Assembly (NCBI RefSeq): GCF_007830055.1
Contig: NZ_VLLE01000002.1
Location: forward strand, 941,953-1,005,952
Direction of reading: 5' to 3'
From: Lacibacter cauensis
GTDB taxonomy: Bacteria; Bacteroidota; Bacteroidia; Chitinophagales; Chitinophagaceae
Length of the DNA stretch: 64,000 bases
Shown here in pieces: positions 1 through 64,000 of the stretch. The notes beneath the pieces were generated by a model, which was given only the letters and a program-made list of their open reading frames with translations, did no database searches and was not told where the DNA came from. Every line of letters begins with the position of its first letter. Within the stretch, counting starts at the first letter, position 1. Made by a program: the position numbers and the translations under genes.

Positions 1-13
1 TACACTTCATAGT

Positions 14-1366
14 TTATTTTTTCGACAGCTGCAGCGAACTATCGTTGATCTCAAATTTAAATTGATTGAGTAATTGATACATTTCAGCACCGGCTAAAAT
101 AACCGGGCCGTAACCATGTGCGGCAAACACATTCACGGGACGGTGATAGTAAAACGCAGGATCGAAAGCCATACCTGTACCAACACAGGTTCCTTCCACC
201 TGTCCCTGCTTATTTACTTTTGTTGTTACAGCATTCCACGCAAGGATGGCGGTGGGTGCATACGTCATGGCGTCTATCCATCCTTTATTGATTGCATGCG
301 TAATACAATATGCATAAATAGCAGTTGCTGATGTTTCGAGATAAGAATCATTTCTGTCTAACAACTGATGCCAGAAGCCCGTACCATCCTGGTACTGCAT
401 CAAACCATTTACATGAGCTTTGAATTGTTGCAACACAAACGCTCTGCCGGGGTGAGTTTCAGGCAATGCATCCAGCACTTCGCTCATCGTCATCAATGCC
501 CAGCCATTCGCTCTTGCCCAACGAAACTCCGGATGATGCTCCATGCTTTCCACCCAGCCATGCATGTACACGCCTTTCTCTTTATTGAACATGCGTTTGG
601 TATACAACTGCAACTGGTTTACTGCATCATCATAATATTTTGTTTCACCGGTAAGTTTACCCATAAACGCCATTGTTGGCACGCCCATGTACAGATCATC
701 TAACCACAAGGTATTTGCCTGCGGACGCATGCGTGCCAGGGTGCCATCTTTTAAACGATATTCTTTGTTGATGACATAATCAGATAAATGATCAATGATG
801 GGACGAAGATTATTACTCAAGCCACTGTTCTGTGCTTTGATCATCGATGCACACACAGCACCGCCATCATCCAGTGCATGTGGATTGATGGGTTGATTTA
901 ACAGCTTTGTTTTATTAATGTACTCAGCAGAAAACTTTTGTTTTACCGCAGGGATCCATTTTGCCAGGAAATCATATCTCGCTTTTACATATGCTGCATA
1001 TTTCTGATCGCCGGTTGTTTCTGCTGCCCGTTGAAAAGCAGAATACGTAACGCCCCACTCATAACTGGTTAAACGAAAATCACCCTGCTTCAAAACCGTG
1101 TTTGTATCCAATGCATTTACATCGGTTACAGCAGCTCCTGTTTTTTTATTCATCATCTCCGCAGGCGTAACTGCATTGAGATAATTATAGACTCTATCCA
1201 CTACAGCCTTCACACTTTCTTTTGTTGGCGCACCGTATGGCGAGGGATAATCCACCTTCATCGCATGTAACGGCGTGGTTACATCATTTTGTTTGGGTTT
1301 GGGTTTAACCTGTGCGTTGGCTGCTGCTGCCGTAAGAAGGGCAGCAAAAAGAAGATTTTTTTTCAT
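14..1366 (-). CDS. GH105 unsaturated rhamnogalacturonyl/glucuronyl hydrolase, secreted
   Basis: Predicted to remove the 4,5-unsaturated uronic acid that polysaccharide lyases leave on oligosaccharides. The 450-residue protein starts with a signal peptide (MKKNLLFAALLTAAAANAQ). It has the GH88/GH105 pattern: a W-L-D-D-L-Y-M motif with the likely catalytic Asp near residue 223, and a W-A-R-A-N-G-W segment lining the (alpha/alpha)6 barrel. I chose the ATG at 1366; a TTG nine bases upstream would add three residues ahead of the signal peptide. It lies downstream of the SusC/SusD operon but behind a terminator, with its own promoter near 1398-1431. It belongs to a different subtype from the GH105 at 22486. 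Family assignment is confident; the exact sugar (GlcA or GalA, linked to rhamnose or another residue) cannot be read from sequence. Confidence 0.88.
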   Translation of the reverse strand: MKKNLLFAALLTAAAANAQVKPKPKQNDVTTPLHAMKVDYPSPYGAPTKESVKAVVDRVYNYLNAVTPAEMMNKKTGAAVTDVNALDTNTVLKQGDFRLTSYEWGVTYSAFQRAAETTGDQKYAAYVKARYDFLAKWIPAVKQKFSAEYINKTKLLNQPINPHALDDGGAVCASMIKAQNSGLSNNLRPIIDHLSDYVINKEYRLKDGTLARMRPQANTLWLDDLYMGVPTMAFMGKLTGETKYYDDAVNQLQLYTKRMFNKEKGVYMHGWVESMEHHPEFRWARANGWALMTMSEVLDALPETHPGRAFVLQQFKAHVNGLMQYQDGTGFWHQLLDRNDSYLETSATAIYAYCITHAINKGWIDAMTYAPTAILAWNAVTTKVNKQGQVEGTCVGTGMAFDPAFYYHRPVNVFAAHGYGPVILAGAEMYQLLNQFKFEINDSSLQLSKK

Positions 1367-1397
1367 AACAAACAATTCGGTTTCGTAGTAATTCCGC

Positions 1398-1431
1398 TAA
1401 ATATATTATGTCTTTAGCTAACACATCAAAA
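1398..1431 (-). promoter_or_regulatory. Bacteroidota-type promoter for the GH105 gene
   Basis: On the minus strand TTTTG (1431-1427) is followed by 21 bases and TATATTTA (1405-1398), one mismatch from TAnnTTTG. The ATG is 31 bases further on. Together with the terminator at 1493-1524 this suggests the GH105 gene can be transcribed separately from the SusC/SusD genes. Confidence 0.4.
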
Positions 1432-1492
1432 CTTCCACTTAATCGATTTCGTTAGCTTTCGAATGATACCTAGTAAGGTAACAGTGTAAATG

Positions 1493-1524
1493 AAAAAGAC
1501 AGGTACTTGATTCCCTGCCCTTTT
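1493..1524 (-). terminator. Intrinsic terminator after the SusC/SusD operon
   Basis: An 11-base-pair stem (two G-U pairs on the minus strand) with a 10-base loop, followed by five U residues in minus-strand RNA. It sits 28 bases past the SusD stop codon at 1552. Confidence 0.6.
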
Positions 1525-1551
1525 CGAACGATTGATTGTCTAATACAAATT

Positions 1552-3294
1552 TCACCATTTGAATGGCAGGTACCAGTCTCTTGCCATCAGTTTGGCACGG
1601 GCAGCAGATGCAGCACCTGCTGAGATGCCCGACTTAACAAGTTTGTTGTATACTTTATCTGCAACAAAAGCAGGATCGTTTTTACGTAATGCAACACGCA
1701 ACAGATCGGGCCAACGTGTTCCTTCAAATGCATTCTCTAATGCACCCTCTTTAATAATTCCGGCTTCAATTGTATTTAAGCTGTCGCTGCTGATCTGCCA
1801 ATCGGTAACCAAGGCTCTTGCTCTTATACCAATCTGCCGATACCAATCTGCACGGTAATAAGGTACACCTGAGTTACCACTGTTACGTGCATCAAAATTA
1901 AACGGATACGGCTCTGCCAATGTGTTATGATAGTTTGTAACGTCGCTGGTTGGAGCAGGATAAGCTGCTGCAAAACCACCGCTTACCAATGCCCATGCAA
2001 TGCGGTGTTTACCTAACCTGTTTGCAGCTTCGGCATAGCGCATATGCAGATGTGTTTGACGGAACAAAAACCATTTGCCATTTTTTATTAAAGGAGTTGC
2101 AGCAGTGCCTGTTGCCCAGTTGATATAGTTGTAAAGATATTTCATGGCAACCGGCTGTCCGCCAATGTTCATCGTGCTCAACAGCTTTCTTGCGTCGTAA
2201 GGAATCGATGTTCCCTGTGCCGGGCGTTGTGTTTCTCCATCCCACAAATCGTACACTTCCTGCGATGGACGAACTAAATACTGACCACCAATTGGTGAGA
2301 ACAATTTGATAAGTGAATTTTCTGGTTTGAATTTATTATCAAAAGGCAACACCCAAACCCACTCACGGTTTAAACTGTTGCTACCATAAGCACTTTCAAA
2401 AATTACTCTCCAGCCATCGTTGTACGTTAAAGTAGAAGCATCACCTGCACGGCCGTACGATACGTAGTGATTATGTCCGCCGGCCCAGCCAAGCTTGTAG
2501 TACGAATAAAAATCTTCACCAAAACCAAAAGCGGTAGTGCCGTATTCCATTACCTGGCGATAATAATCGGCTGCTTTTTGGTAATTGCCTTTCCACAAAT
2601 AAAGATCGCCTAACAATACTTTTTTATTGATATAAAACTTTTGTGTTTGGTAACCATCTACCGTAATATTTAAGCCTGAGCCCGAAGGATAAATCTCCTT
2701 AAACGGAATGGTTTCAGTATTGCTGATCAAACTATCAAGTAAGGCATTAAACGGAATACGTTTGAAGTTTGCAGCATTCTTTACCTCATCTACATTTTTT
2801 AATGTACTTGTTACATAAGGCACATCACCAAAGTGAATACCTAACTGCAGATACAGAAACGAGCGTAAAGCTGCAATATCAGAATAACGCTGGTTAAACT
2901 GTTCTTCATTCATCTTCTTATCCTGCACCATTACTTTAAAATGCGCAAGCACATCATTACAGTTGAGGATTAACTCGTAAAACGGTTTGGGACTTGCGTA
3001 CGGATTATTTTCGGTAACAGTATGCGTGTTGATCTGGCGTAACGCCTCGTTTGAGTTTGCAGTAACATCCAGCAAATCGGCACGCAATTCATTCAATACA
3101 ACATATTGTTCGGCAAGGCCCATGAACTTACCGTAAATACCAATTACAGCAGCATCGGCATCGTACACGTTCTGGTAAGCATTTGCTTCGTCGAGCTGAT
3201 CTTCGGGTTGTATATCGAACACTTTTTTACAGGCCGATAAACTAACCAGCATCATCAGCACCACAGCAAATTCAAGCAAAGTAATCTTCTTCAT
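1552..3294 (-). CDS. SusD/RagB-like outer-membrane nutrient-binding lipoprotein
   Basis: Surface glycan-binding partner of the SusC-like transporter encoded just upstream (44 bases away). The 580-residue protein has an SPII signal with lipobox L-S-A-C, lipidated Cys22, followed by K-K. The long helical SusD fold with TPR-like repeats and the C-terminal SusD region (N-A-F-E-G-T-R-W-P-D-L-L-R) are recognisable. It is the last gene of a seven-gene operon that begins with the FAS1 gene near 16808. In the SusC/SusD model it acts as a lid that loads oligosaccharides into the TonB-dependent channel. The ligand is unknown. Confidence 0.9.
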   Translation of the reverse strand: MKKITLLEFAVVLMMLVSLSACKKVFDIQPEDQLDEANAYQNVYDADAAVIGIYGKFMGLAEQYVVLNELRADLLDVTANSNEALRQINTHTVTENNPYASPKPFYELILNCNDVLAHFKVMVQDKKMNEEQFNQRYSDIAALRSFLYLQLGIHFGDVPYVTSTLKNVDEVKNAANFKRIPFNALLDSLISNTETIPFKEIYPSGSGLNITVDGYQTQKFYINKKVLLGDLYLWKGNYQKAADYYRQVMEYGTTAFGFGEDFYSYYKLGWAGGHNHYVSYGRAGDASTLTYNDGWRVIFESAYGSNSLNREWVWVLPFDNKFKPENSLIKLFSPIGGQYLVRPSQEVYDLWDGETQRPAQGTSIPYDARKLLSTMNIGGQPVAMKYLYNYINWATGTAATPLIKNGKWFLFRQTHLHMRYAEAANRLGKHRIAWALVSGGFAAAYPAPTSDVTNYHNTLAEPYPFNFDARNSGNSGVPYYRADWYRQIGIRARALVTDWQISSDSLNTIEAGIIKEGALENAFEGTRWPDLLRVALRKNDPAFVADKVYNKLVKSGISAGAASAARAKLMARDWYLPFKW

Positions 3295-3338
3295 ATCTGA
3301 AGCAATATTTTTTTATTCAATAATGATCTTCTTCTTTC

Positions 3339-6300
3339 TTACAAACCAAGTCTTGCACCTAAAATAAAGGAGCGGAATAACGGATCGAGACCGATATCGG
3401 TACCTTGTGCAAATAAGGATGGTGATGCACTGAACTCAGGATCATAACCGCTATAATTCGTTAATGTAAATAAGTTGTTTCCGGTTACATAGATGGAAGC
3501 ATTTTTAAAGAACTTTTCTTTAAATGGAATGTTGTAGGCTAATGTGGCACTACGCAGGCGGAGGTAGGAACCATCTTCGATCCAGCGTGTGCTGAAACGG
3601 TTATTCCCCATCGGATCGCCGTAAGCAGCTTTTGGCATCGTTGTTTTCTGCCCTTCTGCTCTCCAGCGGTTAACCACACTGTTCAGTTGATTTTCTACAG
3701 TGCTGGCCGATTCCAGTTTATAACGGAGGTAGTTAAACACATCATTTCCTTTGGCGAACGTAAATAATGCTTCCAGTGTAAAACGTCCATACTCAATACG
3801 TGGAGTAATGCTTCCAAAAATATCGGGTGTTGGAATACCAATGATAGCTCTGTCTTTTTCATCAATGATCTGGTCTTTATTCACATCAAGGAACCGTACA
3901 TCACCTGCTTTGAAATAGCTGTACGAACCATCTGCATTTTTCTTTTTCAACCCAGCACCGGCAGCTTCAGCTTCGGTACTGAAAACACCTTGTGCAATGT
4001 AGCCGTAGTAAAGTGTTGAACGAAGTCCCTGGCGGGTTAAGATAGTTGCGCCGGAATATTCGGTTGTAATTTCTCTGTTAGGCACAGCTACAACACGGTT
4101 GTCGTTGTGCGCAACTGTTACTCCAAGGTCGAATTTGAATTTGCGTTTGTTTACGAGGCGTGCGTTGGCGCTGGCTTCAATACCTGTGTTCAGCATGCTT
4201 CCACCGTTGGTAAGCACTTTGCTGAAACCCGATGCTGCAGGTACATCTTCGTACACCAGCATGTTATCGGTTTTATTGCGATATACATCTACACTTACAT
4301 TTAAACGCTCGTTCCAGGTAGCAAAGTCAAGACCTGCATTAAATTTCTTATTAGTTTCCCACTGAATGGCAGGATTTGCAATACCACTGCGTACCAACCC
4401 CTGCATACCCAACAGGTTTTGCGAAGTATAAGTTTGACGTGCAGTGTAGTTACCAATATCATCGTTACCGGTAAGACTAAAGCTTGCACGCACCTTCAAC
4501 AAATTGATGCTTGATGTTGCCATAAAACGCTCTGAAGACAAAATCCATGCAGCAGCAACCGAAGGCATTACAGCATAGGTAACTCCACCCATTGAAATAC
4601 CTCCTTTTGCTTTCGAACCAAAACGTGATGAACCATCCATTGCTGCATTAACAGAAAGGAAAAGTTTGTCTTTGTAACCGTAATCGAAATTGAAGTACGT
4701 GTTCATCCAGTTCCACTCACCAATACCACCACCTGTTTGGCGCAACGCATTTACACCGTTCTGCACGCTGATGAGTTCATCTGTTGCAGAGTTATAACCA
4801 AGAGTAAAATCCTGTTCAGCACGGTTTTGCTGATAGCGTAAACCCAGACGTGACGCAATGCTGTGACGCAGCTGGAAGGTGCGTTTGTACTCAATACGGC
4901 TATCTGAATAAACAGAGAACAAACGACGCACCTGTGTACCTAACCTGCTGTCGGCAATGGCGTTGCTCAATGTATCATCGGCTACACCTTTACGTGGCAC
5001 AAAAATATTTTCACGGTTTTTATCGTATACAATACCCAGCAACGAAGATGCAGACAGGTATTTATTAAAATCGTACTTAAACGTATACGAACCCATAAAG
5101 CGATAGTAACGGTTGTAGGCCTGCATGTTCTCAATCAACACCGATGGGTTACTGATACCCAGTATATCAGTATCCTCAAAGTTGGGAGATAACACCCCTT
5201 TCTCGTTCATTTCATTGGCAGCCAGGAAAGGCGATTTGGTTAAAGCTGTATACAGTGCTCCTGTTTTATTCACTACACCCTGGTATTTTAAATTTGCCTG
5301 GTTGTAGGTAAACGCAAGACTTGCAACACCTGTAAACTTCTTCGAAAAATTAAACTGTGCATTGAAACGTGTATTGTAACGGGTAAGATCTGTGTTTTTG
5401 ATTACACCTGCATTTCTGCTGAAACCAACGGTTAAGGCATACGTTGCAATATTATCACCACCTGTTACTTTCAGGTAATAATTCTGGTTAACACTGTTGT
5501 TTAACACATTCTTTTGCCAGTTGGTATTGTTGTGGTATCGGTAATAAGCTACGTTACTGCTTGTGTCATCATTCATAAAAGGCATTGCAGCAAGGTCAGC
5601 AGAACTTACTCCTTTGCTTTGCAGGATATCGCCAAGGTAAGTACGGTAAGCCGAAGCGTTCATTACATTCAACGGTGCGGGAGCCTGGTTGTAACTGGTG
5701 TACATACCAAAATCAATACTTGTAGCTTCTTTTTTTGCACGTGCAGTTGTAATGATGATCGCTCCGTTTGCCCCTTTTGTTCCATACATCGATGTTGCAT
5801 CCTTCACCACAGTGTAGTTATCAATATCGTGAATGCTGATTAACGCCAGCGGATTGGTATAATTGTTTGCAATAATACTGTTGCCATAATCATTCATATC
5901 GTATACAATTCCATCGACCACCACCAGCGGTGCATTGCTGCCGTATAATGAATTGTAACCACGTAAAAACATATTGGCACCTATACCCGGCGTACCGGAG
6001 CGGCGTATCACATTCAATCCGGCTACTTTACCTTGTAACGCTGCATCGCCAGTTTCGAATGGACGTCCCCAATCACTATTGGCATCAAATGCTGTTACAG
6101 CTCCGGTAATTGAGCGTTTACGCATTGTACCAAAATGCATCACCACTTCTTCCTGGAAATTTACAGCCGACTCCGAAAGCAAAGACACTGCAACAGATGT
6201 TTTGCCTTTCAGCGAAACCTGTTTTGAAGCGAAACCTTCACCGCTGATCTCAATATCGGTGTAGTATGAGGGAACTTTTAATGTAAATACTCCATCATCA

Positions 6301-6524
6301 TCTGTAATGGCAGCAGAAAAATTCTTTACTTCCACACGTATACCTGCCAACGGCTTCTTACCGGCCGCATCGGTTACCTTCCCGGTAATTACAATTTTTT
6401 GAGACGCCGGTATGCTGTCTTTTTTTGTTGGATTTGTTTGCTGGGCAACAACTTCCTGCGAAGTGCTTAACGCAGCAGCAACAAGCATTGCTATAACCAG
6501 ACTATGTACATTCTTTTTTATCAT
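3339..6524 (-). CDS. SusC/RagA-like TonB-dependent outer-membrane transporter
   Basis: A TonB-dependent barrel that imports the oligosaccharide captured by the SusD partner. The 1061-residue protein has a signal peptide ending near A-L-S-T-S-Q-E-V-V-A-Q, a carboxypeptidase-D-like regulatory domain (about 45-120), a plug with the SusC signature (V-V-V-D-G-I near 200; K-D-A-T-S-M-Y-G-T-K-G-A-N-G), and a long beta-barrel ending in R-L-G-L. The track start is GTG (6527); the adjacent ATG at 6524 is preferred. It follows the 480-residue FAS1 gene by 28 bases and precedes its SusD partner by 44. No N-terminal anti-sigma-interacting STN domain is evident, so ECF-type control is not supported. Confidence 0.92.
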   Translation of the reverse strand: MIKKNVHSLVIAMLVAAALSTSQEVVAQQTNPTKKDSIPASQKIVITGKVTDAAGKKPLAGIRVEVKNFSAAITDDDGVFTLKVPSYYTDIEISGEGFASKQVSLKGKTSVAVSLLSESAVNFQEEVVMHFGTMRKRSITGAVTAFDANSDWGRPFETGDAALQGKVAGLNVIRRSGTPGIGANMFLRGYNSLYGSNAPLVVVDGIVYDMNDYGNSIIANNYTNPLALISIHDIDNYTVVKDATSMYGTKGANGAIIITTARAKKEATSIDFGMYTSYNQAPAPLNVMNASAYRTYLGDILQSKGVSSADLAAMPFMNDDTSSNVAYYRYHNNTNWQKNVLNNSVNQNYYLKVTGGDNIATYALTVGFSRNAGVIKNTDLTRYNTRFNAQFNFSKKFTGVASLAFTYNQANLKYQGVVNKTGALYTALTKSPFLAANEMNEKGVLSPNFEDTDILGISNPSVLIENMQAYNRYYRFMGSYTFKYDFNKYLSASSLLGIVYDKNRENIFVPRKGVADDTLSNAIADSRLGTQVRRLFSVYSDSRIEYKRTFQLRHSIASRLGLRYQQNRAEQDFTLGYNSATDELISVQNGVNALRQTGGGIGEWNWMNTYFNFDYGYKDKLFLSVNAAMDGSSRFGSKAKGGISMGGVTYAVMPSVAAAWILSSERFMATSSINLLKVRASFSLTGNDDIGNYTARQTYTSQNLLGMQGLVRSGIANPAIQWETNKKFNAGLDFATWNERLNVSVDVYRNKTDNMLVYEDVPAASGFSKVLTNGGSMLNTGIEASANARLVNKRKFKFDLGVTVAHNDNRVVAVPNREITTEYSGATILTRQGLRSTLYYGYIAQGVFSTEAEAAGAGLKKKNADGSYSYFKAGDVRFLDVNKDQIIDEKDRAIIGIPTPDIFGSITPRIEYGRFTLEALFTFAKGNDVFNYLRYKLESASTVENQLNSVVNRWRAEGQKTTMPKAAYGDPMGNNRFSTRWIEDGSYLRLRSATLAYNIPFKEKFFKNASIYVTGNNLFTLTNYSGYDPEFSASPSLFAQGTDIGLDPLFRSFILGARLGL

Positions 6525-6552
6525 CACAACTTTCTTTAAATGATGGTTCGTT

Positions 6553-7995
6553 TTATAAACTTGGTACCAGCTTAATGTAATCGCACGACAGCGGATTTAC
6601 TGCTGCCGTAGTGCTGTTTGCACCCAGCAGATACAAATTAAACACAGGTGAATATTTGCTTTGTGTAAACTCACCGATGTACACTTCGCTGTAAACATTT
6701 GGATTAACCAGCATCGACAACGTGGTTACGATGCCTCCTATACCCAAACGCTGTGTATAGGCAGCGGTCTGAAAATCGTTCAACGCAACTGCATAAGCTT
6801 TGTACTTAACAGATGGCACTTCAGGAATATCATAACGCAGCCAAAAATTAGAAACGCCATGATTGAATACCAACACATCTGTAAAATCTTTTCCTGTAAC
6901 CGTATTATAACGATCACGGAAATAGGTATTAGAACGGCGGTTCACACTCGATGCATTATAACTTTCGCCCTGAACAGTTATTTCCAGAATTTTGCTTGCA
7001 GGCAATACATTCATCTGGCTCATGATGTACACAATACCATTACTTGTTTTAATGGTTTTTACAATTGCCGATTTGTTAACCGGAAGTTTTGTGCCGAATT
7101 TAGACAATACCGTATCGGGTATTGCATTTGGCTGATAAACGGTATCTACCGCAAAATCTTTCACAACATTCCAGCTGGTAACAAGTGTATTACTATCGGC
7201 TGTGTTCGTTACGTAATAAGGCATGTACTTGGTTACCTCTGCATCCCATGCAGCATCGGCAAGCATAAACAAGGTGAATTGTTTTTTCTCCTGTCTTAAA
7301 TCATGTACTTTGTTCCAGAAAAGATTGGTAAATACGGAATCAGTACCTGCCTGGTAAATCGGTTCGCCGGTATTGGGGTTAATACCTACAACAACGGCAT
7401 TTGTTGCATCGAACACTTTACGGAAAAGCGAAAGCATAAATGTTTTTTGCTTAACCGGCGCATTGCTGTTGTTAGATAAAAAATCCCAACAGTTATCTAA
7501 AGAAGGTAATGCTTTATCAATCACCTGCAGCAAACCGTTACCGGCATACTTATCAGCTACGGTAATGTTGGCATCTTCAATTTTTTTCCCTTGCATGTTA
7601 TTGTACTTATCGTTTAACATGGCAATACGGGTAAGCTCTGCTACTTCACTTGTACGATATTGCTGTAGGGCGATGTGGTTACCAACGAAACTTTTAAGTT
7701 TTGCTGCATCATTAACTATTGCAGGGTCGAGCGATGAAAGTGCACTGTTTACCGGCGCAAATACGGTATAGTTGCGTGATGATCTGATGATTTTATCGTA
7801 GCCCGTTTTCACCAGGTATTCTTTGAATGTACTTAACTGGGGATTGGCGCTTACCAGATCCAGCAAAGTTTGTTGCAATGCAGGATCGGTAACATCATTA
7901 CGTTCGTCTTTTATCTTACTGCAACTGCTTAACAATTGCAGAGAAAATAACCCCGCCAGCAGTAAGAGAGAGGTTTGCCTGATCTTCATGTTCAT
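6553..7995 (-). CDS. FAS1 (fasciclin) domain surface lipoprotein with C-terminal beta-sandwich
   Basis: Likely surface-exposed lipoprotein of 480 residues. The SPII signal ends L-S-S-C, giving lipidated Cys25, then S-K-I-K-D-E-R; charged residues after the Cys resemble the Bacteroidota lipoprotein export signal. A FAS1 domain occupies about residues 40-165 (Y-T-V-F-A-P-V-N-S-A near 78), with a second, weaker FAS1-like segment to about 330. The C-terminal 140 residues look like a beta-sandwich ending in C-D-Y-I-K-L-V-P, a pattern also seen at the end of carbohydrate-binding modules. It sits between another FAS1 gene and a SusC gene, where SusE/SusF-type glycan-binding lipoproteins are often encoded. 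A glycan-binding role is inference. Confidence 0.8.
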   Translation of the reverse strand: MNMKIRQTSLLLLAGLFSLQLLSSCSKIKDERNDVTDPALQQTLLDLVSANPQLSTFKEYLVKTGYDKIIRSSRNYTVFAPVNSALSSLDPAIVNDAAKLKSFVGNHIALQQYRTSEVAELTRIAMLNDKYNNMQGKKIEDANITVADKYAGNGLLQVIDKALPSLDNCWDFLSNNSNAPVKQKTFMLSLFRKVFDATNAVVVGINPNTGEPIYQAGTDSVFTNLFWNKVHDLRQEKKQFTLFMLADAAWDAEVTKYMPYYVTNTADSNTLVTSWNVVKDFAVDTVYQPNAIPDTVLSKFGTKLPVNKSAIVKTIKTSNGIVYIMSQMNVLPASKILEITVQGESYNASSVNRRSNTYFRDRYNTVTGKDFTDVLVFNHGVSNFWLRYDIPEVPSVKYKAYAVALNDFQTAAYTQRLGIGGIVTTLSMLVNPNVYSEVYIGEFTQSKYSPVFNLYLLGANSTTAAVNPLSCDYIKLVPSL

Positions 7996-8025
7996 TATAT
8001 TTTTCAGTACTTCTGTCGTTAGTTA

Positions 8026-9717
8026 TTATTGATAAATCATTGTGCCATCCGGACGGAAACGAGGTAAAACCTGGTCCTGATCAATCGGAATGAAATGAAT
8101 CATATCAAGGTTATTATTGTTCTGCGTTCCACTCAATGCAGTAATGCGGATAATTTGTTGCTTCGTTGTGGTAAACTCAATTACGCCCACCTGGCGTGCA
8201 GCCCAAAGGCTACTCGTGTTTTCGGTGTAACGTTTCCAGCCAATTGCTTCCAGTTCGGAATCGGTACCGGCAGGTCGTGTATCTGTAAAGTTCATCGTAC
8301 GTTGCATAATGGTACCGTTTACACTTACCTGGCAAAGCATGTTTGAACTGCTTGATTGTTTTTGCTGACGGTAACAAACCCATACTTTGTATTTACCTTT
8401 TACAATCGGTGGCGTGCGCATCTCCCACCATGGCGGACGGTTAGGTAAGCCTAACGGCACCATGTTGATATCTGCATTATAAGCATAGTTGGTAATACTG
8501 CTTGCTGCGGAGTAAGTATACTGCAGGAAGTTTGTACTTGCCAATGGGCCCCAACCCCAGTAATGATCTTTAATTGGCTGATCGGCTTCTGTAGCACGGC
8601 TGAACGTATAATTGGCTTTTTTATAATAAGCAGGCAGCTTTTTAATTTCATCAAAAGAAGAAACGTCCCAATACAGAGCAGTTGGTTTGCGGAACTTCAC
8701 CATAAAATGTGCAGCAGCATCGTGCCATACACCATTGGTTGCAGCAATATCACTTTTATCACGATTTAATACGACTCCTTTTTCCAATACACCATTAAAC
8801 TCGTCCTGGTTAAGAAGTACCTGTTGATCGATCAACTTAATACTTACTACCTCCTGTGGTTGTAATGTTTCATGTGTTGGTGTAGAAATAATATCGCCAA
8901 GGAATTTCAATCCTTGTGAAATATGGTAAGCTACATAAATGTGTAAGCTGTCATTTGCATTCGTAGGGCTGCTTGTTTTTGAATACTTCGCTTTTAATGC
9001 TGCATAGGTTACAAAACCACTATCGGCTAAAGCTCTATTGCTTTCTGCAAACACCGTCATCCAGCGTTTAGACGTATCGCTGTCTACTGTATTCAGTTTT
9101 GTATAGAAACCGGTTTCTTTTAACGCCTGTACAAAAATGGAATAATCCGGATTTTCTTCCAGCTGCTGTGCAATGGTTTTCACAGCTGGCTTCAATACGT
9201 TATCAATAACATGAATAATACCATTGCCCACACGTACGTTCGAACGCAATACTGTACCCTGCCTGTTAATTAAATAACTTGACACACCGTTTTTATTGGT
9301 AACCGATGTTACAAGGTATTGACCGTACATGGTAATAACAGGCAGCTTACCATCTGTAAACGAGTTGGTATACACCGTATCGCTTAACAGATGCAAACGC
9401 ACCATGTCTTTTAAAGTGTTGAGATCGGCAGCGTCAACAGAAGCAGCTCCCAAACCGGCTAAGTACGTTTTTACACCACTGTTTGTTGGCGCAAAACAGG
9501 TATAAGCCCCGTATGCATTCAAAAAAGCAGCGTTGCCAGTTCTTTCGAGAATCTGACGGAACAACGAAAAGGAATCAAGATTTTTATCCAGATAACCTAC
9601 AATATTTACGTCACCCGTTGTAGATTCCTCGATCTTGATTTTTCTACAGCCCGGAGCCGACATGAGCAGGGCTATAATAGCAACCGAGCCTAAGGCAAGA
9701 ACAATGTTTCTTTTCAT
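8026..9717 (-). CDS. FAS1 domain lipoprotein with C-terminal carbohydrate-binding-like domain
   Basis: A 563-residue lipoprotein (lipobox A-P-G-C, Cys24, then R-K-I-K-I-E-E). Two FAS1 domains are visible: about 40-175 (Y-T-C-F-A-P-T-N-S-G; I-I-H-V-I-D-N-V) and about 185-340. The last 200 residues form a separate domain with W-G-W-G-P and ending L-D-M-I-H-F-I-P, matching the end of the neighbouring 480-residue protein. It lies 14 bases after a SusD gene and 30 bases before the next FAS1 gene. In the PUL this is the position of a surface glycan-binding protein. FAS1 proteins are otherwise known for adhesion, so a cell-matrix role is an alternative. Confidence 0.8.
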   Translation of the reverse strand: MKRNIVLALGSVAIIALLMSAPGCRKIKIEESTTGDVNIVGYLDKNLDSFSLFRQILERTGNAAFLNAYGAYTCFAPTNSGVKTYLAGLGAASVDAADLNTLKDMVRLHLLSDTVYTNSFTDGKLPVITMYGQYLVTSVTNKNGVSSYLINRQGTVLRSNVRVGNGIIHVIDNVLKPAVKTIAQQLEENPDYSIFVQALKETGFYTKLNTVDSDTSKRWMTVFAESNRALADSGFVTYAALKAKYSKTSSPTNANDSLHIYVAYHISQGLKFLGDIISTPTHETLQPQEVVSIKLIDQQVLLNQDEFNGVLEKGVVLNRDKSDIAATNGVWHDAAAHFMVKFRKPTALYWDVSSFDEIKKLPAYYKKANYTFSRATEADQPIKDHYWGWGPLASTNFLQYTYSAASSITNYAYNADINMVPLGLPNRPPWWEMRTPPIVKGKYKVWVCYRQQKQSSSSNMLCQVSVNGTIMQRTMNFTDTRPAGTDSELEAIGWKRYTENTSSLWAARQVGVIEFTTTKQQIIRITALSGTQNNNNLDMIHFIPIDQDQVLPRFRPDGTMIYQ

Positions 9718-9731
9718 AATGCAGGTTTCAG

Positions 9732-11291
9732 TTATTTATAAAAAGGATTTTGTACTAATTGTTTATTGGTTTGCATTTCGTACAGGTAAATCGGCAGGTA
9801 ATGGCTGTTTTGATCTTTAAATTTCGCCTGTGCAGATTGCTGCATACTGGAAGGAACACTGATGGACACCATGCTTAACAAAATACCAAGACGTTCATAC
9901 TTGTTGCGTTTTGCATTACGCAACACATCGTACCAACGTTTACCTTCGAAACAGAATTCCCTTGCACGCTCTTCCAGAATAAAATCCTGTATAAGATTTT
10001 TATCTGTTGGAGCAGGTGTAAGATCTGTTGCTGCCAAAGCATTTGCACGGGCACGTACGCTGTAAATAATGTCCAATGCTTCCTGCCCACGACCCAATTC
10101 ATTTAAGGCTTCTGCTTTCATAAGCAAAACATCGGCATAACGATAGAAAAACCAATGTGCATAGCTTTGATCAAGCGGGCGAATTGCACCAGTGCTGCTG
10201 GCACCAACATATTTCCAAACTGTTGATGTAGCTGCACGCACAGAACCACCATCGCCACGGATATCATAATTCTGATCATTGGTGTAATCAACCGTAAACA
10301 CACGTTCCATCAAATCGGCAGCCGCAATCCATCTTCTGGCAGAGGTAGCCGGAGAAAAGATTAAAAAGAAAGGATTTAAACGTTGCTGGCTGAACTGCAA
10401 TTCGAAAATCCCTTCGTTAGAATTACCGTTATAATACAGTGTATTAAACCAGGCATCATTGTATTCAATAGCTGGTCCGTTTTGTGTTGCACCACGTATT
10501 AAACCAAATTTACCGGAGTTAATGATCTTGTCGCAGGCTGCAACACTTTCTGTATACTTTTCCATCCACAAATACACATCAGCAAGAATTGCATTGATGG
10601 TATATACTGTTACACGTCCTTTGTCTGAAGCAACATCGCCGTAACTTGTTACCGCCTTTGCTTCAGCAGCTGTAAGATCTTTTACAATCTGCGCAAATAT
10701 CTCAGCCTGTGGGGTCTTCGGAATCGGAGTAATATTCTCATCACTTAATGTTGCATCAAGCTTTAAAGGCACATCGCCAAACGTACGTGCCAGGTAAAAA
10801 TACATGAGTGCACGAATAGTTAATGCTTCACTAAGATAGTTATCGAGCTGTTGTTGTGTAAACGTATTGTCGTTTGCTAAAACCTCAGGTGCCTTCTCAA
10901 TTACGGTATTGCAGAAGTTGATGGTTCGGTAAAAAGGACGCCAGTTGGCATTTACATTTGTGGGCTGAATATTGGCATTGATCAATGCAATGTCATCTGC
11001 ACTTGATGCAGTTGCTGATGCAACATGATCGGCACGGCCTTCGCCCCAAACAAAAAACAACTCGGCCATTGACGGCACATAATTTGTCGGATTTCCGTAG
11101 GAGCCGCTCGAGTATTCCATCATCGAAGAATAAATACCGATAACAGAAGCTTTTACCTGCTCTTTTGTTTTCCAGAATTCTTCTTTTACAATACCATCCT
11201 GCGGTTTCAATTCAAGCCATTTTTTACAGCTGCTGAAACTTACTGCAAACAGTACCAAAAGAAAATATGTAAGAAATGTAATCTGTTTCAT
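9732..11291 (-). CDS. SusD/RagB-like nutrient-binding lipoprotein
   Basis: Binding partner of the SusC protein encoded 10 bases upstream. It has 519 residues, lipobox F-S-S-C (Cys22) followed by K-K-W-L, an N-terminal SusD-like helical region with P-Q-D-G-I near residue 30, and the classic C-terminal R-A-R-A-N and E-R-A-R-E-F-C-F-E-G-K-R-W-Y-D segments. It is a typical length for the family. It is the third gene in the operon after FAS1 and SusC. Confidence 0.93.
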   Translation of the reverse strand: MKQITFLTYFLLVLFAVSFSSCKKWLELKPQDGIVKEEFWKTKEQVKASVIGIYSSMMEYSSGSYGNPTNYVPSMAELFFVWGEGRADHVASATASSADDIALINANIQPTNVNANWRPFYRTINFCNTVIEKAPEVLANDNTFTQQQLDNYLSEALTIRALMYFYLARTFGDVPLKLDATLSDENITPIPKTPQAEIFAQIVKDLTAAEAKAVTSYGDVASDKGRVTVYTINAILADVYLWMEKYTESVAACDKIINSGKFGLIRGATQNGPAIEYNDAWFNTLYYNGNSNEGIFELQFSQQRLNPFFLIFSPATSARRWIAAADLMERVFTVDYTNDQNYDIRGDGGSVRAATSTVWKYVGASSTGAIRPLDQSYAHWFFYRYADVLLMKAEALNELGRGQEALDIIYSVRARANALAATDLTPAPTDKNLIQDFILEERAREFCFEGKRWYDVLRNAKRNKYERLGILLSMVSISVPSSMQQSAQAKFKDQNSHYLPIYLYEMQTNKQLVQNPFYK

Positions 11292-11301
11292 GCGTTTGTA
11301 A

Positions 11302-14300
11302 TTAGAAGGATGCTACTAAACCAATGGTAATATTTTTTGAAGGAGGTGTCATTGAATAATCGTACGATACACGGAACGGATCGGAACCACGGAACGATAC
11401 TTCGGGATCCTGACCAAGATAGTTGGTGAAGGTGAAGAGGTTCTCAGCAGTTACATAGAAGCTTGCCGATTTCATTTTCATCTTCTTCAATGTTTTCTTA
11501 TCAAAGTTGTAACGAAGTGTAACTGTTCTGAAGCGGATGTAGGATGCATCTTCTACATAACGATCGCTTCCGAGCCAGTTAAAACCACCATTGATCAATG
11601 CACGTGGCATATCGGTAACATCACCTTCTTTTCTCCAACGGCTTAACACAGCTGTACTCTGGTTATCGAAACCATACATATTGGTCGTGTTCATTTTGGT
11701 ACCGTTAATTACATCGTAACCCCAACGGAAACTGAAGAAGGAGGTTAACTTGAAGTTTTTCCAGGTAACTGAAGGTCCAAATCCTCCAGATAGTTTCGGA
11801 TTACTATTACCGAGATAAACCACATCCATATAGTTGATGTTACCATCGTTATTAATGTCTTCATACATCGCATCGCCCGGCTGGAAAATATAATCCGTTT
11901 GCGGATAGTTAAAGCGCATATAAATAGTTTGACCATTAGGACCAATAATTGGATTTCCTTTGGCATCTTTTGCAATGGTTGCATTACGATCGGCATACAC
12001 ACCTTTAAACTTGTAACCGTAAAAAGAACCAAACGGATTATTGATTTGTAACAAACGGAGATATTCACCATTTTTGGTTACATCGCCACGTTGACTTGGA
12101 TAGAACTCAGAAATTTCACGAATGACGTTTTGGTTTGCTGAAATATTAAAATCGAAACCAACTGTTACTGTTTTTGTTTTGTACGGCTGTGTCCATACTG
12201 CAAGTTCCCAGCCCTGGTTATCCATTGTTCCAACATTCATCAGTACTGTATTGAAGCCTGTGAAAGAAGGAATTTGCAAACCATCAAAAAACAAATCTTT
12301 TGTACGGTTACGGTAAACTTCACCATCCATACGAATACGACCTTTAAAAACACTTACGTTGTAACCGATATTTGTACCACGCATGGTCTCCCAACGTAAA
12401 TTTTTAAGCTCCATGCGGGCGGGGATAATACCAGCCTGATCGAGGTACGTATAATCGTAGGTTGAATAAGTGTTATAAAATAAATAATCGCCTCTGGGCA
12501 CCTGGCCTGCAATACCATAGCTTGCACGTAAGCTCAAATCATCTAACCATTTTAAATCTTTCAAGCCACCTTCTTCCGAAATGCGCCAGCGAGCAGAAAC
12601 AGAAGGGAATAAACCATAACGGTAATTAGGCCCAAAACGTGAGTTACCATCACCACGAAGCGTAACATTTATAAGATATTTATCTTTATATCCATACTGT
12701 GCGCCTATTAACGCTCCTACTGAACGGCTTTGATTTTGCCCTGATACTGCACGCAGTTCGTTGTTTTGGGTACGAGACTGAACAGAAGGATCTACCAGCA
12801 ACGAAGACGCAGTGTTTGATGACATTACTTCCTGGAATACTGCAGTGTAATCGTTTGTAAGAATGTTCATGTACGCCTGCACATTGTGCTTTTCATTTTT
12901 GATCTGTGGCGTATAGATCAAACTTGTCTTTGTACCAACACTAAATGCATCAATATCGCCATCGTATGCACGGTTTACGACTGTTTCCGTATTCGGACGG
13001 CCGGTTGCTATCTGCGGAAGGAAGCTGTTGTTCTTGGTATTGTTGATATCGAACTGCACATCAAAGGTTGCCTTCAGCACACGCTTGATGATGTCGTAAT
13101 CAACCTGGAAACGTGGAATAATCCGATCGCCCAATACACCAAACTTTGCTTTATCGGCCATTGCAACCGGGTTATACACACGGCTGTACTGCCCTTGTAC
13201 GTTCGATGCAGGCGAAAAATAATTGGTTGTAAGATCGCCGTTTGCATCGTATTCGAACACACTCATATTTGGCATTTTAATGTAAGCCATACCTCGAATA
13301 GAAGATTCGTTGCTTGATAAATAGTGACGAACCTGGTTGGAATGCGTATACGAGAAGCTGGTAAAGAATTTAATTTTTTCTGATACGGTATAGTCGAGGT
13401 TAATACGTGTGTTGATCCGTTGCAAACCGGTACCAATGGTAATCCCCTTCTGATCGAACCAGCCTACAGATGCAAAATATTTTGCCTTTTCGCCACCACC
13501 GGTTAAACTTACTGTATGATCCTGTATATAACCTGTTCTTGAAATAGCATCGATCCAGTTGGTATTGTTGCTGTAGTTATGGTACCAGTAAGGATCGTTT
13601 GGATCGTAGTTGAACTCACGGTTAACGGTTGTGTTCAACGTTGTACCAATACGGTTCATGAAAGCTTCGGGAATGAGCGAAGAATACTGATCACCATTTA
13701 GCAAAGGAATTGCCTTGGGTACTACAGAAACCGAACCTTTAAATGTATAGTTAATGGTTGGTTTACCAATACTGCCACGTTTTGTTGTAATTACCAATAC
13801 ACCGTTTGCAGCCTTGGCACCCCAGATAGCAGTTGCAGCAGCATCCTTCAACACCGTAATATCTTTAATATCTGCAGGAGATATATTTAACAGCTGCGCA
13901 TATCCCTGTTCATCGGCAGTACCAAAGTTAAAGTCGCTTGGAATTTCTGTTTCGTAAGGCATACCATCCAATACAATCATAGGGATACCTGTTGAGTTGA
14001 TAGAAGACACCCCACGTATCCGGATGTTCATAGCAGCACCGGGATCGCCACTTGAAGCGGTAATATCCACACCACTTAAACGACCTTGCAAAGCCTGGTC
14101 GATACTTGGAGCCTGCATCTCTTCCATTTCTTTGGCGTTGATACGGGATACCGCTGTTGTAAGATTTTTTTCAGGCACGTTGATCATCCCGTTTGAAGAT
14201 GACGGACGGGCTACGATTACAACCTCCCCTAAATCTGCCTGCGAATCTTCCAGTGAAAAGTTGATAGATGTACGGCCGTTGATACGTTGCGTAACACTTT

Positions 14301-14562
14301 TGTAACCGATATACGAAAGGGAAATACGGTTCTTACCATTTACGTTCTTCAGAACAAAAAAACCTTCAATATCGGTTTGTGTACCACGTACAATCCGGTT
14401 ATCCGCATCCAGCTCCGAAACCGATACGCCTTGCAGCGGTTTACCATCTTTATCGGTAACCTTTCCACGCAGCACATCTTGTGCATATACCGATACAGCT
14501 ACAAGAAGAAAAAATGCAGTGAAGGAAAGCAGTCTTGTTAGTTTATTCCACATACGATGCAT
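11302..14562 (-). CDS. SusC/RagA-like TonB-dependent transporter
   Basis: Outer-membrane TonB-dependent importer of 1086 residues. The order is signal peptide (ending V-S-V-Y-A-Q), carboxypeptidase-D-like domain (about 30-110), plug with I-V-L-D-G-M-P and K-D-A-A-A-T-A-I-W-G-A-K-A-A-N-G, then the barrel, ending G-L-V-A-S-F. Where most SusC proteins have V-V-V-G-Y-G-T after the regulatory domain, this one has V-V-I-V-A-R-P, a departure near residue 115. ATG at 14562 or 14553 could both start it; each gives a signal peptide. It follows the 742-residue FAS1 gene by 17 bases and precedes its SusD by 10. Confidence 0.92.
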   Translation of the reverse strand: MHRMWNKLTRLLSFTAFFLLVAVSVYAQDVLRGKVTDKDGKPLQGVSVSELDADNRIVRGTQTDIEGFFVLKNVNGKNRISLSYIGYKSVTQRINGRTSINFSLEDSQADLGEVVIVARPSSSNGMINVPEKNLTTAVSRINAKEMEEMQAPSIDQALQGRLSGVDITASSGDPGAAMNIRIRGVSSINSTGIPMIVLDGMPYETEIPSDFNFGTADEQGYAQLLNISPADIKDITVLKDAAATAIWGAKAANGVLVITTKRGSIGKPTINYTFKGSVSVVPKAIPLLNGDQYSSLIPEAFMNRIGTTLNTTVNREFNYDPNDPYWYHNYSNNTNWIDAISRTGYIQDHTVSLTGGGEKAKYFASVGWFDQKGITIGTGLQRINTRINLDYTVSEKIKFFTSFSYTHSNQVRHYLSSNESSIRGMAYIKMPNMSVFEYDANGDLTTNYFSPASNVQGQYSRVYNPVAMADKAKFGVLGDRIIPRFQVDYDIIKRVLKATFDVQFDINNTKNNSFLPQIATGRPNTETVVNRAYDGDIDAFSVGTKTSLIYTPQIKNEKHNVQAYMNILTNDYTAVFQEVMSSNTASSLLVDPSVQSRTQNNELRAVSGQNQSRSVGALIGAQYGYKDKYLINVTLRGDGNSRFGPNYRYGLFPSVSARWRISEEGGLKDLKWLDDLSLRASYGIAGQVPRGDYLFYNTYSTYDYTYLDQAGIIPARMELKNLRWETMRGTNIGYNVSVFKGRIRMDGEVYRNRTKDLFFDGLQIPSFTGFNTVLMNVGTMDNQGWELAVWTQPYKTKTVTVGFDFNISANQNVIREISEFYPSQRGDVTKNGEYLRLLQINNPFGSFYGYKFKGVYADRNATIAKDAKGNPIIGPNGQTIYMRFNYPQTDYIFQPGDAMYEDINNDGNINYMDVVYLGNSNPKLSGGFGPSVTWKNFKLTSFFSFRWGYDVINGTKMNTTNMYGFDNQSTAVLSRWRKEGDVTDMPRALINGGFNWLGSDRYVEDASYIRFRTVTLRYNFDKKTLKKMKMKSASFYVTAENLFTFTNYLGQDPEVSFRGSDPFRVSYDYSMTPPSKNITIGLVASF

Positions 14563-14579
14563 TGTTTGGGTAATAAGTT

Positions 14580-16808
14580 TTATTTATAGCGCAGGTAGTT
14601 ATCGATAAGATGAATCGTACACCTTGTGCTTAATTGGTTACTTGATGCTGTTGTTACGCCTGCAGATCTACTCTTCATATCATTTAAAACGATAGTGTTT
14701 GGCGTAGTGTTGTTTACGAAGATGGTTGAAGGATCGCCGTTCGGGAACTTGTACAAAGTTTCGAATGTGCCACTCTCCTGCCCGTCTGTAGCAATATTTT
14801 TCTTATTGAGAATATGATAGTAAATGAACGCATCAACCTGCTCACGTTCCTGCGAGGTTAACGAAGTATACTTCGGTACTTTGTTCGGTGCAGTTCCTGT
14901 GCCGGGCAAATCACCAGCATTTACAGCAGCAAGAATTGCCGTGTTGCTGGGTATAAAGAACGTGTAGAACGAACCGGAAGCAACCTGCACAATTTCGCCT
15001 GTTGTTGTATTAAAAATGGGCGATGCTTTCAGGTAATTCCAGAAATAATTGTACGGCGAGGTAGTTGGAGTACCTAATGTTTCAATATGCTTACCAATTG
15101 TTTTTTCGCTGAATTCAAGAATACGATCGATATAATAAACCGTACCATTCTTTGCAGTTTTCTTGTCAACAACAGTTGCCTGATTACCGGCATCGTAATT
15201 TCCGGCAGCTGCAATTTTGTTATTATCGAATTTTAAGAACTCACCTGAATACGACATAGCCACACCTGGCGATGTAAGCGAAGTAATATCTCTTCCGGGC
15301 ACTACGTGCATGTTTAAAATACGTTGCAGACGAACCAATGCCGAAGAGCCGGTTAACTGCGTACCGCCACCTGGCGGAGTATAACGCCATTGTTCGTTCA
15401 CGTTATTACTTACTGTTGCATCGGCATAATAGCCGGCAGCATTAAACGCCGCATTGCTGATCAGAAACAATGTATACTTCTGGTAAATATTCGAAATCTG
15501 GAATTTCAAATCAAGATTCAACAGACTCGTCATGATGGAATAATTCGGATTGAGATAAGCCTTTCCGTACACGCTGCTGAACACATTAGCTTCCTGTACT
15601 TTATTGGTACCATAAAACACACCGTTACTCAACACCTGTTTATCTACTACATCAGTGGCGGGATTAAAGCGGGCTTCTTCACCAACCGAATTGTAAGTAG
15701 TTGCAAACTTAGATGGCCAAACCACGGTACGCCACATGTGTGCATTCATAAAATCATAAATCACATTTACAGGTAACGCATCGATACTTGGATAATACTC
15801 AAGCAATACCGTATTGATATAATTGAGTAAAGCTGCATTTTCCGGAACAAACATGGTATAGCTGTCTGCCTGGCCATCGTTATCCTGCAACTTCAAAAAG
15901 TTTTCATTATTTGGCGAAAATGCAAGACTGTTGTTGTACACTTTTGTAAATACATCTGCAGGTGTGCCGTAAATAGCTTTGTAATTTTGCGATACAGTTT
16001 GGTTTAATACATACTGCACCAAAAATTTATCCATTAATTTTTTAAACTCGCTGTAACGTGGATTACTGCCAATATACTGATCGATACTTGGCAATGCAGT
16101 AATAACACGATCTACAATGTGGATAACGCCGTTCTCGGCAGCAATATCTTTTTCTACCACTTTTGCCTGTGCAACATTAAAGCCTGTATAAGTTGAAGTT
16201 GGATAAAAATAATTGTAATCAGCAGCAGTTAATGATTTGCCGCTCATATACGTAGTTTCGAAAATGGGGATGTATTTGTTATTATTATCGGCATCAACAT
16301 AAAACAAAGTACCGGAGTTGTTACGGTTTGATGCGATTGCTTTAATATCCTGACCGCTTAAATTTTTTGTTTCATAAATGCCGGTATAATTAGCCGTACG
16401 TCTGCGGAAAGCTGCCCCCTCTACCCAGCCGAGGTTGCTTTGGTAATCGGAAATCCGCTCCTGCTTAAACGCATTGTACACCAAACTGTAGGTAACAATT
16501 TTACGTGCAGATGCTGAATCGATAGCATCTACGCTGGCAATATTGTTTTGTGTAAGGTAAAGTGTTACGGCAGAATCGTGCGGCACAAAAATTGTCCAGT
16601 AACCTGCGGCTGAAAGTGTTTGTTTGTACCCTGCTTTGTCAATCAGTTTTAAAAACTGGGTAAAGCGGCCTTTCGCCTGCAATTGCTGATAAATAGGTTG
16701 CTCAAGAGAATCGGGCCTTTTATAAAATTCATCGAATTTCTTTTGGCATGCAAACGTTATAGTTGCCAAGGCAAAAAAAAGGCAAAACTGTTTGATAAGC
16801 TTAAACAT
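14580..16808 (-). CDS. Multi-FAS1 domain lipoprotein, first gene of the SusCD/FAS1 operon
   Basis: A 742-residue lipoprotein. I start it at the ATG at 16808, which places the signal peptide at the N terminus (lipobox T-F-A-C, Cys21, then Q-K-K-F-D-E); the upstream ATG at 16823 would add five residues. About four FAS1-like repeats can be followed, each with a Y-T-x-F-x-P-x-N/D-x-A segment: W-T-I-F-V-P-H-D near 75, Y-T-M-F-V-P-E-N near 320, Y-T-L-F-L-I-S-N near 450, Y-T-F-F-I-P-S-N near 620. Several repeats close with a V-I-H-I-V-D-R-like strand. It is promoter-proximal, which suggests it is the most abundant product. Role is inferred: surface adhesion or glycan capture feeding the SusC/SusD pair behind it. 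Confidence 0.82.
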   Translation of the reverse strand: MFKLIKQFCLFFALATITFACQKKFDEFYKRPDSLEQPIYQQLQAKGRFTQFLKLIDKAGYKQTLSAAGYWTIFVPHDSAVTLYLTQNNIASVDAIDSASARKIVTYSLVYNAFKQERISDYQSNLGWVEGAAFRRRTANYTGIYETKNLSGQDIKAIASNRNNSGTLFYVDADNNNKYIPIFETTYMSGKSLTAADYNYFYPTSTYTGFNVAQAKVVEKDIAAENGVIHIVDRVITALPSIDQYIGSNPRYSEFKKLMDKFLVQYVLNQTVSQNYKAIYGTPADVFTKVYNNSLAFSPNNENFLKLQDNDGQADSYTMFVPENAALLNYINTVLLEYYPSIDALPVNVIYDFMNAHMWRTVVWPSKFATTYNSVGEEARFNPATDVVDKQVLSNGVFYGTNKVQEANVFSSVYGKAYLNPNYSIMTSLLNLDLKFQISNIYQKYTLFLISNAAFNAAGYYADATVSNNVNEQWRYTPPGGGTQLTGSSALVRLQRILNMHVVPGRDITSLTSPGVAMSYSGEFLKFDNNKIAAAGNYDAGNQATVVDKKTAKNGTVYYIDRILEFSEKTIGKHIETLGTPTTSPYNYFWNYLKASPIFNTTTGEIVQVASGSFYTFFIPSNTAILAAVNAGDLPGTGTAPNKVPKYTSLTSQEREQVDAFIYYHILNKKNIATDGQESGTFETLYKFPNGDPSTIFVNNTTPNTIVLNDMKSRSAGVTTASSNQLSTRCTIHLIDNYLRYK

Positions 16809-16849
16809 AAATCTACAGTTCATTTAATTTATCGGATGTGTTCGATGGA

Positions 16850-16880
16850 AAAACTTACTTGACTGAGAGGAAAAAAGAAA
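16850..16880 (-). promoter_or_regulatory. Candidate promoter of the FAS1-SusCD operon
   Basis: Minus strand TTTC (16880-16877), 19 bases, then TAAGTTTT (16857-16850), each one mismatch from the Bacteroidota consensus TTTG / TAnnTTTG. It lies 42 bases before the chosen ATG. Confidence 0.3.
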
Positions 16881-17083
16881 CTACAGGTGAACCTTTGCAT
16901 GCAACGATAACCTTCGTTAGAAGCGGCTTTGGTAATAAGGCGCAGCAATTTGCGAAAATGGGTCATACAGCAGCAATCTTTTTCAATCAGCAGTTAGTGG
17001 CAAGCAGTAGTTTACCGTTAACAAGGCCAAATTATTGCAGGTGCGGCAGTTAACCGTCATGTGCCATCCTGAACAAATATTGC

Positions 17084-17105
17084 TTTTTACGCAATCGTTC
17101 TCGAA
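17084..17105 (+). promoter_or_regulatory. LacI/PurR-like operator motif, copy 1
   Basis: TTTTTACGCAATCGTTC-T-CGAA, 21 of 22 bases identical to the copy at 22336-22357. The core ACGCAATCGTT resembles LacI/GalR-family operators such as the PurR consensus ACGCAAACGTTTNCGT. It is upstream of the FAS1-SusCD operon start. Function is inferred from repetition and family resemblance. Confidence 0.45.
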
Positions 17106-17120
17106 ACTTTTTTACCAATA

Positions 17121-17149
17121 AAAAAGGCTGCCCGGAAGGCAGCCTTTTT
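17121..17149. terminator. Bidirectional intrinsic terminator after the SusC-SusD pair
   Basis: Perfect 12-base-pair stem (AAAAAGGCTGCC and its complement) with a 5-base loop and U-runs on both strands. It is 18 bases beyond the SusD stop at 17167 and separates the two minus-strand operons. Confidence 0.8.
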
Positions 17150-17166
17150 TTTGACCGTAGAATCGA

Positions 17167-19122
17167 TTAATAGCCTGGGTTTTGCATGGCCTGCTTTTGA
17201 GAAGCAGTTAATGCCAGTCCGCCCATTTGAATACCATCAAGGAAGGTTTGTGGTATCGGGCGCAACAGATGCTTGTCCTGGATATTTGGAGCAGCATCGG
17301 GGTTAAAGGCTTTCGCACGGGCAATTAATGTTTTTGTGCGGGACAGATCCTGCCAGCGTAAGTATTCACCTGCCAACTCACGTGAACGTTCGTTTAACAG
17401 GAAACACAGCATTCTGTCGTATGTGCTTGAATAACCGAGCAGGTTGATGATGTATTCATCTGCCGTAGGTAAAGTTGCAATATTGGTTACAGCTAAGCTT
17501 GCCGAAGCAGCCGTAGTAACAGGAATATTGTTTGATTCGTAGTACGAATTTTCCGGGAAGAATGAAGGAGGAATTGACTGCGGAACACTGCTTGGCGCTG
17601 CGCCGCCATCGTAGTAAACCGAACGGCTTTCGCCATTTGCATACTGTCCTCGCACCCTTACAGGATTGATATACACCAACGCATCAGCATAGGTTCCAAC
17701 ACCTGCTTTTGCCTGGCGGATTTTTGCCTCTGCAGCTATCAGGTATGTTTCTGCCGAACGGGCCAATGTAATATCACGCAAGCCACGTACATCATTAAAA
17801 CCGGCAGTACGTGAACCATCCATAAACTTACTTAATGAAGGGAAGCGGCGTGTATCGTTCCAGCCACCATCAGCAGTAACACCATTTTTATACGCAACGT
17901 ACACATGTGGAATTGTTTTACCTGTTGTGCTGTAAACAACTGAGTTGTTCAATACGTTGGCAGAAAAACGGGTATCGCCGGGTTGGTTAATTACATACAT
18001 GATACCTAAATCGCCCTGTACATAACCGCTGGTAGGCGCATTGGCATTTACTTTATGCTTTGTACGGAAAGTTTTCCAGAAACGGGAGTCGTTTACCATG
18101 TCGTAGATCCTGTACATAAAGAATGTTGGAGATAAACGACTGAACGGACGATCACCACTTAAATCACGCTGCATCTGAGCAATATCTTCATAGCGTGAAA
18201 CGTAATATAAATGTTGGGTATTTTGACCACTTGCAGTTAAGTCTGATGTAAACTGTGCAGACAAAATCAGCTCACGCAGATTTTCATTTGCACCATTGGG
18301 TGCGGTATAACGCCACAGATCGCCGTAGTTTGGAGCCAACGGATGGTTGGCGATTACCGCATCGCACAAAGGAATAATAGCTGCAAGGTCGGCCGCTTTT
18401 GTTGAACCATTCCATGAATCATTGATTTCGCTCGTGCGGCTTAAATATGCTTTTGCTAAAAAGTGTGCTGCAGCATCCTTGGTAATTCTTGCCGGCGAAC
18501 CAACATTGCCTAACAGGTTATACGCCTGTGTAAAGTCTGCAATAATTAAATCGTATACGTCTTTTGGAGTTGCACGTGTAAACTCCAATTCTACTTTTGT
18601 AAACGGCTCCTTGGTAATAGGTACAGCACCAAACTGGCTTACCAAACGCAGGTAATTATATGCTCTTAAAAAATAACCTTCCCCTAAGGCTGTTTTTTTA
18701 ATGGCATCGGCAGTAGATGTGCTGGCGTTTGCGTTCTGAATAATAAGATTGGCATGACCGATGCCTACATACAAATTATCCCACTGCGCTTCTGCTGGTA
18801 CAGTATTTCCGTTATTGGGCGTAACAAACGAACCGAAGGTATTACCATAAGAATTGTACATGCCGTTCGAAGGATCACCCCCTACTCTAAACTCATCGGT
18901 ACCATAACACATATTGGAAAAAGCCATTTCACCATTAAATGGTGTTGCAAACACCTGGTGGTATGCACCATTTACCAGTTGTTGTATACCGGCATCCGTT
19001 TTGTAAAACTCCAGATCCCTGGAGGTTTTCAACGTTTCATCTAAGAAACTCTTTTTGCAAGATGAAGCAAGCGAAATAATGAGTACGCTTACGATTGCTA
19101 TATTTAATATTCTATTTTTCAT
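17167..19122 (-). CDS. SusD/RagB-like nutrient-binding lipoprotein
   Basis: A 651-residue partner of the SusC gene 20 bases upstream. Lipobox A-S-S-C with Cys22, then K-K-S-F-L-D. Recognisable SusD features include the F-Y-K-T-D segment after the lipid anchor, helical repeats with Y-F-L-R-A-Y-N-Y-L-R-L-V, and the C-terminal L-L-N-E-R-S-R-E-L-A-G-E-Y-L-R-W-Q-D-L. It is somewhat longer than the other two SusD proteins and belongs to a different branch. Last gene of its operon. Confidence 0.93.
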   Translation of the reverse strand: MKNRILNIAIVSVLIISLASSCKKSFLDETLKTSRDLEFYKTDAGIQQLVNGAYHQVFATPFNGEMAFSNMCYGTDEFRVGGDPSNGMYNSYGNTFGSFVTPNNGNTVPAEAQWDNLYVGIGHANLIIQNANASTSTADAIKKTALGEGYFLRAYNYLRLVSQFGAVPITKEPFTKVELEFTRATPKDVYDLIIADFTQAYNLLGNVGSPARITKDAAAHFLAKAYLSRTSEINDSWNGSTKAADLAAIIPLCDAVIANHPLAPNYGDLWRYTAPNGANENLRELILSAQFTSDLTASGQNTQHLYYVSRYEDIAQMQRDLSGDRPFSRLSPTFFMYRIYDMVNDSRFWKTFRTKHKVNANAPTSGYVQGDLGIMYVINQPGDTRFSANVLNNSVVYSTTGKTIPHVYVAYKNGVTADGGWNDTRRFPSLSKFMDGSRTAGFNDVRGLRDITLARSAETYLIAAEAKIRQAKAGVGTYADALVYINPVRVRGQYANGESRSVYYDGGAAPSSVPQSIPPSFFPENSYYESNNIPVTTAASASLAVTNIATLPTADEYIINLLGYSSTYDRMLCFLLNERSRELAGEYLRWQDLSRTKTLIARAKAFNPDAAPNIQDKHLLRPIPQTFLDGIQMGGLALTASQKQAMQNPGY

Positions 19123-19142
19123 TCGTAGTAAATTTTATTGTC

Positions 19143-22100
19143 TTAAAAACCTGCATTAATACCAACTGTAAAGCCACGGTTAGAGAACATTGACACCGCA
19201 TCCATATCCATAAACTTAATTTGAGAATAAAGCATAAACGGATTGGCTGCCTGTACATATACACGCAGATTTTGCATGTGCATGGCTTTTACTGCTTTGC
19301 TGTTAAAATTGTAAGCAGCTGAAATATTACGCACTTTTAAGAAAGATGCTTTTTTATAACCAAGGGAAGCTGAATAGTTATCACCAGAGCCTACAGAATA
19401 AAATGGCTTTTGGTATTCTGCATCCTGATTATTATCGGTCCAGTAATCAATTTTACGTTGATTACCTCTTGCTGTTTGTGCTTCACCTCCTGTGTTATAC
19501 CAATAGTTTAAACGACCATAAATGAAAAATGACAATTCAATCCCTTTGTAGTTGAATGTGTTTGTAAAACCAACAACCCAACGTGGTCGTGTATGACCAA
19601 TTACTACACGATCATTATTGGCATCAATTTTATTATCACCATTTTGATCTACAGGACGTACTTGTCCGGGAGTAAACGTGTTTCCGTTTGCTGCAAACTT
19701 CTTCAGTGTAGGAGTATCTGCATACTGCCACAAACCGCCTGATGCAAAACCATAAATTACACGTATGGGCTGACCAATAAATACGTTGTTGTTGATATCG
19801 TTTTGTTTACCATTTGCACCTTCATCAATACGATCTTTCTGCCAGCTGGCATTGATAATACTTGTCCACTGGAAATTCTTCTGAGAAATATTCACTGTAT
19901 TGATATTCACATCAACACCACGGTTTGATGTTTGCCCCAGGTTGGTAAGCGTTCTTACGTAGCCTGTTACTGTTGGTAACAATTGTGGGAAGATCAGGTC
20001 TTTGGTGATCGATGAATAAACATCTACAGTACCTGAAATTCTGCTCTTTAAAATACTGAAATCAACACCTAAGTTGTACTGTGTTGTTTTTTCCCAACGC
20101 AGATTCGGGTTACCCAATTGCGTCGTTGGCAAATTTGCAGGTAATACACTTCCGCCATTCGCATAAAAGTAAGGAACACCAAAGGTTAATGTTTGGTAAG
20201 GTCCTATTGATGAGTTACCGGTTACACCTACACCTGCTCTAAGTTTTAAGTCGTTAATAATGCTTGCATTTTGCATGAATTTTTCACGACTGATGCGCCA
20301 TGCAAACGCAGCACTTGGGAAATAATCACCTTTATAACCTTCGCCAAGCTGCGATGCAGCATCATAACGTATAGAGGCTGTTAACAAATAACGCTCATCA
20401 AAACCATAGTTAACACGAGCCATTAAACTCGATAACTGACTTTCTGTTAAAGGCGACACACGATTGATGGTGAGGTTTGTTGATGGCAACACACCGTTGT
20501 TTAACTCGTACCATTTCTGTGCAGCAAACGGAATACCTGTGCCAACCAAACGGTTTACAGGGTTTGCCACGTACTTTGTTGCGCTTTGTAATAATGTAAC
20601 GCCGAAACTATGTTTCTTAATTTCCTTGTTGTAGTACAGCAGGTTATCGAGTGTCCATGAGTAGGTTTTTGCCTCTTGCAATGAAGCTCCATTAATACCA
20701 CTGCTGGCAGCAGACTGTCCATCGATGTATACACCGTTGGTATAGTTGGAAAAATCAGGACCAAAATTGAAGCGGTATTTTAAGCCACTTAAGAAAGAAT
20801 TGATCTTACCGAAATCAATCTGTGCGTTCATGCTACCAAAAGCACGTAATGTAGTGCGTTGATCCTGCGTAAATTTATCTTCACCAATTACAGTTTTGAT
20901 TGCAACATCACCACCGGGATAGAGAATACGGTTACCAGCAGAATCGTAAGGAACAGCCCATTTAAACAAACCTCTGGCAGAATTATAAATGCTGTTTGCA
21001 GGTGAACCTACAAACGAACCGATTACAAGATTCGATTGGCCGAATTCCTGGATGCCATACGTTACATTAAAATTAGCCCCCATCGAAAACCAGTCTGTTG
21101 CCTGTACATCCACGCTGGTTTTTCCTGAATAGCGTGTAAACTTCTGTCCAATAGAAGTTCCTCTGTTATTCAAATATCCGAAAGAGCCATAGGCTTTAAT
21201 TTTATTGGTACCACCGCTAACACTGATGGTATTATCGGTTGTAATACCCGTTTGTGTAACCAAACCTGTCCAATCGGTATTGCCCACTTTTGAACCATCC
21301 CATGTACCACTTGCCCAGCCTTTCGCAATATTTTTCCACGAATCAGGATCTGAAGTTGCCAAGAAAATATCACGATCATTGGCAATTGTAGGAGCATCTC
21401 CACGAGGACGGCCGCTTGGGTTACTGTAATAAACAGCCCATCGACGAAAATCAATGTATTCCGAAGCACTCATAATCGGCGCCCAGTCACGTACCGTTTC
21501 AAAGGTTGTTGAATTGAAAAAGTTTACTTGCGTTTTACCTGCTTTACCTTGTTTGGTTGTAACAATTACAACACCGTTTGCTCCTCTTGAACCATAGATA
21601 GCAGTGGCAGATGCATCTTTTAATACGTCGATCGACTCAATATCGTTCGGGTTCAGGTATTCGATACCTCCAGTGGCTAAAGGAATATTATCCACTACAT
21701 ATAAAGGATCGTTCGTTGCATTTAAAGAACGTTCGCCACGAATACGGATTGAACCCAATGTACCCGGACGTTCATTCGAAGTAATATCCACACCGGCAAC
21801 TTTCCCTTGCATTGCCTGCAAAGCATTATCAACCGGCCTTGAACGTATTTCTTTTTGATTGATGCCCGATACAGAGCCGGTTACATCTTTCTTTTTTACC
21901 GATGCATAACCGATTACCACCACATCTTCCAGGTTAGAAGCGCCGGCAGCAAGTGTTACATTAATTGTACTTCTGTTATTGATCTCAATTTCCTGATCGG
22001 TAAATCCAACCGATGAAATAACCAAAACCGATTTGCCCGAAGGCGCATTTAATTCGAAACTACCATCGGTTCCTGTAGTAGTGCCCACCGTTGTTCCTTT

Positions 22101-22250
22101 CACCAACACACTGGCACCAGACACAGGTTTACCTGCATCATCAGATACTTTACCGGAAACTTTAAATGTGGTTTGTGAAAAAGAAGCGGAGACTAACAGA
22201 CATGACAGTAATAGCAATACGCTGGAGCGTATCCATTTTTTTTCTTTCAT
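19143..22250 (-). CDS. SusC/RagA-like TonB-dependent transporter
   Basis: A 1035-residue TonB-dependent transporter: signal peptide ending S-A-S-F-S-Q, carboxypeptidase-D-like domain (about 30-105), canonical V-V-I-G-Y-A-S-V-K-K-K-D-V-T-G-S-V motif near 110, plug with K-D-A-S-A-T-A-I-Y-G-S-R-G-A-N-G, then a barrel ending G-I-N-A-G-F. It is the most canonical of the three SusC proteins. It starts a two-gene operon with SusD and is divergent from the hydrolase operon at 22486; both share a 235-base control region containing the LacI-like motif. Confidence 0.95.
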   Translation of the reverse strand: MKEKKWIRSSVLLLLSCLLVSASFSQTTFKVSGKVSDDAGKPVSGASVLVKGTTVGTTTGTDGSFELNAPSGKSVLVISSVGFTDQEIEINNRSTINVTLAAGASNLEDVVVIGYASVKKKDVTGSVSGINQKEIRSRPVDNALQAMQGKVAGVDITSNERPGTLGSIRIRGERSLNATNDPLYVVDNIPLATGGIEYLNPNDIESIDVLKDASATAIYGSRGANGVVIVTTKQGKAGKTQVNFFNSTTFETVRDWAPIMSASEYIDFRRWAVYYSNPSGRPRGDAPTIANDRDIFLATSDPDSWKNIAKGWASGTWDGSKVGNTDWTGLVTQTGITTDNTISVSGGTNKIKAYGSFGYLNNRGTSIGQKFTRYSGKTSVDVQATDWFSMGANFNVTYGIQEFGQSNLVIGSFVGSPANSIYNSARGLFKWAVPYDSAGNRILYPGGDVAIKTVIGEDKFTQDQRTTLRAFGSMNAQIDFGKINSFLSGLKYRFNFGPDFSNYTNGVYIDGQSAASSGINGASLQEAKTYSWTLDNLLYYNKEIKKHSFGVTLLQSATKYVANPVNRLVGTGIPFAAQKWYELNNGVLPSTNLTINRVSPLTESQLSSLMARVNYGFDERYLLTASIRYDAASQLGEGYKGDYFPSAAFAWRISREKFMQNASIINDLKLRAGVGVTGNSSIGPYQTLTFGVPYFYANGGSVLPANLPTTQLGNPNLRWEKTTQYNLGVDFSILKSRISGTVDVYSSITKDLIFPQLLPTVTGYVRTLTNLGQTSNRGVDVNINTVNISQKNFQWTSIINASWQKDRIDEGANGKQNDINNNVFIGQPIRVIYGFASGGLWQYADTPTLKKFAANGNTFTPGQVRPVDQNGDNKIDANNDRVVIGHTRPRWVVGFTNTFNYKGIELSFFIYGRLNYWYNTGGEAQTARGNQRKIDYWTDNNQDAEYQKPFYSVGSGDNYSASLGYKKASFLKVRNISAAYNFNSKAVKAMHMQNLRVYVQAANPFMLYSQIKFMDMDAVSMFSNRGFTVGINAGF

Positions 22251-22335
22251 ATAGCAGCTTGTTAAAAGGTTTAGGTTTTAAAAGTAGAAGAATTTCGTAG
22301 TGGGGGTATCCTGTTCCGTCCTGTAAGTTGTTATT

Positions 22336-22357
22336 TTTTTACGCAATCGTTCCCGAA
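22336..22357 (+). promoter_or_regulatory. LacI/PurR-like operator motif, copy 2, in divergent PUL control region
   Basis: TTTTTACGCAATCGTTC-C-CGAA, one base different from copy 1. It is about 85 bases upstream of the SusC ATG and 128 bases upstream of the GH105 ATG, so one regulator could control both divergent operons. No LacI-family gene lies in this window. Confidence 0.5.
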
Positions 22358-22485
22358 CTGACAATCGGCTTTTATACAGGATAAAGCGTCGAAAACAACT
22401 CTAAGTGTATCAGTTTCAGGATGCAGCAGGATGCCCTTCCAGTGTTTATATACTATCATTGAATTTTAAAAATAACATTGCTGCT

Positions 22486-23616
22486 ATGCTGAAAAAAATC
22501 GTTTGTCTGCTGTTGATGGGCTCCTTCTTATACCCTGCAACTGCGCAAAAGTTACCTGCCAAAAAAAGGATTTTAAACACGTTAAGGCTAACCAACCAGT
22601 ACTTTATGAACAAGTGGCCCGATGCGGGTAAAACCATCTTCACCAACATTGAACGGCCCAGCAACATCTGGACAAGAGCCGTTTATTACGAAGGTTTGAT
22701 GGCACTTTACAGCATCGATAAGCAACAAGCTTACTACGATTATACGCTGCAGTGGGGCGAAAAACACAAATGGGGTTTGCGTGGCGGTATTAAAACACGC
22801 AATGCCGATAACCAATGTTGCGGCCAAACATATATTGATATGTACCTCATCGATAATAAGCGCAACCCGGAGCGTGTGAAGGATATTAAAGCATCCATCG
22901 ATTCGATGATGGCAACAAGTAAAATTGACGACTGGAACTGGATTGATGCACTGCAAATGGCGATGCCTGTATTTGTAAAACTAGGCAACCTGTATAACGA
23001 GCCTGCTTATTTTCAACGCATGTACGAGATGTATGCGTACACCAAAAACAAACACGGTGAAAAGGGTTTGTACAATCCTGCAGAAAAATTATGGTGGAGA
23101 GACAAAGATTTTGATCCTCCATATAAAGAACCAAACGGTGATGATTGCTACTGGAGCCGTGGCAATGGTTGGGTAGTTGCAGCGCTGGCAAAAACACTCG
23201 AGGCTTTGCCAAAAACCGATCCACATTACAACGAGTACCTCCAGGATTTTAAAGATATGTGTGCAGCCTTACTGCCTCTGCAACGTACAGATGGTTATTG
23301 GAATGTAAGCCTCAACGACCCCAATCATTTTGGCGGCAAAGAAGTATCGGGTACCTCGCTCTTTATCTATGGCTTTGCATGGGGTATTAACAATGGTATT
23401 CTTGATGCAAAAACATATAAAACTTCAATAGCAAAAGCATGGAATGCCATGTGCAAAGAAGCTGTACACAAAGATGGCAAACTGGGCTATGTACAAGGTA
23501 CAGGCAAAGAACCAAAAGATGGTCAGCCTGTTTCGTATACAAGCACACCCGATTTTGAAGATTATGGTCTTGGATGCTTTTTATTAGCAGGCACAGAGAT
23601 CTACAAAATGAAATAA
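22486..23616 (+). CDS. GH105/GH88-type unsaturated uronyl hydrolase, secreted
   Basis: A 376-residue enzyme with a signal peptide (L-L-L-M-G-S-F-L-Y-P-A-T-A-Q). It should cleave the unsaturated uronic acid from lyase-made oligosaccharides. Motifs: D-N-Q-C-C-G-Q-T-Y-I-D-M-Y, W-I-D-A-L-Q-M-A-M-P with the likely catalytic Asp154, and Y-W-S-R-G-N-G-W. I use ATG 22486; the GTG at 22405 would put 27 residues ahead of the signal peptide. First gene of the plus-strand operon, seven bases before the GH2 gene. It is clearly different from the 450-residue GH105 at the other end of the locus, so the two probably act on different linkages or in sequence. Confidence 0.9.
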   Translation: MLKKIVCLLLMGSFLYPATAQKLPAKKRILNTLRLTNQYFMNKWPDAGKTIFTNIERPSNIWTRAVYYEGLMALYSIDKQQAYYDYTLQWGEKHKWGLRGGIKTRNADNQCCGQTYIDMYLIDNKRNPERVKDIKASIDSMMATSKIDDWNWIDALQMAMPVFVKLGNLYNEPAYFQRMYEMYAYTKNKHGEKGLYNPAEKLWWRDKDFDPPYKEPNGDDCYWSRGNGWVVAALAKTLEALPKTDPHYNEYLQDFKDMCAALLPLQRTDGYWNVSLNDPNHFGGKEVSGTSLFIYGFAWGINNGILDAKTYKTSIAKAWNAMCKEAVHKDGKLGYVQGTGKEPKDGQPVSYTSTPDFEDYGLGCFLLAGTEIYKMK

Positions 23617-23623
23617 TTTCTGA

Positions 23624-26572
23624 ATGAAAAAACTCCTTTTAATTGCAGCAATGAACATTGCTGCAATTTTTTCTTTTGCACAACGCAGCAAATACAATTT
23701 TAATCATCAGTGGAAGATTTTTGTGGGCGATGATCCGGCTGCACCTGCACCAACCTTCGATGATTCGAAATGGAAACAGGTGACACTCCCTTATGCGTGG
23801 AACGAAGATGAAGCATTTAAAAAAGACATTGTTGATCTCTCCACAAACATCGCCTGGTACCGAAAGAAGTTCAAACTACCATCAACAGCCAAAGGACAAA
23901 AAATATTTCTTGAGTTTGAAGGCGCACGGCAGGCTGCCGCAGTATATGTAAACGGTGTATTTGTAGGTTTACACGAAAATGGTGTGATGGCTTTTGGTTA
24001 CGACATCAGCCAGTTGCTCAAATTCGGTAACGAAGAAAATGTTGTTGCTGTACGTACCGACAACAGCTGGGAGTATCGTGAAAAAGCAACCAACACCAAA
24101 TACCAATGGATCGACAGGAATTTTAATGCCAACTACGGAGGACTCTGCAAAAATGTATTGCTGCATGTAACAGGCAACGTTTATCAAACATTACCGCTGT
24201 ATAACAATCTCGGCACAACAGGAACTTATATTTATGCAAAAGACTTTGACATTCAAAACCGGAAAGCAACCATTGTTGCATCTTCCGAAATAAAAAATGA
24301 ATCGGGCAAAATACAAACAGTTACCTATGCAGTTAAGCTGAAAGACATGAACGGTATTGTAGTAAAATCATTCTCCTCTGCTTCTGTTACTGTTCAACCA
24401 AACGAAACAAAAACAATCAGTGCATCAGCAGCAGCATCCAATTTAAACTTCTGGAGCTGGGGTTTTGGTTATTTGTACGATGTAGAAACAAGTTTACTTT
24501 TTAATGGAAAAGTTATTGATGCAGTTGTAACCAAAACAGGCTTTCGCAAAACAGCATTTAAAGATGGCATGTTTTACCTCAATGATCGTGTACTACAGGT
24601 GCACGGTTATGCACAACGCACCAGTAACGAATGGCCTGCTGTAGGCATGAGTGTACCTGCCTGGTTAAGCGATTACAGCAATAATTTGATGGTACAAAGC
24701 AACGGTAATCTTGTACGCTGGATGCACATTACTCCATGGAAACAGGATGTTGAAAGCTGCGACCGTGTTGGCTTACTGCAGGCTATGCCGGCTGGTGATG
24801 CAGAAAAAGATGTTACAGGTATCCGATGGGAACAACGCAAAGCGGTGATGCGTGATGCCATTATTTACAACCGCAACAATCCCAGTATTATTTTTTACGA
24901 ATGCGGTAACGAAAGCATCAGCGAAGATCATATGAAGGAAATGAAAAGCATTCGTGATGCTTACGATCCGTTTGGCGGCAGAGCTATCGGCAGCAGGGAA
25001 ATGCTCGACAGTAAAACAGCCGAGTATGGCGGTGAAATGCTGTACATCAACAAAAGTGCACACATACCGATGTGGGCCATGGAATATTCAAGAGATGAAG
25101 GATTGCGCAAATATTGGGATGATTATTCTCCACCCTATCATAAAGATGGCGATGGACCTTTGTACAAAGGCGAGCCTGCAAAAATTTACAATCGCAACAT
25201 GGAATCGCATGCATTGGAAAACATTGCACGCTGGTACGATTACTGGAGAGAACGGCCCGGCACAGGCAAACGTGTAAGTTCAGGTGGCGTAAATATTATT
25301 TTTTCCGAAACCAACACCCATCATCGTGGTGCAGAAAATTACAGACGTAGCGGTGAGGTAGATGCTTTACGTATCACCAAAGAAAACTTTTATGCACACC
25401 AGGTAATGTGGGATGGATGGGTAGATGTGGAGAAACCACGCATTCACATTATTGGTCATTGGAATTACAGCGATACAACGGTGAAAGATATGTTTGTGAT
25501 TTCATCGGCAGAAAAAGTTGAACTGTTTGTAAATGGTAAATCCTTAGGCTTTGGCGAACAGAGCAACCGCTTCCTGTTTACATTCAAAAAAATCAACTGG
25601 CAGGCAGGTACTATCAAAGCGGTTGGCTATAATGCAAACGGCAAGCAACTCTGCAGTACACAAAAAACAACGGCTGGTACACCGGTAGCACTACGGTTAA
25701 CATCCATTACACATCCAAAAGGTATGCAGGCTAATGGTCATGATTTGGCATTGGTGGAAGTGGAAGTAGTTGATGCGCAAGGTGATCGTTGCCCCGTTGC
25801 ATTTAACATGATCAATTTTCGACTGGAAGGCGAAGCTGAATGGCGTGGAGGCATGGCGCAGGGACCGGATAATTATATTTTATCGAAACAACTACCTGTT
25901 GAATGTGGTGTAAACAGAGTGCTCATCCGTAGCACCACAAAAGCAGGAACCATCAAACTCATTGCCACAGCAGATGGATTAAGTACAGCAAGTACGCAGC
26001 TGCAATCAATTGCTGTTCCTGTAAGCAACGGCCTCAGTACACAATTACCATCGTACGGTTTAAAAGGCAATCTGCAACGAGGTCCAACTCCTTTAACACC
26101 GTCTTTCAAACAAACAAGAAAGGCATTAACGATCGTAAAAGCAAATGCAGGCTCGAACAGCGACAGCGCTTTTGCCAGTTTTGATGACAATGAACTTACC
26201 GATTGGTATAACGATGGCAATCTATCTACTGCATGGATCGAATATGAATTAGACGCAACTGCAACAGTAAGTGAAGTAACACTTAAGCTGAATAATTTCC
26301 GTACACGCTCCTATCCCATTCGCATATTAGTTGATGGAAAGGAAGCTTTTAACGGTAACACAACTAGCAGCCTTGGTTACTGTACTATTTCGTGCAAACG
26401 TTTGACCGGTAGTAAAGTGCGGATTGAATTGGTAAAATCAAGTAATTTAACCGGCGAAACTTCTACAGAGGTATCGGGTAAAAAATTAGATGACGGTGTA
26501 ACCCGCAATGATGCAGCCAGCAAAGGCCGACTTAGTATTATTGAAGTGGAGATTTACGAACCAATAAAATAA
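23624..26572 (+). CDS. GH2 family glycosidase with DUF4982-like and discoidin-like domains
   Basis: A secreted 982-residue exo-glycosidase (signal ends I-F-S-F-A-Q). N-terminal sugar-binding domain (about 25-190), immunoglobulin-like domain, then TIM barrel. The acid/base is predicted as Glu430 in C-G-N-E-S and the nucleophile as Glu562 in F-S-E-T-N. A DUF4982-like domain follows the H-W-N-Y segment near 610, with F-V-N-G-K-S-L-G. The C-terminal region (about 835-980) resembles an F5/8 type C / CBM32-like beta-sandwich. GH2 enzymes of this shape include beta-galactosidases and beta-glucuronidases from algal and plant glycan loci; the sugar removed is uncertain. Family call is firm. Confidence 0.9.
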   Translation: MKKLLLIAAMNIAAIFSFAQRSKYNFNHQWKIFVGDDPAAPAPTFDDSKWKQVTLPYAWNEDEAFKKDIVDLSTNIAWYRKKFKLPSTAKGQKIFLEFEGARQAAAVYVNGVFVGLHENGVMAFGYDISQLLKFGNEENVVAVRTDNSWEYREKATNTKYQWIDRNFNANYGGLCKNVLLHVTGNVYQTLPLYNNLGTTGTYIYAKDFDIQNRKATIVASSEIKNESGKIQTVTYAVKLKDMNGIVVKSFSSASVTVQPNETKTISASAAASNLNFWSWGFGYLYDVETSLLFNGKVIDAVVTKTGFRKTAFKDGMFYLNDRVLQVHGYAQRTSNEWPAVGMSVPAWLSDYSNNLMVQSNGNLVRWMHITPWKQDVESCDRVGLLQAMPAGDAEKDVTGIRWEQRKAVMRDAIIYNRNNPSIIFYECGNESISEDHMKEMKSIRDAYDPFGGRAIGSREMLDSKTAEYGGEMLYINKSAHIPMWAMEYSRDEGLRKYWDDYSPPYHKDGDGPLYKGEPAKIYNRNMESHALENIARWYDYWRERPGTGKRVSSGGVNIIFSETNTHHRGAENYRRSGEVDALRITKENFYAHQVMWDGWVDVEKPRIHIIGHWNYSDTTVKDMFVISSAEKVELFVNGKSLGFGEQSNRFLFTFKKINWQAGTIKAVGYNANGKQLCSTQKTTAGTPVALRLTSITHPKGMQANGHDLALVEVEVVDAQGDRCPVAFNMINFRLEGEAEWRGGMAQGPDNYILSKQLPVECGVNRVLIRSTTKAGTIKLIATADGLSTASTQLQSIAVPVSNGLSTQLPSYGLKGNLQRGPTPLTPSFKQTRKALTIVKANAGSNSDSAFASFDDNELTDWYNDGNLSTAWIEYELDATATVSEVTLKLNNFRTRSYPIRILVDGKEAFNGNTTSSLGYCTISCKRLTGSKVRIELVKSSNLTGETSTEVSGKKLDDGVTRNDAASKGRLSIIEVEIYEPIK

Positions 26573-26623
26573 ACGTTTACAAGAAACTCTGCATTTTGTA
26601 AAACTTCATAACGGCTTTTTATT

Positions 26624-28051
26624 ATGCGCATGTATCGGTTGCTAATCATATTTTTTTGTTGCTTGTGCCAGTACACAACTGCACAAAAACTGCAGTACAG
26701 CAAAGGCACAGTTAAAGATCCTGGCGGTGGCACCTTAAAGCTGTTGGCAAATGTTAACGGCTATCATCATTTAATTTATTTCGGCTATGCCAAAAAGCCT
26801 GTTGTTTATGTATTCAACAACCAATTGCATCTTGAAAGCAAAAAAGAATTAAATATTCCTATTGCTGAAAATTGCGATGTTCGTTTACTGCAATTAAAAG
26901 ATTATTATGTTTTATATACACATACTGACAGGCCTTCCGTTCACCGGTTAATGAAAATAAACAGGGATGGTGTTACAACAGATATTTCGAACCTCTTGAA
27001 CAAACCGGCAGATTCGCTATGGAACAGAAGCAAAGCTACTTTTCAGTTATTCAACCACAATGACAGTCTTTATTTAATCGCTCATTCGTACCACGAACAG
27101 CTGAAGCAAATAAAAACAATAATTGTAAAACCTAAAGCCGACCCCGGCACATCCGCTTTTACACAACTCTTCTTTCCATTCGATTTTGGATATGATCAAC
27201 TGAAGGAAGTAACCTTGTTGAAAAACCAATTACTGATTGTAAAAACCAGCAAAGATGAAGAGGGGAAAAATATCCTCTCCATTATTAAAACAGATATTGC
27301 AACAGGTAATCAGTTTTCGAAACAATTTGAAAGTGGCAAATATGTATACCACAATCCAACACTCAGGTATAATACTGCCGACTCTAGTGTATTTGTTTAC
27401 TCGTTATTACGCACTCCGTTTGGTTACAGAGGAGCAAGGCCCGAGTTGTTCATGGCAAGATTGAACAACACTTTGAACGAAATAAGTCCTGTACAAACCT
27501 TACCCAATATTTTCCATGGTAATGCAGCATCAGCATTTTTGGTAGAGAAAAAACATTCGTCGGGATGGATGTGTTTCACCTACGATCTGCAGTCATTTGG
27601 CCGAGGCAGCAGGCTTACTGCAAATCAGTTTAGTCCTTACATGGATGAAGCACGCCGATTTTCGGATAATTATTACAACCCCTTCGTGTATGACGAAAAT
27701 CAACCTACAGCAGTTTCGATGACCTTACTAAATAATCATCTGGAAAGAAAGGCAGACAGCATTGTAAAGAACAATGGAAACTACTATAAAATTCATCCTG
27801 CACCTTATGCACAATTTGTATTGCAAAACACTGCCTATCTTTTGCTAACAGAGGAGCTGGTTGCAAAAAAAAAGGGTTTGCTGTTGGTTTATCCGGGAGA
27901 AAATAATTACTTCGAAACAGTTCCCTTAAGGGTACAAAGCAACTACGATTTCCTGTTGCCACAACTGCAGGTAGTCGAAAACAAATACATCCTTGTTCCG
28001 TATATCGATAAAAAAGAATTGGGATTAATGAAAGTAACGTTTACCAATTAA
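26624..28051 (+). CDS. Secreted protein of unknown family, tandem paralogue A
   Basis: A 475-residue protein with a signal peptide ending Q-Y-T-T-A-Q and no recognised domain. The pattern of short strands and repeated hydrophobic-charged alternation (for example V-Y-V-F-N-N-Q-L, Y-Y-V-L-Y-T-H-T) suggests an all-beta fold, perhaps a propeller (inference). It is clearly related to the next gene: both share Q-K-L/I-Q-Y, N-G-Y-H-H-L-I, P-A-D-S-L-W-N, L-F-M-A-R-L-N and a C terminus of G-L-M-K-V-T-x-T-N. It lies between GH2 and sulfatase genes in the same operon, so a role in handling the same glycan is likely. ATG 26624 or 26630 may start it. Confidence 0.75.
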   Translation: MRMYRLLIIFFCCLCQYTTAQKLQYSKGTVKDPGGGTLKLLANVNGYHHLIYFGYAKKPVVYVFNNQLHLESKKELNIPIAENCDVRLLQLKDYYVLYTHTDRPSVHRLMKINRDGVTTDISNLLNKPADSLWNRSKATFQLFNHNDSLYLIAHSYHEQLKQIKTIIVKPKADPGTSAFTQLFFPFDFGYDQLKEVTLLKNQLLIVKTSKDEEGKNILSIIKTDIATGNQFSKQFESGKYVYHNPTLRYNTADSSVFVYSLLRTPFGYRGARPELFMARLNNTLNEISPVQTLPNIFHGNAASAFLVEKKHSSGWMCFTYDLQSFGRGSRLTANQFSPYMDEARRFSDNYYNPFVYDENQPTAVSMTLLNNHLERKADSIVKNNGNYYKIHPAPYAQFVLQNTAYLLLTEELVAKKKGLLLVYPGENNYFETVPLRVQSNYDFLLPQLQVVENKYILVPYIDKKELGLMKVTFTN

Positions 28052-28090
28052 CTATCACGTTCGGAACGACCATGAACAATTAACAGCTTT

Positions 28091-29530
28091 ATGAAAAAAT
28101 ACTCGTTGCTTTCCTTTTTTCTGGTTTCAGTATGTACAATTACACATGCCCAGAAAATACAATACTGCAAAGGAATAGTAAAAACGCCTGGTAAAGGTTT
28201 TGTGCGGTTGTTGGCCGGAGTAAACGGCTATCATCATTTAATTCGATTTTTACCGGAAAGTAAACCTCAAATTTTTCTTTTTAACAAAGAGCTGGTTTTA
28301 GAATCTATTATTGAACTGAATACAACAATTCATGAAAATACAGAGGTAAAAATCATTCAGTTTGAAAATGTGTATTGGTTTTATACACACACGATGAAAA
28401 CCAGTATACATCAATTACTTAAAATAGATGGCAATGGCATAATCACTGACCACTCTGACCTTTTTAAAAATCCTGCTGATTCTCTTTGGAACAAAACAAC
28501 TTCATCGTTCAATCTTACTAAAATCGGGAGTAACTTATTTGTAATAATTAATAAATATTTCGAACAGTCAAAAACTGCAAAATTTTTATTTATAAAAATT
28601 GAACCAGGAAAAAGCACATCCTTTCAAAACGAAATATCTATTGCATTTGATATCGAAAACGAAGAGTTAAAAGACATTGTCTTATTTAAAGACAAATTGT
28701 TTGTTTTAAAAACAGGAAAAGACTCCAAAGGGAACAATATACTATCTGTTTTAAAATCAGATAGTACCAATAACAAGTCTTATACAAATCAATTTGAAAG
28801 CGGAAAATACTTATTTCTTAATCCTTCATTCAGATTTGGCAAAACCGATTCATCTGTATTTATATACGCCATGATAGCTCCGCCATACGGCTTCAAAGGC
28901 GACAAACCGAGTTTATTTATGGCCAGACTCAACGAGTCGTTGAACGAAATTGTACCGGTTAAAATTCTAAAAGACGCTTTACCGGAAACAGCACTTTCGT
29001 CATTTATTATTGAAAAAGAAAACTCTGCCGGCTGGATGTGTTTTTCACAATCGCAAAAAGAATATTCAAATTATTCATCCGGCTATTTTACATCACCAAC
29101 ATCTTTATCAACTTCGTATAACTCAGCGAATGCTGCCCCATACAACTTCAATTTACCAACAGCAATCGCAGGTCAGTCAAACCCAAAAGAAATATCCTTT
29201 ACCGTCTTAAATGACCGTCTGGAAAAAGTAACCGACAGCCTGATTAAAAACAATGGAAAGAGTTTAAAAATTGACCCGCTGGCATATGCCTCGTTTGTTT
29301 TAAACGATCAGCCTTACCTTATTTTAAAACAAAATCTAACAAGGAAAAGTAAGGCGTTGATTCTATTAACACCTAACGAAAGCAATGCATTACAAACAAT
29401 ACAAATACGCTCATTCGATCGTTACGAATACTTACTTTCGTTAATGCAAACAGTAACTGGCAATGCCTTTATTGTTCCATTTACAAACAAGAAAGAAATG
29501 GGATTAATGAAAGTAACGCTTACCAATTAA
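28091..29530 (+). CDS. Secreted protein of unknown family, tandem paralogue B
   Basis: A 479-residue secreted protein (signal ends T-I-T-H-A-Q), 39 bases after paralogue A and roughly 40 percent identical by eye along its length. It has the same conserved blocks (N-G-Y-H-H-L-I, N-P-A-D-S-L-W-N, G-W-M-C-F, F-M-A-R-L-N, G-L-M-K-V-T-L-T-N). It is visibly richer in A and T and in Lys/Asn codons than paralogue A, and has a 10-15 residue Ser/Tyr/Asn-rich insertion near 320. Tandem duplication with divergence suggests two related ligands or a heterodimer. Function is unknown. Confidence 0.75.
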   Translation: MKKYSLLSFFLVSVCTITHAQKIQYCKGIVKTPGKGFVRLLAGVNGYHHLIRFLPESKPQIFLFNKELVLESIIELNTTIHENTEVKIIQFENVYWFYTHTMKTSIHQLLKIDGNGIITDHSDLFKNPADSLWNKTTSSFNLTKIGSNLFVIINKYFEQSKTAKFLFIKIEPGKSTSFQNEISIAFDIENEELKDIVLFKDKLFVLKTGKDSKGNNILSVLKSDSTNNKSYTNQFESGKYLFLNPSFRFGKTDSSVFIYAMIAPPYGFKGDKPSLFMARLNESLNEIVPVKILKDALPETALSSFIIEKENSAGWMCFSQSQKEYSNYSSGYFTSPTSLSTSYNSANAAPYNFNLPTAIAGQSNPKEISFTVLNDRLEKVTDSLIKNNGKSLKIDPLAYASFVLNDQPYLILKQNLTRKSKALILLTPNESNALQTIQIRSFDRYEYLLSLMQTVTGNAFIVPFTNKKEMGLMKVTLTN

Positions 29531-29546
29531 TTATTTTGTTCAGCAT

Positions 29547-30965
29547 ATGAAACCTGTTTATTCTTTATTCCTTCTGGCATTTTTAACCGCATCAGCTACG
29601 GGTACAGCTCAAACAAAACAGCCCAACATCATTTTCATTTTTGCCGATGATCTGGGTTATGGTGAGCTTGGTTGTTATGGTCAGCAGAAAATTGAAACAC
29701 CCAATCTTGATGCGTTGGCTGCAAAAGGAAAAAAGTTTACACAGTTCTATTCGGGCACTTCTGTTTGTGCACCATCCCGTGCTTCGTTGATGACGGGGTT
29801 GCATACAGGCCACACGCCTATTCGTGGCAACAAACAATTTGAACCCGAAGGACAAACACCATTGCCTGCATCAACCAAAACCTTTGCAAATTATCTGCAG
29901 CAAAATGGTTATGCTACTGCGTGCTTTGGCAAATGGGGAATGGGCTTTAATCAAAACAGCGGTGATCCGAATAAGAAAGGTTTTGATTTATTCTATGGGT
30001 ATAACGATCAAAGCCTGGCACATGATTTCTTTCCGCCATATTTATGGAACAATCATACAAAAGTTGATCTGTCTGTAAACAAAAAATACGATTCCGTTTA
30101 TTCTGCAGCACTCATTCAGCAGCAAGCTGTACAATACATCAATCAACAGAATAACAAACCGTTCTTCATGTATCTCTCCTACACATTACCACATGGAGAC
30201 GTCATTGGTCCGCACGATAGTTTATACAACTACTACAAACAAAAATTCAACGAACAACCACTCACCGGTGCTGCTTTAAAAACAAGACCACATAACATGC
30301 AGCCCGAGCCTTATCCGCATGCACAGTTTGCGGCCATGGTTGGCCGGCTGGATATGTATGTGGGAGAAATTGTAAAAGCAATTGAAGCAAAAGGCTTGGC
30401 CGAAAATACACTCATCATCTTCAGCAGCGATAACGGACCTCACAGAGAAAACGGTGGTGATCCGGAGTTCTTTAACAGCAATGGTATTTACCGTGGTATT
30501 AAACGTGATTTGTACGAAGGCGGCATGCGTGTACCTTTTATTGCGTACTGGCCAAACAAAATAAAACCGGCTGTTGTACAAAAGCCCTTTGCGTTGTGGG
30601 ATATGTATCCAACTTTCCTGGAACTTGCAAAAATTCCTGTTGCAGAAAAGATCGATGGCATTTCAATTGTACCAATCTTGCTTAATAAACGCAAACAAAA
30701 ACAACACGACTATTTCTATTGGGAGTTTCATGAAAACAATGGTCGACAAGCTGTATTGTGGGGCAAATGGAAAGGCGTTCGGTTAGATGTAAACAAGAAT
30801 GATGATGCGCCTGTTGAGCTGTACGATCTATCAACTGATCCATCGGAACAAAACAATCTCGCAGCCCAATACCCTGCTGTTGTGCAAAAGATCAAACAAC
30901 TGATGAAAGAAGCGCATGTCAGCAACAGCGATTGGCCATTGCTGAAAAGTGAGTTTACCAAGTAA
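29547..30965 (+). CDS. Secreted Cys-type sulfatase (arylsulfatase family)
   Basis: A 472-residue sulfatase with signal peptide (A-S-A-T-G-T-A-Q). The S1-type signature C-A-P-S-R (Cys74 to Arg78) is present; the Cys must be converted to formylglycine by an anaerobic sulfatase-maturating enzyme, not encoded here. Metal-binding Asp pair in I-F-A-D-D-L-G-Y-G near the N terminus, and S-S-D-N-G-P-H near 300. It likely removes sulfate esters from sugars released by the GH105 and GH2 enzymes of the same operon. Last gene of the plus-strand operon, with the cytidine deaminase gene converging 4 bases away. Confidence 0.92.
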   Translation: MKPVYSLFLLAFLTASATGTAQTKQPNIIFIFADDLGYGELGCYGQQKIETPNLDALAAKGKKFTQFYSGTSVCAPSRASLMTGLHTGHTPIRGNKQFEPEGQTPLPASTKTFANYLQQNGYATACFGKWGMGFNQNSGDPNKKGFDLFYGYNDQSLAHDFFPPYLWNNHTKVDLSVNKKYDSVYSAALIQQQAVQYINQQNNKPFFMYLSYTLPHGDVIGPHDSLYNYYKQKFNEQPLTGAALKTRPHNMQPEPYPHAQFAAMVGRLDMYVGEIVKAIEAKGLAENTLIIFSSDNGPHRENGGDPEFFNSNGIYRGIKRDLYEGGMRVPFIAYWPNKIKPAVVQKPFALWDMYPTFLELAKIPVAEKIDGISIVPILLNKRKQKQHDYFYWEFHENNGRQAVLWGKWKGVRLDVNKNDDAPVELYDLSTDPSEQNNLAAQYPAVVQKIKQLMKEAHVSNSDWPLLKSEFTK

Positions 30966-30969
30966 ACTG

Positions 30970-31455
30970 TTATTGCAGATCGGTACTGGTAAAACTCAAT
31001 GGCAACAACATCGCCGCATCGGGTATAATAAATACTTTGCCATGCATACCACCCAATATCAAACGGATCGGTTGCTTGGTTTTTTCCCTAAACTCCTGCA
31101 ATGCCTGCCGGCAAATGCCACATGGAGAAATCGGATGATTGCTCTCGCCATTATTGTTGAAATAGCTGATGGCAATTGTTTCAATTGGCATTTTCGGATA
31201 AAGTGATGATACCGATGCCAGCACGACTCTTTCGGCACAAAGCCCGGCAGGAAAAGAGGCGTTTTCCTGGTTGCTGCCGGCAATAATCTCTCCATTGTTG
31301 AGCTTGGCAACAGCACCCACCTGGAAACGGGAATAGGGTGCATAAGCATGCTGAGTTACTTCTCTGGCCTCATCTAAAAGCCATTTATCTTCTTCTGTGA
31401 GGTCGTCGATACTCTCGTACACCTCGTAATCAAACTGGTATTCTTTTTTATTCAT
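30970..31455 (-). CDS. cdd: Cytidine deaminase
   Basis: Deaminates cytidine and deoxycytidine in pyrimidine salvage. The 161-residue protein has the zinc site of the homotetrameric class: Cys73-Ala-Glu75 (Glu is the proton shuttle) and P-C-G-I-C-R with Cys112 and Cys115. The ATG at 31455 is chosen; the longer frame would read through the terminator hairpin at 31477-31499. It has about 25 extra N-terminal residues relative to short bacterial enzymes. Confidence 0.93.
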   Translation of the reverse strand: MNKKEYQFDYEVYESIDDLTEEDKWLLDEAREVTQHAYAPYSRFQVGAVAKLNNGEIIAGSNQENASFPAGLCAERVVLASVSSLYPKMPIETIAISYFNNNGESNHPISPCGICRQALQEFREKTKQPIRLILGGMHGKVFIIPDAAMLLPLSFTSTDLQ

Positions 31456-31476
31456 GGTCACCTGTTTAGACAAAAA

Positions 31477-31499
31477 ATCCCCCGAACATGTCGGAGGAT
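31477..31499 (-). terminator. Intrinsic terminator after lepB, just ahead of cdd
   Basis: Nine-base-pair stem (one G-U pair on the minus strand), 5-base loop, then six U residues. It is only 21 bases before the cdd ATG, so it could also act as an attenuator for cdd. Confidence 0.6.
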
Positions 31500-31532
31500 C
31501 CATCATAAAAGCTCGGTATCAAATATAAGTTA

Positions 31533-33077
31533 TTATTTGATTGAACGGAAAATCCTGTTCCATCTCGGGCCTTTGTTCCAGCTAAAGAAAATGAGGGAAG
31601 CCTTGCCCACCACATGATCTTCGGGTACAAAACCCCAATAACGGCTGTCGAGTGAGTTATGGCGGTTGTCGCCCATTAACCAATAGTAATCCAGTTTAAA
31701 GGTGTACTTATCTGTAGCCGTTCCGTTTACATAGAACTTGCCGTCCTTCATTTCAAAATCGTTGTGCTCGTAGGTGCGGATTACACGCTCATAACGGCTG
31801 TAATTTTCAGCTGTGAGCTGAATAGTGGCTCCTTTCTTTGGAATAAACAACGGACCATAATTATCAATTGTCCATTTGCAATACACGCTGTCATTCGGGT
31901 ACACATCAATACCGCCAATGCCTCTGGTATCTTTTTCGTAAGCATAGTTTACTGGTGTAAGCGATTCAACAAACGAGAGTCTGCTGAAAATACCAACCTG
32001 TTCTTTGGTTAAAAATATTTCGTAAAGATTATTACCAAGGTCTCTTACTTCACCGGCATCTGCACGAATACCATACTCTTCTTCAATTGCAGTATAATCT
32101 AAAGGCTGGCCTTTTGTTTTCAGCACATAATTCGTTTCCGAATGCGGAGGTGTTTCACCCGGCTTGCCGTTAATGAACACCACACCATTTCTAATTTCAA
32201 GTGTGTCGCCGGCAACAGCTACTGCACGTTTAATAAAATTCTCACGCTTATCAACCGGGCGTGTAATAATAATGTCGCCGTAAGCATCCCATAATGCATT
32301 TCTGTTACCGTTAAACTCGCTGCGCAACGCATCGTAATAGGTTACTTTCGATCCGTAACGTTCCTCATCATTAATAACCGTATCGCCTACCGGCAAGTTA
32401 AACACCACCACATCGTTCCGCTTTACCTGCTTGGCAAACCATCTCCTGTAATCGAGTTTGATCCACTCTAAATACGATTTTGTTTTAACGATGGGTAGTG
32501 TGTGATGCACCAACGGAAATGCCAATGGTGTATTGGGAACACGTGTGCCGTATGCCGTTTTGCTTACAAACAGAAAATCGTTTACCAGCAATGAACGTTC
32601 CATTGACGGTGTAGGAATAACATACGCTTCAAAAATGAACATGCGGATAAGCCCTGCAGCAACGATGGCAAAAATGGCAGCATCAACCCACTCACGTACA
32701 GTTGACTTTTTGTGAGCCGTAATCGCTTCGGGTCCGAGGTACTTATCTGTTTTATTAAATCCGAGGTAAATAAAGTAAAGTGGTGAAATGAGCACAGTTA
32801 AGGCATGTTCCCAAAATTTAAACTTGCCATATGCCTTTACAAAATCGATAATGATGGCGATAGAGACAAACCAACCAACGATCGGCAAAAACTGCAGGAA
32901 GAACCAATACTTCTTCATACCGGCGAGCTCTACCATTACCCATGTATTGTAAAAAGGAACAAGTGCTTTCCAGGGAGCAACACCTGCTTTTTTAAACATG
33001 CCATACAAACCAACGGCAGGCAACAGTATTACCAGTAAGCCAATCAAGAAGATTCCTAAAATTTCATTTCCTTCCAT
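31533..33077 (-). CDS. lepB: Signal peptidase I with N-terminal membrane domain
   Basis: Cleaves signal peptides of exported proteins at the inner membrane. The 514-residue protein starts with an extra membrane region of three to four helices (about 5-110, DUF5684-like), then a membrane anchor and the S26 catalytic domain. Ser158 in P-T-P-S-M-E and Lys283 in F-I-K-R-A-V-A form the catalytic dyad; G-D-N-R-H-N-S-L-D-S-R-Y-W-G closes the domain. The Ser-Lys spacing of 125 residues is more than twice that of E. coli LepB, pointing to a large insertion. A TACATTTG box lies 21 bases upstream of the ATG. Confidence 0.95.
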   Translation of the reverse strand: MEGNEILGIFLIGLLVILLPAVGLYGMFKKAGVAPWKALVPFYNTWVMVELAGMKKYWFFLQFLPIVGWFVSIAIIIDFVKAYGKFKFWEHALTVLISPLYFIYLGFNKTDKYLGPEAITAHKKSTVREWVDAAIFAIVAAGLIRMFIFEAYVIPTPSMERSLLVNDFLFVSKTAYGTRVPNTPLAFPLVHHTLPIVKTKSYLEWIKLDYRRWFAKQVKRNDVVVFNLPVGDTVINDEERYGSKVTYYDALRSEFNGNRNALWDAYGDIIITRPVDKRENFIKRAVAVAGDTLEIRNGVVFINGKPGETPPHSETNYVLKTKGQPLDYTAIEEEYGIRADAGEVRDLGNNLYEIFLTKEQVGIFSRLSFVESLTPVNYAYEKDTRGIGGIDVYPNDSVYCKWTIDNYGPLFIPKKGATIQLTAENYSRYERVIRTYEHNDFEMKDGKFYVNGTATDKYTFKLDYYWLMGDNRHNSLDSRYWGFVPEDHVVGKASLIFFSWNKGPRWNRIFRSIK

Positions 33078-33098
33078 GCTCAGTTTTTTTATTGGTCA

Positions 33099-33106
33099 CA
33101 AATGTA
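33099..33106 (-). promoter_or_regulatory. Promoter -7 box of lepB
   Basis: Exact TAnnTTTG match (TACATTTG, minus strand), 21 bases before the lepB ATG. A good -33 TTG was not found. Confidence 0.4.
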
Positions 33107-33150
33107 AGGGTTTCGGTTTTGCAGCCCGAAACCGCTATTAAAATATTCGC

Positions 33151-33807
33151 CTATTGTTCCTGCAGACGTAACTCGTTTAAAATAATGGCACTTATTTCTG
33201 CAGCCCTGTTATAAACCATAAAATGGCCGCCACCTTTTACAATATAAGCAGCCTCCGACTTACTTACCGGGAACAGTTTATCGTTTGTACCATGTATTTG
33301 TAGATAGTTGGATGGTTTTGTTACATTGTTCCATGTTACAATTTCGTTAATGGCCCACTGCACAAAGCGGCCATCTACTTTCTTTCGAAACTGGTTGGCC
33401 ATCCTCTTTTCTGTTTTGGACACAGTACCAAGGAAATAATTTTCGATTGGATAAAACAACGGATGGGGTCTTGGTTGCAAAAGTTTATGTAGCCCCAGCT
33501 TACCTGTTGCCCGCATCCACCAGGGCAAGGCGTATTTTGTTGTTACAGATGAAACCAGGATCAGCTTTTCCAACTCCAGTAGTTTACTGATTTCTATAGC
33601 GACCATACCACCATATGAAACTCCCAGAAGAACGGGGCGCTCTTCCTGTATCGACACAGCCATACGCCGGGCATATTGCTGTATCGATTCGTTTTTCTGC
33701 GGCATCAACCAAGGAAGAACAACCAATTCGCAGCCGGGTAATGTTAGTTGCGAAAAAACTTTTTCATCGGCTCCTAAACCGCTGATGCAATAAATGCGTT
33801 GGCTCAT
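33151..33807 (-). CDS. Alpha/beta hydrolase family protein
   Basis: A 218-residue cytoplasmic protein with an alpha/beta-hydrolase core. The nucleophile elbow is G-V-S-Y-G-G-M near residue 63, and the C-terminal H in G-G-G-H-F-M near 200 is the likely catalytic His; an Asp lies in H-G-T-N-D-K-L-F. Its ATG overlaps the response-regulator stop by four bases (ATGA), so the two are translationally coupled. Substrate unknown. Confidence 0.8.
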   Translation of the reverse strand: MSQRIYCISGLGADEKVFSQLTLPGCELVVLPWLMPQKNESIQQYARRMAVSIQEERPVLLGVSYGGMVAIEISKLLELEKLILVSSVTTKYALPWWMRATGKLGLHKLLQPRPHPLFYPIENYFLGTVSKTEKRMANQFRKKVDGRFVQWAINEIVTWNNVTKPSNYLQIHGTNDKLFPVSKSEAAYIVKGGGHFMVYNRAAEISAIILNELRLQEQ

Positions 33808-34967
33808 GCACGGGGTATCACAAAATTGTACACATCTTCGGCTGTAATTGTTTTGCCCGAAAGAATCACCAAACGTTCCATTACGTTTCTGAACTCACGG
33901 ATGTTACCGCTCCAGTTATGCTTTTGCAAAGCTTCCACAGCAGCCTTATCTATTCCTTTCTTTGCCTGGCCATAATCATCTGCCACCTGTTGCAGAAAAT
34001 GGTCGGCCAGTAACGGAATATCTTCTCTGCGTTCGTTGAGCGATGGCACATGAATAATAATTACACTTAAACGATGGTATAAATCGAGACGGAAATTCTT
34101 TTCTTCAACTTCCTTCAGCAGATCTTTATTGGTTGCAGCAATAACACGCACATCCACAGTAATATCTTTTTCGCCACCTACCCTTGTGATCTTATTTTCC
34201 TGTAAGGCACGCAAAACCTTTGCCTGCGCTGTAAGACTCATATCGCCAATTTCATCCAGGAAAAGTGTACCGCCGTTGGCCTGTTCAAATTTGCCGATGC
34301 GTTGTTTAATAGCAGAAGTAAACGAACCTTTCTCATGACCAAACAATTCACTCTCGATCAACTCACCGGGAATAGCCGCACAGTTTACTTCAATGATGGG
34401 GCCGTTTGCACGGTTGCTTTTTTCGTGCATCCAGCGGGCTACCAATTCTTTACCCGAACCGTTTTCGCCGGTAATGAGTACACGGGCATCGGTTGGGGCA
34501 ACTTTATCAATCGTGTCTTTGATCTTTTTCAAAGCCGGGCTCTCACCAATCATTTCCTGCACTTTGCTCACTTTACGCTTTAGCACTTTGGTTTCGGTTA
34601 CCAGTGTTTGCTTATCCATTGCATTGCGGATAGTGATGAGCAAACGGTTGAGATCCGGTGGTTTGGCTACATAATCAAAAGCACCTTTTTTAACCGCTTC
34701 CACCGCTGTTTCAATGGTGCCATGTCCCGAAATCATGATAATGGGCACATCGGGATTTATTTCCTTTGCTTTTTCTAGAAACTCAAGGCCATCAACCTTC
34801 GGCATTTTAATATCACACAACACCACATCATAACTTTTCTCCTTCAATTTTTTTAAGCCCTCATCACCGTTTTCAGCATCTTCAATCTTATAGCCTTCGT
34901 ACGAAAGAATTTCACCTAATGTTTTCCTGATTGCTTTTTCGTCGTCGATAATTAAAATGTTGCTCAT
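33804..34967 (-). CDS. NtrC-type sigma-54 response regulator lacking a C-terminal HTH
   Basis: A 387-residue regulator: receiver domain (about 1-120, phospho-acceptor Asp52 in L-C-D-I-K-M-P) and sigma-54-interacting AAA+ domain (about 140-375). Walker A is G-E-N-G-S-G-K-E (167-174). The sigma-54 contact loop reads G-S-F-T-S-A (214-219) rather than G-A-F-T-G-A. The protein ends shortly after the AAA+ lid, with no Fis-type DNA-binding helix. No histidine kinase is adjacent. Regulation of targets may need DNA-free activation or a partner; this is inference. Confidence 0.88.
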   Translation of the reverse strand: MSNILIIDDEKAIRKTLGEILSYEGYKIEDAENGDEGLKKLKEKSYDVVLCDIKMPKVDGLEFLEKAKEINPDVPIIMISGHGTIETAVEAVKKGAFDYVAKPPDLNRLLITIRNAMDKQTLVTETKVLKRKVSKVQEMIGESPALKKIKDTIDKVAPTDARVLITGENGSGKELVARWMHEKSNRANGPIIEVNCAAIPGELIESELFGHEKGSFTSAIKQRIGKFEQANGGTLFLDEIGDMSLTAQAKVLRALQENKITRVGGEKDITVDVRVIAATNKDLLKEVEEKNFRLDLYHRLSVIIIHVPSLNERREDIPLLADHFLQQVADDYGQAKKGIDKAAVEALQKHNWSGNIREFRNVMERLVILSGKTITAEDVYNFVIPRA

Positions 34968-35036
34968 ATAGTTTAACAGATTCTTTTGTGGATTTTTTTT
35001 CGAATCGATTCAAAGCTAACCAAAAACCATGCAAGT

Positions 35037-35771
35037 ATGAATGCGGCCGCCTTTTTCTTTGCCTGCTCAGGATGCTTTTTACTTTCCCTAAACAACAAGC
35101 ATACAGTGCCCATAACAAAAACAATTAGCAGTATTCCTTTACCCGACGGATACGAACGCCTGCAGGTACAGGAAAACAGTTTTGCACACTTTCTGCGGCA
35201 ACTTCCGTTAAAAGCCGACCGCACAGTGTACCTGTACAATGGTAAACCCAAAATCAACCAGGCGGCTCAATATGCTGTGCTTGAGGTTAGTGTTGGCAAT
35301 AAGGATTTGCAGCAATGCGCAGATGCAGTGATGCGCCTGCGTGCAGAATATCTGAAAAAGCAAAACAAGCCCATTTGCTTTGCTGATAACAACCGGAAAA
35401 AATATTGCTGGGAACAATACAAAACCAGGGGCTGGCAGCCCTACTTAGATATTGTATTTGGCATGTGCGGTACTGCTTCGCTGGAAAAAGAACTCAAGCC
35501 TAAAAACTGGCAGACATTGGCAGCAGGTGATGTGTTGATCAAAGGCGGTTCACCCGGACATGCAGTGATTGTAATGGATCTGGCCCGGCATAAACAAACA
35601 GGCGAACTGATATACCTTTTAGCCCAAAGCTATATGCCGGCGCAGGATATTCATGTGCTTAAAAATACCAGCAATAAAAACCTAAATCCATGGTATTCTG
35701 CATCTTCAAATAAAATCATAGCTACGCCTGAATGGACTTTCTACGAGTCGCAACTACGTAGCTGGCCGTAG
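35037..35771 (+). CDS. DUF4846 protein, possibly papain-like (NlpC/CHAP-like) fold
   Basis: A 244-residue protein with an N-terminal signal or membrane segment (F-F-F-A-C-S-G-C-F-L-L-S-L). The ATG at 35037 is chosen over a TTG 51 bases upstream. The conserved stretch G-D-V-L-I-K-G-G-S-P-G-H-A-V-I-V-M-D and A-Q-S-Y-M-P-A-Q-D-I-H-V-L-K is the hallmark of DUF4846. The order Cys (F-G-M-C-G-T-A-S) then His (P-G-H-A-V-I) resembles NlpC/P60 or CHAP hydrolases, so a cell-wall or amide hydrolase is possible. Divergent from the response regulator. Confidence 0.8.
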   Translation: MNAAAFFFACSGCFLLSLNNKHTVPITKTISSIPLPDGYERLQVQENSFAHFLRQLPLKADRTVYLYNGKPKINQAAQYAVLEVSVGNKDLQQCADAVMRLRAEYLKKQNKPICFADNNRKKYCWEQYKTRGWQPYLDIVFGMCGTASLEKELKPKNWQTLAAGDVLIKGGSPGHAVIVMDLARHKQTGELIYLLAQSYMPAQDIHVLKNTSNKNLNPWYSASSNKIIATPEWTFYESQLRSWP

Positions 35772-35815
35772 TGTGGCATCAGTAAATACCGCTTTAAAAT
35801 ACAGGTTTTCTTCGA

Positions 35816-35846
35816 TTGCGCAGGCCAAACAGGTTATGTAGCTTTG
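35816..35846 (+). promoter_or_regulatory. Promoter of the 49-residue membrane protein gene
   Basis: TTG (35816-35818), 20-base spacer, exact TAnnTTTG match TAGCTTTG (35839-35846). The ATG is 22 bases beyond the -7 box. Confidence 0.55.
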
Positions 35847-35868
35847 TTATGTACTAAAACCAATCCCT

Positions 35869-36018
35869 ATGAAGTTGAATTCAATTTCGTCGCAACCAGC
35901 CTGGAAACTCGCAGCAAAAATTTCTGCATTGGGGCTTTCGTTAGTGTTTGTTACCTATGGCTTAGTCTGGATTATTCTAAGTACACTCCGTTTATTTGTA
36001 GAAGGTATTATGCCCTAG
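35869..36018 (+). CDS. Small single-span membrane protein, 49 residues
   Basis: ATG AAG at 35869 to TAG at 36016-36018 gives a 49-residue protein: a basic, polar N terminus (M-K-L-N-S-I-S-S-Q-P-A-W-K-L-A-A-K), then about 24 hydrophobic residues from I-S-A-L-G-L-S to I-I-L-S-T-L, then R-L-F-V-E-G-I-M-P. It has a consensus promoter directly upstream and fills an otherwise empty gap. No family recognised. A frame overlapping it (35844-36350) is compositionally poor and was rejected. Could be a regulator or accessory subunit of a membrane complex; that is speculation. Confidence 0.6.
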   Translation: MKLNSISSQPAWKLAAKISALGLSLVFVTYGLVWIILSTLRLFVEGIMP

Positions 36019-36237
36019 CGGCTCGCACAGGCCCGTTGAAAGATATAGCGACTGGACAGTTCCGGAAAAAAGAAAAGCCGGATAGAAATCCAGCTTCGTT
36101 TAAAATCCAATATCCTATGAAAAACCGAGGCAAATATGCTTCAAAAGTTTTGAATAAAAAATTCTACAGCCACTTATTTGTCCAGAATGCAAAAAAGCCG
36201 ATCAATTTGATCGGCTTTTTACTTATTGCAACTAAGG
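36019..36237. other. Intergenic region with terminator only
   Basis: Between the small membrane gene and pdhB. Apart from the bidirectional terminator at 36192-36220 I see no gene or RNA signature. Confidence 0.5.
36192..36220. terminator. Bidirectional terminator between small gene and pdhB
   Basis: Stem AAAAAGCCGATCAA with its exact complement and a one-base formal loop (in practice the inner A-T pairs open). U-runs on both strands; it lies 18 bases past the pdhB stop. Confidence 0.75.
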
Positions 36238-37221
36238 TTATTTCTTCATGTACATCACTTCCTTCACCAATTTTACTGTACGTGGTACATCCGGCAAATA
36301 CGCACCTACCAATGTTGGCGCATAGTGCATCGGCGCATCAGCACTGGTAATACGGCGAATCGGTGCATCGAGGTAATCGAAACCTTCTTTCTGAATACGA
36401 TATGTAATTTCAGATGAAACAGAAGCAAATGGCCATTGTTCTTCCACAATCACCAAACGATTTGTTTTCTTAACGCTTTCCAGAATGGTAAACCAATCCA
36501 ACGGACGGATCGTACGTAAGTCGATTACTTCAGCTTCAATCCCTTCCTTCGCTAACTCTTCAGCTGCACCCAAGGCAACTTTCATCATTTTGTTAAAAGA
36601 AACGATGGTTACATCACGACCGGGACGCTTAATATCTGCCTTACCGATTTCAATGATGTATTCGCCTTCTGGTACTTCGCCCTTATCACCATACATTACT
36701 TCGCTTTCCATAAACACAACCGGATCATTGTCACGGATAGCCGCTTTCAACAAACCTTTTGAATCGTATGGGTTAGATGGAGAAATTACTTTTAAACCGG
36801 GAATGTTGGCATAGTAGCTTTCAAACGCTGTAGAGTGTTGCGCACCCAACTGACCTGCAGAACCGTTGGCTCCACGGAAAACGATGGGACAGCCAATTTG
36901 ACCACCACTCATCGCCAGCATTTTTGATGCGGTATTAAGAATCTGATCCAATGCCAATACAGCAAAGTTCCAGGTCATAAATTCAACTATCGGACGTAAG
37001 CCATTCTGAGCAGCGCCTACTGCAATAGCAGTAAAACCCAATTCAGAGATGGGGGTATCAATTACACGTTTTTCACCAAATTCGGCCAGCATACCCTGGC
37101 TAACTTTATAAGCACCGTTGTATTCGGCTACTTCTTCACCCAGCAAAAACACTTTTTCATCTCTGCGCATTTCTTCCTGCATTGCTTCACGCAGGGCTTC
37201 ACGCATGGCTATTGTTCTCAT
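36238..37221 (-). CDS. pdhB: Pyruvate dehydrogenase E1 component, beta subunit
   Basis: Beta subunit of the thiamine-dependent E1 of pyruvate dehydrogenase, converting pyruvate to acetyl-CoA with E1 alpha, E2 and E3 (not in this window). The 327-residue length is standard. Recognisable: A-L-R-E-A-M near the N terminus, G-E-E-V-A-E-Y-N-G-A-Y-K-V, D-T-P-I-S-E, and E-Y-x-I-E-I-G-K. The ATG at 37221 is supported by a promoter at 37249-37281; the longer 345-residue frame would start inside that promoter. Stand-alone, with terminator behind it. Other 2-oxo-acid E1 beta subunits are close homologues, but pyruvate is most likely. Confidence 0.9.
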   Translation of the reverse strand: MRTIAMREALREAMQEEMRRDEKVFLLGEEVAEYNGAYKVSQGMLAEFGEKRVIDTPISELGFTAIAVGAAQNGLRPIVEFMTWNFAVLALDQILNTASKMLAMSGGQIGCPIVFRGANGSAGQLGAQHSTAFESYYANIPGLKVISPSNPYDSKGLLKAAIRDNDPVVFMESEVMYGDKGEVPEGEYIIEIGKADIKRPGRDVTIVSFNKMMKVALGAAEELAKEGIEAEVIDLRTIRPLDWFTILESVKKTNRLVIVEEQWPFASVSSEITYRIQKEGFDYLDAPIRRITSADAPMHYAPTLVGAYLPDVPRTVKLVKEVMYMKK

Positions 37222-37248
37222 TGAAATAACTTTGTTTTTAAAGTGGGG

Positions 37249-37281
37249 CAAATTTATTGATAGAAGGGCAAACACCCAAAA
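37249..37281 (-). promoter_or_regulatory. Promoter of pdhB
   Basis: Minus strand TTTG (37281-37278), 21 bases, then exact TAAATTTG (37256-37249). The ATG is 27 bases downstream, which fixes the pdhB start. Confidence 0.6.
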
Positions 37282-37356
37282 CTGATTCGCAACAGCAATT
37301 CATCAGTATAAATTACCTATGTTCGCTTATCGTAACTCGTTAAAAGAAAAAGCATT

Positions 37357-38691
37357 TTGAAAACGATTCTTGTCTTTGGCGCCGGCAAATCGGCCACTGT
37401 TTTAATTGACTATCTGAAGGCCACTGTAGCCGCAAAACAATGGCAGCTCATTGTTGCCGATGCCAACCTGCAACAGGTACAGGAAAAACTCAACAACGCA
37501 ACAAATACCAAAGCCGCAGAAGTAGATGTTACCAATGCCGATGAGCGGAGGATGTTGATTGAAGCTGCTGATCTCGTCATATCCTTACTCCCTCCTTTTC
37601 TCCACAGTCATGTTGCAAAAGATTGTGTGGCTATAGGCCGACATTTGCTGAATGCTTCGTATGTGGATGCAGACATTAAACAACTGGAAGCAGAAATTAA
37701 CAGCAAGGAATTATTGTTTTTGTGTGAGATGGGCCTCGACCCCGGAATTGACCACATGAGCGCTATGCAGTTGTTTGATGAAATACGCAACGATGGCGGT
37801 TCCATCGCATCCTTCAAATCGCATTGCGGGGGATTGGTTGCTCCGGAGAGTGATAACAACCCTTGGCATTATAAAATCAGTTGGAATCCACGCAACATCG
37901 TCATGGCCGGACATGCAGGTGCAGCCTACAAAGAAAACGATGCACTTGTGCAGAAAAGCTATCACCAGGTATTTGAAAACTGTAAAGCAATTGTGATTGA
38001 TGATTTACCGCCCTTGGCCTGGTACCCCAACAGAGATTCGTTGAGTTATATGCCTTTGTACAAACTTGAAGAGGCTTCAACATTCATCCGTACCACGTTA
38101 CGTTATGCCGATTTCTGTAAAGGATGGGATGTTGTTGTTGACCTTGGTTTAACAAATGAAAACGATACCGATTTGGTAAAACAATGCAGCACCTATGCCG
38201 ACTGGTTAGCTGCAAAAACAAAACAGGTAGAAGGACGGGAACTAAGCCTGCGCATGTATCTTGAACTGTATGTACAAGAGGCAGATCATGATCTTATTCT
38301 TGAGCAGTTTGCTTTCCTGGAACTTGACAGTAATGAAGCGTTGCCTGCAAACGTAAAATGTAGTGCCGACATTTTGCAACAGAAAGCAGAACAAAAACTG
38401 GCATTAAAGCCAACCGACAAAGACATGATTGTAATGTTGCACGAAATTGAATACCGCAAGAATAATGAAACACATACTATCAACAGCAGCCTCGTTGTAA
38501 AAGGCGATGACAGCTTGCGGACTGCAATGGCTAAGACAGTAGGATTACCATTGGGCATTGCAGCAAAACTTATCCTGGAAGAACAGATAAAACTGAAAGG
38601 ATTACATATTCCTACACGAAAAGAAATTTACGAACCCGTGCTGAAAGAATTACAACAGCACGGCATTGTATTTAAGGAACACAGAAGTTGA
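37357..38691 (+). CDS. Saccharopine dehydrogenase family protein
   Basis: A 444-residue NAD(P)-dependent enzyme of the saccharopine dehydrogenase/reductase family, normally in lysine metabolism. N-terminal Rossmann motif G-A-G-K-S-A-T (residues 8-14), D-V-T-N-A-D near 50, and G-L-D-P-G-I-D-H-M in the middle. The start is a TTG: no in-frame ATG lies nearby upstream, and the Rossmann strand begins immediately after it. Isolated gene, so its physiological direction is uncertain. Confidence 0.85.
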   Translation: MKTILVFGAGKSATVLIDYLKATVAAKQWQLIVADANLQQVQEKLNNATNTKAAEVDVTNADERRMLIEAADLVISLLPPFLHSHVAKDCVAIGRHLLNASYVDADIKQLEAEINSKELLFLCEMGLDPGIDHMSAMQLFDEIRNDGGSIASFKSHCGGLVAPESDNNPWHYKISWNPRNIVMAGHAGAAYKENDALVQKSYHQVFENCKAIVIDDLPPLAWYPNRDSLSYMPLYKLEEASTFIRTTLRYADFCKGWDVVVDLGLTNENDTDLVKQCSTYADWLAAKTKQVEGRELSLRMYLELYVQEADHDLILEQFAFLELDSNEALPANVKCSADILQQKAEQKLALKPTDKDMIVMLHEIEYRKNNETHTINSSLVVKGDDSLRTAMAKTVGLPLGIAAKLILEEQIKLKGLHIPTRKEIYEPVLKELQQHGIVFKEHRS

Positions 38692-38698
38692 AAATGGA

Positions 38699-39079
38699 TT
38701 AATTCAGATCAATGAGGAAAGTGCCCAAATCAACCACTTCGCCCTCTCCCATTCTGAACTGCTGCAAATCTTCGATACTCAACTCCTGTAACACTTTTGT
38801 AGTGAAGACGGGCTTGCCGTTTTGTAATACCACAAAATAAAAGTCGGGTTTGGCTTCTTTAAATGCAGCATCGTTAACAAATGCATCGTGGGCAAAAGCA
38901 ATGCGTATATGTCCTTCTCGGTCGAGATAACTTTCACCTAAATAATCATCATCTACAATATCTCTGTCGTATAGCCGAACAGTATAGCCATTACCAAATA
39001 ACGGGCTATCTGCCCCTTTGGTAATAAACCGGGCAGTTACGACAAGATCAGGTTCTTTATTAAGTGTAAAGTCGCTCAT
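38699..39079 (-). CDS. Hypothetical protein, beta-rich, transthyretin/C2-like
   Basis: A 126-residue protein without signal peptide. The segment Y-T-V-R-L-Y-D-R-D-I-V-D-D-D-Y-L-G-E-S looks like a C2 or transthyretin-like beta-sandwich with an acidic loop that could bind calcium. No firm family. It ends 7 bases from the converging saccharopine gene. Confidence 0.65.
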   Translation of the reverse strand: MSDFTLNKEPDLVVTARFITKGADSPLFGNGYTVRLYDRDIVDDDYLGESYLDREGHIRIAFAHDAFVNDAAFKEAKPDFYFVVLQNGKPVFTTKVLQELSIEDLQQFRMGEGEVVDLGTFLIDLN

Positions 39080-39143
39080 AGTTTGTGGTTTACGGTGAAT
39101 AGGGTTATTACTTATTCAATTTACGGAAACTTACGATAAATAA

Positions 39144-39173
39144 AAAAGCACAAAGAATGTTCTTTGTGCTTTT
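39144..39173 (-). terminator. Intrinsic terminator after lepA
   Basis: Long stem AAAAGCACAAAGAA with its complement and a short loop, followed by U residues on the minus strand, about 50 bases beyond the lepA stop. Confidence 0.65.
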
Positions 39174-39221
39174 AGCATTTATATCCGGGCATTTTGACTT
39201 CGCTCAGGATTACATCAAATT

Positions 39222-41015
39222 TTAATCATCCAGCTTCAACACCGCTAAGAACGCTTCCTGTGGCACTTCTACATTACCAATCTGACGCATACGCTTTTTA
39301 CCCTCTTTCTGTTTTTCGAGGAGTTTACGCTTACGGCTGATATCACCACCATAACATTTTGCAGTAACATCTTTACGCATCGCAGAAATCGTTTCACGGG
39401 CAACGATCTTGGCACCAATGGCCGCTTGGATAGCAATCTGGAACTGCTGACGGGGAACCAACTCCTTCAGTTTTTCACAAAGCTTACGGCCAAAATCCTG
39501 CGCACGGCTGCGGTGAATCAATGCACTCAAAGCATCCACTTTATCGCCGTTCAGCAGCACATCCATTTTAATAATGTCTGCATCTCTGTAACCGATCGGG
39601 TTATAATCGAACGATGCATAACCACGAGTTTGCGATTTCAGTTTATCGTAAAAGTCGAATACAATCTCCGTCAACGGCATTTCAAAAATCAGTTCCACAC
39701 GTGTTTGCGTGAGATAGCTTTGATTGATGAGGATACCACGTTTGCCCAAACAAAGCGTCATGATGTTACCAATATAATCGGGCTTGGTAATTATTTGTGC
39801 TTTGATATAAGGCTCTTCAATACGATCCATTGCCGTAGGCTCCGGCATTTGTGCAGGATTATTTACCTGTATTTTTTCGCCACGTGTTGTATAGGCAATA
39901 AAGCTTACGTTAGGTACAGTAGTAATTACTGTTTGGTTGAACTCACGCTCCAGACGCTCCTGGATAATTTCCATGTGCAGCAAGCCTAAGAAGCCGCAAC
40001 GGAAACCGAAGCCAAGGGCTTGCGAGGTTTCGAGTTCGAAGGTTAAAGAAGCGTCGTTCAACTGCAGTTTGTCCATGCAGTCACGCAGCTCTTCAAAATC
40101 TTCTGTTACCACCGGGAAGATGCCGGCAAATACCATCGGCTTTACTTCCTGGAAACCACGTATGGCTTCCTGTGTGGGATTAGCAGCCAGTGTAATCGTA
40201 TCACCCACTTTCACCTCTTTGGCATTCTTGATACCGGTAATCAGATAACCTACATCGCCACAATTCACTTCTTTCTTCTCGGTCATCTTCAGTTTAAGGA
40301 TACCGATCTCAGCCGCTTCATATTCCTGATCGGTACTTACAAATTTTACTTTGTCGCCTTTCTTGATGCTTCCGTTTAAAATACGGAAGTAAACGATGAT
40401 ACCACGGAAGCTGTTGAACACACTATCGAAGATCAACGCCTGCAATGGTTCTTCGGGTTTGCCCTGCGGCGCTGGAATACGCTCAACAATGGCTTCGAGA
40501 ATGGCTTCAATACCAATGCCACTACGACCGCTGGCCAACAGAATTTCTTCGGGTATGCAGCCGATCAAATCAACGATTTGGTCTTTTACTTCCTCGATCA
40601 TGGCACCTTCCATGTCGATCTTGTTGATGACAGGAATAATTTCCAGATCGTTATCGATAGCGAGGTAAAGGTTCGAAATGGTTTGTGCCTGGATACCCTG
40701 TGCAGCATCTACCAGCAACAAGGCGCCTTCGCAGGCAGCAAGGGCACGGCTCACCTCGTAGCTGAAATCAACGTGACCGGGTGTATCGATGAGGTTCAGG
40801 ATGTATTCCTGTCCGTCTTTGTGTTTGTAGTTGATCTGAATAGCGTGACTTTTGATGGTAATCCCTTTTTCACGTTCCAGATCCATATCGTCCAGCACCT
40901 GGTCCATCATATCTCGATCGCTGATGGTGTTGGTGGTTTGTAATAAACGATCGGCCAGGGTACTTTTTCCGTGGTCGATATGGGCGATGATGCAAAAATT
41001 CCTGATATTCTTCAT
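39222..41015 (-). CDS. lepA: Elongation factor 4 (LepA), back-translocating GTPase
   Basis: Ribosome-associated GTPase of 597 residues, standard length. G1 A-H-I-D-H-G-K-S-T (residues 11-19), G3 D-T-P-G-H near 77, G4 N-K-I-D near 131, then EF-G-like domains and the LepA C-terminal domain with G-Y-A-S-F-D-Y and [15 protein letters not shown]. The LepA-specific C terminus separates it from EF-G and BipA. An exact TATCTTTG box lies 25 bases upstream of the ATG. Confidence 0.98.
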
Positions 41016-41040
41016 TAAAACTCCTTCGATTTCAAGGCGG

Positions 41041-41048
41041 CAAAGATA
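41041..41048 (-). promoter_or_regulatory. Promoter -7 box of lepA
   Basis: Exact TAnnTTTG match (TATCTTTG, minus strand); a TTTC at 41070-41067 may serve as the -33 element. Confidence 0.45.
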
Positions 41049-41160
41049 GGTGAATTAGGCGTGCGGAAAGCAGTGTGTTGGAGCTGGGGATAAAGAGGGG
41101 AACTGGAATGTCCAATAGAATTTTAAGAGTTGTGTATCATTGCGAAAACATTCCGCATAC

Positions 41161-41538
41161 ATGCAATTTAGCCTGCGGTACTTCCTCACCTGCTTGTTTC
41201 TGCTTATCGTTGAAATTCTTATTGCCCTCTTCGTGCATGATACAATCATCCGTCCCTATATTGGCGACTTGTTAGTTGTGATTCTCCTCTATTGTTTTAT
41301 TAAATCGTTTTTTGCAATGCCAGTGTTTAAAACAGTAATTGCTGTGTTGGCTTTCACTTTCCTGGTAGAGCTGCTGCAATACTTTAATATTGTTCAATGG
41401 CTCGGACTCGAACATTCAAAAGCAGCCCGCATCATCATTGGCTCTTCATTTGAATGGAAAGATCTGATGGCCTACGTTGCTGGTGCGGCTGTAGTTATAT
41501 TGTTTGAAAGAAGGAAACAGGCATCCTGCAGTGTCTGA
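41161..41538 (+). CDS. DUF2809-type small membrane protein
   Basis: A 125-residue inner-membrane protein with about four helices, resembling DUF2809 (I-G-D-L-L-V-V, L-x-V-E-L-L-Q-Y-F near 75, G-S-S-F-E-W-K-D-L-M-A-Y). The ATG at 41161 is preferred to a TTG 21 bases upstream. The last six codons (Q-A-S-C-S-V) and the TGA stop lie in the left arm of a REP-like palindrome, so the C terminus may have been reshaped by that element. Function unknown. Confidence 0.75.
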   Translation: MQFSLRYFLTCLFLLIVEILIALFVHDTIIRPYIGDLLVVILLYCFIKSFFAMPVFKTVIAVLAFTFLVELLQYFNIVQWLGLEHSKAARIIIGSSFEWKDLMAYVAGAAVVILFERRKQASCSV

Positions 41539-41607
41539 CATCTGCGATGTCCTGACACTGCAGGCATTTCGGAGTTCGGTGTGAGGACGCTGCAAGCGTC
41601 AGACACC
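41525..41607. repeat. Pair of REP-like palindromes
   Basis: Palindrome 1 (41525-41564): CCTGCAGTGTC, bulge T, GACATC, loop TGC, and the matching right arm. Palindrome 2 (41578-41607): GGTGT, GACGCT, loop GCA, AGCGTC, ACACC. Two adjacent imperfect hairpins with related arms resemble REP/BIME elements mobilised by TnpA-REP (RAYT) transposases. No transposase is in the window. Confidence 0.6.
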
Positions 41608-41698
41608 TGAACGAACAATACAAGCCGGGAAAAAGAAGTACCTGCTGTTTAAACTAATCACAGAAAATTTCTATCTTCCACATAAACTTGCCATTTAC

Positions 41699-42034
41699 AT
41701 GAGTACTGTCCAACTGCAGGATGCTTTTCAGCATATTAATACATTGAAACAACAGGGCCTCACAAACGAGGAAATTCTGCAACGTTTACTGGAAACAGGA
41801 TTGCCCAATGAAGTTGCGCAACAGCAATTCGACGAATGGAAGAAAATCCGTAATGAAAAGAAACGCAACTCAGCTTTCATTTACTGTGGCATCGGCATCT
41901 TCCTGCTTACCACCGGTTTCTTTTTTACACTGATACTGTTTAACAGCAACAGCAATTTCAATTTTGCATTGTACGGCTTAACCATCATTGGGCTCGTACT
42001 GGTATTTAAGGGCATGATTGACCTGATGAGTTAA
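41699..42034 (+). CDS. Hypothetical membrane protein with two C-terminal helices
   Basis: 111 residues: a soluble, helical N-terminal half (about 1-55; L-T-N-E-E-I-L-Q-R-L-L-E-T-G-L-P resembles a UBA/CUE-like or transcription-factor-like three-helix unit) and two membrane helices (about 60-82 and 88-107). Cytoplasmic head on a membrane anchor. No family recognised. Converges with 42039-42779. Confidence 0.65.
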   Translation: MSTVQLQDAFQHINTLKQQGLTNEEILQRLLETGLPNEVAQQQFDEWKKIRNEKKRNSAFIYCGIGIFLLTTGFFFTLILFNSNSNFNFALYGLTIIGLVLVFKGMIDLMS

Positions 42035-42038
42035 ACAG

Positions 42039-42779
42039 TTACTTGAAGTCGTACGTAAAGCTCAGCACCCGCCAGCCGTTTTGAATGTTACCATCGCCGA
42101 ACATAAACAACTGTTCAATATGGTTGTATTCTTTACCGGCCAGTTGCTGCTGAACAGATGCGAAGTAAAGTTCATTTTCATACATACCGTTGGGTATAAT
42201 ACAATGATTGCCGTTACATGTCCACAATTTTCCTGCAACAGTGCTTAACCCTTTGTAATAAATTTTCTCTACAGTCAAATCGATCCACTTGTCTGCAATA
42301 TTGTACAAGCCAAGGAAAGTATCTTCCGGCCGTATGCCCATTACCGCAATTGCACCTACTCCGCCATCAAGCATAAACACACGTGGCACCCAGTTTGGGT
42401 CTGTTACGGAAGATGGTCCTCTCAAAACAATCCCATATTTATTATTGACAGGTTTACTGATTCGTTTCACATACATCGAACGGTGACTGTTGATGAGTTT
42501 TGATGTATACAAACGGACTTCAACAATATCTACAGCAGCAGTTAACGAATCGAGTGAAATCGAAAACTTACCGGCAATCTTTGTTAGATTCTTTTGTACA
42601 CGCTTACCGTCTGCAGTCCACCATACATAGGCAGAGTCTGCTTTTTCGTTGGGCAGGTAATTATTGTCCAGCTCAACTATCAAATCGGCAGTGGAAGGTT
42701 TGGGAACAGGAGGCGTTTTACGGCAGGCTGCAAAAAACAAAAAAACAGTTATAAGAGATAAGGCTATATTGTTTGTCAT
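42039..42779 (-). CDS. Hypothetical lipoprotein
   Basis: 246 residues with an SPII signal (lipobox F-A-A-C, Cys19, then R-K-T-P-P-V-P-K-P). The rest is beta-rich with no recognised domain. Single gene, convergent with the two-helix protein; function unknown. Confidence 0.65.
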   Translation of the reverse strand: MTNNIALSLITVFLFFAACRKTPPVPKPSTADLIVELDNNYLPNEKADSAYVWWTADGKRVQKNLTKIAGKFSISLDSLTAAVDIVEVRLYTSKLINSHRSMYVKRISKPVNNKYGIVLRGPSSVTDPNWVPRVFMLDGGVGAIAVMGIRPEDTFLGLYNIADKWIDLTVEKIYYKGLSTVAGKLWTCNGNHCIIPNGMYENELYFASVQQQLAGKEYNHIEQLFMFGDGNIQNGWRVLSFTYDFK

Positions 42780-42927
42780 GGTTATTTGAGTGAAATTTTA
42801 ATCTTACCACCGCAAAGCTAAATCACGGTTAAATGCTGTAATACCGCATAAAGATGTGAATTAACAACGTGTGCATTTTATGTACCTATTGCTTCTTATC
42901 TTTCCTGTTTCTAAAAACCAATGAAGC

Positions 42928-44376
42928 ATGAGAAGCGTTTTACTACTTACATTTCTGTTACAGTTAGCAACGGTACTGGCACAAAAGAAGCCTGCTGTTA
43001 GCAAAGACGATCAGTTCAAAACACAAGCCTCCACTTCTATTCAATCGAATTACGAGCAATACAAAAGCATGGCTTTCCAGATATGGGACTATGCTGAAGT
43101 GGGTTACAAAGAAGTAAAGAGCAGCGCACTCTTACAACAAACTCTAAAAGATAACGGCTTTACTGTTGAAACAGGTGTTGCAGGAATACCTACTGCATTT
43201 GTTGCTACGTACGGTAGTGGTTCGCCAGTAATTGCCATTCTTGCTGAGTTTGATGCATTGCCGGGCTTATCGCAAACCAATGCACCCGAAAAAACAAGTG
43301 CAGGTAAAGACGCAGGGCATGCATGCGGCCATCATTTGTTTGGTGTAGCATCTGTGGCGTCAGGTATTGCCATTAAAAAACTTATTGAAGAAAAAAAGTT
43401 TACCGGCACCATTAAGGTATTTGGTTGTCCTGCTGAAGAAGGCGGTAGCGGCAAAGTGTATTTGGTTAGAGCAGGCTTGTTTAAAGATGTAGATGTTGCT
43501 ATACATTGGCATCCCGGAAATGATAACAGCATCACCATGACGAGTGCATTAGCCAACATGAGTGCCAAGTTTCGTTTCCGTGGCATTTCTGCACATGCAG
43601 CTGCATCACCGGAACGTGGCCGCTCTGCTTTGGATGGTGTAGAAGCTATGAATAACATGGTGAACATGATGCGTGAACATATTCCGCAGGAAACACGCAT
43701 TCACTATGTAATTACAAGTGGCGGTAAAGCCCCCAACGTAATCCCTGATTATGCAGAAGTATATTACTATGTGCGTCATCCCAAGCGTGATCAGGTACAA
43801 AGTATCTTCAACCGTGTGGTAAATGCAGCAAATGGTGCAGCACTCGGCACCGATACAAAAATGGAATTTGAAATGATTGGCGGCACACATGATTTGTTAC
43901 TCAACAGAACATTGGCAGAAGTAATGCAAAAGAATTTAGACAAAACAGGCGGCGTACAATACACTGCAGCCGAAGTTGAGTTTGGAAATAAAATCCAGGC
44001 AACTTTTGGTTTTACGGCACCCGCAGTAAACGAAGCAGGAACGGTAAAACCATTGAAGGTTGAAGCAGATGCCGGCGGCGGCAGTACCGATGTAGGTGAT
44101 GTGAGTTATGTTGTACCAACGGTTGGTTTGCGTTCGGCTACATGGGTACCCGGCACTGCTGCACACAGCTGGCAGGCCGTAGCATGCGGCGGCACTGAAA
44201 TTGGTACAAAAGGAATGATGGTATCGGCCAAAACAATGGCAATGACAGCAATTGATTTGTTCCTGCATCCTGAGCTGATTGAAAAAGCAAAAGCAGAATT
44301 TAAACAACAGGTAGGCGATTACCAATACAAGGCATTGCTGGGCGATCGAAAGCCGGCACTCAACTACAGAGACTAA
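42928..44376 (+). CDS. Secreted M20-family amidohydrolase (AbgB/carboxypeptidase-like)
   Basis: A 482-residue metal-dependent amidohydrolase with signal peptide (L-A-T-V-L-A-Q). M20D features: A-E-F-D-A-L-P-G, G-H-A-C-G-H-H (metal ligands near 130), A-E-E-G-G-S-G-K near 170, dimerisation domain, and D-A-G-G-G-S-T-D-V-G-D near 388. It should split an amide bond in the periplasm, for example an aminobenzoyl-glutamate or N-acyl amino acid; substrate not determined. A TATCTTTC box lies just upstream. Confidence 0.9.
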   Translation: MRSVLLLTFLLQLATVLAQKKPAVSKDDQFKTQASTSIQSNYEQYKSMAFQIWDYAEVGYKEVKSSALLQQTLKDNGFTVETGVAGIPTAFVATYGSGSPVIAILAEFDALPGLSQTNAPEKTSAGKDAGHACGHHLFGVASVASGIAIKKLIEEKKFTGTIKVFGCPAEEGGSGKVYLVRAGLFKDVDVAIHWHPGNDNSITMTSALANMSAKFRFRGISAHAAASPERGRSALDGVEAMNNMVNMMREHIPQETRIHYVITSGGKAPNVIPDYAEVYYYVRHPKRDQVQSIFNRVVNAANGAALGTDTKMEFEMIGGTHDLLLNRTLAEVMQKNLDKTGGVQYTAAEVEFGNKIQATFGFTAPAVNEAGTVKPLKVEADAGGGSTDVGDVSYVVPTVGLRSATWVPGTAAHSWQAVACGGTEIGTKGMMVSAKTMAMTAIDLFLHPELIEKAKAEFKQQVGDYQYKALLGDRKPALNYRD

Positions 44377-44381
44377 TAAAT

Positions 44382-44414
44382 AAAACAGCCCCGCAAAATT
44401 TGCGGGGCTGTTTT
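44382..44414. terminator. Bidirectional terminator between convergent genes
   Basis: Perfect 16-base-pair stem (AAAACAGCCCCGCAAA and its complement) with a single-base formal loop and U-runs on both strands. Confidence 0.85.
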
Positions 44415-44415
44415 A

Positions 44416-45276
44416 TTATGCTCTTCCTTTTTTATGTCCCGGCTCGTAGATCAATCGTAAAAAACTACTGAACCGTTCTGTCTTTCTGCTTACAGGAATT
44501 CCTGTTACAATACCCACCAATAAATTATCGGCAACGCTTACACGCATTTGCGGACGAACCGTCATATCAAAACTATTTTTCGATAATTCCTTATTAAACT
44601 CAACACCAATAAAGTTTCTTGTACCGGGAATCATATAATGCACATTGCTGTTGATCTGCCAGTTGGTATGTATTGATTTGTCTTCAAAATGCTGACCGAT
44701 CAAAGGGCCGCTGTACAAAAGTGTATGAAAATTATTACCCCAACGTTTAGCTGCTACAAAAAAAGGATTGTACACATTACCTGTATAAAGTTTGCGTTTT
44801 CCATAATTACGAAACTCGGTGAATTCAAACTCCTGTATATAACCAAAAGCCATAGAGGTTTTCTGCTTTTCTGCAACGAGAAACGTATATTGGGCCGCAA
44901 CTTTAAAACTGTTTAACTGGCTGCCCGGCTTTGTACTATTACCATTTGTGGGATAATAAAACGAAAAAGGCAATTCCACTTCTAAACCAAGACGGTTGAT
45001 CGGCGCCCATTCGTATTCAACCAATGCTGTATACCGATCGTAGTTATTGTTATCAGTAAGTCCGAGGCCAACATTCCACTCCTTCTCTCCTTTTCTTGCA
45101 CCAAGATCACGGATGAGATCGATATACAATGGCTCTGCATGCAATACTTTAACCGGACTTTTCTTTGTCTCTTCTTCCAGCACATACAAGCTATCCATTA
45201 CTTCCTTCTCTTTTTCCGTTTGGGCTTGGGCAATTGAAATACTGAAACAAAAAATAAGTGCAAAAGAAAATCGCAT
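44416..45276 (-). CDS. HAEPLYID-family outer-membrane beta-barrel-like protein
   Basis: A 286-residue exported protein (signal ends S-I-A-Q-A-Q) carrying the eponymous H-A-E-P-L-Y-I-D near residue 45 and L-G-A-R-K-G-E-K-E-W. Alternating strands (Y-T-A-L-V-E-Y-E-W-A, A-Q-Y-T-F-L-V, V-G-I-V-T-G-I) suggest a small outer-membrane barrel. Function not established. Preceded by a good promoter at 45298-45326. Confidence 0.7.
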   Translation of the reverse strand: MRFSFALIFCFSISIAQAQTEKEKEVMDSLYVLEEETKKSPVKVLHAEPLYIDLIRDLGARKGEKEWNVGLGLTDNNNYDRYTALVEYEWAPINRLGLEVELPFSFYYPTNGNSTKPGSQLNSFKVAAQYTFLVAEKQKTSMAFGYIQEFEFTEFRNYGKRKLYTGNVYNPFFVAAKRWGNNFHTLLYSGPLIGQHFEDKSIHTNWQINSNVHYMIPGTRNFIGVEFNKELSKNSFDMTVRPQMRVSVADNLLVGIVTGIPVSRKTERFSSFLRLIYEPGHKKGRA

Positions 45277-45297
45277 ACGTTACTTGTTGGTGAGCGG

Positions 45298-45326
45298 CAA
45301 ATTTATGCGGCACGATCATATACAAA
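45298..45326 (-). promoter_or_regulatory. Promoter of the HAEPLYID gene
   Basis: Minus strand TTTG (45326-45323), 17 bases, exact TAAATTTG (45305-45298); ATG 21 bases further. Confidence 0.45.
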
Positions 45327-45440
45327 TATGGATTAACATAAGTGTAACAAGCCCTGGCAACTTTTTCAGGAATAAACGAACAATGAAAAACAAATTTCTC
45401 TGCATTCAGTTATCTTGCGCCACTCAATACAGCGCATTTC

Positions 45441-46478
45441 ATGTTTACTTATACCGATTCAAGTCTCGAAGCTCTTTCCGTTCACTACATCGATCAGGAG
45501 GGACAAACCGTTTTAACCGAAGATGGTTTTCCGTTAGCTGATGCAGCTCTGCGTGATTTACTGAGCCAGTTTTTTCTCACTGCATTTAAAGAAGAACAGC
45601 AGTACCAGTTTGTACACGAAACCGATTTAAAGTACAACGAAATGTATGCATACTGCCAGACCATTTTTCAAAAACCCGACAGCTTACATGAGCAATCGGT
45701 TGCCATGGCAAAACATCTGGCCAATGCCAGTAAACATCCCGGCATTAAACCCGGCGAATTGTTTACAGCGTATTTCAAAGATTTAACGTTCGAACAAAAA
45801 CAAGTGGATGCCATTGTACTCATCAAAGCAGAAAACAAAAAAGATTTTTTACTGGTTGACCTGATGCGTGATCAACTCGATATTCAAAGCCGCAAAGGAC
45901 TTGACCCCAACAAAGCTGACAAAGCCTGTGTAATTCTCAACTGCAATTCGGAAGATGGCTATCGTTTATTTTTAATTGATCATACCAACAAAGGCAATGA
46001 AGCAGCTTATTGGAAATATGATTTTTTAAAGGTGAAGGAATGTGCAGACAGTTTCAGCTTTACCAAAAACTTTCTCCATGTTGCCAAAGAGTTTATTGTA
46101 AACAATCTGCCTGCTGCATTTGAAACATCTAAGGCCGATCAGGCAGGCTTACTCAATAAATCGGTTGCCTATTTCAAAGAGCACGACAATTTCAACATCA
46201 ATAATTTCCAGGAAGCTGTATTTCAGGAACCCGAACTGATCGAATCGTTTCAGCAATTCGGCTCATCGTACCTGCACGAGCATAATATTGAAATTGCCGA
46301 TTCGTTTGCTATCTCCTCTTCTGCTGTGAAAAAACAAGCACGGGTATTTAAAAGCGTCATTAAGCTCGATCGTAATTTTCATATTTACATCCATGGTAAC
46401 AGAGAATTGATTGAACAGGGATACGATGAAGTAACCGGTAAACGGTATTATAAAATTTACTTCGATGAAGAAATGTAA
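45441..46478 (+). CDS. Nucleoid-associated protein (NdpA/YejK family)
   Basis: A 345-residue protein of the 37-kDa nucleoid-associated family. Recognisable: S-V-H-Y-I-D, F-Y/F-L-T-A-F, the segment L-F-T-A-Y-F-K-D-L and A-I-V-L-I-K-A-E-N-K-K-D-F-L in the middle, and C-terminal R-N-F-H-I-Y-I-H-G-N-R-E. Binds DNA and is widespread; precise role unclear. A TATCTTGC box precedes it. Confidence 0.85.
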   Translation: MFTYTDSSLEALSVHYIDQEGQTVLTEDGFPLADAALRDLLSQFFLTAFKEEQQYQFVHETDLKYNEMYAYCQTIFQKPDSLHEQSVAMAKHLANASKHPGIKPGELFTAYFKDLTFEQKQVDAIVLIKAENKKDFLLVDLMRDQLDIQSRKGLDPNKADKACVILNCNSEDGYRLFLIDHTNKGNEAAYWKYDFLKVKECADSFSFTKNFLHVAKEFIVNNLPAAFETSKADQAGLLNKSVAYFKEHDNFNINNFQEAVFQEPELIESFQQFGSSYLHEHNIEIADSFAISSSAVKKQARVFKSVIKLDRNFHIYIHGNRELIEQGYDEVTGKRYYKIYFDEEM

Positions 46479-46504
46479 ATTGCAACATTTTTAAAATCTG
46501 ATAT

Positions 46505-47017
46505 ATGATTGCACAAGCTGTTCAAGAGGATATTCCGCATATTGTTGATTTGCTTAACAGTGCTTACCGTGGCGAACGTTCGCAAAAAGGCTGGACTACC
46601 GAAGCACATTTAATTGCCGGTGATGTACGCACCGATGAAGCCGATGTATTAAAAGTTTTTCAACAACCCGGAAGCGTAATTCTCAAATACACAAACGATG
46701 CAGGTGAAATCATCGGCACCGTCAACCTGCAACAACATGAGCGGGGCGTGTATTTAGGCATGTTTGCAGTTAACCCCAACCTGCAGGGCGGCGGTATTGG
46801 CAAACAGTTATTAAAAGCTGCCGATGAACATGCAAAAAAGGTTGGAAGTGCAACCATCTATATGTCGGTGATTTCGGTACGGAGTGAACTGATTGATTGG
46901 TACAAACGCCACGGTTATGCCGAAACCGGCGAACGAAAACCCTTTGTGCAGGACAACCTTACCGGCACCCATTTACAACCATTGGAATTTCTGATTCTTG
47001 AAAAGCAGATTCAGTAA
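46505..47017 (+). CDS. GNAT-family N-acetyltransferase
   Basis: 170 residues. Acetyl-CoA binding motif G-M-F-A-V-N-P-N-L-Q-G-G-G-I-G-K-Q-L-L (about 92-110; the Q/R-x-x-G-x-G/A pattern). Soluble, acceptor unknown. Lies 26 bases after the nucleoid gene and 33 before the acyl-CoA-binding gene; probably one operon. Confidence 0.88.
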   Translation: MIAQAVQEDIPHIVDLLNSAYRGERSQKGWTTEAHLIAGDVRTDEADVLKVFQQPGSVILKYTNDAGEIIGTVNLQQHERGVYLGMFAVNPNLQGGGIGKQLLKAADEHAKKVGSATIYMSVISVRSELIDWYKRHGYAETGERKPFVQDNLTGTHLQPLEFLILEKQIQ

Positions 47018-47050
47018 GAATTCGCTTATTTTCGTCAAAATTTACAACTT

Positions 47051-47308
47051 ATGGATCTGCATCAACAATTTGAACAAGCGGTGGCAGAAAGCAAATCGCT
47101 TAGTGAGCGGCCCAGTAACGACACCCTACTCCAGCTTTATTCGTTATACAAACAAGGCAGCGAAGGCGATGTAAATATCGAAGCTCCTTCAAACCCTTTT
47201 GATTTTGTGGCAAAAGCTAAATACGAGGCATGGGAAGCGCTGAAAGGAAAAAGCAAAGAAGCTGCAATGCAGGAATATATTGAACTCATTGCAAAGCTGA
47301 AATCGTAA
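47051..47308 (+). CDS. Acyl-CoA-binding protein
   Basis: An 85-residue ACBP: four-helix bundle with L-Y-S-L-Y-K-Q, G-D-V-N, and K-A-K-Y-E-A-W-E-A-L-K-G-K-S-K-E-A-A. Carries long-chain acyl-CoA in the cytoplasm. ACBP is common in eukaryotes and scattered in bacteria; here the length is standard. It ends one base from the converging glycosyltransferase gene. Confidence 0.93.
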   Translation: MDLHQQFEQAVAESKSLSERPSNDTLLQLYSLYKQGSEGDVNIEAPSNPFDFVAKAKYEAWEALKGKSKEAAMQEYIELIAKLKS

Positions 47309-47309
47309 T

Positions 47310-48476
47310 TTATTTTTTTGCAAGCAGCTCAGCATACCAGCTGTTCAACTGCTTACCAATTTCTTTTTCGTTAAATAAAGTAGCTGCTTCGGCAGCTATT
47401 TTATTTTTGTTATACCTGTTTTTGTATTGAAGAAATTCTGCAAGCGCTGCAGTCAGTTCGTTTATATTACCTGCTGTTACCAATACGCCGTTCGTTGCAT
47501 TAACAATCTCTGCAATACCTCCAACACTTGATGAAATAACCGGCAAGCCGCAACATAAAGCTTCGTTTACTACACAGGGCAGGTTTTCATAATTACTGAA
47601 ATGCACCAATGCATCTGCAGCACGCATGGCAGCAGCAACATCAGCATAAGGCAATGTGCCTTTCCACTGAACCTGTTCTGTTAAACCTAAAGTTTCTGTA
47701 AGCGCTCTGTTTTCCTTTGAAGCGGGTCCAACGAACCATATTTCCCAATCAGTTCGCTTTTCTTTCAGCAAAGCGAGTGCACGCAAAATACCTTCTACAT
47801 TTTTCAGTGGATGCATCATCGACACATGAATAAACCGTAACCGCTCACGATCACTAACAACCGGGTAAAACAAATTTGTATCAACCACATTGCGGATGAG
47901 TTTTGTTTGCTGTACAGAAAATAAAAACTGTAAGCGTTTCAGCAGCCAGTTTGAAACAGTACTAACTGCAAGTGCTTTACTGAATGTTTGCTTTGTCACA
48001 AAACGGAAATAACGGTTGCGGCTGAAATAATTTTCAGGAATATATTCGAAGTAAGCTGAGCTGTGTTCGGTAACAACAAACGGAACATTGTATTTTCTGT
48101 TCAGCAGCACTGCTGTTAACCCTGCTTTTACCGGCACATGCACATGCACAAGATCCGGCTTGCCGTTTATTGCAATGTATTGCTCGATCAGTTGTTTGTA
48201 AAAAGCCTGATATCGTTTATTGAATAGATATACATTCACAAATGCAAATCCGGTATTGGGTAAAGGGAGAAAGTAAATGGATGCGTTAAGATTTGTAGTG
48301 TTTCGTTCTTCTTTTTTGATTGAAGTAATTCCTTTCAAAAAATGCTTATTCTGTACTACATGCATCACATCAACTTGATGATATAAAGCCAATGCCTTTG
48401 CATGTCGCTCAATAAAATCGCCATCAAACGGATCGGCCGAATTCGGATACCAACTGCAAAGCCAAAGTACTTTCAT
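47310..48476 (-). CDS. Family 4 glycosyltransferase
   Basis: 388 residues, GT-B fold. H-V-H-V-P near 110 at the N-terminal domain, and in the C-terminal half E-A-L-C-C-G-L-P-V-I-S-S-S-V-G-G near 310 carrying the E-x7-E-type donor site. Transfers sugar from a nucleotide sugar in surface polysaccharide assembly. Its ATG overlaps the flippase stop by four bases (ATGA), so the two are co-translated. Confidence 0.88.
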   Translation of the reverse strand: MKVLWLCSWYPNSADPFDGDFIERHAKALALYHQVDVMHVVQNKHFLKGITSIKKEERNTTNLNASIYFLPLPNTGFAFVNVYLFNKRYQAFYKQLIEQYIAINGKPDLVHVHVPVKAGLTAVLLNRKYNVPFVVTEHSSAYFEYIPENYFSRNRYFRFVTKQTFSKALAVSTVSNWLLKRLQFLFSVQQTKLIRNVVDTNLFYPVVSDRERLRFIHVSMMHPLKNVEGILRALALLKEKRTDWEIWFVGPASKENRALTETLGLTEQVQWKGTLPYADVAAAMRAADALVHFSNYENLPCVVNEALCCGLPVISSSVGGIAEIVNATNGVLVTAGNINELTAALAEFLQYKNRYNKNKIAAEAATLFNEKEIGKQLNSWYAELLAKK

Positions 48477-49792
48477 ACCTCATCAGTTTTAGCTGTGGAA
48501 AATTTCTCTTTCAACAAACCGATCAACAACTGCGCATCCGACTTCCGGAACAATAAAAAATCAACAAAGCGGCTGTTGTATTCTTTTGCATGCGCCAGTA
48601 ACATATAACTCATGTAGCAGAGATAACCAACACTGCTTACCATTGCAGCACCGGCAATACCATACACGGGAATAACGAGCCAATCGCCAAGAACAATAAC
48701 AGTGAGCGCCAGAATATTTCCCGTAAGGTTTACACGCAAAACTTTTTTACCGCTGTAATAAGCTGCCAATAAATGAATAACAGAGTACGAAAGAATCGCC
48801 GGCGCCAGCAATATAAATGGCAAGTACATTTTTTGAAATGTTGGGCCAAAAACAAATGGAAAAAGCCAGGCGCCTGTTACCAACAAAAACATACAGGCGA
48901 CACTGTAAAAAAGAATTAATCCACGTGAAAGCAGTTGCATTTTCTGATTCATTTCCTCCTTTCGTCCCGATGCCGTCATAGGAAAAACAACACCAGCCAG
49001 TATAGAAGGAACAATAAAAAACAATTGCGCCAGTTTACAGGCTTGTATGTAGTTACCCAGCTCATCATCACCACAATACTTATTTACAAACCAGTAATCA
49101 ATACGGTACATCAGAAACGTCATGGAGTTGGTAACAACAGCAATAAACGCAAATGAAAAGAACGGTTTTATTAATGCAGCCGGCACAGCTTTCAGTGCAG
49201 ACCATTTAAAATAACGAAACAAAAAAGCAAGCATCAGCAAAAAGCCCTGCATAAAAAAGCCAAAGAAATACAGTTGCACATAACGTTCGTTGCTTAAAAA
49301 ACCGCTGACCCATTCGTTATTTGGCACCAATCCAATCAACAACAGATTGACAGCAACCAGTAACAGATTGGGCAATACAAAATCCATTTTGGCGTAAAAC
49401 AGCGAAACAAAAAAACTAATCAGCAGATTACCCGCAAGAAAAGACGTAGCAGAAAAATGGAAACCGGCCAGCTGCAACAACCCTTCTTTTGGCACCGGTA
49501 ATGTACGGATGATGAACCAGCCCGGCAGCATAATCAGGACCGTCCACCCAACAGAAAGCAGCGCCAGTTGTGTTTCATTTATTTTTTGTTGGGAGAGATA
49601 GTAGCCCATCGGAGCTTCAAGACAAAAACTGATGAGGATAAGTGTAAAGGCCAGCAGGTTAATCACATAGTACATTTGCCCGCTGCCTTCCGATTGAAAA
49701 TGTCTTGCAACCAAAATGTTCAGCAGCATCACCGACACAAAATAAAATCCACGCCATAATATACTTTTGGAAAGTGCAGTTGCAAGTTTCAT
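48473..49792 (-). CDS. Polysaccharide/lipid-linked oligosaccharide flippase (Wzx/MATE-like)
   Basis: 439 residues with about 12-14 membrane helices. Moves lipid-linked sugar units across the inner membrane for the partner glycosyltransferase. The ATG at 49792 is chosen: an upstream non-ATG start would add 15 residues that are absent in relatives. Few conserved motifs, as usual in this family. Confidence 0.82.
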   Translation of the reverse strand: MKLATALSKSILWRGFYFVSVMLLNILVARHFQSEGSGQMYYVINLLAFTLILISFCLEAPMGYYLSQQKINETQLALLSVGWTVLIMLPGWFIIRTLPVPKEGLLQLAGFHFSATSFLAGNLLISFFVSLFYAKMDFVLPNLLLVAVNLLLIGLVPNNEWVSGFLSNERYVQLYFFGFFMQGFLLMLAFLFRYFKWSALKAVPAALIKPFFSFAFIAVVTNSMTFLMYRIDYWFVNKYCGDDELGNYIQACKLAQLFFIVPSILAGVVFPMTASGRKEEMNQKMQLLSRGLILFYSVACMFLLVTGAWLFPFVFGPTFQKMYLPFILLAPAILSYSVIHLLAAYYSGKKVLRVNLTGNILALTVIVLGDWLVIPVYGIAGAAMVSSVGYLCYMSYMLLAHAKEYNSRFVDFLLFRKSDAQLLIGLLKEKFSTAKTDEV

Positions 49793-49917
49793 GTTCGCCT
49801 CAGTCAGTTTCAAATATAGAGCGAATAGATTGTACAAAAAACAATATTTCCCCCAACCTGCAAGCCGAATGAGACAGGCAAATCGGTCATTTCTGTAGTT
49901 TTACAGATATTTGAATT

Positions 49918-50892
49918 ATGGCATCAACCAAAGGCAGGCTTAACCGCCTGGCAAAAGAAAATAAAGAAACCGGACTAAGTGTTAACAGCAAGCAAAGCGG
50001 CGGTCGTTTTTTTCAAAAAGATGGCCGTCCCAACATTCGCTTCCGGGGAATTTCGTATTTGCAACGTTTCAGCGTGTTTCAATACATGCTCAAACTTCCT
50101 TCCTGGAAATTTATTTCATTGATTGCTATCACCTACATTACCGTTAATCTCTTTTTTGCATGCGTCTACTTTATTGTTGGTGTACATCACTTAGGCGGCA
50201 TGGAAGAAATTACTGTTATGGGGAAATTCTGGGAAGCATTTTTCTTCAGTACGCAAACACTGTCAACAGTTGGCTACGGCCATGTGTTCCCCGACTCTCT
50301 TACATCCAACACCATCGCAGCATTTGAATCGTTCACCGGTATATTGATGCTGGCACTTGCAACCGGTTTAATCTATGGACGTTTTTCACAACCGAAAGCT
50401 TACATTAAATACAGCAGCATTGCGTTATTTACACCGTTTAGAGAGGGCTACGCATTAATGTTTCGCTTTGCACCGTTTAAAGAGCACTTTTTAACCGATG
50501 TAGAAGTAAAAGTTACCTGCGTAATGCGTTATACAGAAAACGAAACAGAACGGAAGAACGCATTTTACAGCCTAGATCTGGAATTATCAAAAGCAAATAC
50601 TCTCACCAGCAACTGGACCATTGTACACAGCATCAACGAAAAAAGTCCGTTTCATCAACTTACCCGCAAAGAAATTGCCGATGCAGAAACGGAGATACTT
50701 GTTTTTGTAAAAGGATATGATGAAGAATATGCCAACACTGTTGTGAGCAGAAGCTCTTACACCTACGAAGAATTTATTTACGGTGCAAAGTTTGACATGA
50801 TGTATGAGCCAAGTGAAGATAAGAGTACAACCCTTCTGCACATGGATAAAATTGATAGTTACCACGAAGAAAAATTACCGGTGAGCATATAA
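49918..50892 (+). CDS. Inward-rectifier (KirBac-type) potassium channel
   Basis: A 324-residue tetrameric K+ channel subunit. Outer helix (about 60-85), pore helix with selectivity filter T-V-G-Y-G at residues 117-121, inner helix (about 135-155; A-T-G-L-I-Y-G-R-F), then the C-terminal cytoplasmic Kir domain (about 165-310). The N-terminal slide-helix segment G-R-P-N-I-R-F-R-G is present. The Sua5 gene starts one base past its stop, so they are co-transcribed. Confidence 0.92.
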   Translation: MASTKGRLNRLAKENKETGLSVNSKQSGGRFFQKDGRPNIRFRGISYLQRFSVFQYMLKLPSWKFISLIAITYITVNLFFACVYFIVGVHHLGGMEEITVMGKFWEAFFFSTQTLSTVGYGHVFPDSLTSNTIAAFESFTGILMLALATGLIYGRFSQPKAYIKYSSIALFTPFREGYALMFRFAPFKEHFLTDVEVKVTCVMRYTENETERKNAFYSLDLELSKANTLTSNWTIVHSINEKSPFHQLTRKEIADAETEILVFVKGYDEEYANTVVSRSSYTYEEFIYGAKFDMMYEPSEDKSTTLLHMDKIDSYHEEKLPVSI

Positions 50893-50893
50893 A

Positions 50894-51868
50894 ATGAAGA
50901 CAGTAATAGGAAATGATATTACTTCGGCAGCTGCATTTTTACAAGCTGGCGAACTGGTTGCCATACCAACTGAAACGGTTTACGGTCTTGCAGCAAATGC
51001 ATTAAATGAAGATGCTGTGTTAAAAATATATGCAGCGAAAAACCGTCCGCAGTTTAATCCGTTAATTATGCATGTCGCTTCGTTTGAACAAGCGAAGCAA
51101 TATATCAAAGATATTTCTGCAGAAGCAGAATTATTGGCTGCAGCTTTTTGGCCCGGGCCATTAACGATGCTGTTTAATAAACAACAGAACGTTCCCGATC
51201 TTGTAACAGCAGGCAGCAAACGTGTAGCTATACGTGTCCCCAATCACCCATTAACGCTGCAGTTACTTTCACAAATAAATTTTCCTGTTGCGGCACCAAG
51301 CGCCAACCCATCGGGCTATGTTAGTCCAACAACAGCACAACATGTATACGAAGGTTTGCAAGATAAGATTCCGTATATCCTTGATGGCGGAGCCTGTGGT
51401 GTGGGTGTAGAATCAACAATTGTAGGATGGAACGAAGACATTGAACTTGTACTCTACCGGCTTGGCGGTATTGCTGTTGAAGCAATTGAAAAAGTTATCG
51501 GCAAGGAAATAAAGCATCATCAAAAAATTACCGACAATCCGAATACACCGGGGCAATTAAAAAGTCATTATGCTACGAATACGCCTTTGTATTTAGGAAA
51601 TATTGATGAGCTGTTGCTGCAATTTGCAGGAAAAAAAATCATTCTTATAAATTTCAATCACTACCACTCCTCTGTTCCGAAAGAACAACAATTCATTTTA
51701 TCAGCAAACGGCAGTAAAGAAGAAGCTGCAAAAAATCTTTTCCGTGTTTTGCGTGAAGCTGATCAGCTGCAGGCAGATGTGATACTTGCAGAATATTTAC
51801 CTGAGGAAGGTTTGGGAAGAGCAGTGAACGATCGGCTTGAGCGTGCACAGCACAGTATGAAAAGCTGA
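50894..51868 (+). CDS. L-threonylcarbamoyladenylate synthase (Sua5/TsaC family)
   Basis: Makes threonylcarbamoyl-AMP for t6A37 in tRNA. 324 residues: YrdC domain (about 1-200) with I-P-T-E-T-V-Y-G-L near 28, S-A-N-P-S-G near 135, and D-G-G-A-C-G-V-G-V-E-S-T, followed by a Sua5 C-terminal domain (about 215-324), so it is the long Sua5 type. Confidence 0.95.
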   Translation: MKTVIGNDITSAAAFLQAGELVAIPTETVYGLAANALNEDAVLKIYAAKNRPQFNPLIMHVASFEQAKQYIKDISAEAELLAAAFWPGPLTMLFNKQQNVPDLVTAGSKRVAIRVPNHPLTLQLLSQINFPVAAPSANPSGYVSPTTAQHVYEGLQDKIPYILDGGACGVGVESTIVGWNEDIELVLYRLGGIAVEAIEKVIGKEIKHHQKITDNPNTPGQLKSHYATNTPLYLGNIDELLLQFAGKKIILINFNHYHSSVPKEQQFILSANGSKEEAAKNLFRVLREADQLQADVILAEYLPEEGLGRAVNDRLERAQHSMKS

Positions 51869-51876
51869 AGTTTTTA

Positions 51877-52347
51877 TTATTCCCAGAATTTTACAGGGTA
51901 ATCGGAGCAGGCTTTTGCAGTAAGCACATCAAGCGACTGTTCTACTGCAGCAAAATGCTCCGCTGCAATATGCTCCTGGATATACATAAATAGTTCCCGT
52001 TCTTCAAAACGGATATGCTTTTCAAGCAGGGTATAAAAAGATGTGATCAATTCCTCTGAAGATTCTCCGTTACGTATCGCATCGATCATTCGGCGTATTA
52101 CGTGATGCTCATTTTTCATTTGCTCGTACATGGGCATCAACCCGGGCAAATGCAGAAAGTACGGATGCAGGTATACTTCTTCTTTAATAAAATGCGTACG
52201 TAGTTCACTTTCCCAGCAATGAACAATAAATCCACTCAACACACCTACCGCAGCTTTTTTCTCAATACCTTTTTTTAAAAGCAGAACAGCCATTAAACCA
52301 TTGTGATGCTGATGCGATAGTTTCTGTAACTGTTCTGCTCGTCTCAT
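51877..52347 (-). CDS. Hemerythrin-like metal-binding protein
   Basis: 156 residues, all-helical, with the spaced His/Glu set of hemerythrin HHE domains: H-Q-H-H near 13, H-F-I-K-E-E near 55, H-H-V near 80, H-I-R-F-E-E-R-E near 115. May bind a diiron centre or O2/NO; no redox partner visible. Last gene of the GlmU-like/tpiA operon (four bases after tpiA). Confidence 0.82.
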   Translation of the reverse strand: MRRAEQLQKLSHQHHNGLMAVLLLKKGIEKKAAVGVLSGFIVHCWESELRTHFIKEEVYLHPYFLHLPGLMPMYEQMKNEHHVIRRMIDAIRNGESSEELITSFYTLLEKHIRFEERELFMYIQEHIAAEHFAAVEQSLDVLTAKACSDYPVKFWE

Positions 52348-52351
52348 TGCA

Positions 52352-53113
52352 TTATTTTAGTGCCTGAATGATCTGTACAAATTCATCGGCTTTTAATGAA
52401 GCACCACCTACCAATCCGCCATCTACATCCGGCTGTCCGAAAATTTCCTTGGCGTTGGAACCTTTTACACTTCCACCATATAAAATTGAAATCTCATTTG
52501 CAACATCTGTGCCGTATTGAGCCGCCAATACACTGCGCAAATGCGCATGCATTTCCTGTGCCTGGTCAGAGGTAGCTGTTTTACCGGTACCGATTGCCCA
52601 GATTGGTTCGTAAGCAATAATTATTTTCTTCAGTTCATCTGCACTTAAATGAAACAGACTTTCTTTTAACTGATTGCCTACATATTCATTTTGTGTTCCG
52701 GCTTCACGAATACTTAATGCTTCACCGCAACAAAAAATCGGCGTAAGACCTGCTGCTAAAACAACGTTTACTTTTTCCGCCAGCATTTCGTTGCTCTCGT
52801 TAAAATATTCACGGCGTTCGCTGTGGCCCAATACCACATAGCCTACTTCAATCGATTTCAGCATTTCTACCGAAGTTTCACCAGTATAAGCGCCTGCTGT
52901 TTTTGTATAACAGTTTTGTGCAGCAACACCGGTATTTGCCTTACCTTTCAATTTATCTGCCACCATGGTTAAGTAAGGAAATGGCACTGCAAAAACTGCA
53001 TATTGATGAGCCGACAACTGATGCGGCGTATTGATGATACCTGTAATTAACTCTTCAGCCTGCTGATAAGTAAGATTCATCTTCCAGTTGGCTGCTGCTA
53101 CCTGTTTACGCAT
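52352..53113 (-). CDS. tpiA: Triosephosphate isomerase
   Basis: Interconverts dihydroxyacetone phosphate and glyceraldehyde-3-phosphate in glycolysis. 253 residues, standard. N-W-K-M-N (Lys11), G-H-S-E-R-R near 96 (His electrophile), and A-Y-E-P-I-W-A-I-G-T-G-K-T with catalytic Glu and mobile loop 6. Lies 18 bases after the GlmU-like gene. Confidence 0.98.
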   Translation of the reverse strand: MRKQVAAANWKMNLTYQQAEELITGIINTPHQLSAHQYAVFAVPFPYLTMVADKLKGKANTGVAAQNCYTKTAGAYTGETSVEMLKSIEVGYVVLGHSERREYFNESNEMLAEKVNVVLAAGLTPIFCCGEALSIREAGTQNEYVGNQLKESLFHLSADELKKIIIAYEPIWAIGTGKTATSDQAQEMHAHLRSVLAAQYGTDVANEISILYGGSVKGSNAKEIFGQPDVDGGLVGGASLKADEFVQIIQALK

Positions 53114-53131
53114 TTTGTTCTGATTTTTAAA

Positions 53132-54301
53132 TTATAGTTGGCCGTAAAGATATTCTACTACGGACTTATCCTCGTTAGTAAGCGATTTATTTTTCATCTG
53201 CATCCAGTTTTCAATTTCCTGTAATGCTTTGTGCAGGAAATATTTTTCTCCCGTTGCAACATCCCATGTAAAATCGGTAACATATTTCGGCGACAACCTG
53301 TTGCTTACAATATTGGCACTGATACCACTCACCATTCCTGTTGTTAATGAAGAGTTGATGGACACCCTTGTATAATCGCCCAGCATAACACCACATTTAT
53401 TACCGGCTGCTATCCATTTACGCAAAGGCTGGTTCCATACTTTAATATCACTTGCAGTATTCTTGACGTTGGAACAAGATGCACCGGCACCGATATTACA
53501 CCAGGAGCCGATTACAGCATCACCTATATACCCATCGTGTGCTTTGTTTGAGTAATCGAAGAACACCGCATTTTTAATTTCTCCACCCACTGTACATTTT
53601 CTTCCAACAGAAGTAGCACCATAAATTTTCGCCCCCATTTTTACCACCGCTTCATCCAAAGCTGCAAATGGTCCACGAATCATTGCACCTTCCATCAACA
53701 ATGCATTTTTGCCAATGTAAATAGGCCCGGCTGATGCATTGAGATGACAATACTCAACCTCTGCTCCTTCTTCAATAAATATCTGTTCAGGATTTATAAC
53801 TGTATTGGTTGATGAGATGGCTGCAGCTTCTCTTGTCTGCTGTATAAAAGCAAAATCCATCCGCAACAAAGCATCGTTCATGCGAACAAGGTCGAAGGGA
53901 TAAGCAAGTAGCTCAATTTTTGAAACAGCCTGCTGCTTTTTAAACGATGCAAGCTGATCATCTTCTATGGGAAAAGTCAATAACTCGTTAGCGCTAACTG
54001 CTATCAATACATCGGCACTGTACAATGCAGTTTGTTTGGCCAACGATCTTACCTCGTTGAATAGCTCATGAGAGAATACAGCCGACGCATTGATGTACAG
54101 TAAACCATCAGCATGTTTATTCGGTACAGGCTGTTGCAGGTAAGCCTCGCTTAATGTAAATGTATCTTTTTCAAATGCAGCACTCCATCGCTCCTGCATG
54201 GTAAAAATGCCGCTGCGTAAAGCTGCAAGTGGCCGTATCAACGAAAAAGGATATAACTGAGTCCGGGCTGTTGTATCAAACAAAACGATGTGCATATGCA
54301 A
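53132..54301 (-). CDS. GlmU-like putative sugar nucleotidyltransferase
   Basis: 389 residues: divergent N-terminal nucleotidyltransferase domain (no clear G-x-G-T-R-M) and a left-handed beta-helix region (about 190-340) with hexapeptide repeats such as V-I-G-S-W-C-N-I-G-A-G-A-S-C-S-N and T-G-M-V-S-G-I-S-A. Common in Bacteroidota upstream of tpiA. May act in nucleotide-sugar synthesis, but catalytic residues are not confirmed. ATG at 54301 or 54295. Confidence 0.78.
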   Translation of the reverse strand: MHMHIVLFDTTARTQLYPFSLIRPLAALRSGIFTMQERWSAAFEKDTFTLSEAYLQQPVPNKHADGLLYINASAVFSHELFNEVRSLAKQTALYSADVLIAVSANELLTFPIEDDQLASFKKQQAVSKIELLAYPFDLVRMNDALLRMDFAFIQQTREAAAISSTNTVINPEQIFIEEGAEVEYCHLNASAGPIYIGKNALLMEGAMIRGPFAALDEAVVKMGAKIYGATSVGRKCTVGGEIKNAVFFDYSNKAHDGYIGDAVIGSWCNIGAGASCSNVKNTASDIKVWNQPLRKWIAAGNKCGVMLGDYTRVSINSSLTTGMVSGISANIVSNRLSPKYVTDFTWDVATGEKYFLHKALQEIENWMQMKNKSLTNEDKSVVEYLYGQL

Positions 54302-54354
54302 ACAGGTTTACATTGTTGTAAAAGTAAACGAATAGCACATACCTGCGCACAAAA

Positions 54355-54380
54355 AAACGGCATCCTATCGGATGCCGTTT
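54355..54380 (-). terminator. Terminator of the FAS1/TonB receptor operon
   Basis: Stem AAACGGCATCC with exact complement, 4-base loop, seven U residues on the minus strand, 20 bases after the FAS1 stop. It is preceded by ACCTATGA (54381-54388, plus strand), also present in the candidate small RNA at 63031-63088. Confidence 0.8.
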
Positions 54381-54399
54381 ACCTATGAAAACAACTTTT

Positions 54400-55599
54400 T
54401 TATTGCGGTAATAATACCTGGTTAATCTTGAAGAAGTTGCCGTTAACAGCAATACGATCAACCAAAGGATTGGTTCCTGATGCAGCAGCGGCAGTTGCAG
54501 CTGTTGCATTACCAACACCTTTAACAGAAAGACCAACACCTAAACCTGATGACAAGGTAGAGGAAATAGCCAATCCGGGATGATTAGCAATAGCACCATT
54601 GAGCAATGTTGGGTAGTTGGCAGCTGTTGAACCAAAGTTTACGGAGAATGCACGTTGACCCAAAACATGGTAAACAACAATACCTCTTACCAAAGTTGTG
54701 GTTACATTATTTGTTGAGAGAAATGCAGGTCCGGCAGCAACTGCAGCAGATGCCTGAGCATCAGCAAAAGTAGCGTTACCGCCACTTGCTGCAAAAGCCT
54801 GTTGGTAAACCAAGCCGTAAATTAGGGTTTGAAATGCGGCATTCGTTGGAGCAAAAACAGTAAGGTTCGCAAATGGCTGGGCCAAAGCATACTGCAAACT
54901 TGGAGATGCGTTTGTAGCTAAACCGGAATCAGCACGCACAACTGCTGCAACCAAATATGCAAAATCCGGATCACGAGCGATTGTATCGAGCAATACACGT
55001 GATGGCGGAGCCACTACTGCGCCCACACGATGTACAACACCGTTAGAACCCGTCATAATATCTGCCGCTGCAACGGGAATATTATTGGCCCATGCAGCAG
55101 TTCCTCTGCGTGAGGGGAAGATGGACATTTTAATCGGGATGGCAGTTGTTGGAATCGACGGCACAAAAGCTGTAGTGGCAATATCCAGTTTTGATTTTTT
55201 TTCTGCGTTAGGGAACGCATCAGGTATTTGTGCAGCAGCAATATTCTCTGCCGGAATTACATGATAGTTAATTACAGAAGTTAAAGTTGATAAAGGGAGA
55301 GCTGCAACAGTAGTAGAGGTAATACCAGCCGTAGCCATTGCCGTATTATCTGGAGCAAATACAGTAAACTTGGCATTAGCTACATCGAGCTCCGCAGAAA
55401 TACCTGTACGTACAAGAGCAGAAACAAAAACTGAGTAGTTAGAGTTCGCAGCCAGTTTTTTGTAAACTGTATTTGCAACATCACCTTCACTGTAAGCAGT
55501 GTACGGAACAGGCTCGTATAATTTATTACATGCGCCTAACGATGCCAACGATGCAGCAATAACAGTGAGGCGGCCAGCTTTTAAGAATTTATTCAACAT
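54400..55599 (-). CDS. FAS1 domain lipoprotein paired with a TonB receptor
   Basis: A 399-residue lipoprotein (lipobox L-G-A-C, Cys24, then N-K) with two FAS1 domains: about 45-185 (F-T-V-F-A-P-D-N-T-A near 84) and about 205-395 (L-T-V-F-A-P-T-N-A-A near 245). Second gene of an operon, 22 bases after the TonB receptor; no SusD is present, so it may supply the surface ligand-capture function for that receptor (inference). Confidence 0.85.
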   Translation of the reverse strand: MLNKFLKAGRLTVIAASLASLGACNKLYEPVPYTAYSEGDVANTVYKKLAANSNYSVFVSALVRTGISAELDVANAKFTVFAPDNTAMATAGITSTTVAALPLSTLTSVINYHVIPAENIAAAQIPDAFPNAEKKSKLDIATTAFVPSIPTTAIPIKMSIFPSRRGTAAWANNIPVAAADIMTGSNGVVHRVGAVVAPPSRVLLDTIARDPDFAYLVAAVVRADSGLATNASPSLQYALAQPFANLTVFAPTNAAFQTLIYGLVYQQAFAASGGNATFADAQASAAVAAGPAFLSTNNVTTTLVRGIVVYHVLGQRAFSVNFGSTAANYPTLLNGAIANHPGLAISSTLSSGLGVGLSVKGVGNATAATAAAASGTNPLVDRIAVNGNFFKINQVLLPQ

Positions 55600-55621
55600 G
55601 GTCTATTCTTTAATGATTTAA

Positions 55622-58321
55622 TTAATAAATGTTATAACCGATACTGATGTAATACAATGCACCAATGGCAGGGTTGCCCGGAGCCTGTACATAATACTGG
55701 TTAAGAATATTACTGCCGCCTAATTTGAAAATGTATTTGTTCGAAGGTAGCTTATAGCTAACCTGCGCATCAAGTGTATTAATTTGAGGCACTTCGCCGT
55801 TAATGAAATCACTTTCAAATTTGTAGCTGCTCATCCACTTGTAAACAACGCTGAAAGCATACGCTTTTCTTGCACCGAAACCGGTATTTGAAAGTTTGAT
55901 GTTGGTTTTATATTTCGGTGTGTTAAAGCCAGCCTGGAAACCTGCAGGCACATCTGTCAACTCATCACTTGCGAAGTTAACACCAACCAAAAAGTTAGCA
56001 GGTAAACGGTAATCGAGACTGATACCGTAACCAAAGCTCTTTACTTTATTTGTTGTGTTATAAGGAATAGAGAACTTACGGTTGGTTGCAGTCTGGAATA
56101 CAAGACGGCGTGTAAGGAAATCCTGGTATTGACCATAATAACCATACACATCAATCAGCAACTTATTTGCAATTAAACCTTTGTAACCAATTTCAAAAGA
56201 TGTTACCGATTCAGGTTTAAGATCTGTAACTGTTACTTTATTGGTAGTTACCTGGTCGTTCTGAATTGCGTAAACTGGGCTTCCGTTCAGGTTATAAAAA
56301 GTTCTGAAAGCAGGAACACCGCCGATAAGCTGGTAATCGTTACCCACAAACAAATTGATCCACTGCATTTGTGTACTTGGGAAACGGTAAGCTGTCTGGT
56401 ACGACAAACGCAGGTTGTTGTTTGGCGATAAACGGATAAGTGCAGTTGCACGTGGTGTAAAACGGCCTGCGAAGTTTTGGTTTTTATCGTAACGTCCGCT
56501 TACAGTTAAACGAACCTTTTCTTTAAACAGTTCTTTCGCTATTTGTAAGAAAGCACCAAACTCATTGATACCAATCGGGCCGGTACTATCAGCAAACAAT
56601 GTACCCTGAGAGTTTAACACGTAACGTTTGTAGTTAGCACCCACAAGAATATCTGCAAAACCTTTTGTGATATCAGAAAAGTTGTATTGTCCCTCAGCAG
56701 CATACAAATCAGTTTTGTCAAGGAAACGGCCACCACCCAAAGGTGCACCTGCTGCAGGTTTACCAATAGGTACACCTTTAATAAAATTAAACTGCTGGTT
56801 GAACTGTGGAGTGCCTGCTGCAGGACGATTTCTGTCGGCAAAAGCACGGGCAGCAATATGCGCCTGCTGATCGTTCAAACCTCCGGTAACACGGCCGTTC
56901 ATATAAGCGGCAATGTATTCGGGCAGCCAAACCTGTGTAGGCTTCCACAACTCGTTAAAGTAAGAAGTAGTGGCAGTAAGATTGTACGAGTTACCTGAAT
57001 TTTCCTGTGTGGTGTAAGCACGCACTAACCAGTTTTTACTGTTGATCTCAAATTTCGCCTGACCCATTTTCAGGTCTTGCAAACTGTAACGATCGCTACC
57101 GGTATAAACAGTATTACCGGTACCCCAGAATCCACTCAGGATAGCTTCGGTATTGCTGTTGATTTTATAGTTTAATGATCCACCCATTTTAAAGTTTACA
57201 GTATTGGGGTCGATCAATTCTTTTTCAGTGTAACCGGTTCTTGATACCGGCATTGTAGAAGGTAAGGTCGCTATAATAGCTGCATAACCCGGAATAGCTG
57301 CAAAGTTGTTGATGATGGGACGGATATCACGGGCAATTTCATCACCATACACATTGATACCATTGTAACCGGCATCAGTAATACGGTCGCCGCCTTTAGG
57401 CAAACCGGTTGCTCTGTCGTAGTTACGGTAATCGGCAGCAACCCAGTCTTTCGCCTGGATAATTTCAGATGTGATCTTGAATGCAAAACGATCTGACACT
57501 TTATGTGCCCAGCGAAGTGTCCAGTTGGTATAACCAGACATATCACGGAAACGGTTGTCGGTATGCATGATACCTTGTTTCACCTGGAAAGACAAGCCTT
57601 GGTATTTGAAAGGATTTTTGCTGTTGATGAGCAATGTACCGTTCATACCACCGGGGCCATATAATGCAGAAGATGCACCAGGCAATAATTCCATATTATC
57701 TACATCCAGCTCAGACAAGCCAATAACACCACCAACAGAAAAGTTTAAACCGGGTGCCTGGTTGTCCATACCATCAACAAGCTGGTTAAAGCGGACGTTA
57801 CCACTTCCCAGAAAGCCCCTGGTTGTAGGCGTTTTAAATGTAAGTGAAGATGCAAGCATGTCAACACCCTTAAAGTTCGTAATAACATCGTAGTACGATG
57901 CTACAGGAGCATTCTGGATAGTTGTTGCACTCACCCTTTCAATAGAAACAGGCGATTCAAGAATACGTGTTGCCACCCTTGTAGCCGATACCACAATTTC
58001 CTGACCGAGTGAGCTTGCACTGGCAAGTGTAACATCCACAGCAGTTGAAGCTGATGTTACGTTTACTTCCTTCGATTCAAAACCGATGGAAGAAATAACT
58101 AATGTAACGGGCAAAGAAGGAACCGTTAAGCTGAATTCCCCTTTTTCGTTTGTATATACACCTGTTGAGGTTCCCTTTACGGTAACCGAAACAGCAGGAA
58201 TGGTTTCTCCCGACGCAGCACTCTTAACAGAACCTTTTATTGTAACAGATTGGGCAAACAATGACAAGGAGTAGACGCAGGATACTAACAGCAATAACAA
58301 TGCTCGCAGTTTTTTTGGCAT
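55622..58321 (-). CDS. TonB-dependent receptor with carboxypeptidase-like domain
   Basis: An 899-residue outer-membrane transporter: signal peptide (S-L-S-L-F-A-Q), carboxypeptidase-D-like domain (about 27-105), plug with Q-L-V-D-G-M-D-N-Q and G-A-S-S-A-L-Y-G-P-G-G-M-N-G, barrel ending I-S-I-G-Y-N-I-Y. It lacks SusC-type features and is closer to metal, siderophore or cobalamin receptors. Paired with a FAS1 lipoprotein. Substrate unknown. Confidence 0.9.
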   Translation of the reverse strand: MPKKLRALLLLLVSCVYSLSLFAQSVTIKGSVKSAASGETIPAVSVTVKGTSTGVYTNEKGEFSLTVPSLPVTLVISSIGFESKEVNVTSASTAVDVTLASASSLGQEIVVSATRVATRILESPVSIERVSATTIQNAPVASYYDVITNFKGVDMLASSLTFKTPTTRGFLGSGNVRFNQLVDGMDNQAPGLNFSVGGVIGLSELDVDNMELLPGASSALYGPGGMNGTLLINSKNPFKYQGLSFQVKQGIMHTDNRFRDMSGYTNWTLRWAHKVSDRFAFKITSEIIQAKDWVAADYRNYDRATGLPKGGDRITDAGYNGINVYGDEIARDIRPIINNFAAIPGYAAIIATLPSTMPVSRTGYTEKELIDPNTVNFKMGGSLNYKINSNTEAILSGFWGTGNTVYTGSDRYSLQDLKMGQAKFEINSKNWLVRAYTTQENSGNSYNLTATTSYFNELWKPTQVWLPEYIAAYMNGRVTGGLNDQQAHIAARAFADRNRPAAGTPQFNQQFNFIKGVPIGKPAAGAPLGGGRFLDKTDLYAAEGQYNFSDITKGFADILVGANYKRYVLNSQGTLFADSTGPIGINEFGAFLQIAKELFKEKVRLTVSGRYDKNQNFAGRFTPRATALIRLSPNNNLRLSYQTAYRFPSTQMQWINLFVGNDYQLIGGVPAFRTFYNLNGSPVYAIQNDQVTTNKVTVTDLKPESVTSFEIGYKGLIANKLLIDVYGYYGQYQDFLTRRLVFQTATNRKFSIPYNTTNKVKSFGYGISLDYRLPANFLVGVNFASDELTDVPAGFQAGFNTPKYKTNIKLSNTGFGARKAYAFSVVYKWMSSYKFESDFINGEVPQINTLDAQVSYKLPSNKYIFKLGGSNILNQYYVQAPGNPAIGALYYISIGYNIY

Positions 58322-58431
58322 AGTCAGTCGTTTTTAGTTTAAGTAATGAGCAAAATAAAGATTGTTAGTTTAATACAAAAATTTTCTTTGTAACCAGTTA
58401 TGTACCCAATTTTGCATTTTCATTTTTAAAC

Positions 58432-58462
58432 TTGGCAAACATTCCCGGGCGGTTTACTTTAG
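58432..58462 (+). promoter_or_regulatory. Candidate promoter of purC
   Basis: TTG (58432-58434), 20 bases, TACTTTAG (one mismatch). It ends only three bases before the first ATG, so the transcript could be nearly leaderless or translation may start at the second ATG (58472). Confidence 0.35.
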
Positions 58463-58465
58463 CAC

Positions 58466-59389
58466 ATGAATATGTATCAATTTCCCAATCAGTCCAACTA
58501 CTACAAAGGAAAGGTGCGAGATGTTTACAGCATCGGCACTAATTTATTGGTAATGGTTGCAAGCAACAGAATTTCGGCGTTCGATGTTATTTTACCAGAA
58601 CCCATTCCTTATAAAGGACAAGTCCTTAATCAAATAGCTGCTTACATGCTGAACGCCACAAAGGATATTTGTCCGAACTGGCTGCTGGCAGTACCTGCTC
58701 CCAATGCAAGTATCGGTAAACGTTGTGTACCTTTTAAAATTGAAATGGTTGTAAGAGGCAACCTTGTTGGTCATGCATGGCGTACCTATGCTGCAGGCAA
58801 GCGTGAACTTTGCGGAGCAGCAATGCCAGATGGTCTAAAGGAAAACGACTACTTCCCTACTCCGATCATTACCCCATCTACCAAAGCAGAAGCGGGACAT
58901 GATGAAGACATTTCACCTGCAGAAATTATTGCACAGGGCATTTGTACCGAAGCAGAATGGCAACAGCTGAGTACTTATGCTTTACAACTTTTTGCAAGAG
59001 GTAAAGAAATAGCAGCAAAGCAAGGTTTGATTTTGGTAGACACAAAATATGAGTTTGGAAAAATTGGCGATACCATTTACCTGATGGATGAAATCCATAC
59101 CCCTGATTCTTCCCGCTATTTTTATGCGGATGGTTTTGAAGAACGTCAGCAAAGCGGTGAGCGCCAGAAACAACTGAGTAAAGAGTTTGTGCGTGAATGG
59201 CTCATTGAAAATAATTTCATGGGCAAAGAAGGACAAACTGTTCCGCACATGAGTGCAGAGTGGGTTAACACCATCAGCAAACGTTATATTGAACTGTACG
59301 AAAAAGTGATTGGCGAAACATTTGTGCCGGAAGATTTAAGTGAAGACAAAACGTACCAGCGTATTGTTACAGCACTTCAAACTTTATAA
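58466..59389 (+). CDS. purC: Phosphoribosylaminoimidazole-succinocarboxamide synthase
   Basis: SAICAR synthetase of purine synthesis. 307 residues. [10 protein letters not shown] near the N terminus (ATP site), N-R-I-S-A-F-D, and [21 protein letters not shown] and [13 protein letters not shown] 58466 used; 58472 is an alternative. Followed 7 bases later by an ABA4-like gene. Confidence 0.97.
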
Positions 59390-59396
59390 TTACTAT

Positions 59397-59834
59397 ATGT
59401 CGCCCGAAACAATATTCCATCTAAGCAACATCATTGCGTTGCTTGGATGGATTTTTCTTATTGTCTTCAGTCCGTTCTTATACGCATTCGACAAGCCCTT
59501 GATCGGCATTGTTATTGCACTTTTTATATTAACGTATTTCTGGCTGCTGGCACAAAACTTTCAGTTCAGCGAGATGGAAAAGTTCAGTACGCTCGATGGT
59601 GTAATGGAACTTTTTACCAATCGAATTGCAGTAACAACGGCATGGCTTCATTTCCTTGCATTTGACTTACTGGCGGGCATCTGGATTAAGAAAAATGCTA
59701 TCAAACACGGTATTAAACATTGGATACTGCTGCCCTGCTTTTTCTTTACGTTTATGATTGGCCCGGTAGGCGTATTGCTGTACCTGCTTATCCGTACTAT
59801 TCATACAAAACAATATTTCGCAGATAATTACTAA
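59397..59834 (+). CDS. ABA4-like (DUF4281) membrane protein
   Basis: 145 residues with about four membrane helices. Features of the ABA4-like family: H-F-L-A-F-D-L-L-A-G-I-W and G-P-V-G-V-L-L-Y-L. Plant ABA4 acts in neoxanthin synthesis; bacterial function is unknown. ATG 59397 is chosen over an in-frame start inside purC. Confidence 0.8.
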   Translation: MSPETIFHLSNIIALLGWIFLIVFSPFLYAFDKPLIGIVIALFILTYFWLLAQNFQFSEMEKFSTLDGVMELFTNRIAVTTAWLHFLAFDLLAGIWIKKNAIKHGIKHWILLPCFFFTFMIGPVGVLLYLLIRTIHTKQYFADNY

Positions 59835-59936
59835 AAACCCTTTTGCATACGAAACCGTCCGGTATTGCAAAGCCGTTATCACAGTGCTTAAAACTGTATC
59901 TTTAATACCCGTATAATTCTTCTAAAACATCTTTTC

Positions 59937-61040
59937 ATGAAATTGCTTTTACCTGTTACATTGTTCTTATCGCTTTCACTCAAAGCACAACAGTATCACT
60001 TACTGGTTGGCACCTATACTAACTCGGGCAGTGAAGGTATCTATACCTATCGTTTCGATGCACAAACAGGCAAGGCAACAGCCAACGGCTCTGTAAAAAC
60101 GAGTAATCCTTCTTACCTGGCAGTATCGCCCGATCAGAAATATGTATTTGCAGTAAACGAAAACGATTCGGGTACTGTAAGTGCATTTAAGTTTCATAAA
60201 GAAAATGGCGGACTCACTTTTTTAAACGCAGTAAGCAGTGCCGGTGCTCATCCCTGTTACATCAGCGTTAATAAAAAAGGAAATGTTGCAGTTGCCGGTA
60301 ATTACAGCAGTGGCACCATTGCGGTAATGGAAGTGCGAAATGATGGACAACTGAATCAACCTAAGCAAATCATCCAGTTAAAAGGAAGCAGTGTTAACAG
60401 AAGCCGCCAGGAAAAATCGCATGTACATGCAACAGTGTTCTCGCCCGATTTTAAATACCTGTTGGTTCCAGACCTCGGAACAGATAAGGTTATGCTGTAC
60501 AATGTTGCGCAGAGCAGTGGCGCCTTACAGCCAACCGAAGATGCGTATGCTGATGTTAATGCTGGTGCAGGCCCACGTCATCTCGACTTTCATCCCAAAC
60601 TGGAAGTAGCTTATCTCATCGAAGAATTAACAGGCACCATCAGTGTGTTTAAATACAAAGATGGAAGGCTGGAGCTGATGCAAAACACGTCTTCGCATCC
60701 GCTGAGTTATATCGGCGCATTTGGGTCTGCCGATATTCATGTTTCACCCGATGGTCGTTTCCTGTACGCCAGTAACCGTGGTGATGCAAACAGTATTGCC
60801 ATCTTCAACATCGACCAGGAAACGGGCATGTTGCAAATTGCAGGATTTCAACCAACGCTGGGTATTCATCCACGCAATTTCTCCATCGATCCCACCGGTA
60901 ACTTTCTGTTAGTGGCAAACAGAGACAGTAATGAAATTGTTGTTTTCAAAATAGATAAAAAAACAGGTTTGCTCGACGATACCAAACAGCGCATCAACGT
61001 TTCAAAACCTGTTTGTATTAAATGGATTGTTACAAAATAA
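59937..61040 (+). CDS. Secreted lactonase-family seven-bladed beta-propeller
   Basis: 367 residues with signal peptide (L-S-L-S-L-K-A-Q). 6-phosphogluconolactonase/lactonase family (YbhE type): L-V-G-T-Y-T-N at the start, P-S-Y-L-A-V-S-P-D, H-V-H-A-T-V-F-S-P-D, G-P-R-H-L-D-F-H-P, H-P-R-N-F-S-I-D-P. Export argues against a role in the cytosolic pentose-phosphate path; it may act on sugar lactones in the periplasm. A TATCTTTA box is upstream. Confidence 0.88.
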   Translation: MKLLLPVTLFLSLSLKAQQYHLLVGTYTNSGSEGIYTYRFDAQTGKATANGSVKTSNPSYLAVSPDQKYVFAVNENDSGTVSAFKFHKENGGLTFLNAVSSAGAHPCYISVNKKGNVAVAGNYSSGTIAVMEVRNDGQLNQPKQIIQLKGSSVNRSRQEKSHVHATVFSPDFKYLLVPDLGTDKVMLYNVAQSSGALQPTEDAYADVNAGAGPRHLDFHPKLEVAYLIEELTGTISVFKYKDGRLELMQNTSSHPLSYIGAFGSADIHVSPDGRFLYASNRGDANSIAIFNIDQETGMLQIAGFQPTLGIHPRNFSIDPTGNFLLVANRDSNEIVVFKIDKKTGLLDDTKQRINVSKPVCIKWIVTK

Positions 61041-61086
61041 TGTTCCATTGAACACACGCCACACCTTAACAGCAAAATAAGTTTCA

Positions 61087-61464
61087 ATGAAAAAGATTTA
61101 TCCCGATACAATGCCAGTTCCGAAAGGCTACTACTCTCCTGCTATCGTACATAACAATACTGTTTACGTAAGCGGACAATTAGCATTGAACGAAAAAGGC
61201 GAACCGCAAACGGCAAGCATTGAAGATGAAACAAGACAATGCATGAAAAATATTGAAACCATTTTACTTGCCAGCGGCAGCAGTTTACAGCACATTTTAA
61301 AGGTGAATGTATTTATTGCCGACATTGCCAACTGGCAGGTATTTAACCAGGTGTTTGCAGAAATTATGGGCGATCACCGGCCGGCCCGCATTGTTGTTCC
61401 CTGTAACCAACTGAACTATGGTTGCGGAATAGAAATTGACTGTATTGCTGCAGTGGCAGAATAA
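61087..61464 (+). CDS. ridA: RidA family enamine/imine deaminase
   Basis: 125-residue RidA protein: V-S-G-Q-L, H-I-L-K-V-N-V-F-I-A-D, and the key Arg in R-P-A-R-I-V-V. Hydrolyses reactive 2-aminoacrylate and related enamines. The next gene (34 bases on) is a PLP dehydratase of the type that produces those enamines. Confidence 0.9.
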   Translation: MKKIYPDTMPVPKGYYSPAIVHNNTVYVSGQLALNEKGEPQTASIEDETRQCMKNIETILLASGSSLQHILKVNVFIADIANWQVFNQVFAEIMGDHRPARIVVPCNQLNYGCGIEIDCIAAVAE

Positions 61465-61498
61465 AGACATACTAGGTTTTACAATTTTTCCGAAGGTT

Positions 61499-62455
61499 AT
61501 GCGTATTTCGAAAGCACAAATAGAACAGGCACACGAACGCATCAAGCCGTTCATTCATCAAACACCTGTACTTACCTGCAGTACCATTAATAAAATGGCA
61601 GGTGCATCTTTGTTTTTTAAGTGCGAAAACTTTCAAAAGATCGGCGCCTTTAAAATACGTGGCGGCATGAACGCTGTTCTTACACTGCCGCAGGATAAAC
61701 TGGCGAACGGTATTGCCACCCATTCATCGGGCAACCATGCCCAGGCCATTGCTTTTGCTGCAAGGCAAACCGGAACGAAAGCATACATTGTAATGCCCAG
61801 TAATTCGCCCCGTGTAAAAGTAAATGCAGTAAAAGGCTATGGGGCAGAAATTACTTTTTGTGAACCGAATCAACAGGCAAGAGAAACTGCTTTGCAAGAG
61901 ATTGTTGACAGAACAGGGGCAGAATTTATACACCCTTACAACGATGAACGGGTGATTACAGGCCAGGCTACCTGCGCCAAAGAATTACTGGAAGAAATAC
62001 CGAAACTCGATGCTGTAATAGCACCGGTTGGCGGCGGAGGGTTGTTGAGTGGCACTGCTTTAAGTGTGCTTTATTTTTCGCCGGGCACTGTTGTCTATGC
62101 AGGCGAACCGGAAGGTGCAGCCGATGCTGTACGCTCTATGAAAAGCGGTAAAATTGAAGATGCACCTTACATCAATACCATTGCAGATGGTTTGCTAACA
62201 AAGCTCGGCGACAAAACCTTCCCCATCATTTACGAACATGTAAAAGAAATTTTTACGGTAACAGACGAAGAAATTATTGCTGCCCTCCGCTTGGTTTACG
62301 AACGCATGAAGATTGTTGTTGAACCCAGCTGTGTTGTACCGCTTGCAGCTGTTTTAAAAAACAACAAGGTATTTGCAGGTAAAAGAATCGGCATCATACT
62401 TTCAGGAGGCAATATTGACTTAAGTAAACTGGCGGGCTGGTTCAATGCTGCCTGA
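61499..62455 (+). CDS. PLP-dependent threonine/serine dehydratase
   Basis: 318-residue fold-type II enzyme, TdcB/serine-racemase-like, without an ACT domain. PLP Lys52 in F-K-I-R-G, S-S-G-N-H-A-Q-A near 80, G-G-G-G-L-L-S-G near 185. The ATG at 61499 is chosen because the longer frame runs into ridA. Probable catabolic threonine or serine ammonia-lyase; threo-3-hydroxyaspartate lyase or serine racemase are alternatives. Confidence 0.9.
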   Translation: MRISKAQIEQAHERIKPFIHQTPVLTCSTINKMAGASLFFKCENFQKIGAFKIRGGMNAVLTLPQDKLANGIATHSSGNHAQAIAFAARQTGTKAYIVMPSNSPRVKVNAVKGYGAEITFCEPNQQARETALQEIVDRTGAEFIHPYNDERVITGQATCAKELLEEIPKLDAVIAPVGGGGLLSGTALSVLYFSPGTVVYAGEPEGAADAVRSMKSGKIEDAPYINTIADGLLTKLGDKTFPIIYEHVKEIFTVTDEEIIAALRLVYERMKIVVEPSCVVPLAAVLKNNKVFAGKRIGIILSGGNIDLSKLAGWFNAA

Positions 62456-62466
62456 TGCAGGTAAGG

Positions 62467-62907
62467 CTATGGACCAACCAATGTAGCTAATGGAAATACA
62501 AACTCGCAACGGGTGGCCGGATCAATTTTCGGAAACTGCTCATCCTGCTGAAAACAGATTTTTACCTTTTCAAAATCGGATCGATTAGTAATCGGTTCTG
62601 CAAATATCTTAATCGCTCTCCTTGCTAACGAATCAAGGCCTTTTTCTGTTGCCGGCAAATCCTTACTGTTATACAGTGTGATACTGATGTTGGCCTTAGG
62701 CCGCTTTCCATCTCCCGCAGTATTTATTGTCTGCACCTTTACATCGGCATTGGCAAATTTGGCTGTAGCCATTACATCCTGAATAACGATGGTATAATTT
62801 TTTGAAAAACTGGGCTTAACGCTTTTGTTCCTGTTTGTGCAGGCCTGGAGGCTGATGGCAGCAATCAGCAATAATGCTGCAAATACGTGGTGGGTTGTAT
62901 TTCTCAT
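62467..62907 (-). CDS. Small hypothetical lipoprotein
   Basis: 146 residues, SPII signal with lipobox L-Q-A-C (Cys23), then T-N-R-N-K-S. No family recognised; convergent with the dehydratase. Confidence 0.7.
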   Translation of the reverse strand: MRNTTHHVFAALLLIAAISLQACTNRNKSVKPSFSKNYTIVIQDVMATAKFANADVKVQTINTAGDGKRPKANISITLYNSKDLPATEKGLDSLARRAIKIFAEPITNRSDFEKVKICFQQDEQFPKIDPATRCEFVFPLATLVGP

Positions 62908-63030
62908 GGTGGAATGTGCTTTTTTAATAAGTCTGCAACCGGTTAAATGCTTTTCTATATTACAACTTTTAAAGGAAACTTACAAACGGGCTGTGCTGTT
63001 GCTGCGTTTTCCTTTTTAGAAATGTGTTTC

Positions 63031-63088
63031 AAAAAAAAAGGCCATCCCTAGAAAGAGTTGGCCGTTGCTAACCTATGAAAAACACCTA
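63031..63088 (-). ncRNA. Candidate small RNA with own promoter and terminator
   Basis: A transcript of about 57 bases is predicted. It would start near 63088 after TACATTTG (63101-63094), contain two copies of TCATAGGT 13 bases apart, and end in the hairpin GGCCA-A-CUCU-UUCU-AGGG-A-UGGCC followed by nine U residues. No Rfam family is recognised by eye. The same TTTTCATAGGT segment precedes the terminator at 54355-54380. It lies in an otherwise empty 390-base gap. Confidence 0.45.
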
Positions 63089-63093
63089 TGATG

Positions 63094-63101
63094 CAAATGT
63101 A
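63094..63101 (-). promoter_or_regulatory. Promoter -7 box of the candidate small RNA
   Basis: Exact TAnnTTTG (TACATTTG, minus strand); no clear TTG at the usual -33 distance. Confidence 0.35.
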
Positions 63102-63242
63102 GGGCGCACACATAAACTGTCTTGTAGTATTATTACGATATTTCGTGTAGAATCCTTTTGATACCATAAACAGGCTGTAAAGCAGTTTTCCGAAATCGAT
63201 TGCAGGGAATAACTTTTGTGTGCTTTTTCCCATTTACCAATA
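63102..63242. other. Intergenic, no gene seen
   Basis: Between the small-RNA promoter and the trhO terminator; short open frames here are compositional and span the hairpin. Confidence 0.5.
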
Positions 63243-63268
63243 ACAAAGCCCGGCAAACCGGGCTTTGT
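63243..63268 (-). terminator. Hairpin after trhO
   Basis: Perfect 11-base-pair stem ACAAAGCCCGG with complement and CAAA loop; U-run is weak. 29 bases beyond the trhO stop. Confidence 0.55.
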
Positions 63269-63297
63269 ATAAACATATTTCAAAAATTGTTCTGGAC

Positions 63298-64000
63298 TCA
63301 TTCCGTCTTCAGGTCTTTTAACCTCGACTTTGCCTTATTAAAAACATTCCGCCCTTTATCGATGCCGCTGCGTAATGCTTTTTGCTCTTCTTCGGGCAAA
63401 TGAATGAAATCAAAACATTCCTTGCTGCAGGTTCCTTCCATTTTCGCTTTACACTCCTCGCACTGGATAAACAGCAAATGACAGGCATCGTTTACACAGT
63501 TGACATGTGTATCGGCAGGTTTACCGCACTGGTGACAACAGGAAATAATTTCCTCTGTAACACGCTCGCCTAAACGTTGATCGAATACAAAATTCTTTCC
63601 ATGAAACTTATTACCCAGCCCCTGTTCTTTTACCTGATTCACATAATTGATGATGCCGCCTTCCAGGTGAAATACATTTTTAAACCCTTTGTGGAGCATG
63701 TAGGCGCTGGCCTTTTCGCAACGAATGCCGCCTGTGCAATACATAATAATGTTCTTGTCTTTGTCGGCAGCCATCATATCTGCAGCCATCGGTAATTGTT
63801 CTCGGAACGTATCGCTCGGAATTTCAATAGCGTTTTCAAAATGACCAACCTCAAACTCGTAATGATTGCGCATATCAATCACCACCGTATTCGGATCGTT
63901 GGTAAGCTGGTTAAACTGCTCCGCATTTACATACTTGCCTTTGTTGGCCATATCAAAAGCAGGGTCATCAATTCCATCAGCAACAATTTTATTCCGCACT
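63298..64000 (-). CDS. trhO: tRNA uridine(34) hydroxylase (rhodanese family), N terminus outside window
   Basis: TrhO (YceA/UPF0176) makes 5-hydroxyuridine at tRNA position 34. The visible 234 residues cover the rhodanese domain with active-site Cys in Y-C-T-G-G-I-R-C near the middle, and the Cys-rich C-terminal domain (C-C-H-Q-C, C-V-N-D-A-C, C-E-E-C, C-S-K-E-C). The first visible codon GTG reads as Val of the conserved K/H-V-R-N-K segment, so the frame continues past 64000 and lacks about 100 N-terminal residues. Confidence 0.92.

Follow-up and report, generated by a model that had tools for sequence, protein, structure and literature searches.

A glycan-degradation operon of Lacibacter cauensis was found to encode two tandem proteins, A and B, which probably represent an undescribed and unmodelled family of exported beta-propeller proteins, most likely located in the periplasm. 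The place of this family in the operon is stable, and its link to glycan degradation is firm. The genes lie in a 64,000 bp stretch of the L. cauensis genome (G000), referred to here as the window, G001 being Lacibacter luteus and the other G numbers further genomes used for comparison. The features of the locus are as follows.

14..1375, minus strand: second GH88/105 gene of the same cluster (PF07470, 4e-89)
17167..19122, minus strand: SusD-type protein, upstream of the operon and in the opposite direction
19143..22250, minus strand: SusC-type TonB-dependent receptor, divergent from the operon
22486..23616, plus strand: GH88/GH105 unsaturated uronyl hydrolase (PF07470, 6e-85; nearest PDB chains 4q88, 5noa and 4ce7)
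23624..26572, plus strand: GH2 glycosidase of 982 aa (Pfam GH2 domains; nearest PDB chain 6hpd)
26624..28051, plus strand: family member A, exported protein of 475 aa, predicted beta-propeller, with Gly46-x-His48-His49
28091..29530, plus strand: family member B, 479 aa, 42% identical to A
29547..30965, plus strand: S1-type sulfatase (PF00884, 6e-62; nearest PDB chains 7an1 and 7ana)

The genes for the uronyl hydrolase, the GH2 glycosidase, A, B and the sulfatase follow each other in this order on the plus strand, the ORF of the first extending over 22405-23616 with its probable start placed at the ATG at 22486. As the gaps between GH2 and A, A and B, and B and the sulfatase are 51, 39 and 16 bases respectively, these four genes fit a single operon. 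The sulfatase has the CAPSR motif (identified by eye). A preliminary description of this DNA had reported A and B as a tandem pair between GH2 and sulfatase genes, an arrangement borne out by the intact reading frames and by Pfam. The two proteins are encoded within a SusC/D-linked glycan locus, as would be a Sus-like glycan-binding protein. Fasciclin domains were observed in three minus-strand genes among the SusC/D genes (6553-7995, 8026-9717 and 14580-16823), and the last of these has a 51% identical counterpart in genome G301, lying downstream of the family member and followed by a SusC-like gene. An inward-rectifier-type potassium channel gene is also present in the window at 49918-50892.

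Alignment of A and B gave 206 identical positions in 486 columns (E 5e-144), and the four sequence blocks said to be shared by them (N-G-Y-H-H-L-I, P-A-D-S-L-W-N, L-F-M-A-R-L-N and the C-terminal G-L-M-K-V-T) are all present in both. Each protein opens with a hydrophobic stretch which by eye ends at A-Q, consistent with the predicted export, and no lipobox was seen by eye in either. No family in Pfam or NCBIfam matches A or B, in agreement with the preliminary description, with B giving matches only far below cut-off, and no match was obtained in sequence searches of the PDB with A alone or with the A1 profile. No published description of the family was found in the available portions of the literature on GH105 operons, GH145, Lacibacter polysaccharides and glycan-binding propellers. 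Structure prediction, which had been proposed as a check for a propeller with conserved His residues, indicated that a beta-propeller fold is likely, at low confidence; conserved His residues are present in the sequences. A second prediction, headed by the protein of G010, was worse in its middle part.

The family was identified in seven of 14 genomes of the genus, and the same seven hold a close GH2 relative (78–100% identical), the other seven having only distant GH2 matches or none. As these genomes are related, this complete co-occurrence does not amount to seven independent events. The order GH105, GH2, family member, sulfatase with a single copy is found in G001, G007, G013, G003 and G010, and in G004 a C-terminal piece adjoins the sulfatase at a contig edge. 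Among the 14 genomes, only that of L. cauensis has a second family copy in such an operon. A search of 394 genomes of the bacterial family Chitinophagaceae gave matches in at least 28, those outside the genus being strong in G017, G301, G248, G381, G206, G299 and G358 (G028 and a second G010 match, obtained in other searches, are absent from this set). Searches at genus level added G958 as an eighth genome with a member from outside Lacibacter. The ten weak matches examined were all found to be the CORE gene described below; weak matches also include G249, G859 and G966. The search of 396 genomes of the order listed one match outside Chitinophagaceae, the weak one in G859 (E 1.5e-4), and a scan of genome contigs with a single peptide pattern retrieved only two relatives.

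Outside the genus, a GH88/105 gene adjoins the family gene in four of the eight genomes (G248, G301, G206 and G299), and in G299 a GH145/PL42-type protein is encoded one gene further. In G381, SusC/D genes are near the family gene, with GH39 further off. No GH88/105, sulfatase or SusC/D gene was present in the stretches read around the members of G017, G358 and G958, those of G358 ending at contig edges. In a scan of ten neighbouring genes from these three genomes, GH5-type and galactokinase genes were located three and four genes from the G017 copy, beyond a gene named by eye as miaA and a histidine kinase gene, and one of the G358 contigs has a glucosamine-isomerase/PIG-L gene. The G958 member (L116:9001-10400) has a broken reading frame, due to either decay or assembly error.

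A relative was identified at another locus of Chitinophagaceae, near a DUF6427-like gene and usually purQ, and is labelled CORE here, no published name having been found. The HMM-HMM comparison advised in the preliminary description succeeded in this direction: HHalign of A3, an alignment of 13 members of the A/B branch, with 11 CORE proteins gave 97.2% (E 4.5e-11) over columns 4-217. Judged by this similarity, demonstrated for the N-terminal 200 residues, the A/B family is a diverged relative of CORE. The C-terminal half was aligned by MAFFT only, outside the HHalign match, and there the closing strands of the two groups resemble each other, and both have a variable loop preceding the C-terminal part. 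CORE proteins likewise have an export signal and a length of about 500–550 aa, with a similar mature start, A-Q-x-I/L/V-x-Y-S. The two branches separate with full support in the tree, and CORE is better conserved (73% identity between G000 and G010, compared with 44% for A).

All 11 CORE loci read have a DUF6427-like gene, with purQ at nine (not G017 and G028) and a kup-type transporter also at nine, the latter missing from both genomes of the window's genus; purQ and kup were named from their sequences, and DUF6427 from one match below cut-off. The CORE gene of L. cauensis (G000:C5:306457-307998) accordingly stands beside DUF6427-like and purQ genes without kup, whereas A and B lie in a glycan operon and not in this neighbourhood. 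It has no NCBIfam match, three CORE relatives have no Pfam match above cut-off, and a literature search for DUF6427 found nothing. In a draw of 296 genomes from the phylum at least 20 were matched, and CORE was matched in all 11 Chitinophagaceae genomes listed (256 non-matching genomes were listed without names).

Within the 13 rows of A3, which leave out the C-terminal piece of G004, the G358 member (divided between two contigs) and that of G958 (interrupted reading frame), Gly46, His48, His49, Tyr156, Lys207 and Asp253 are invariant. His100 and Arg436 are each conserved in 12 rows, with G017 as the sole exception, and it was considered whether these two residues mark the operon members, for which a single departing case is too little proof. 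The His-His pair is absent from all 11 CORE rows. Outside A3, the G358 and G958 members have Asn-His, thus retaining His49, and in G958 the position assigned by eye to His100 is also a His. Since G017, with no GH88/105 gene found nearby, keeps His-His and G358 and G958 read Asn-His, the Gly-x-His-His motif tracks the branch more than the locus. His48, His49, Tyr156, Lys207 and Asp253, together with His100 and Arg436, could form a candidate active site.

The A/B family evolves faster than the neighbouring enzymes. Nei-Gojobori dN between L. cauensis and five relatives is 0.144–0.430 for the family, compared with 0.052–0.097 for GH105, 0.064–0.153 for GH2 and 0.057–0.157 for the sulfatase in the same pairs, a ratio of 2.2–4.6 to the neighbouring enzymes pair by pair. 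For G000 and G001, dN/dS is 0.095 for the family and 0.039–0.060 for the enzymes, with dS near saturation (all values above 1 or undefined). SusD, encoded in the same cluster, shows much higher conservation (93% in L. luteus and 87% in G007), so that not every binding protein at this locus changes fast. The greater A+T content of B, formerly taken as a sign of fast divergence, was confirmed, its G+C content being 33.3% (30.9% at third positions) against 38.0% (39.2%) for A and 41.7% for the window. A recent split from A did not hold. When the tree is rooted on CORE, B pairs with G010, G248 joining next (99/98 and 97/93), and A pairs with G001 (100/100); without CORE, B and G010 group at 98/97 and G248 joins at 86/89. 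A recent tandem duplication of A as the origin of B was accordingly rejected, though B has a long branch. B may derive either from an old duplication with losses or from transfer beside A, and long branches leave doubt.

The cluster continues before the start of the window with GH78, GH28, two GH43, GH29, GH106, GH39 and a GDSL esterase, and these genes suggest a pectin-type glycan rich in rhamnose and galacturonate as the putative target. Two matches to PF14583 (PL22, oligogalacturonate lyase) are also found there, one at E 1.2e-17 above and one at E 8e-5 below the cut-off. PL22 oligogalacturonate lyase acts upstream of GH88/105-type enzymes. The earlier suggestion that A and B fill a missing polysaccharide-lyase step was therefore dropped as an argument, the same cluster having a PL22 gene just outside the window. 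A heparinase II/III-like gene is located a few genes from the family member in G007 and G003. BNR_4 genes occur in eight of the 14 genomes of the genus, namely the seven with the A/B family and G002. The unlinked BNR_4 gene of L. cauensis was considered as proof of a separate lyase and rejected as such: it is nearest to GH145 BT3686 (645 bits, below the NCBIfam cut-off of 700) and is counted only as GH145/PL42-type. At L100:8656-14363 (G000:C4) it is followed by GH88/105-like and GH2-like genes (both named without a Pfam scan), and the GH145-type gene of G299 is 60% identical to it.

The preliminary description had offered a lyase, a glycosidase or a glycan-binding protein as candidates. Its reading is borne out in part: for an unrecognised family, export, a likely propeller, conserved His residues and a place in the operon, and not for the missing lyase step. 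That A and B form a new type of propeller enzyme, either a polysaccharide lyase or a glycoside hydrolase, working with GH105 and cutting at uronate so that GH105 removes the unsaturated sugar, is possible but doubtful. The predicted fold and the repeated pairing with GH88/105 would suit such an enzyme, and there is a precedent, as two papers describe GH145 propellers with a lyase centre of His, Tyr and Arg whose product is the GH105 substrate (PMC8406133) and which can act as lyases with the product taken by GH105 (PMC8377490). In sequence rows, candidates for these three residues are His100, Tyr156 and Arg436, and Gly-x-His-His is universal in A3 while CORE lacks the pair. The GH145/PL42/PL25/PL24 propeller enzymes have the fold that is likely for A and B and are paired with GH105 at some loci. 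Unlike them, however, A and B give no match to the PF15892 (BNR_4) profile at E<=1, and HHalign of the family with the two GH145-type proteins of G000 and G299 gave 0.1%, i.e., no similarity. The PL22 profile PF14583 likewise gave no Pfam match to A or B, and HHalign with the two local PF14583-matching proteins (one below cut-off) gave 0.2%. The pace of change relative to the adjoining enzymes, the lyase genes already present (PL22 nearby, GH145/PL42-type in G299) and the persistence of His-His in G017 and of His49 in G358 and G958 also argue against an enzyme. The narrower proposal of a new propeller carbohydrate-enzyme family, which would have arisen by gain of Gly-x-His-His in an envelope protein encoded elsewhere and would make unsaturated uronate for the adjoining GH105, is improbable.

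Binding is favoured over catalysis because the family evolves fast and has a relative encoded elsewhere in the genome. The family would have been drawn into the glycan operon (GH105, GH2, sulfatase and SusC/D) in Lacibacter and some other Chitinophagaceae, where A and B would be non-catalytic periplasmic partners which bind uronate- or sulfate-bearing oligosaccharides or dock the enzymes of the operon. Such a glycan-handling role, whose location, ligand and lack of catalysis are inferred, is given about even confidence. Surface glycan-binding proteins of Sus-like systems are surface lipoproteins; A and B resemble them in their export, their operon location and the lack of any match to a catalytic family, but no lipobox was visible by eye. 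Counting against the non-catalytic role are the five invariant His, Tyr, Lys and Asp residues, which with the nearly invariant His100 and Arg436 could be an active site, the better conserved SusD, the near-saturated dS, and the three of eight outside genomes (G017, G358 and G958) without GH88/105, sulfatase or SusC/D genes in the stretches read. The settings of G358 and G958, mostly non-glycan genes, together with the usual neighbours of CORE and its recurrence across the listed Chitinophagaceae, would fit a general envelope protein (scaffold or chaperone) placed in the operon for convenience of expression. This is considered unlikely in view of the shared presence with GH2 in the genus, the linkage to GH88/105 across genera and the sugar genes found even near the G017 copy and on one G358 contig.

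With this finding an exported family without a model is linked to the GH105/GH2/sulfatase operons of Chitinophagaceae, a group in which models are missing for many operon genes, and becomes a concrete target for study. The kinship of this family with CORE provides a test case for a propeller of another locus that may have been taken into glycan use.
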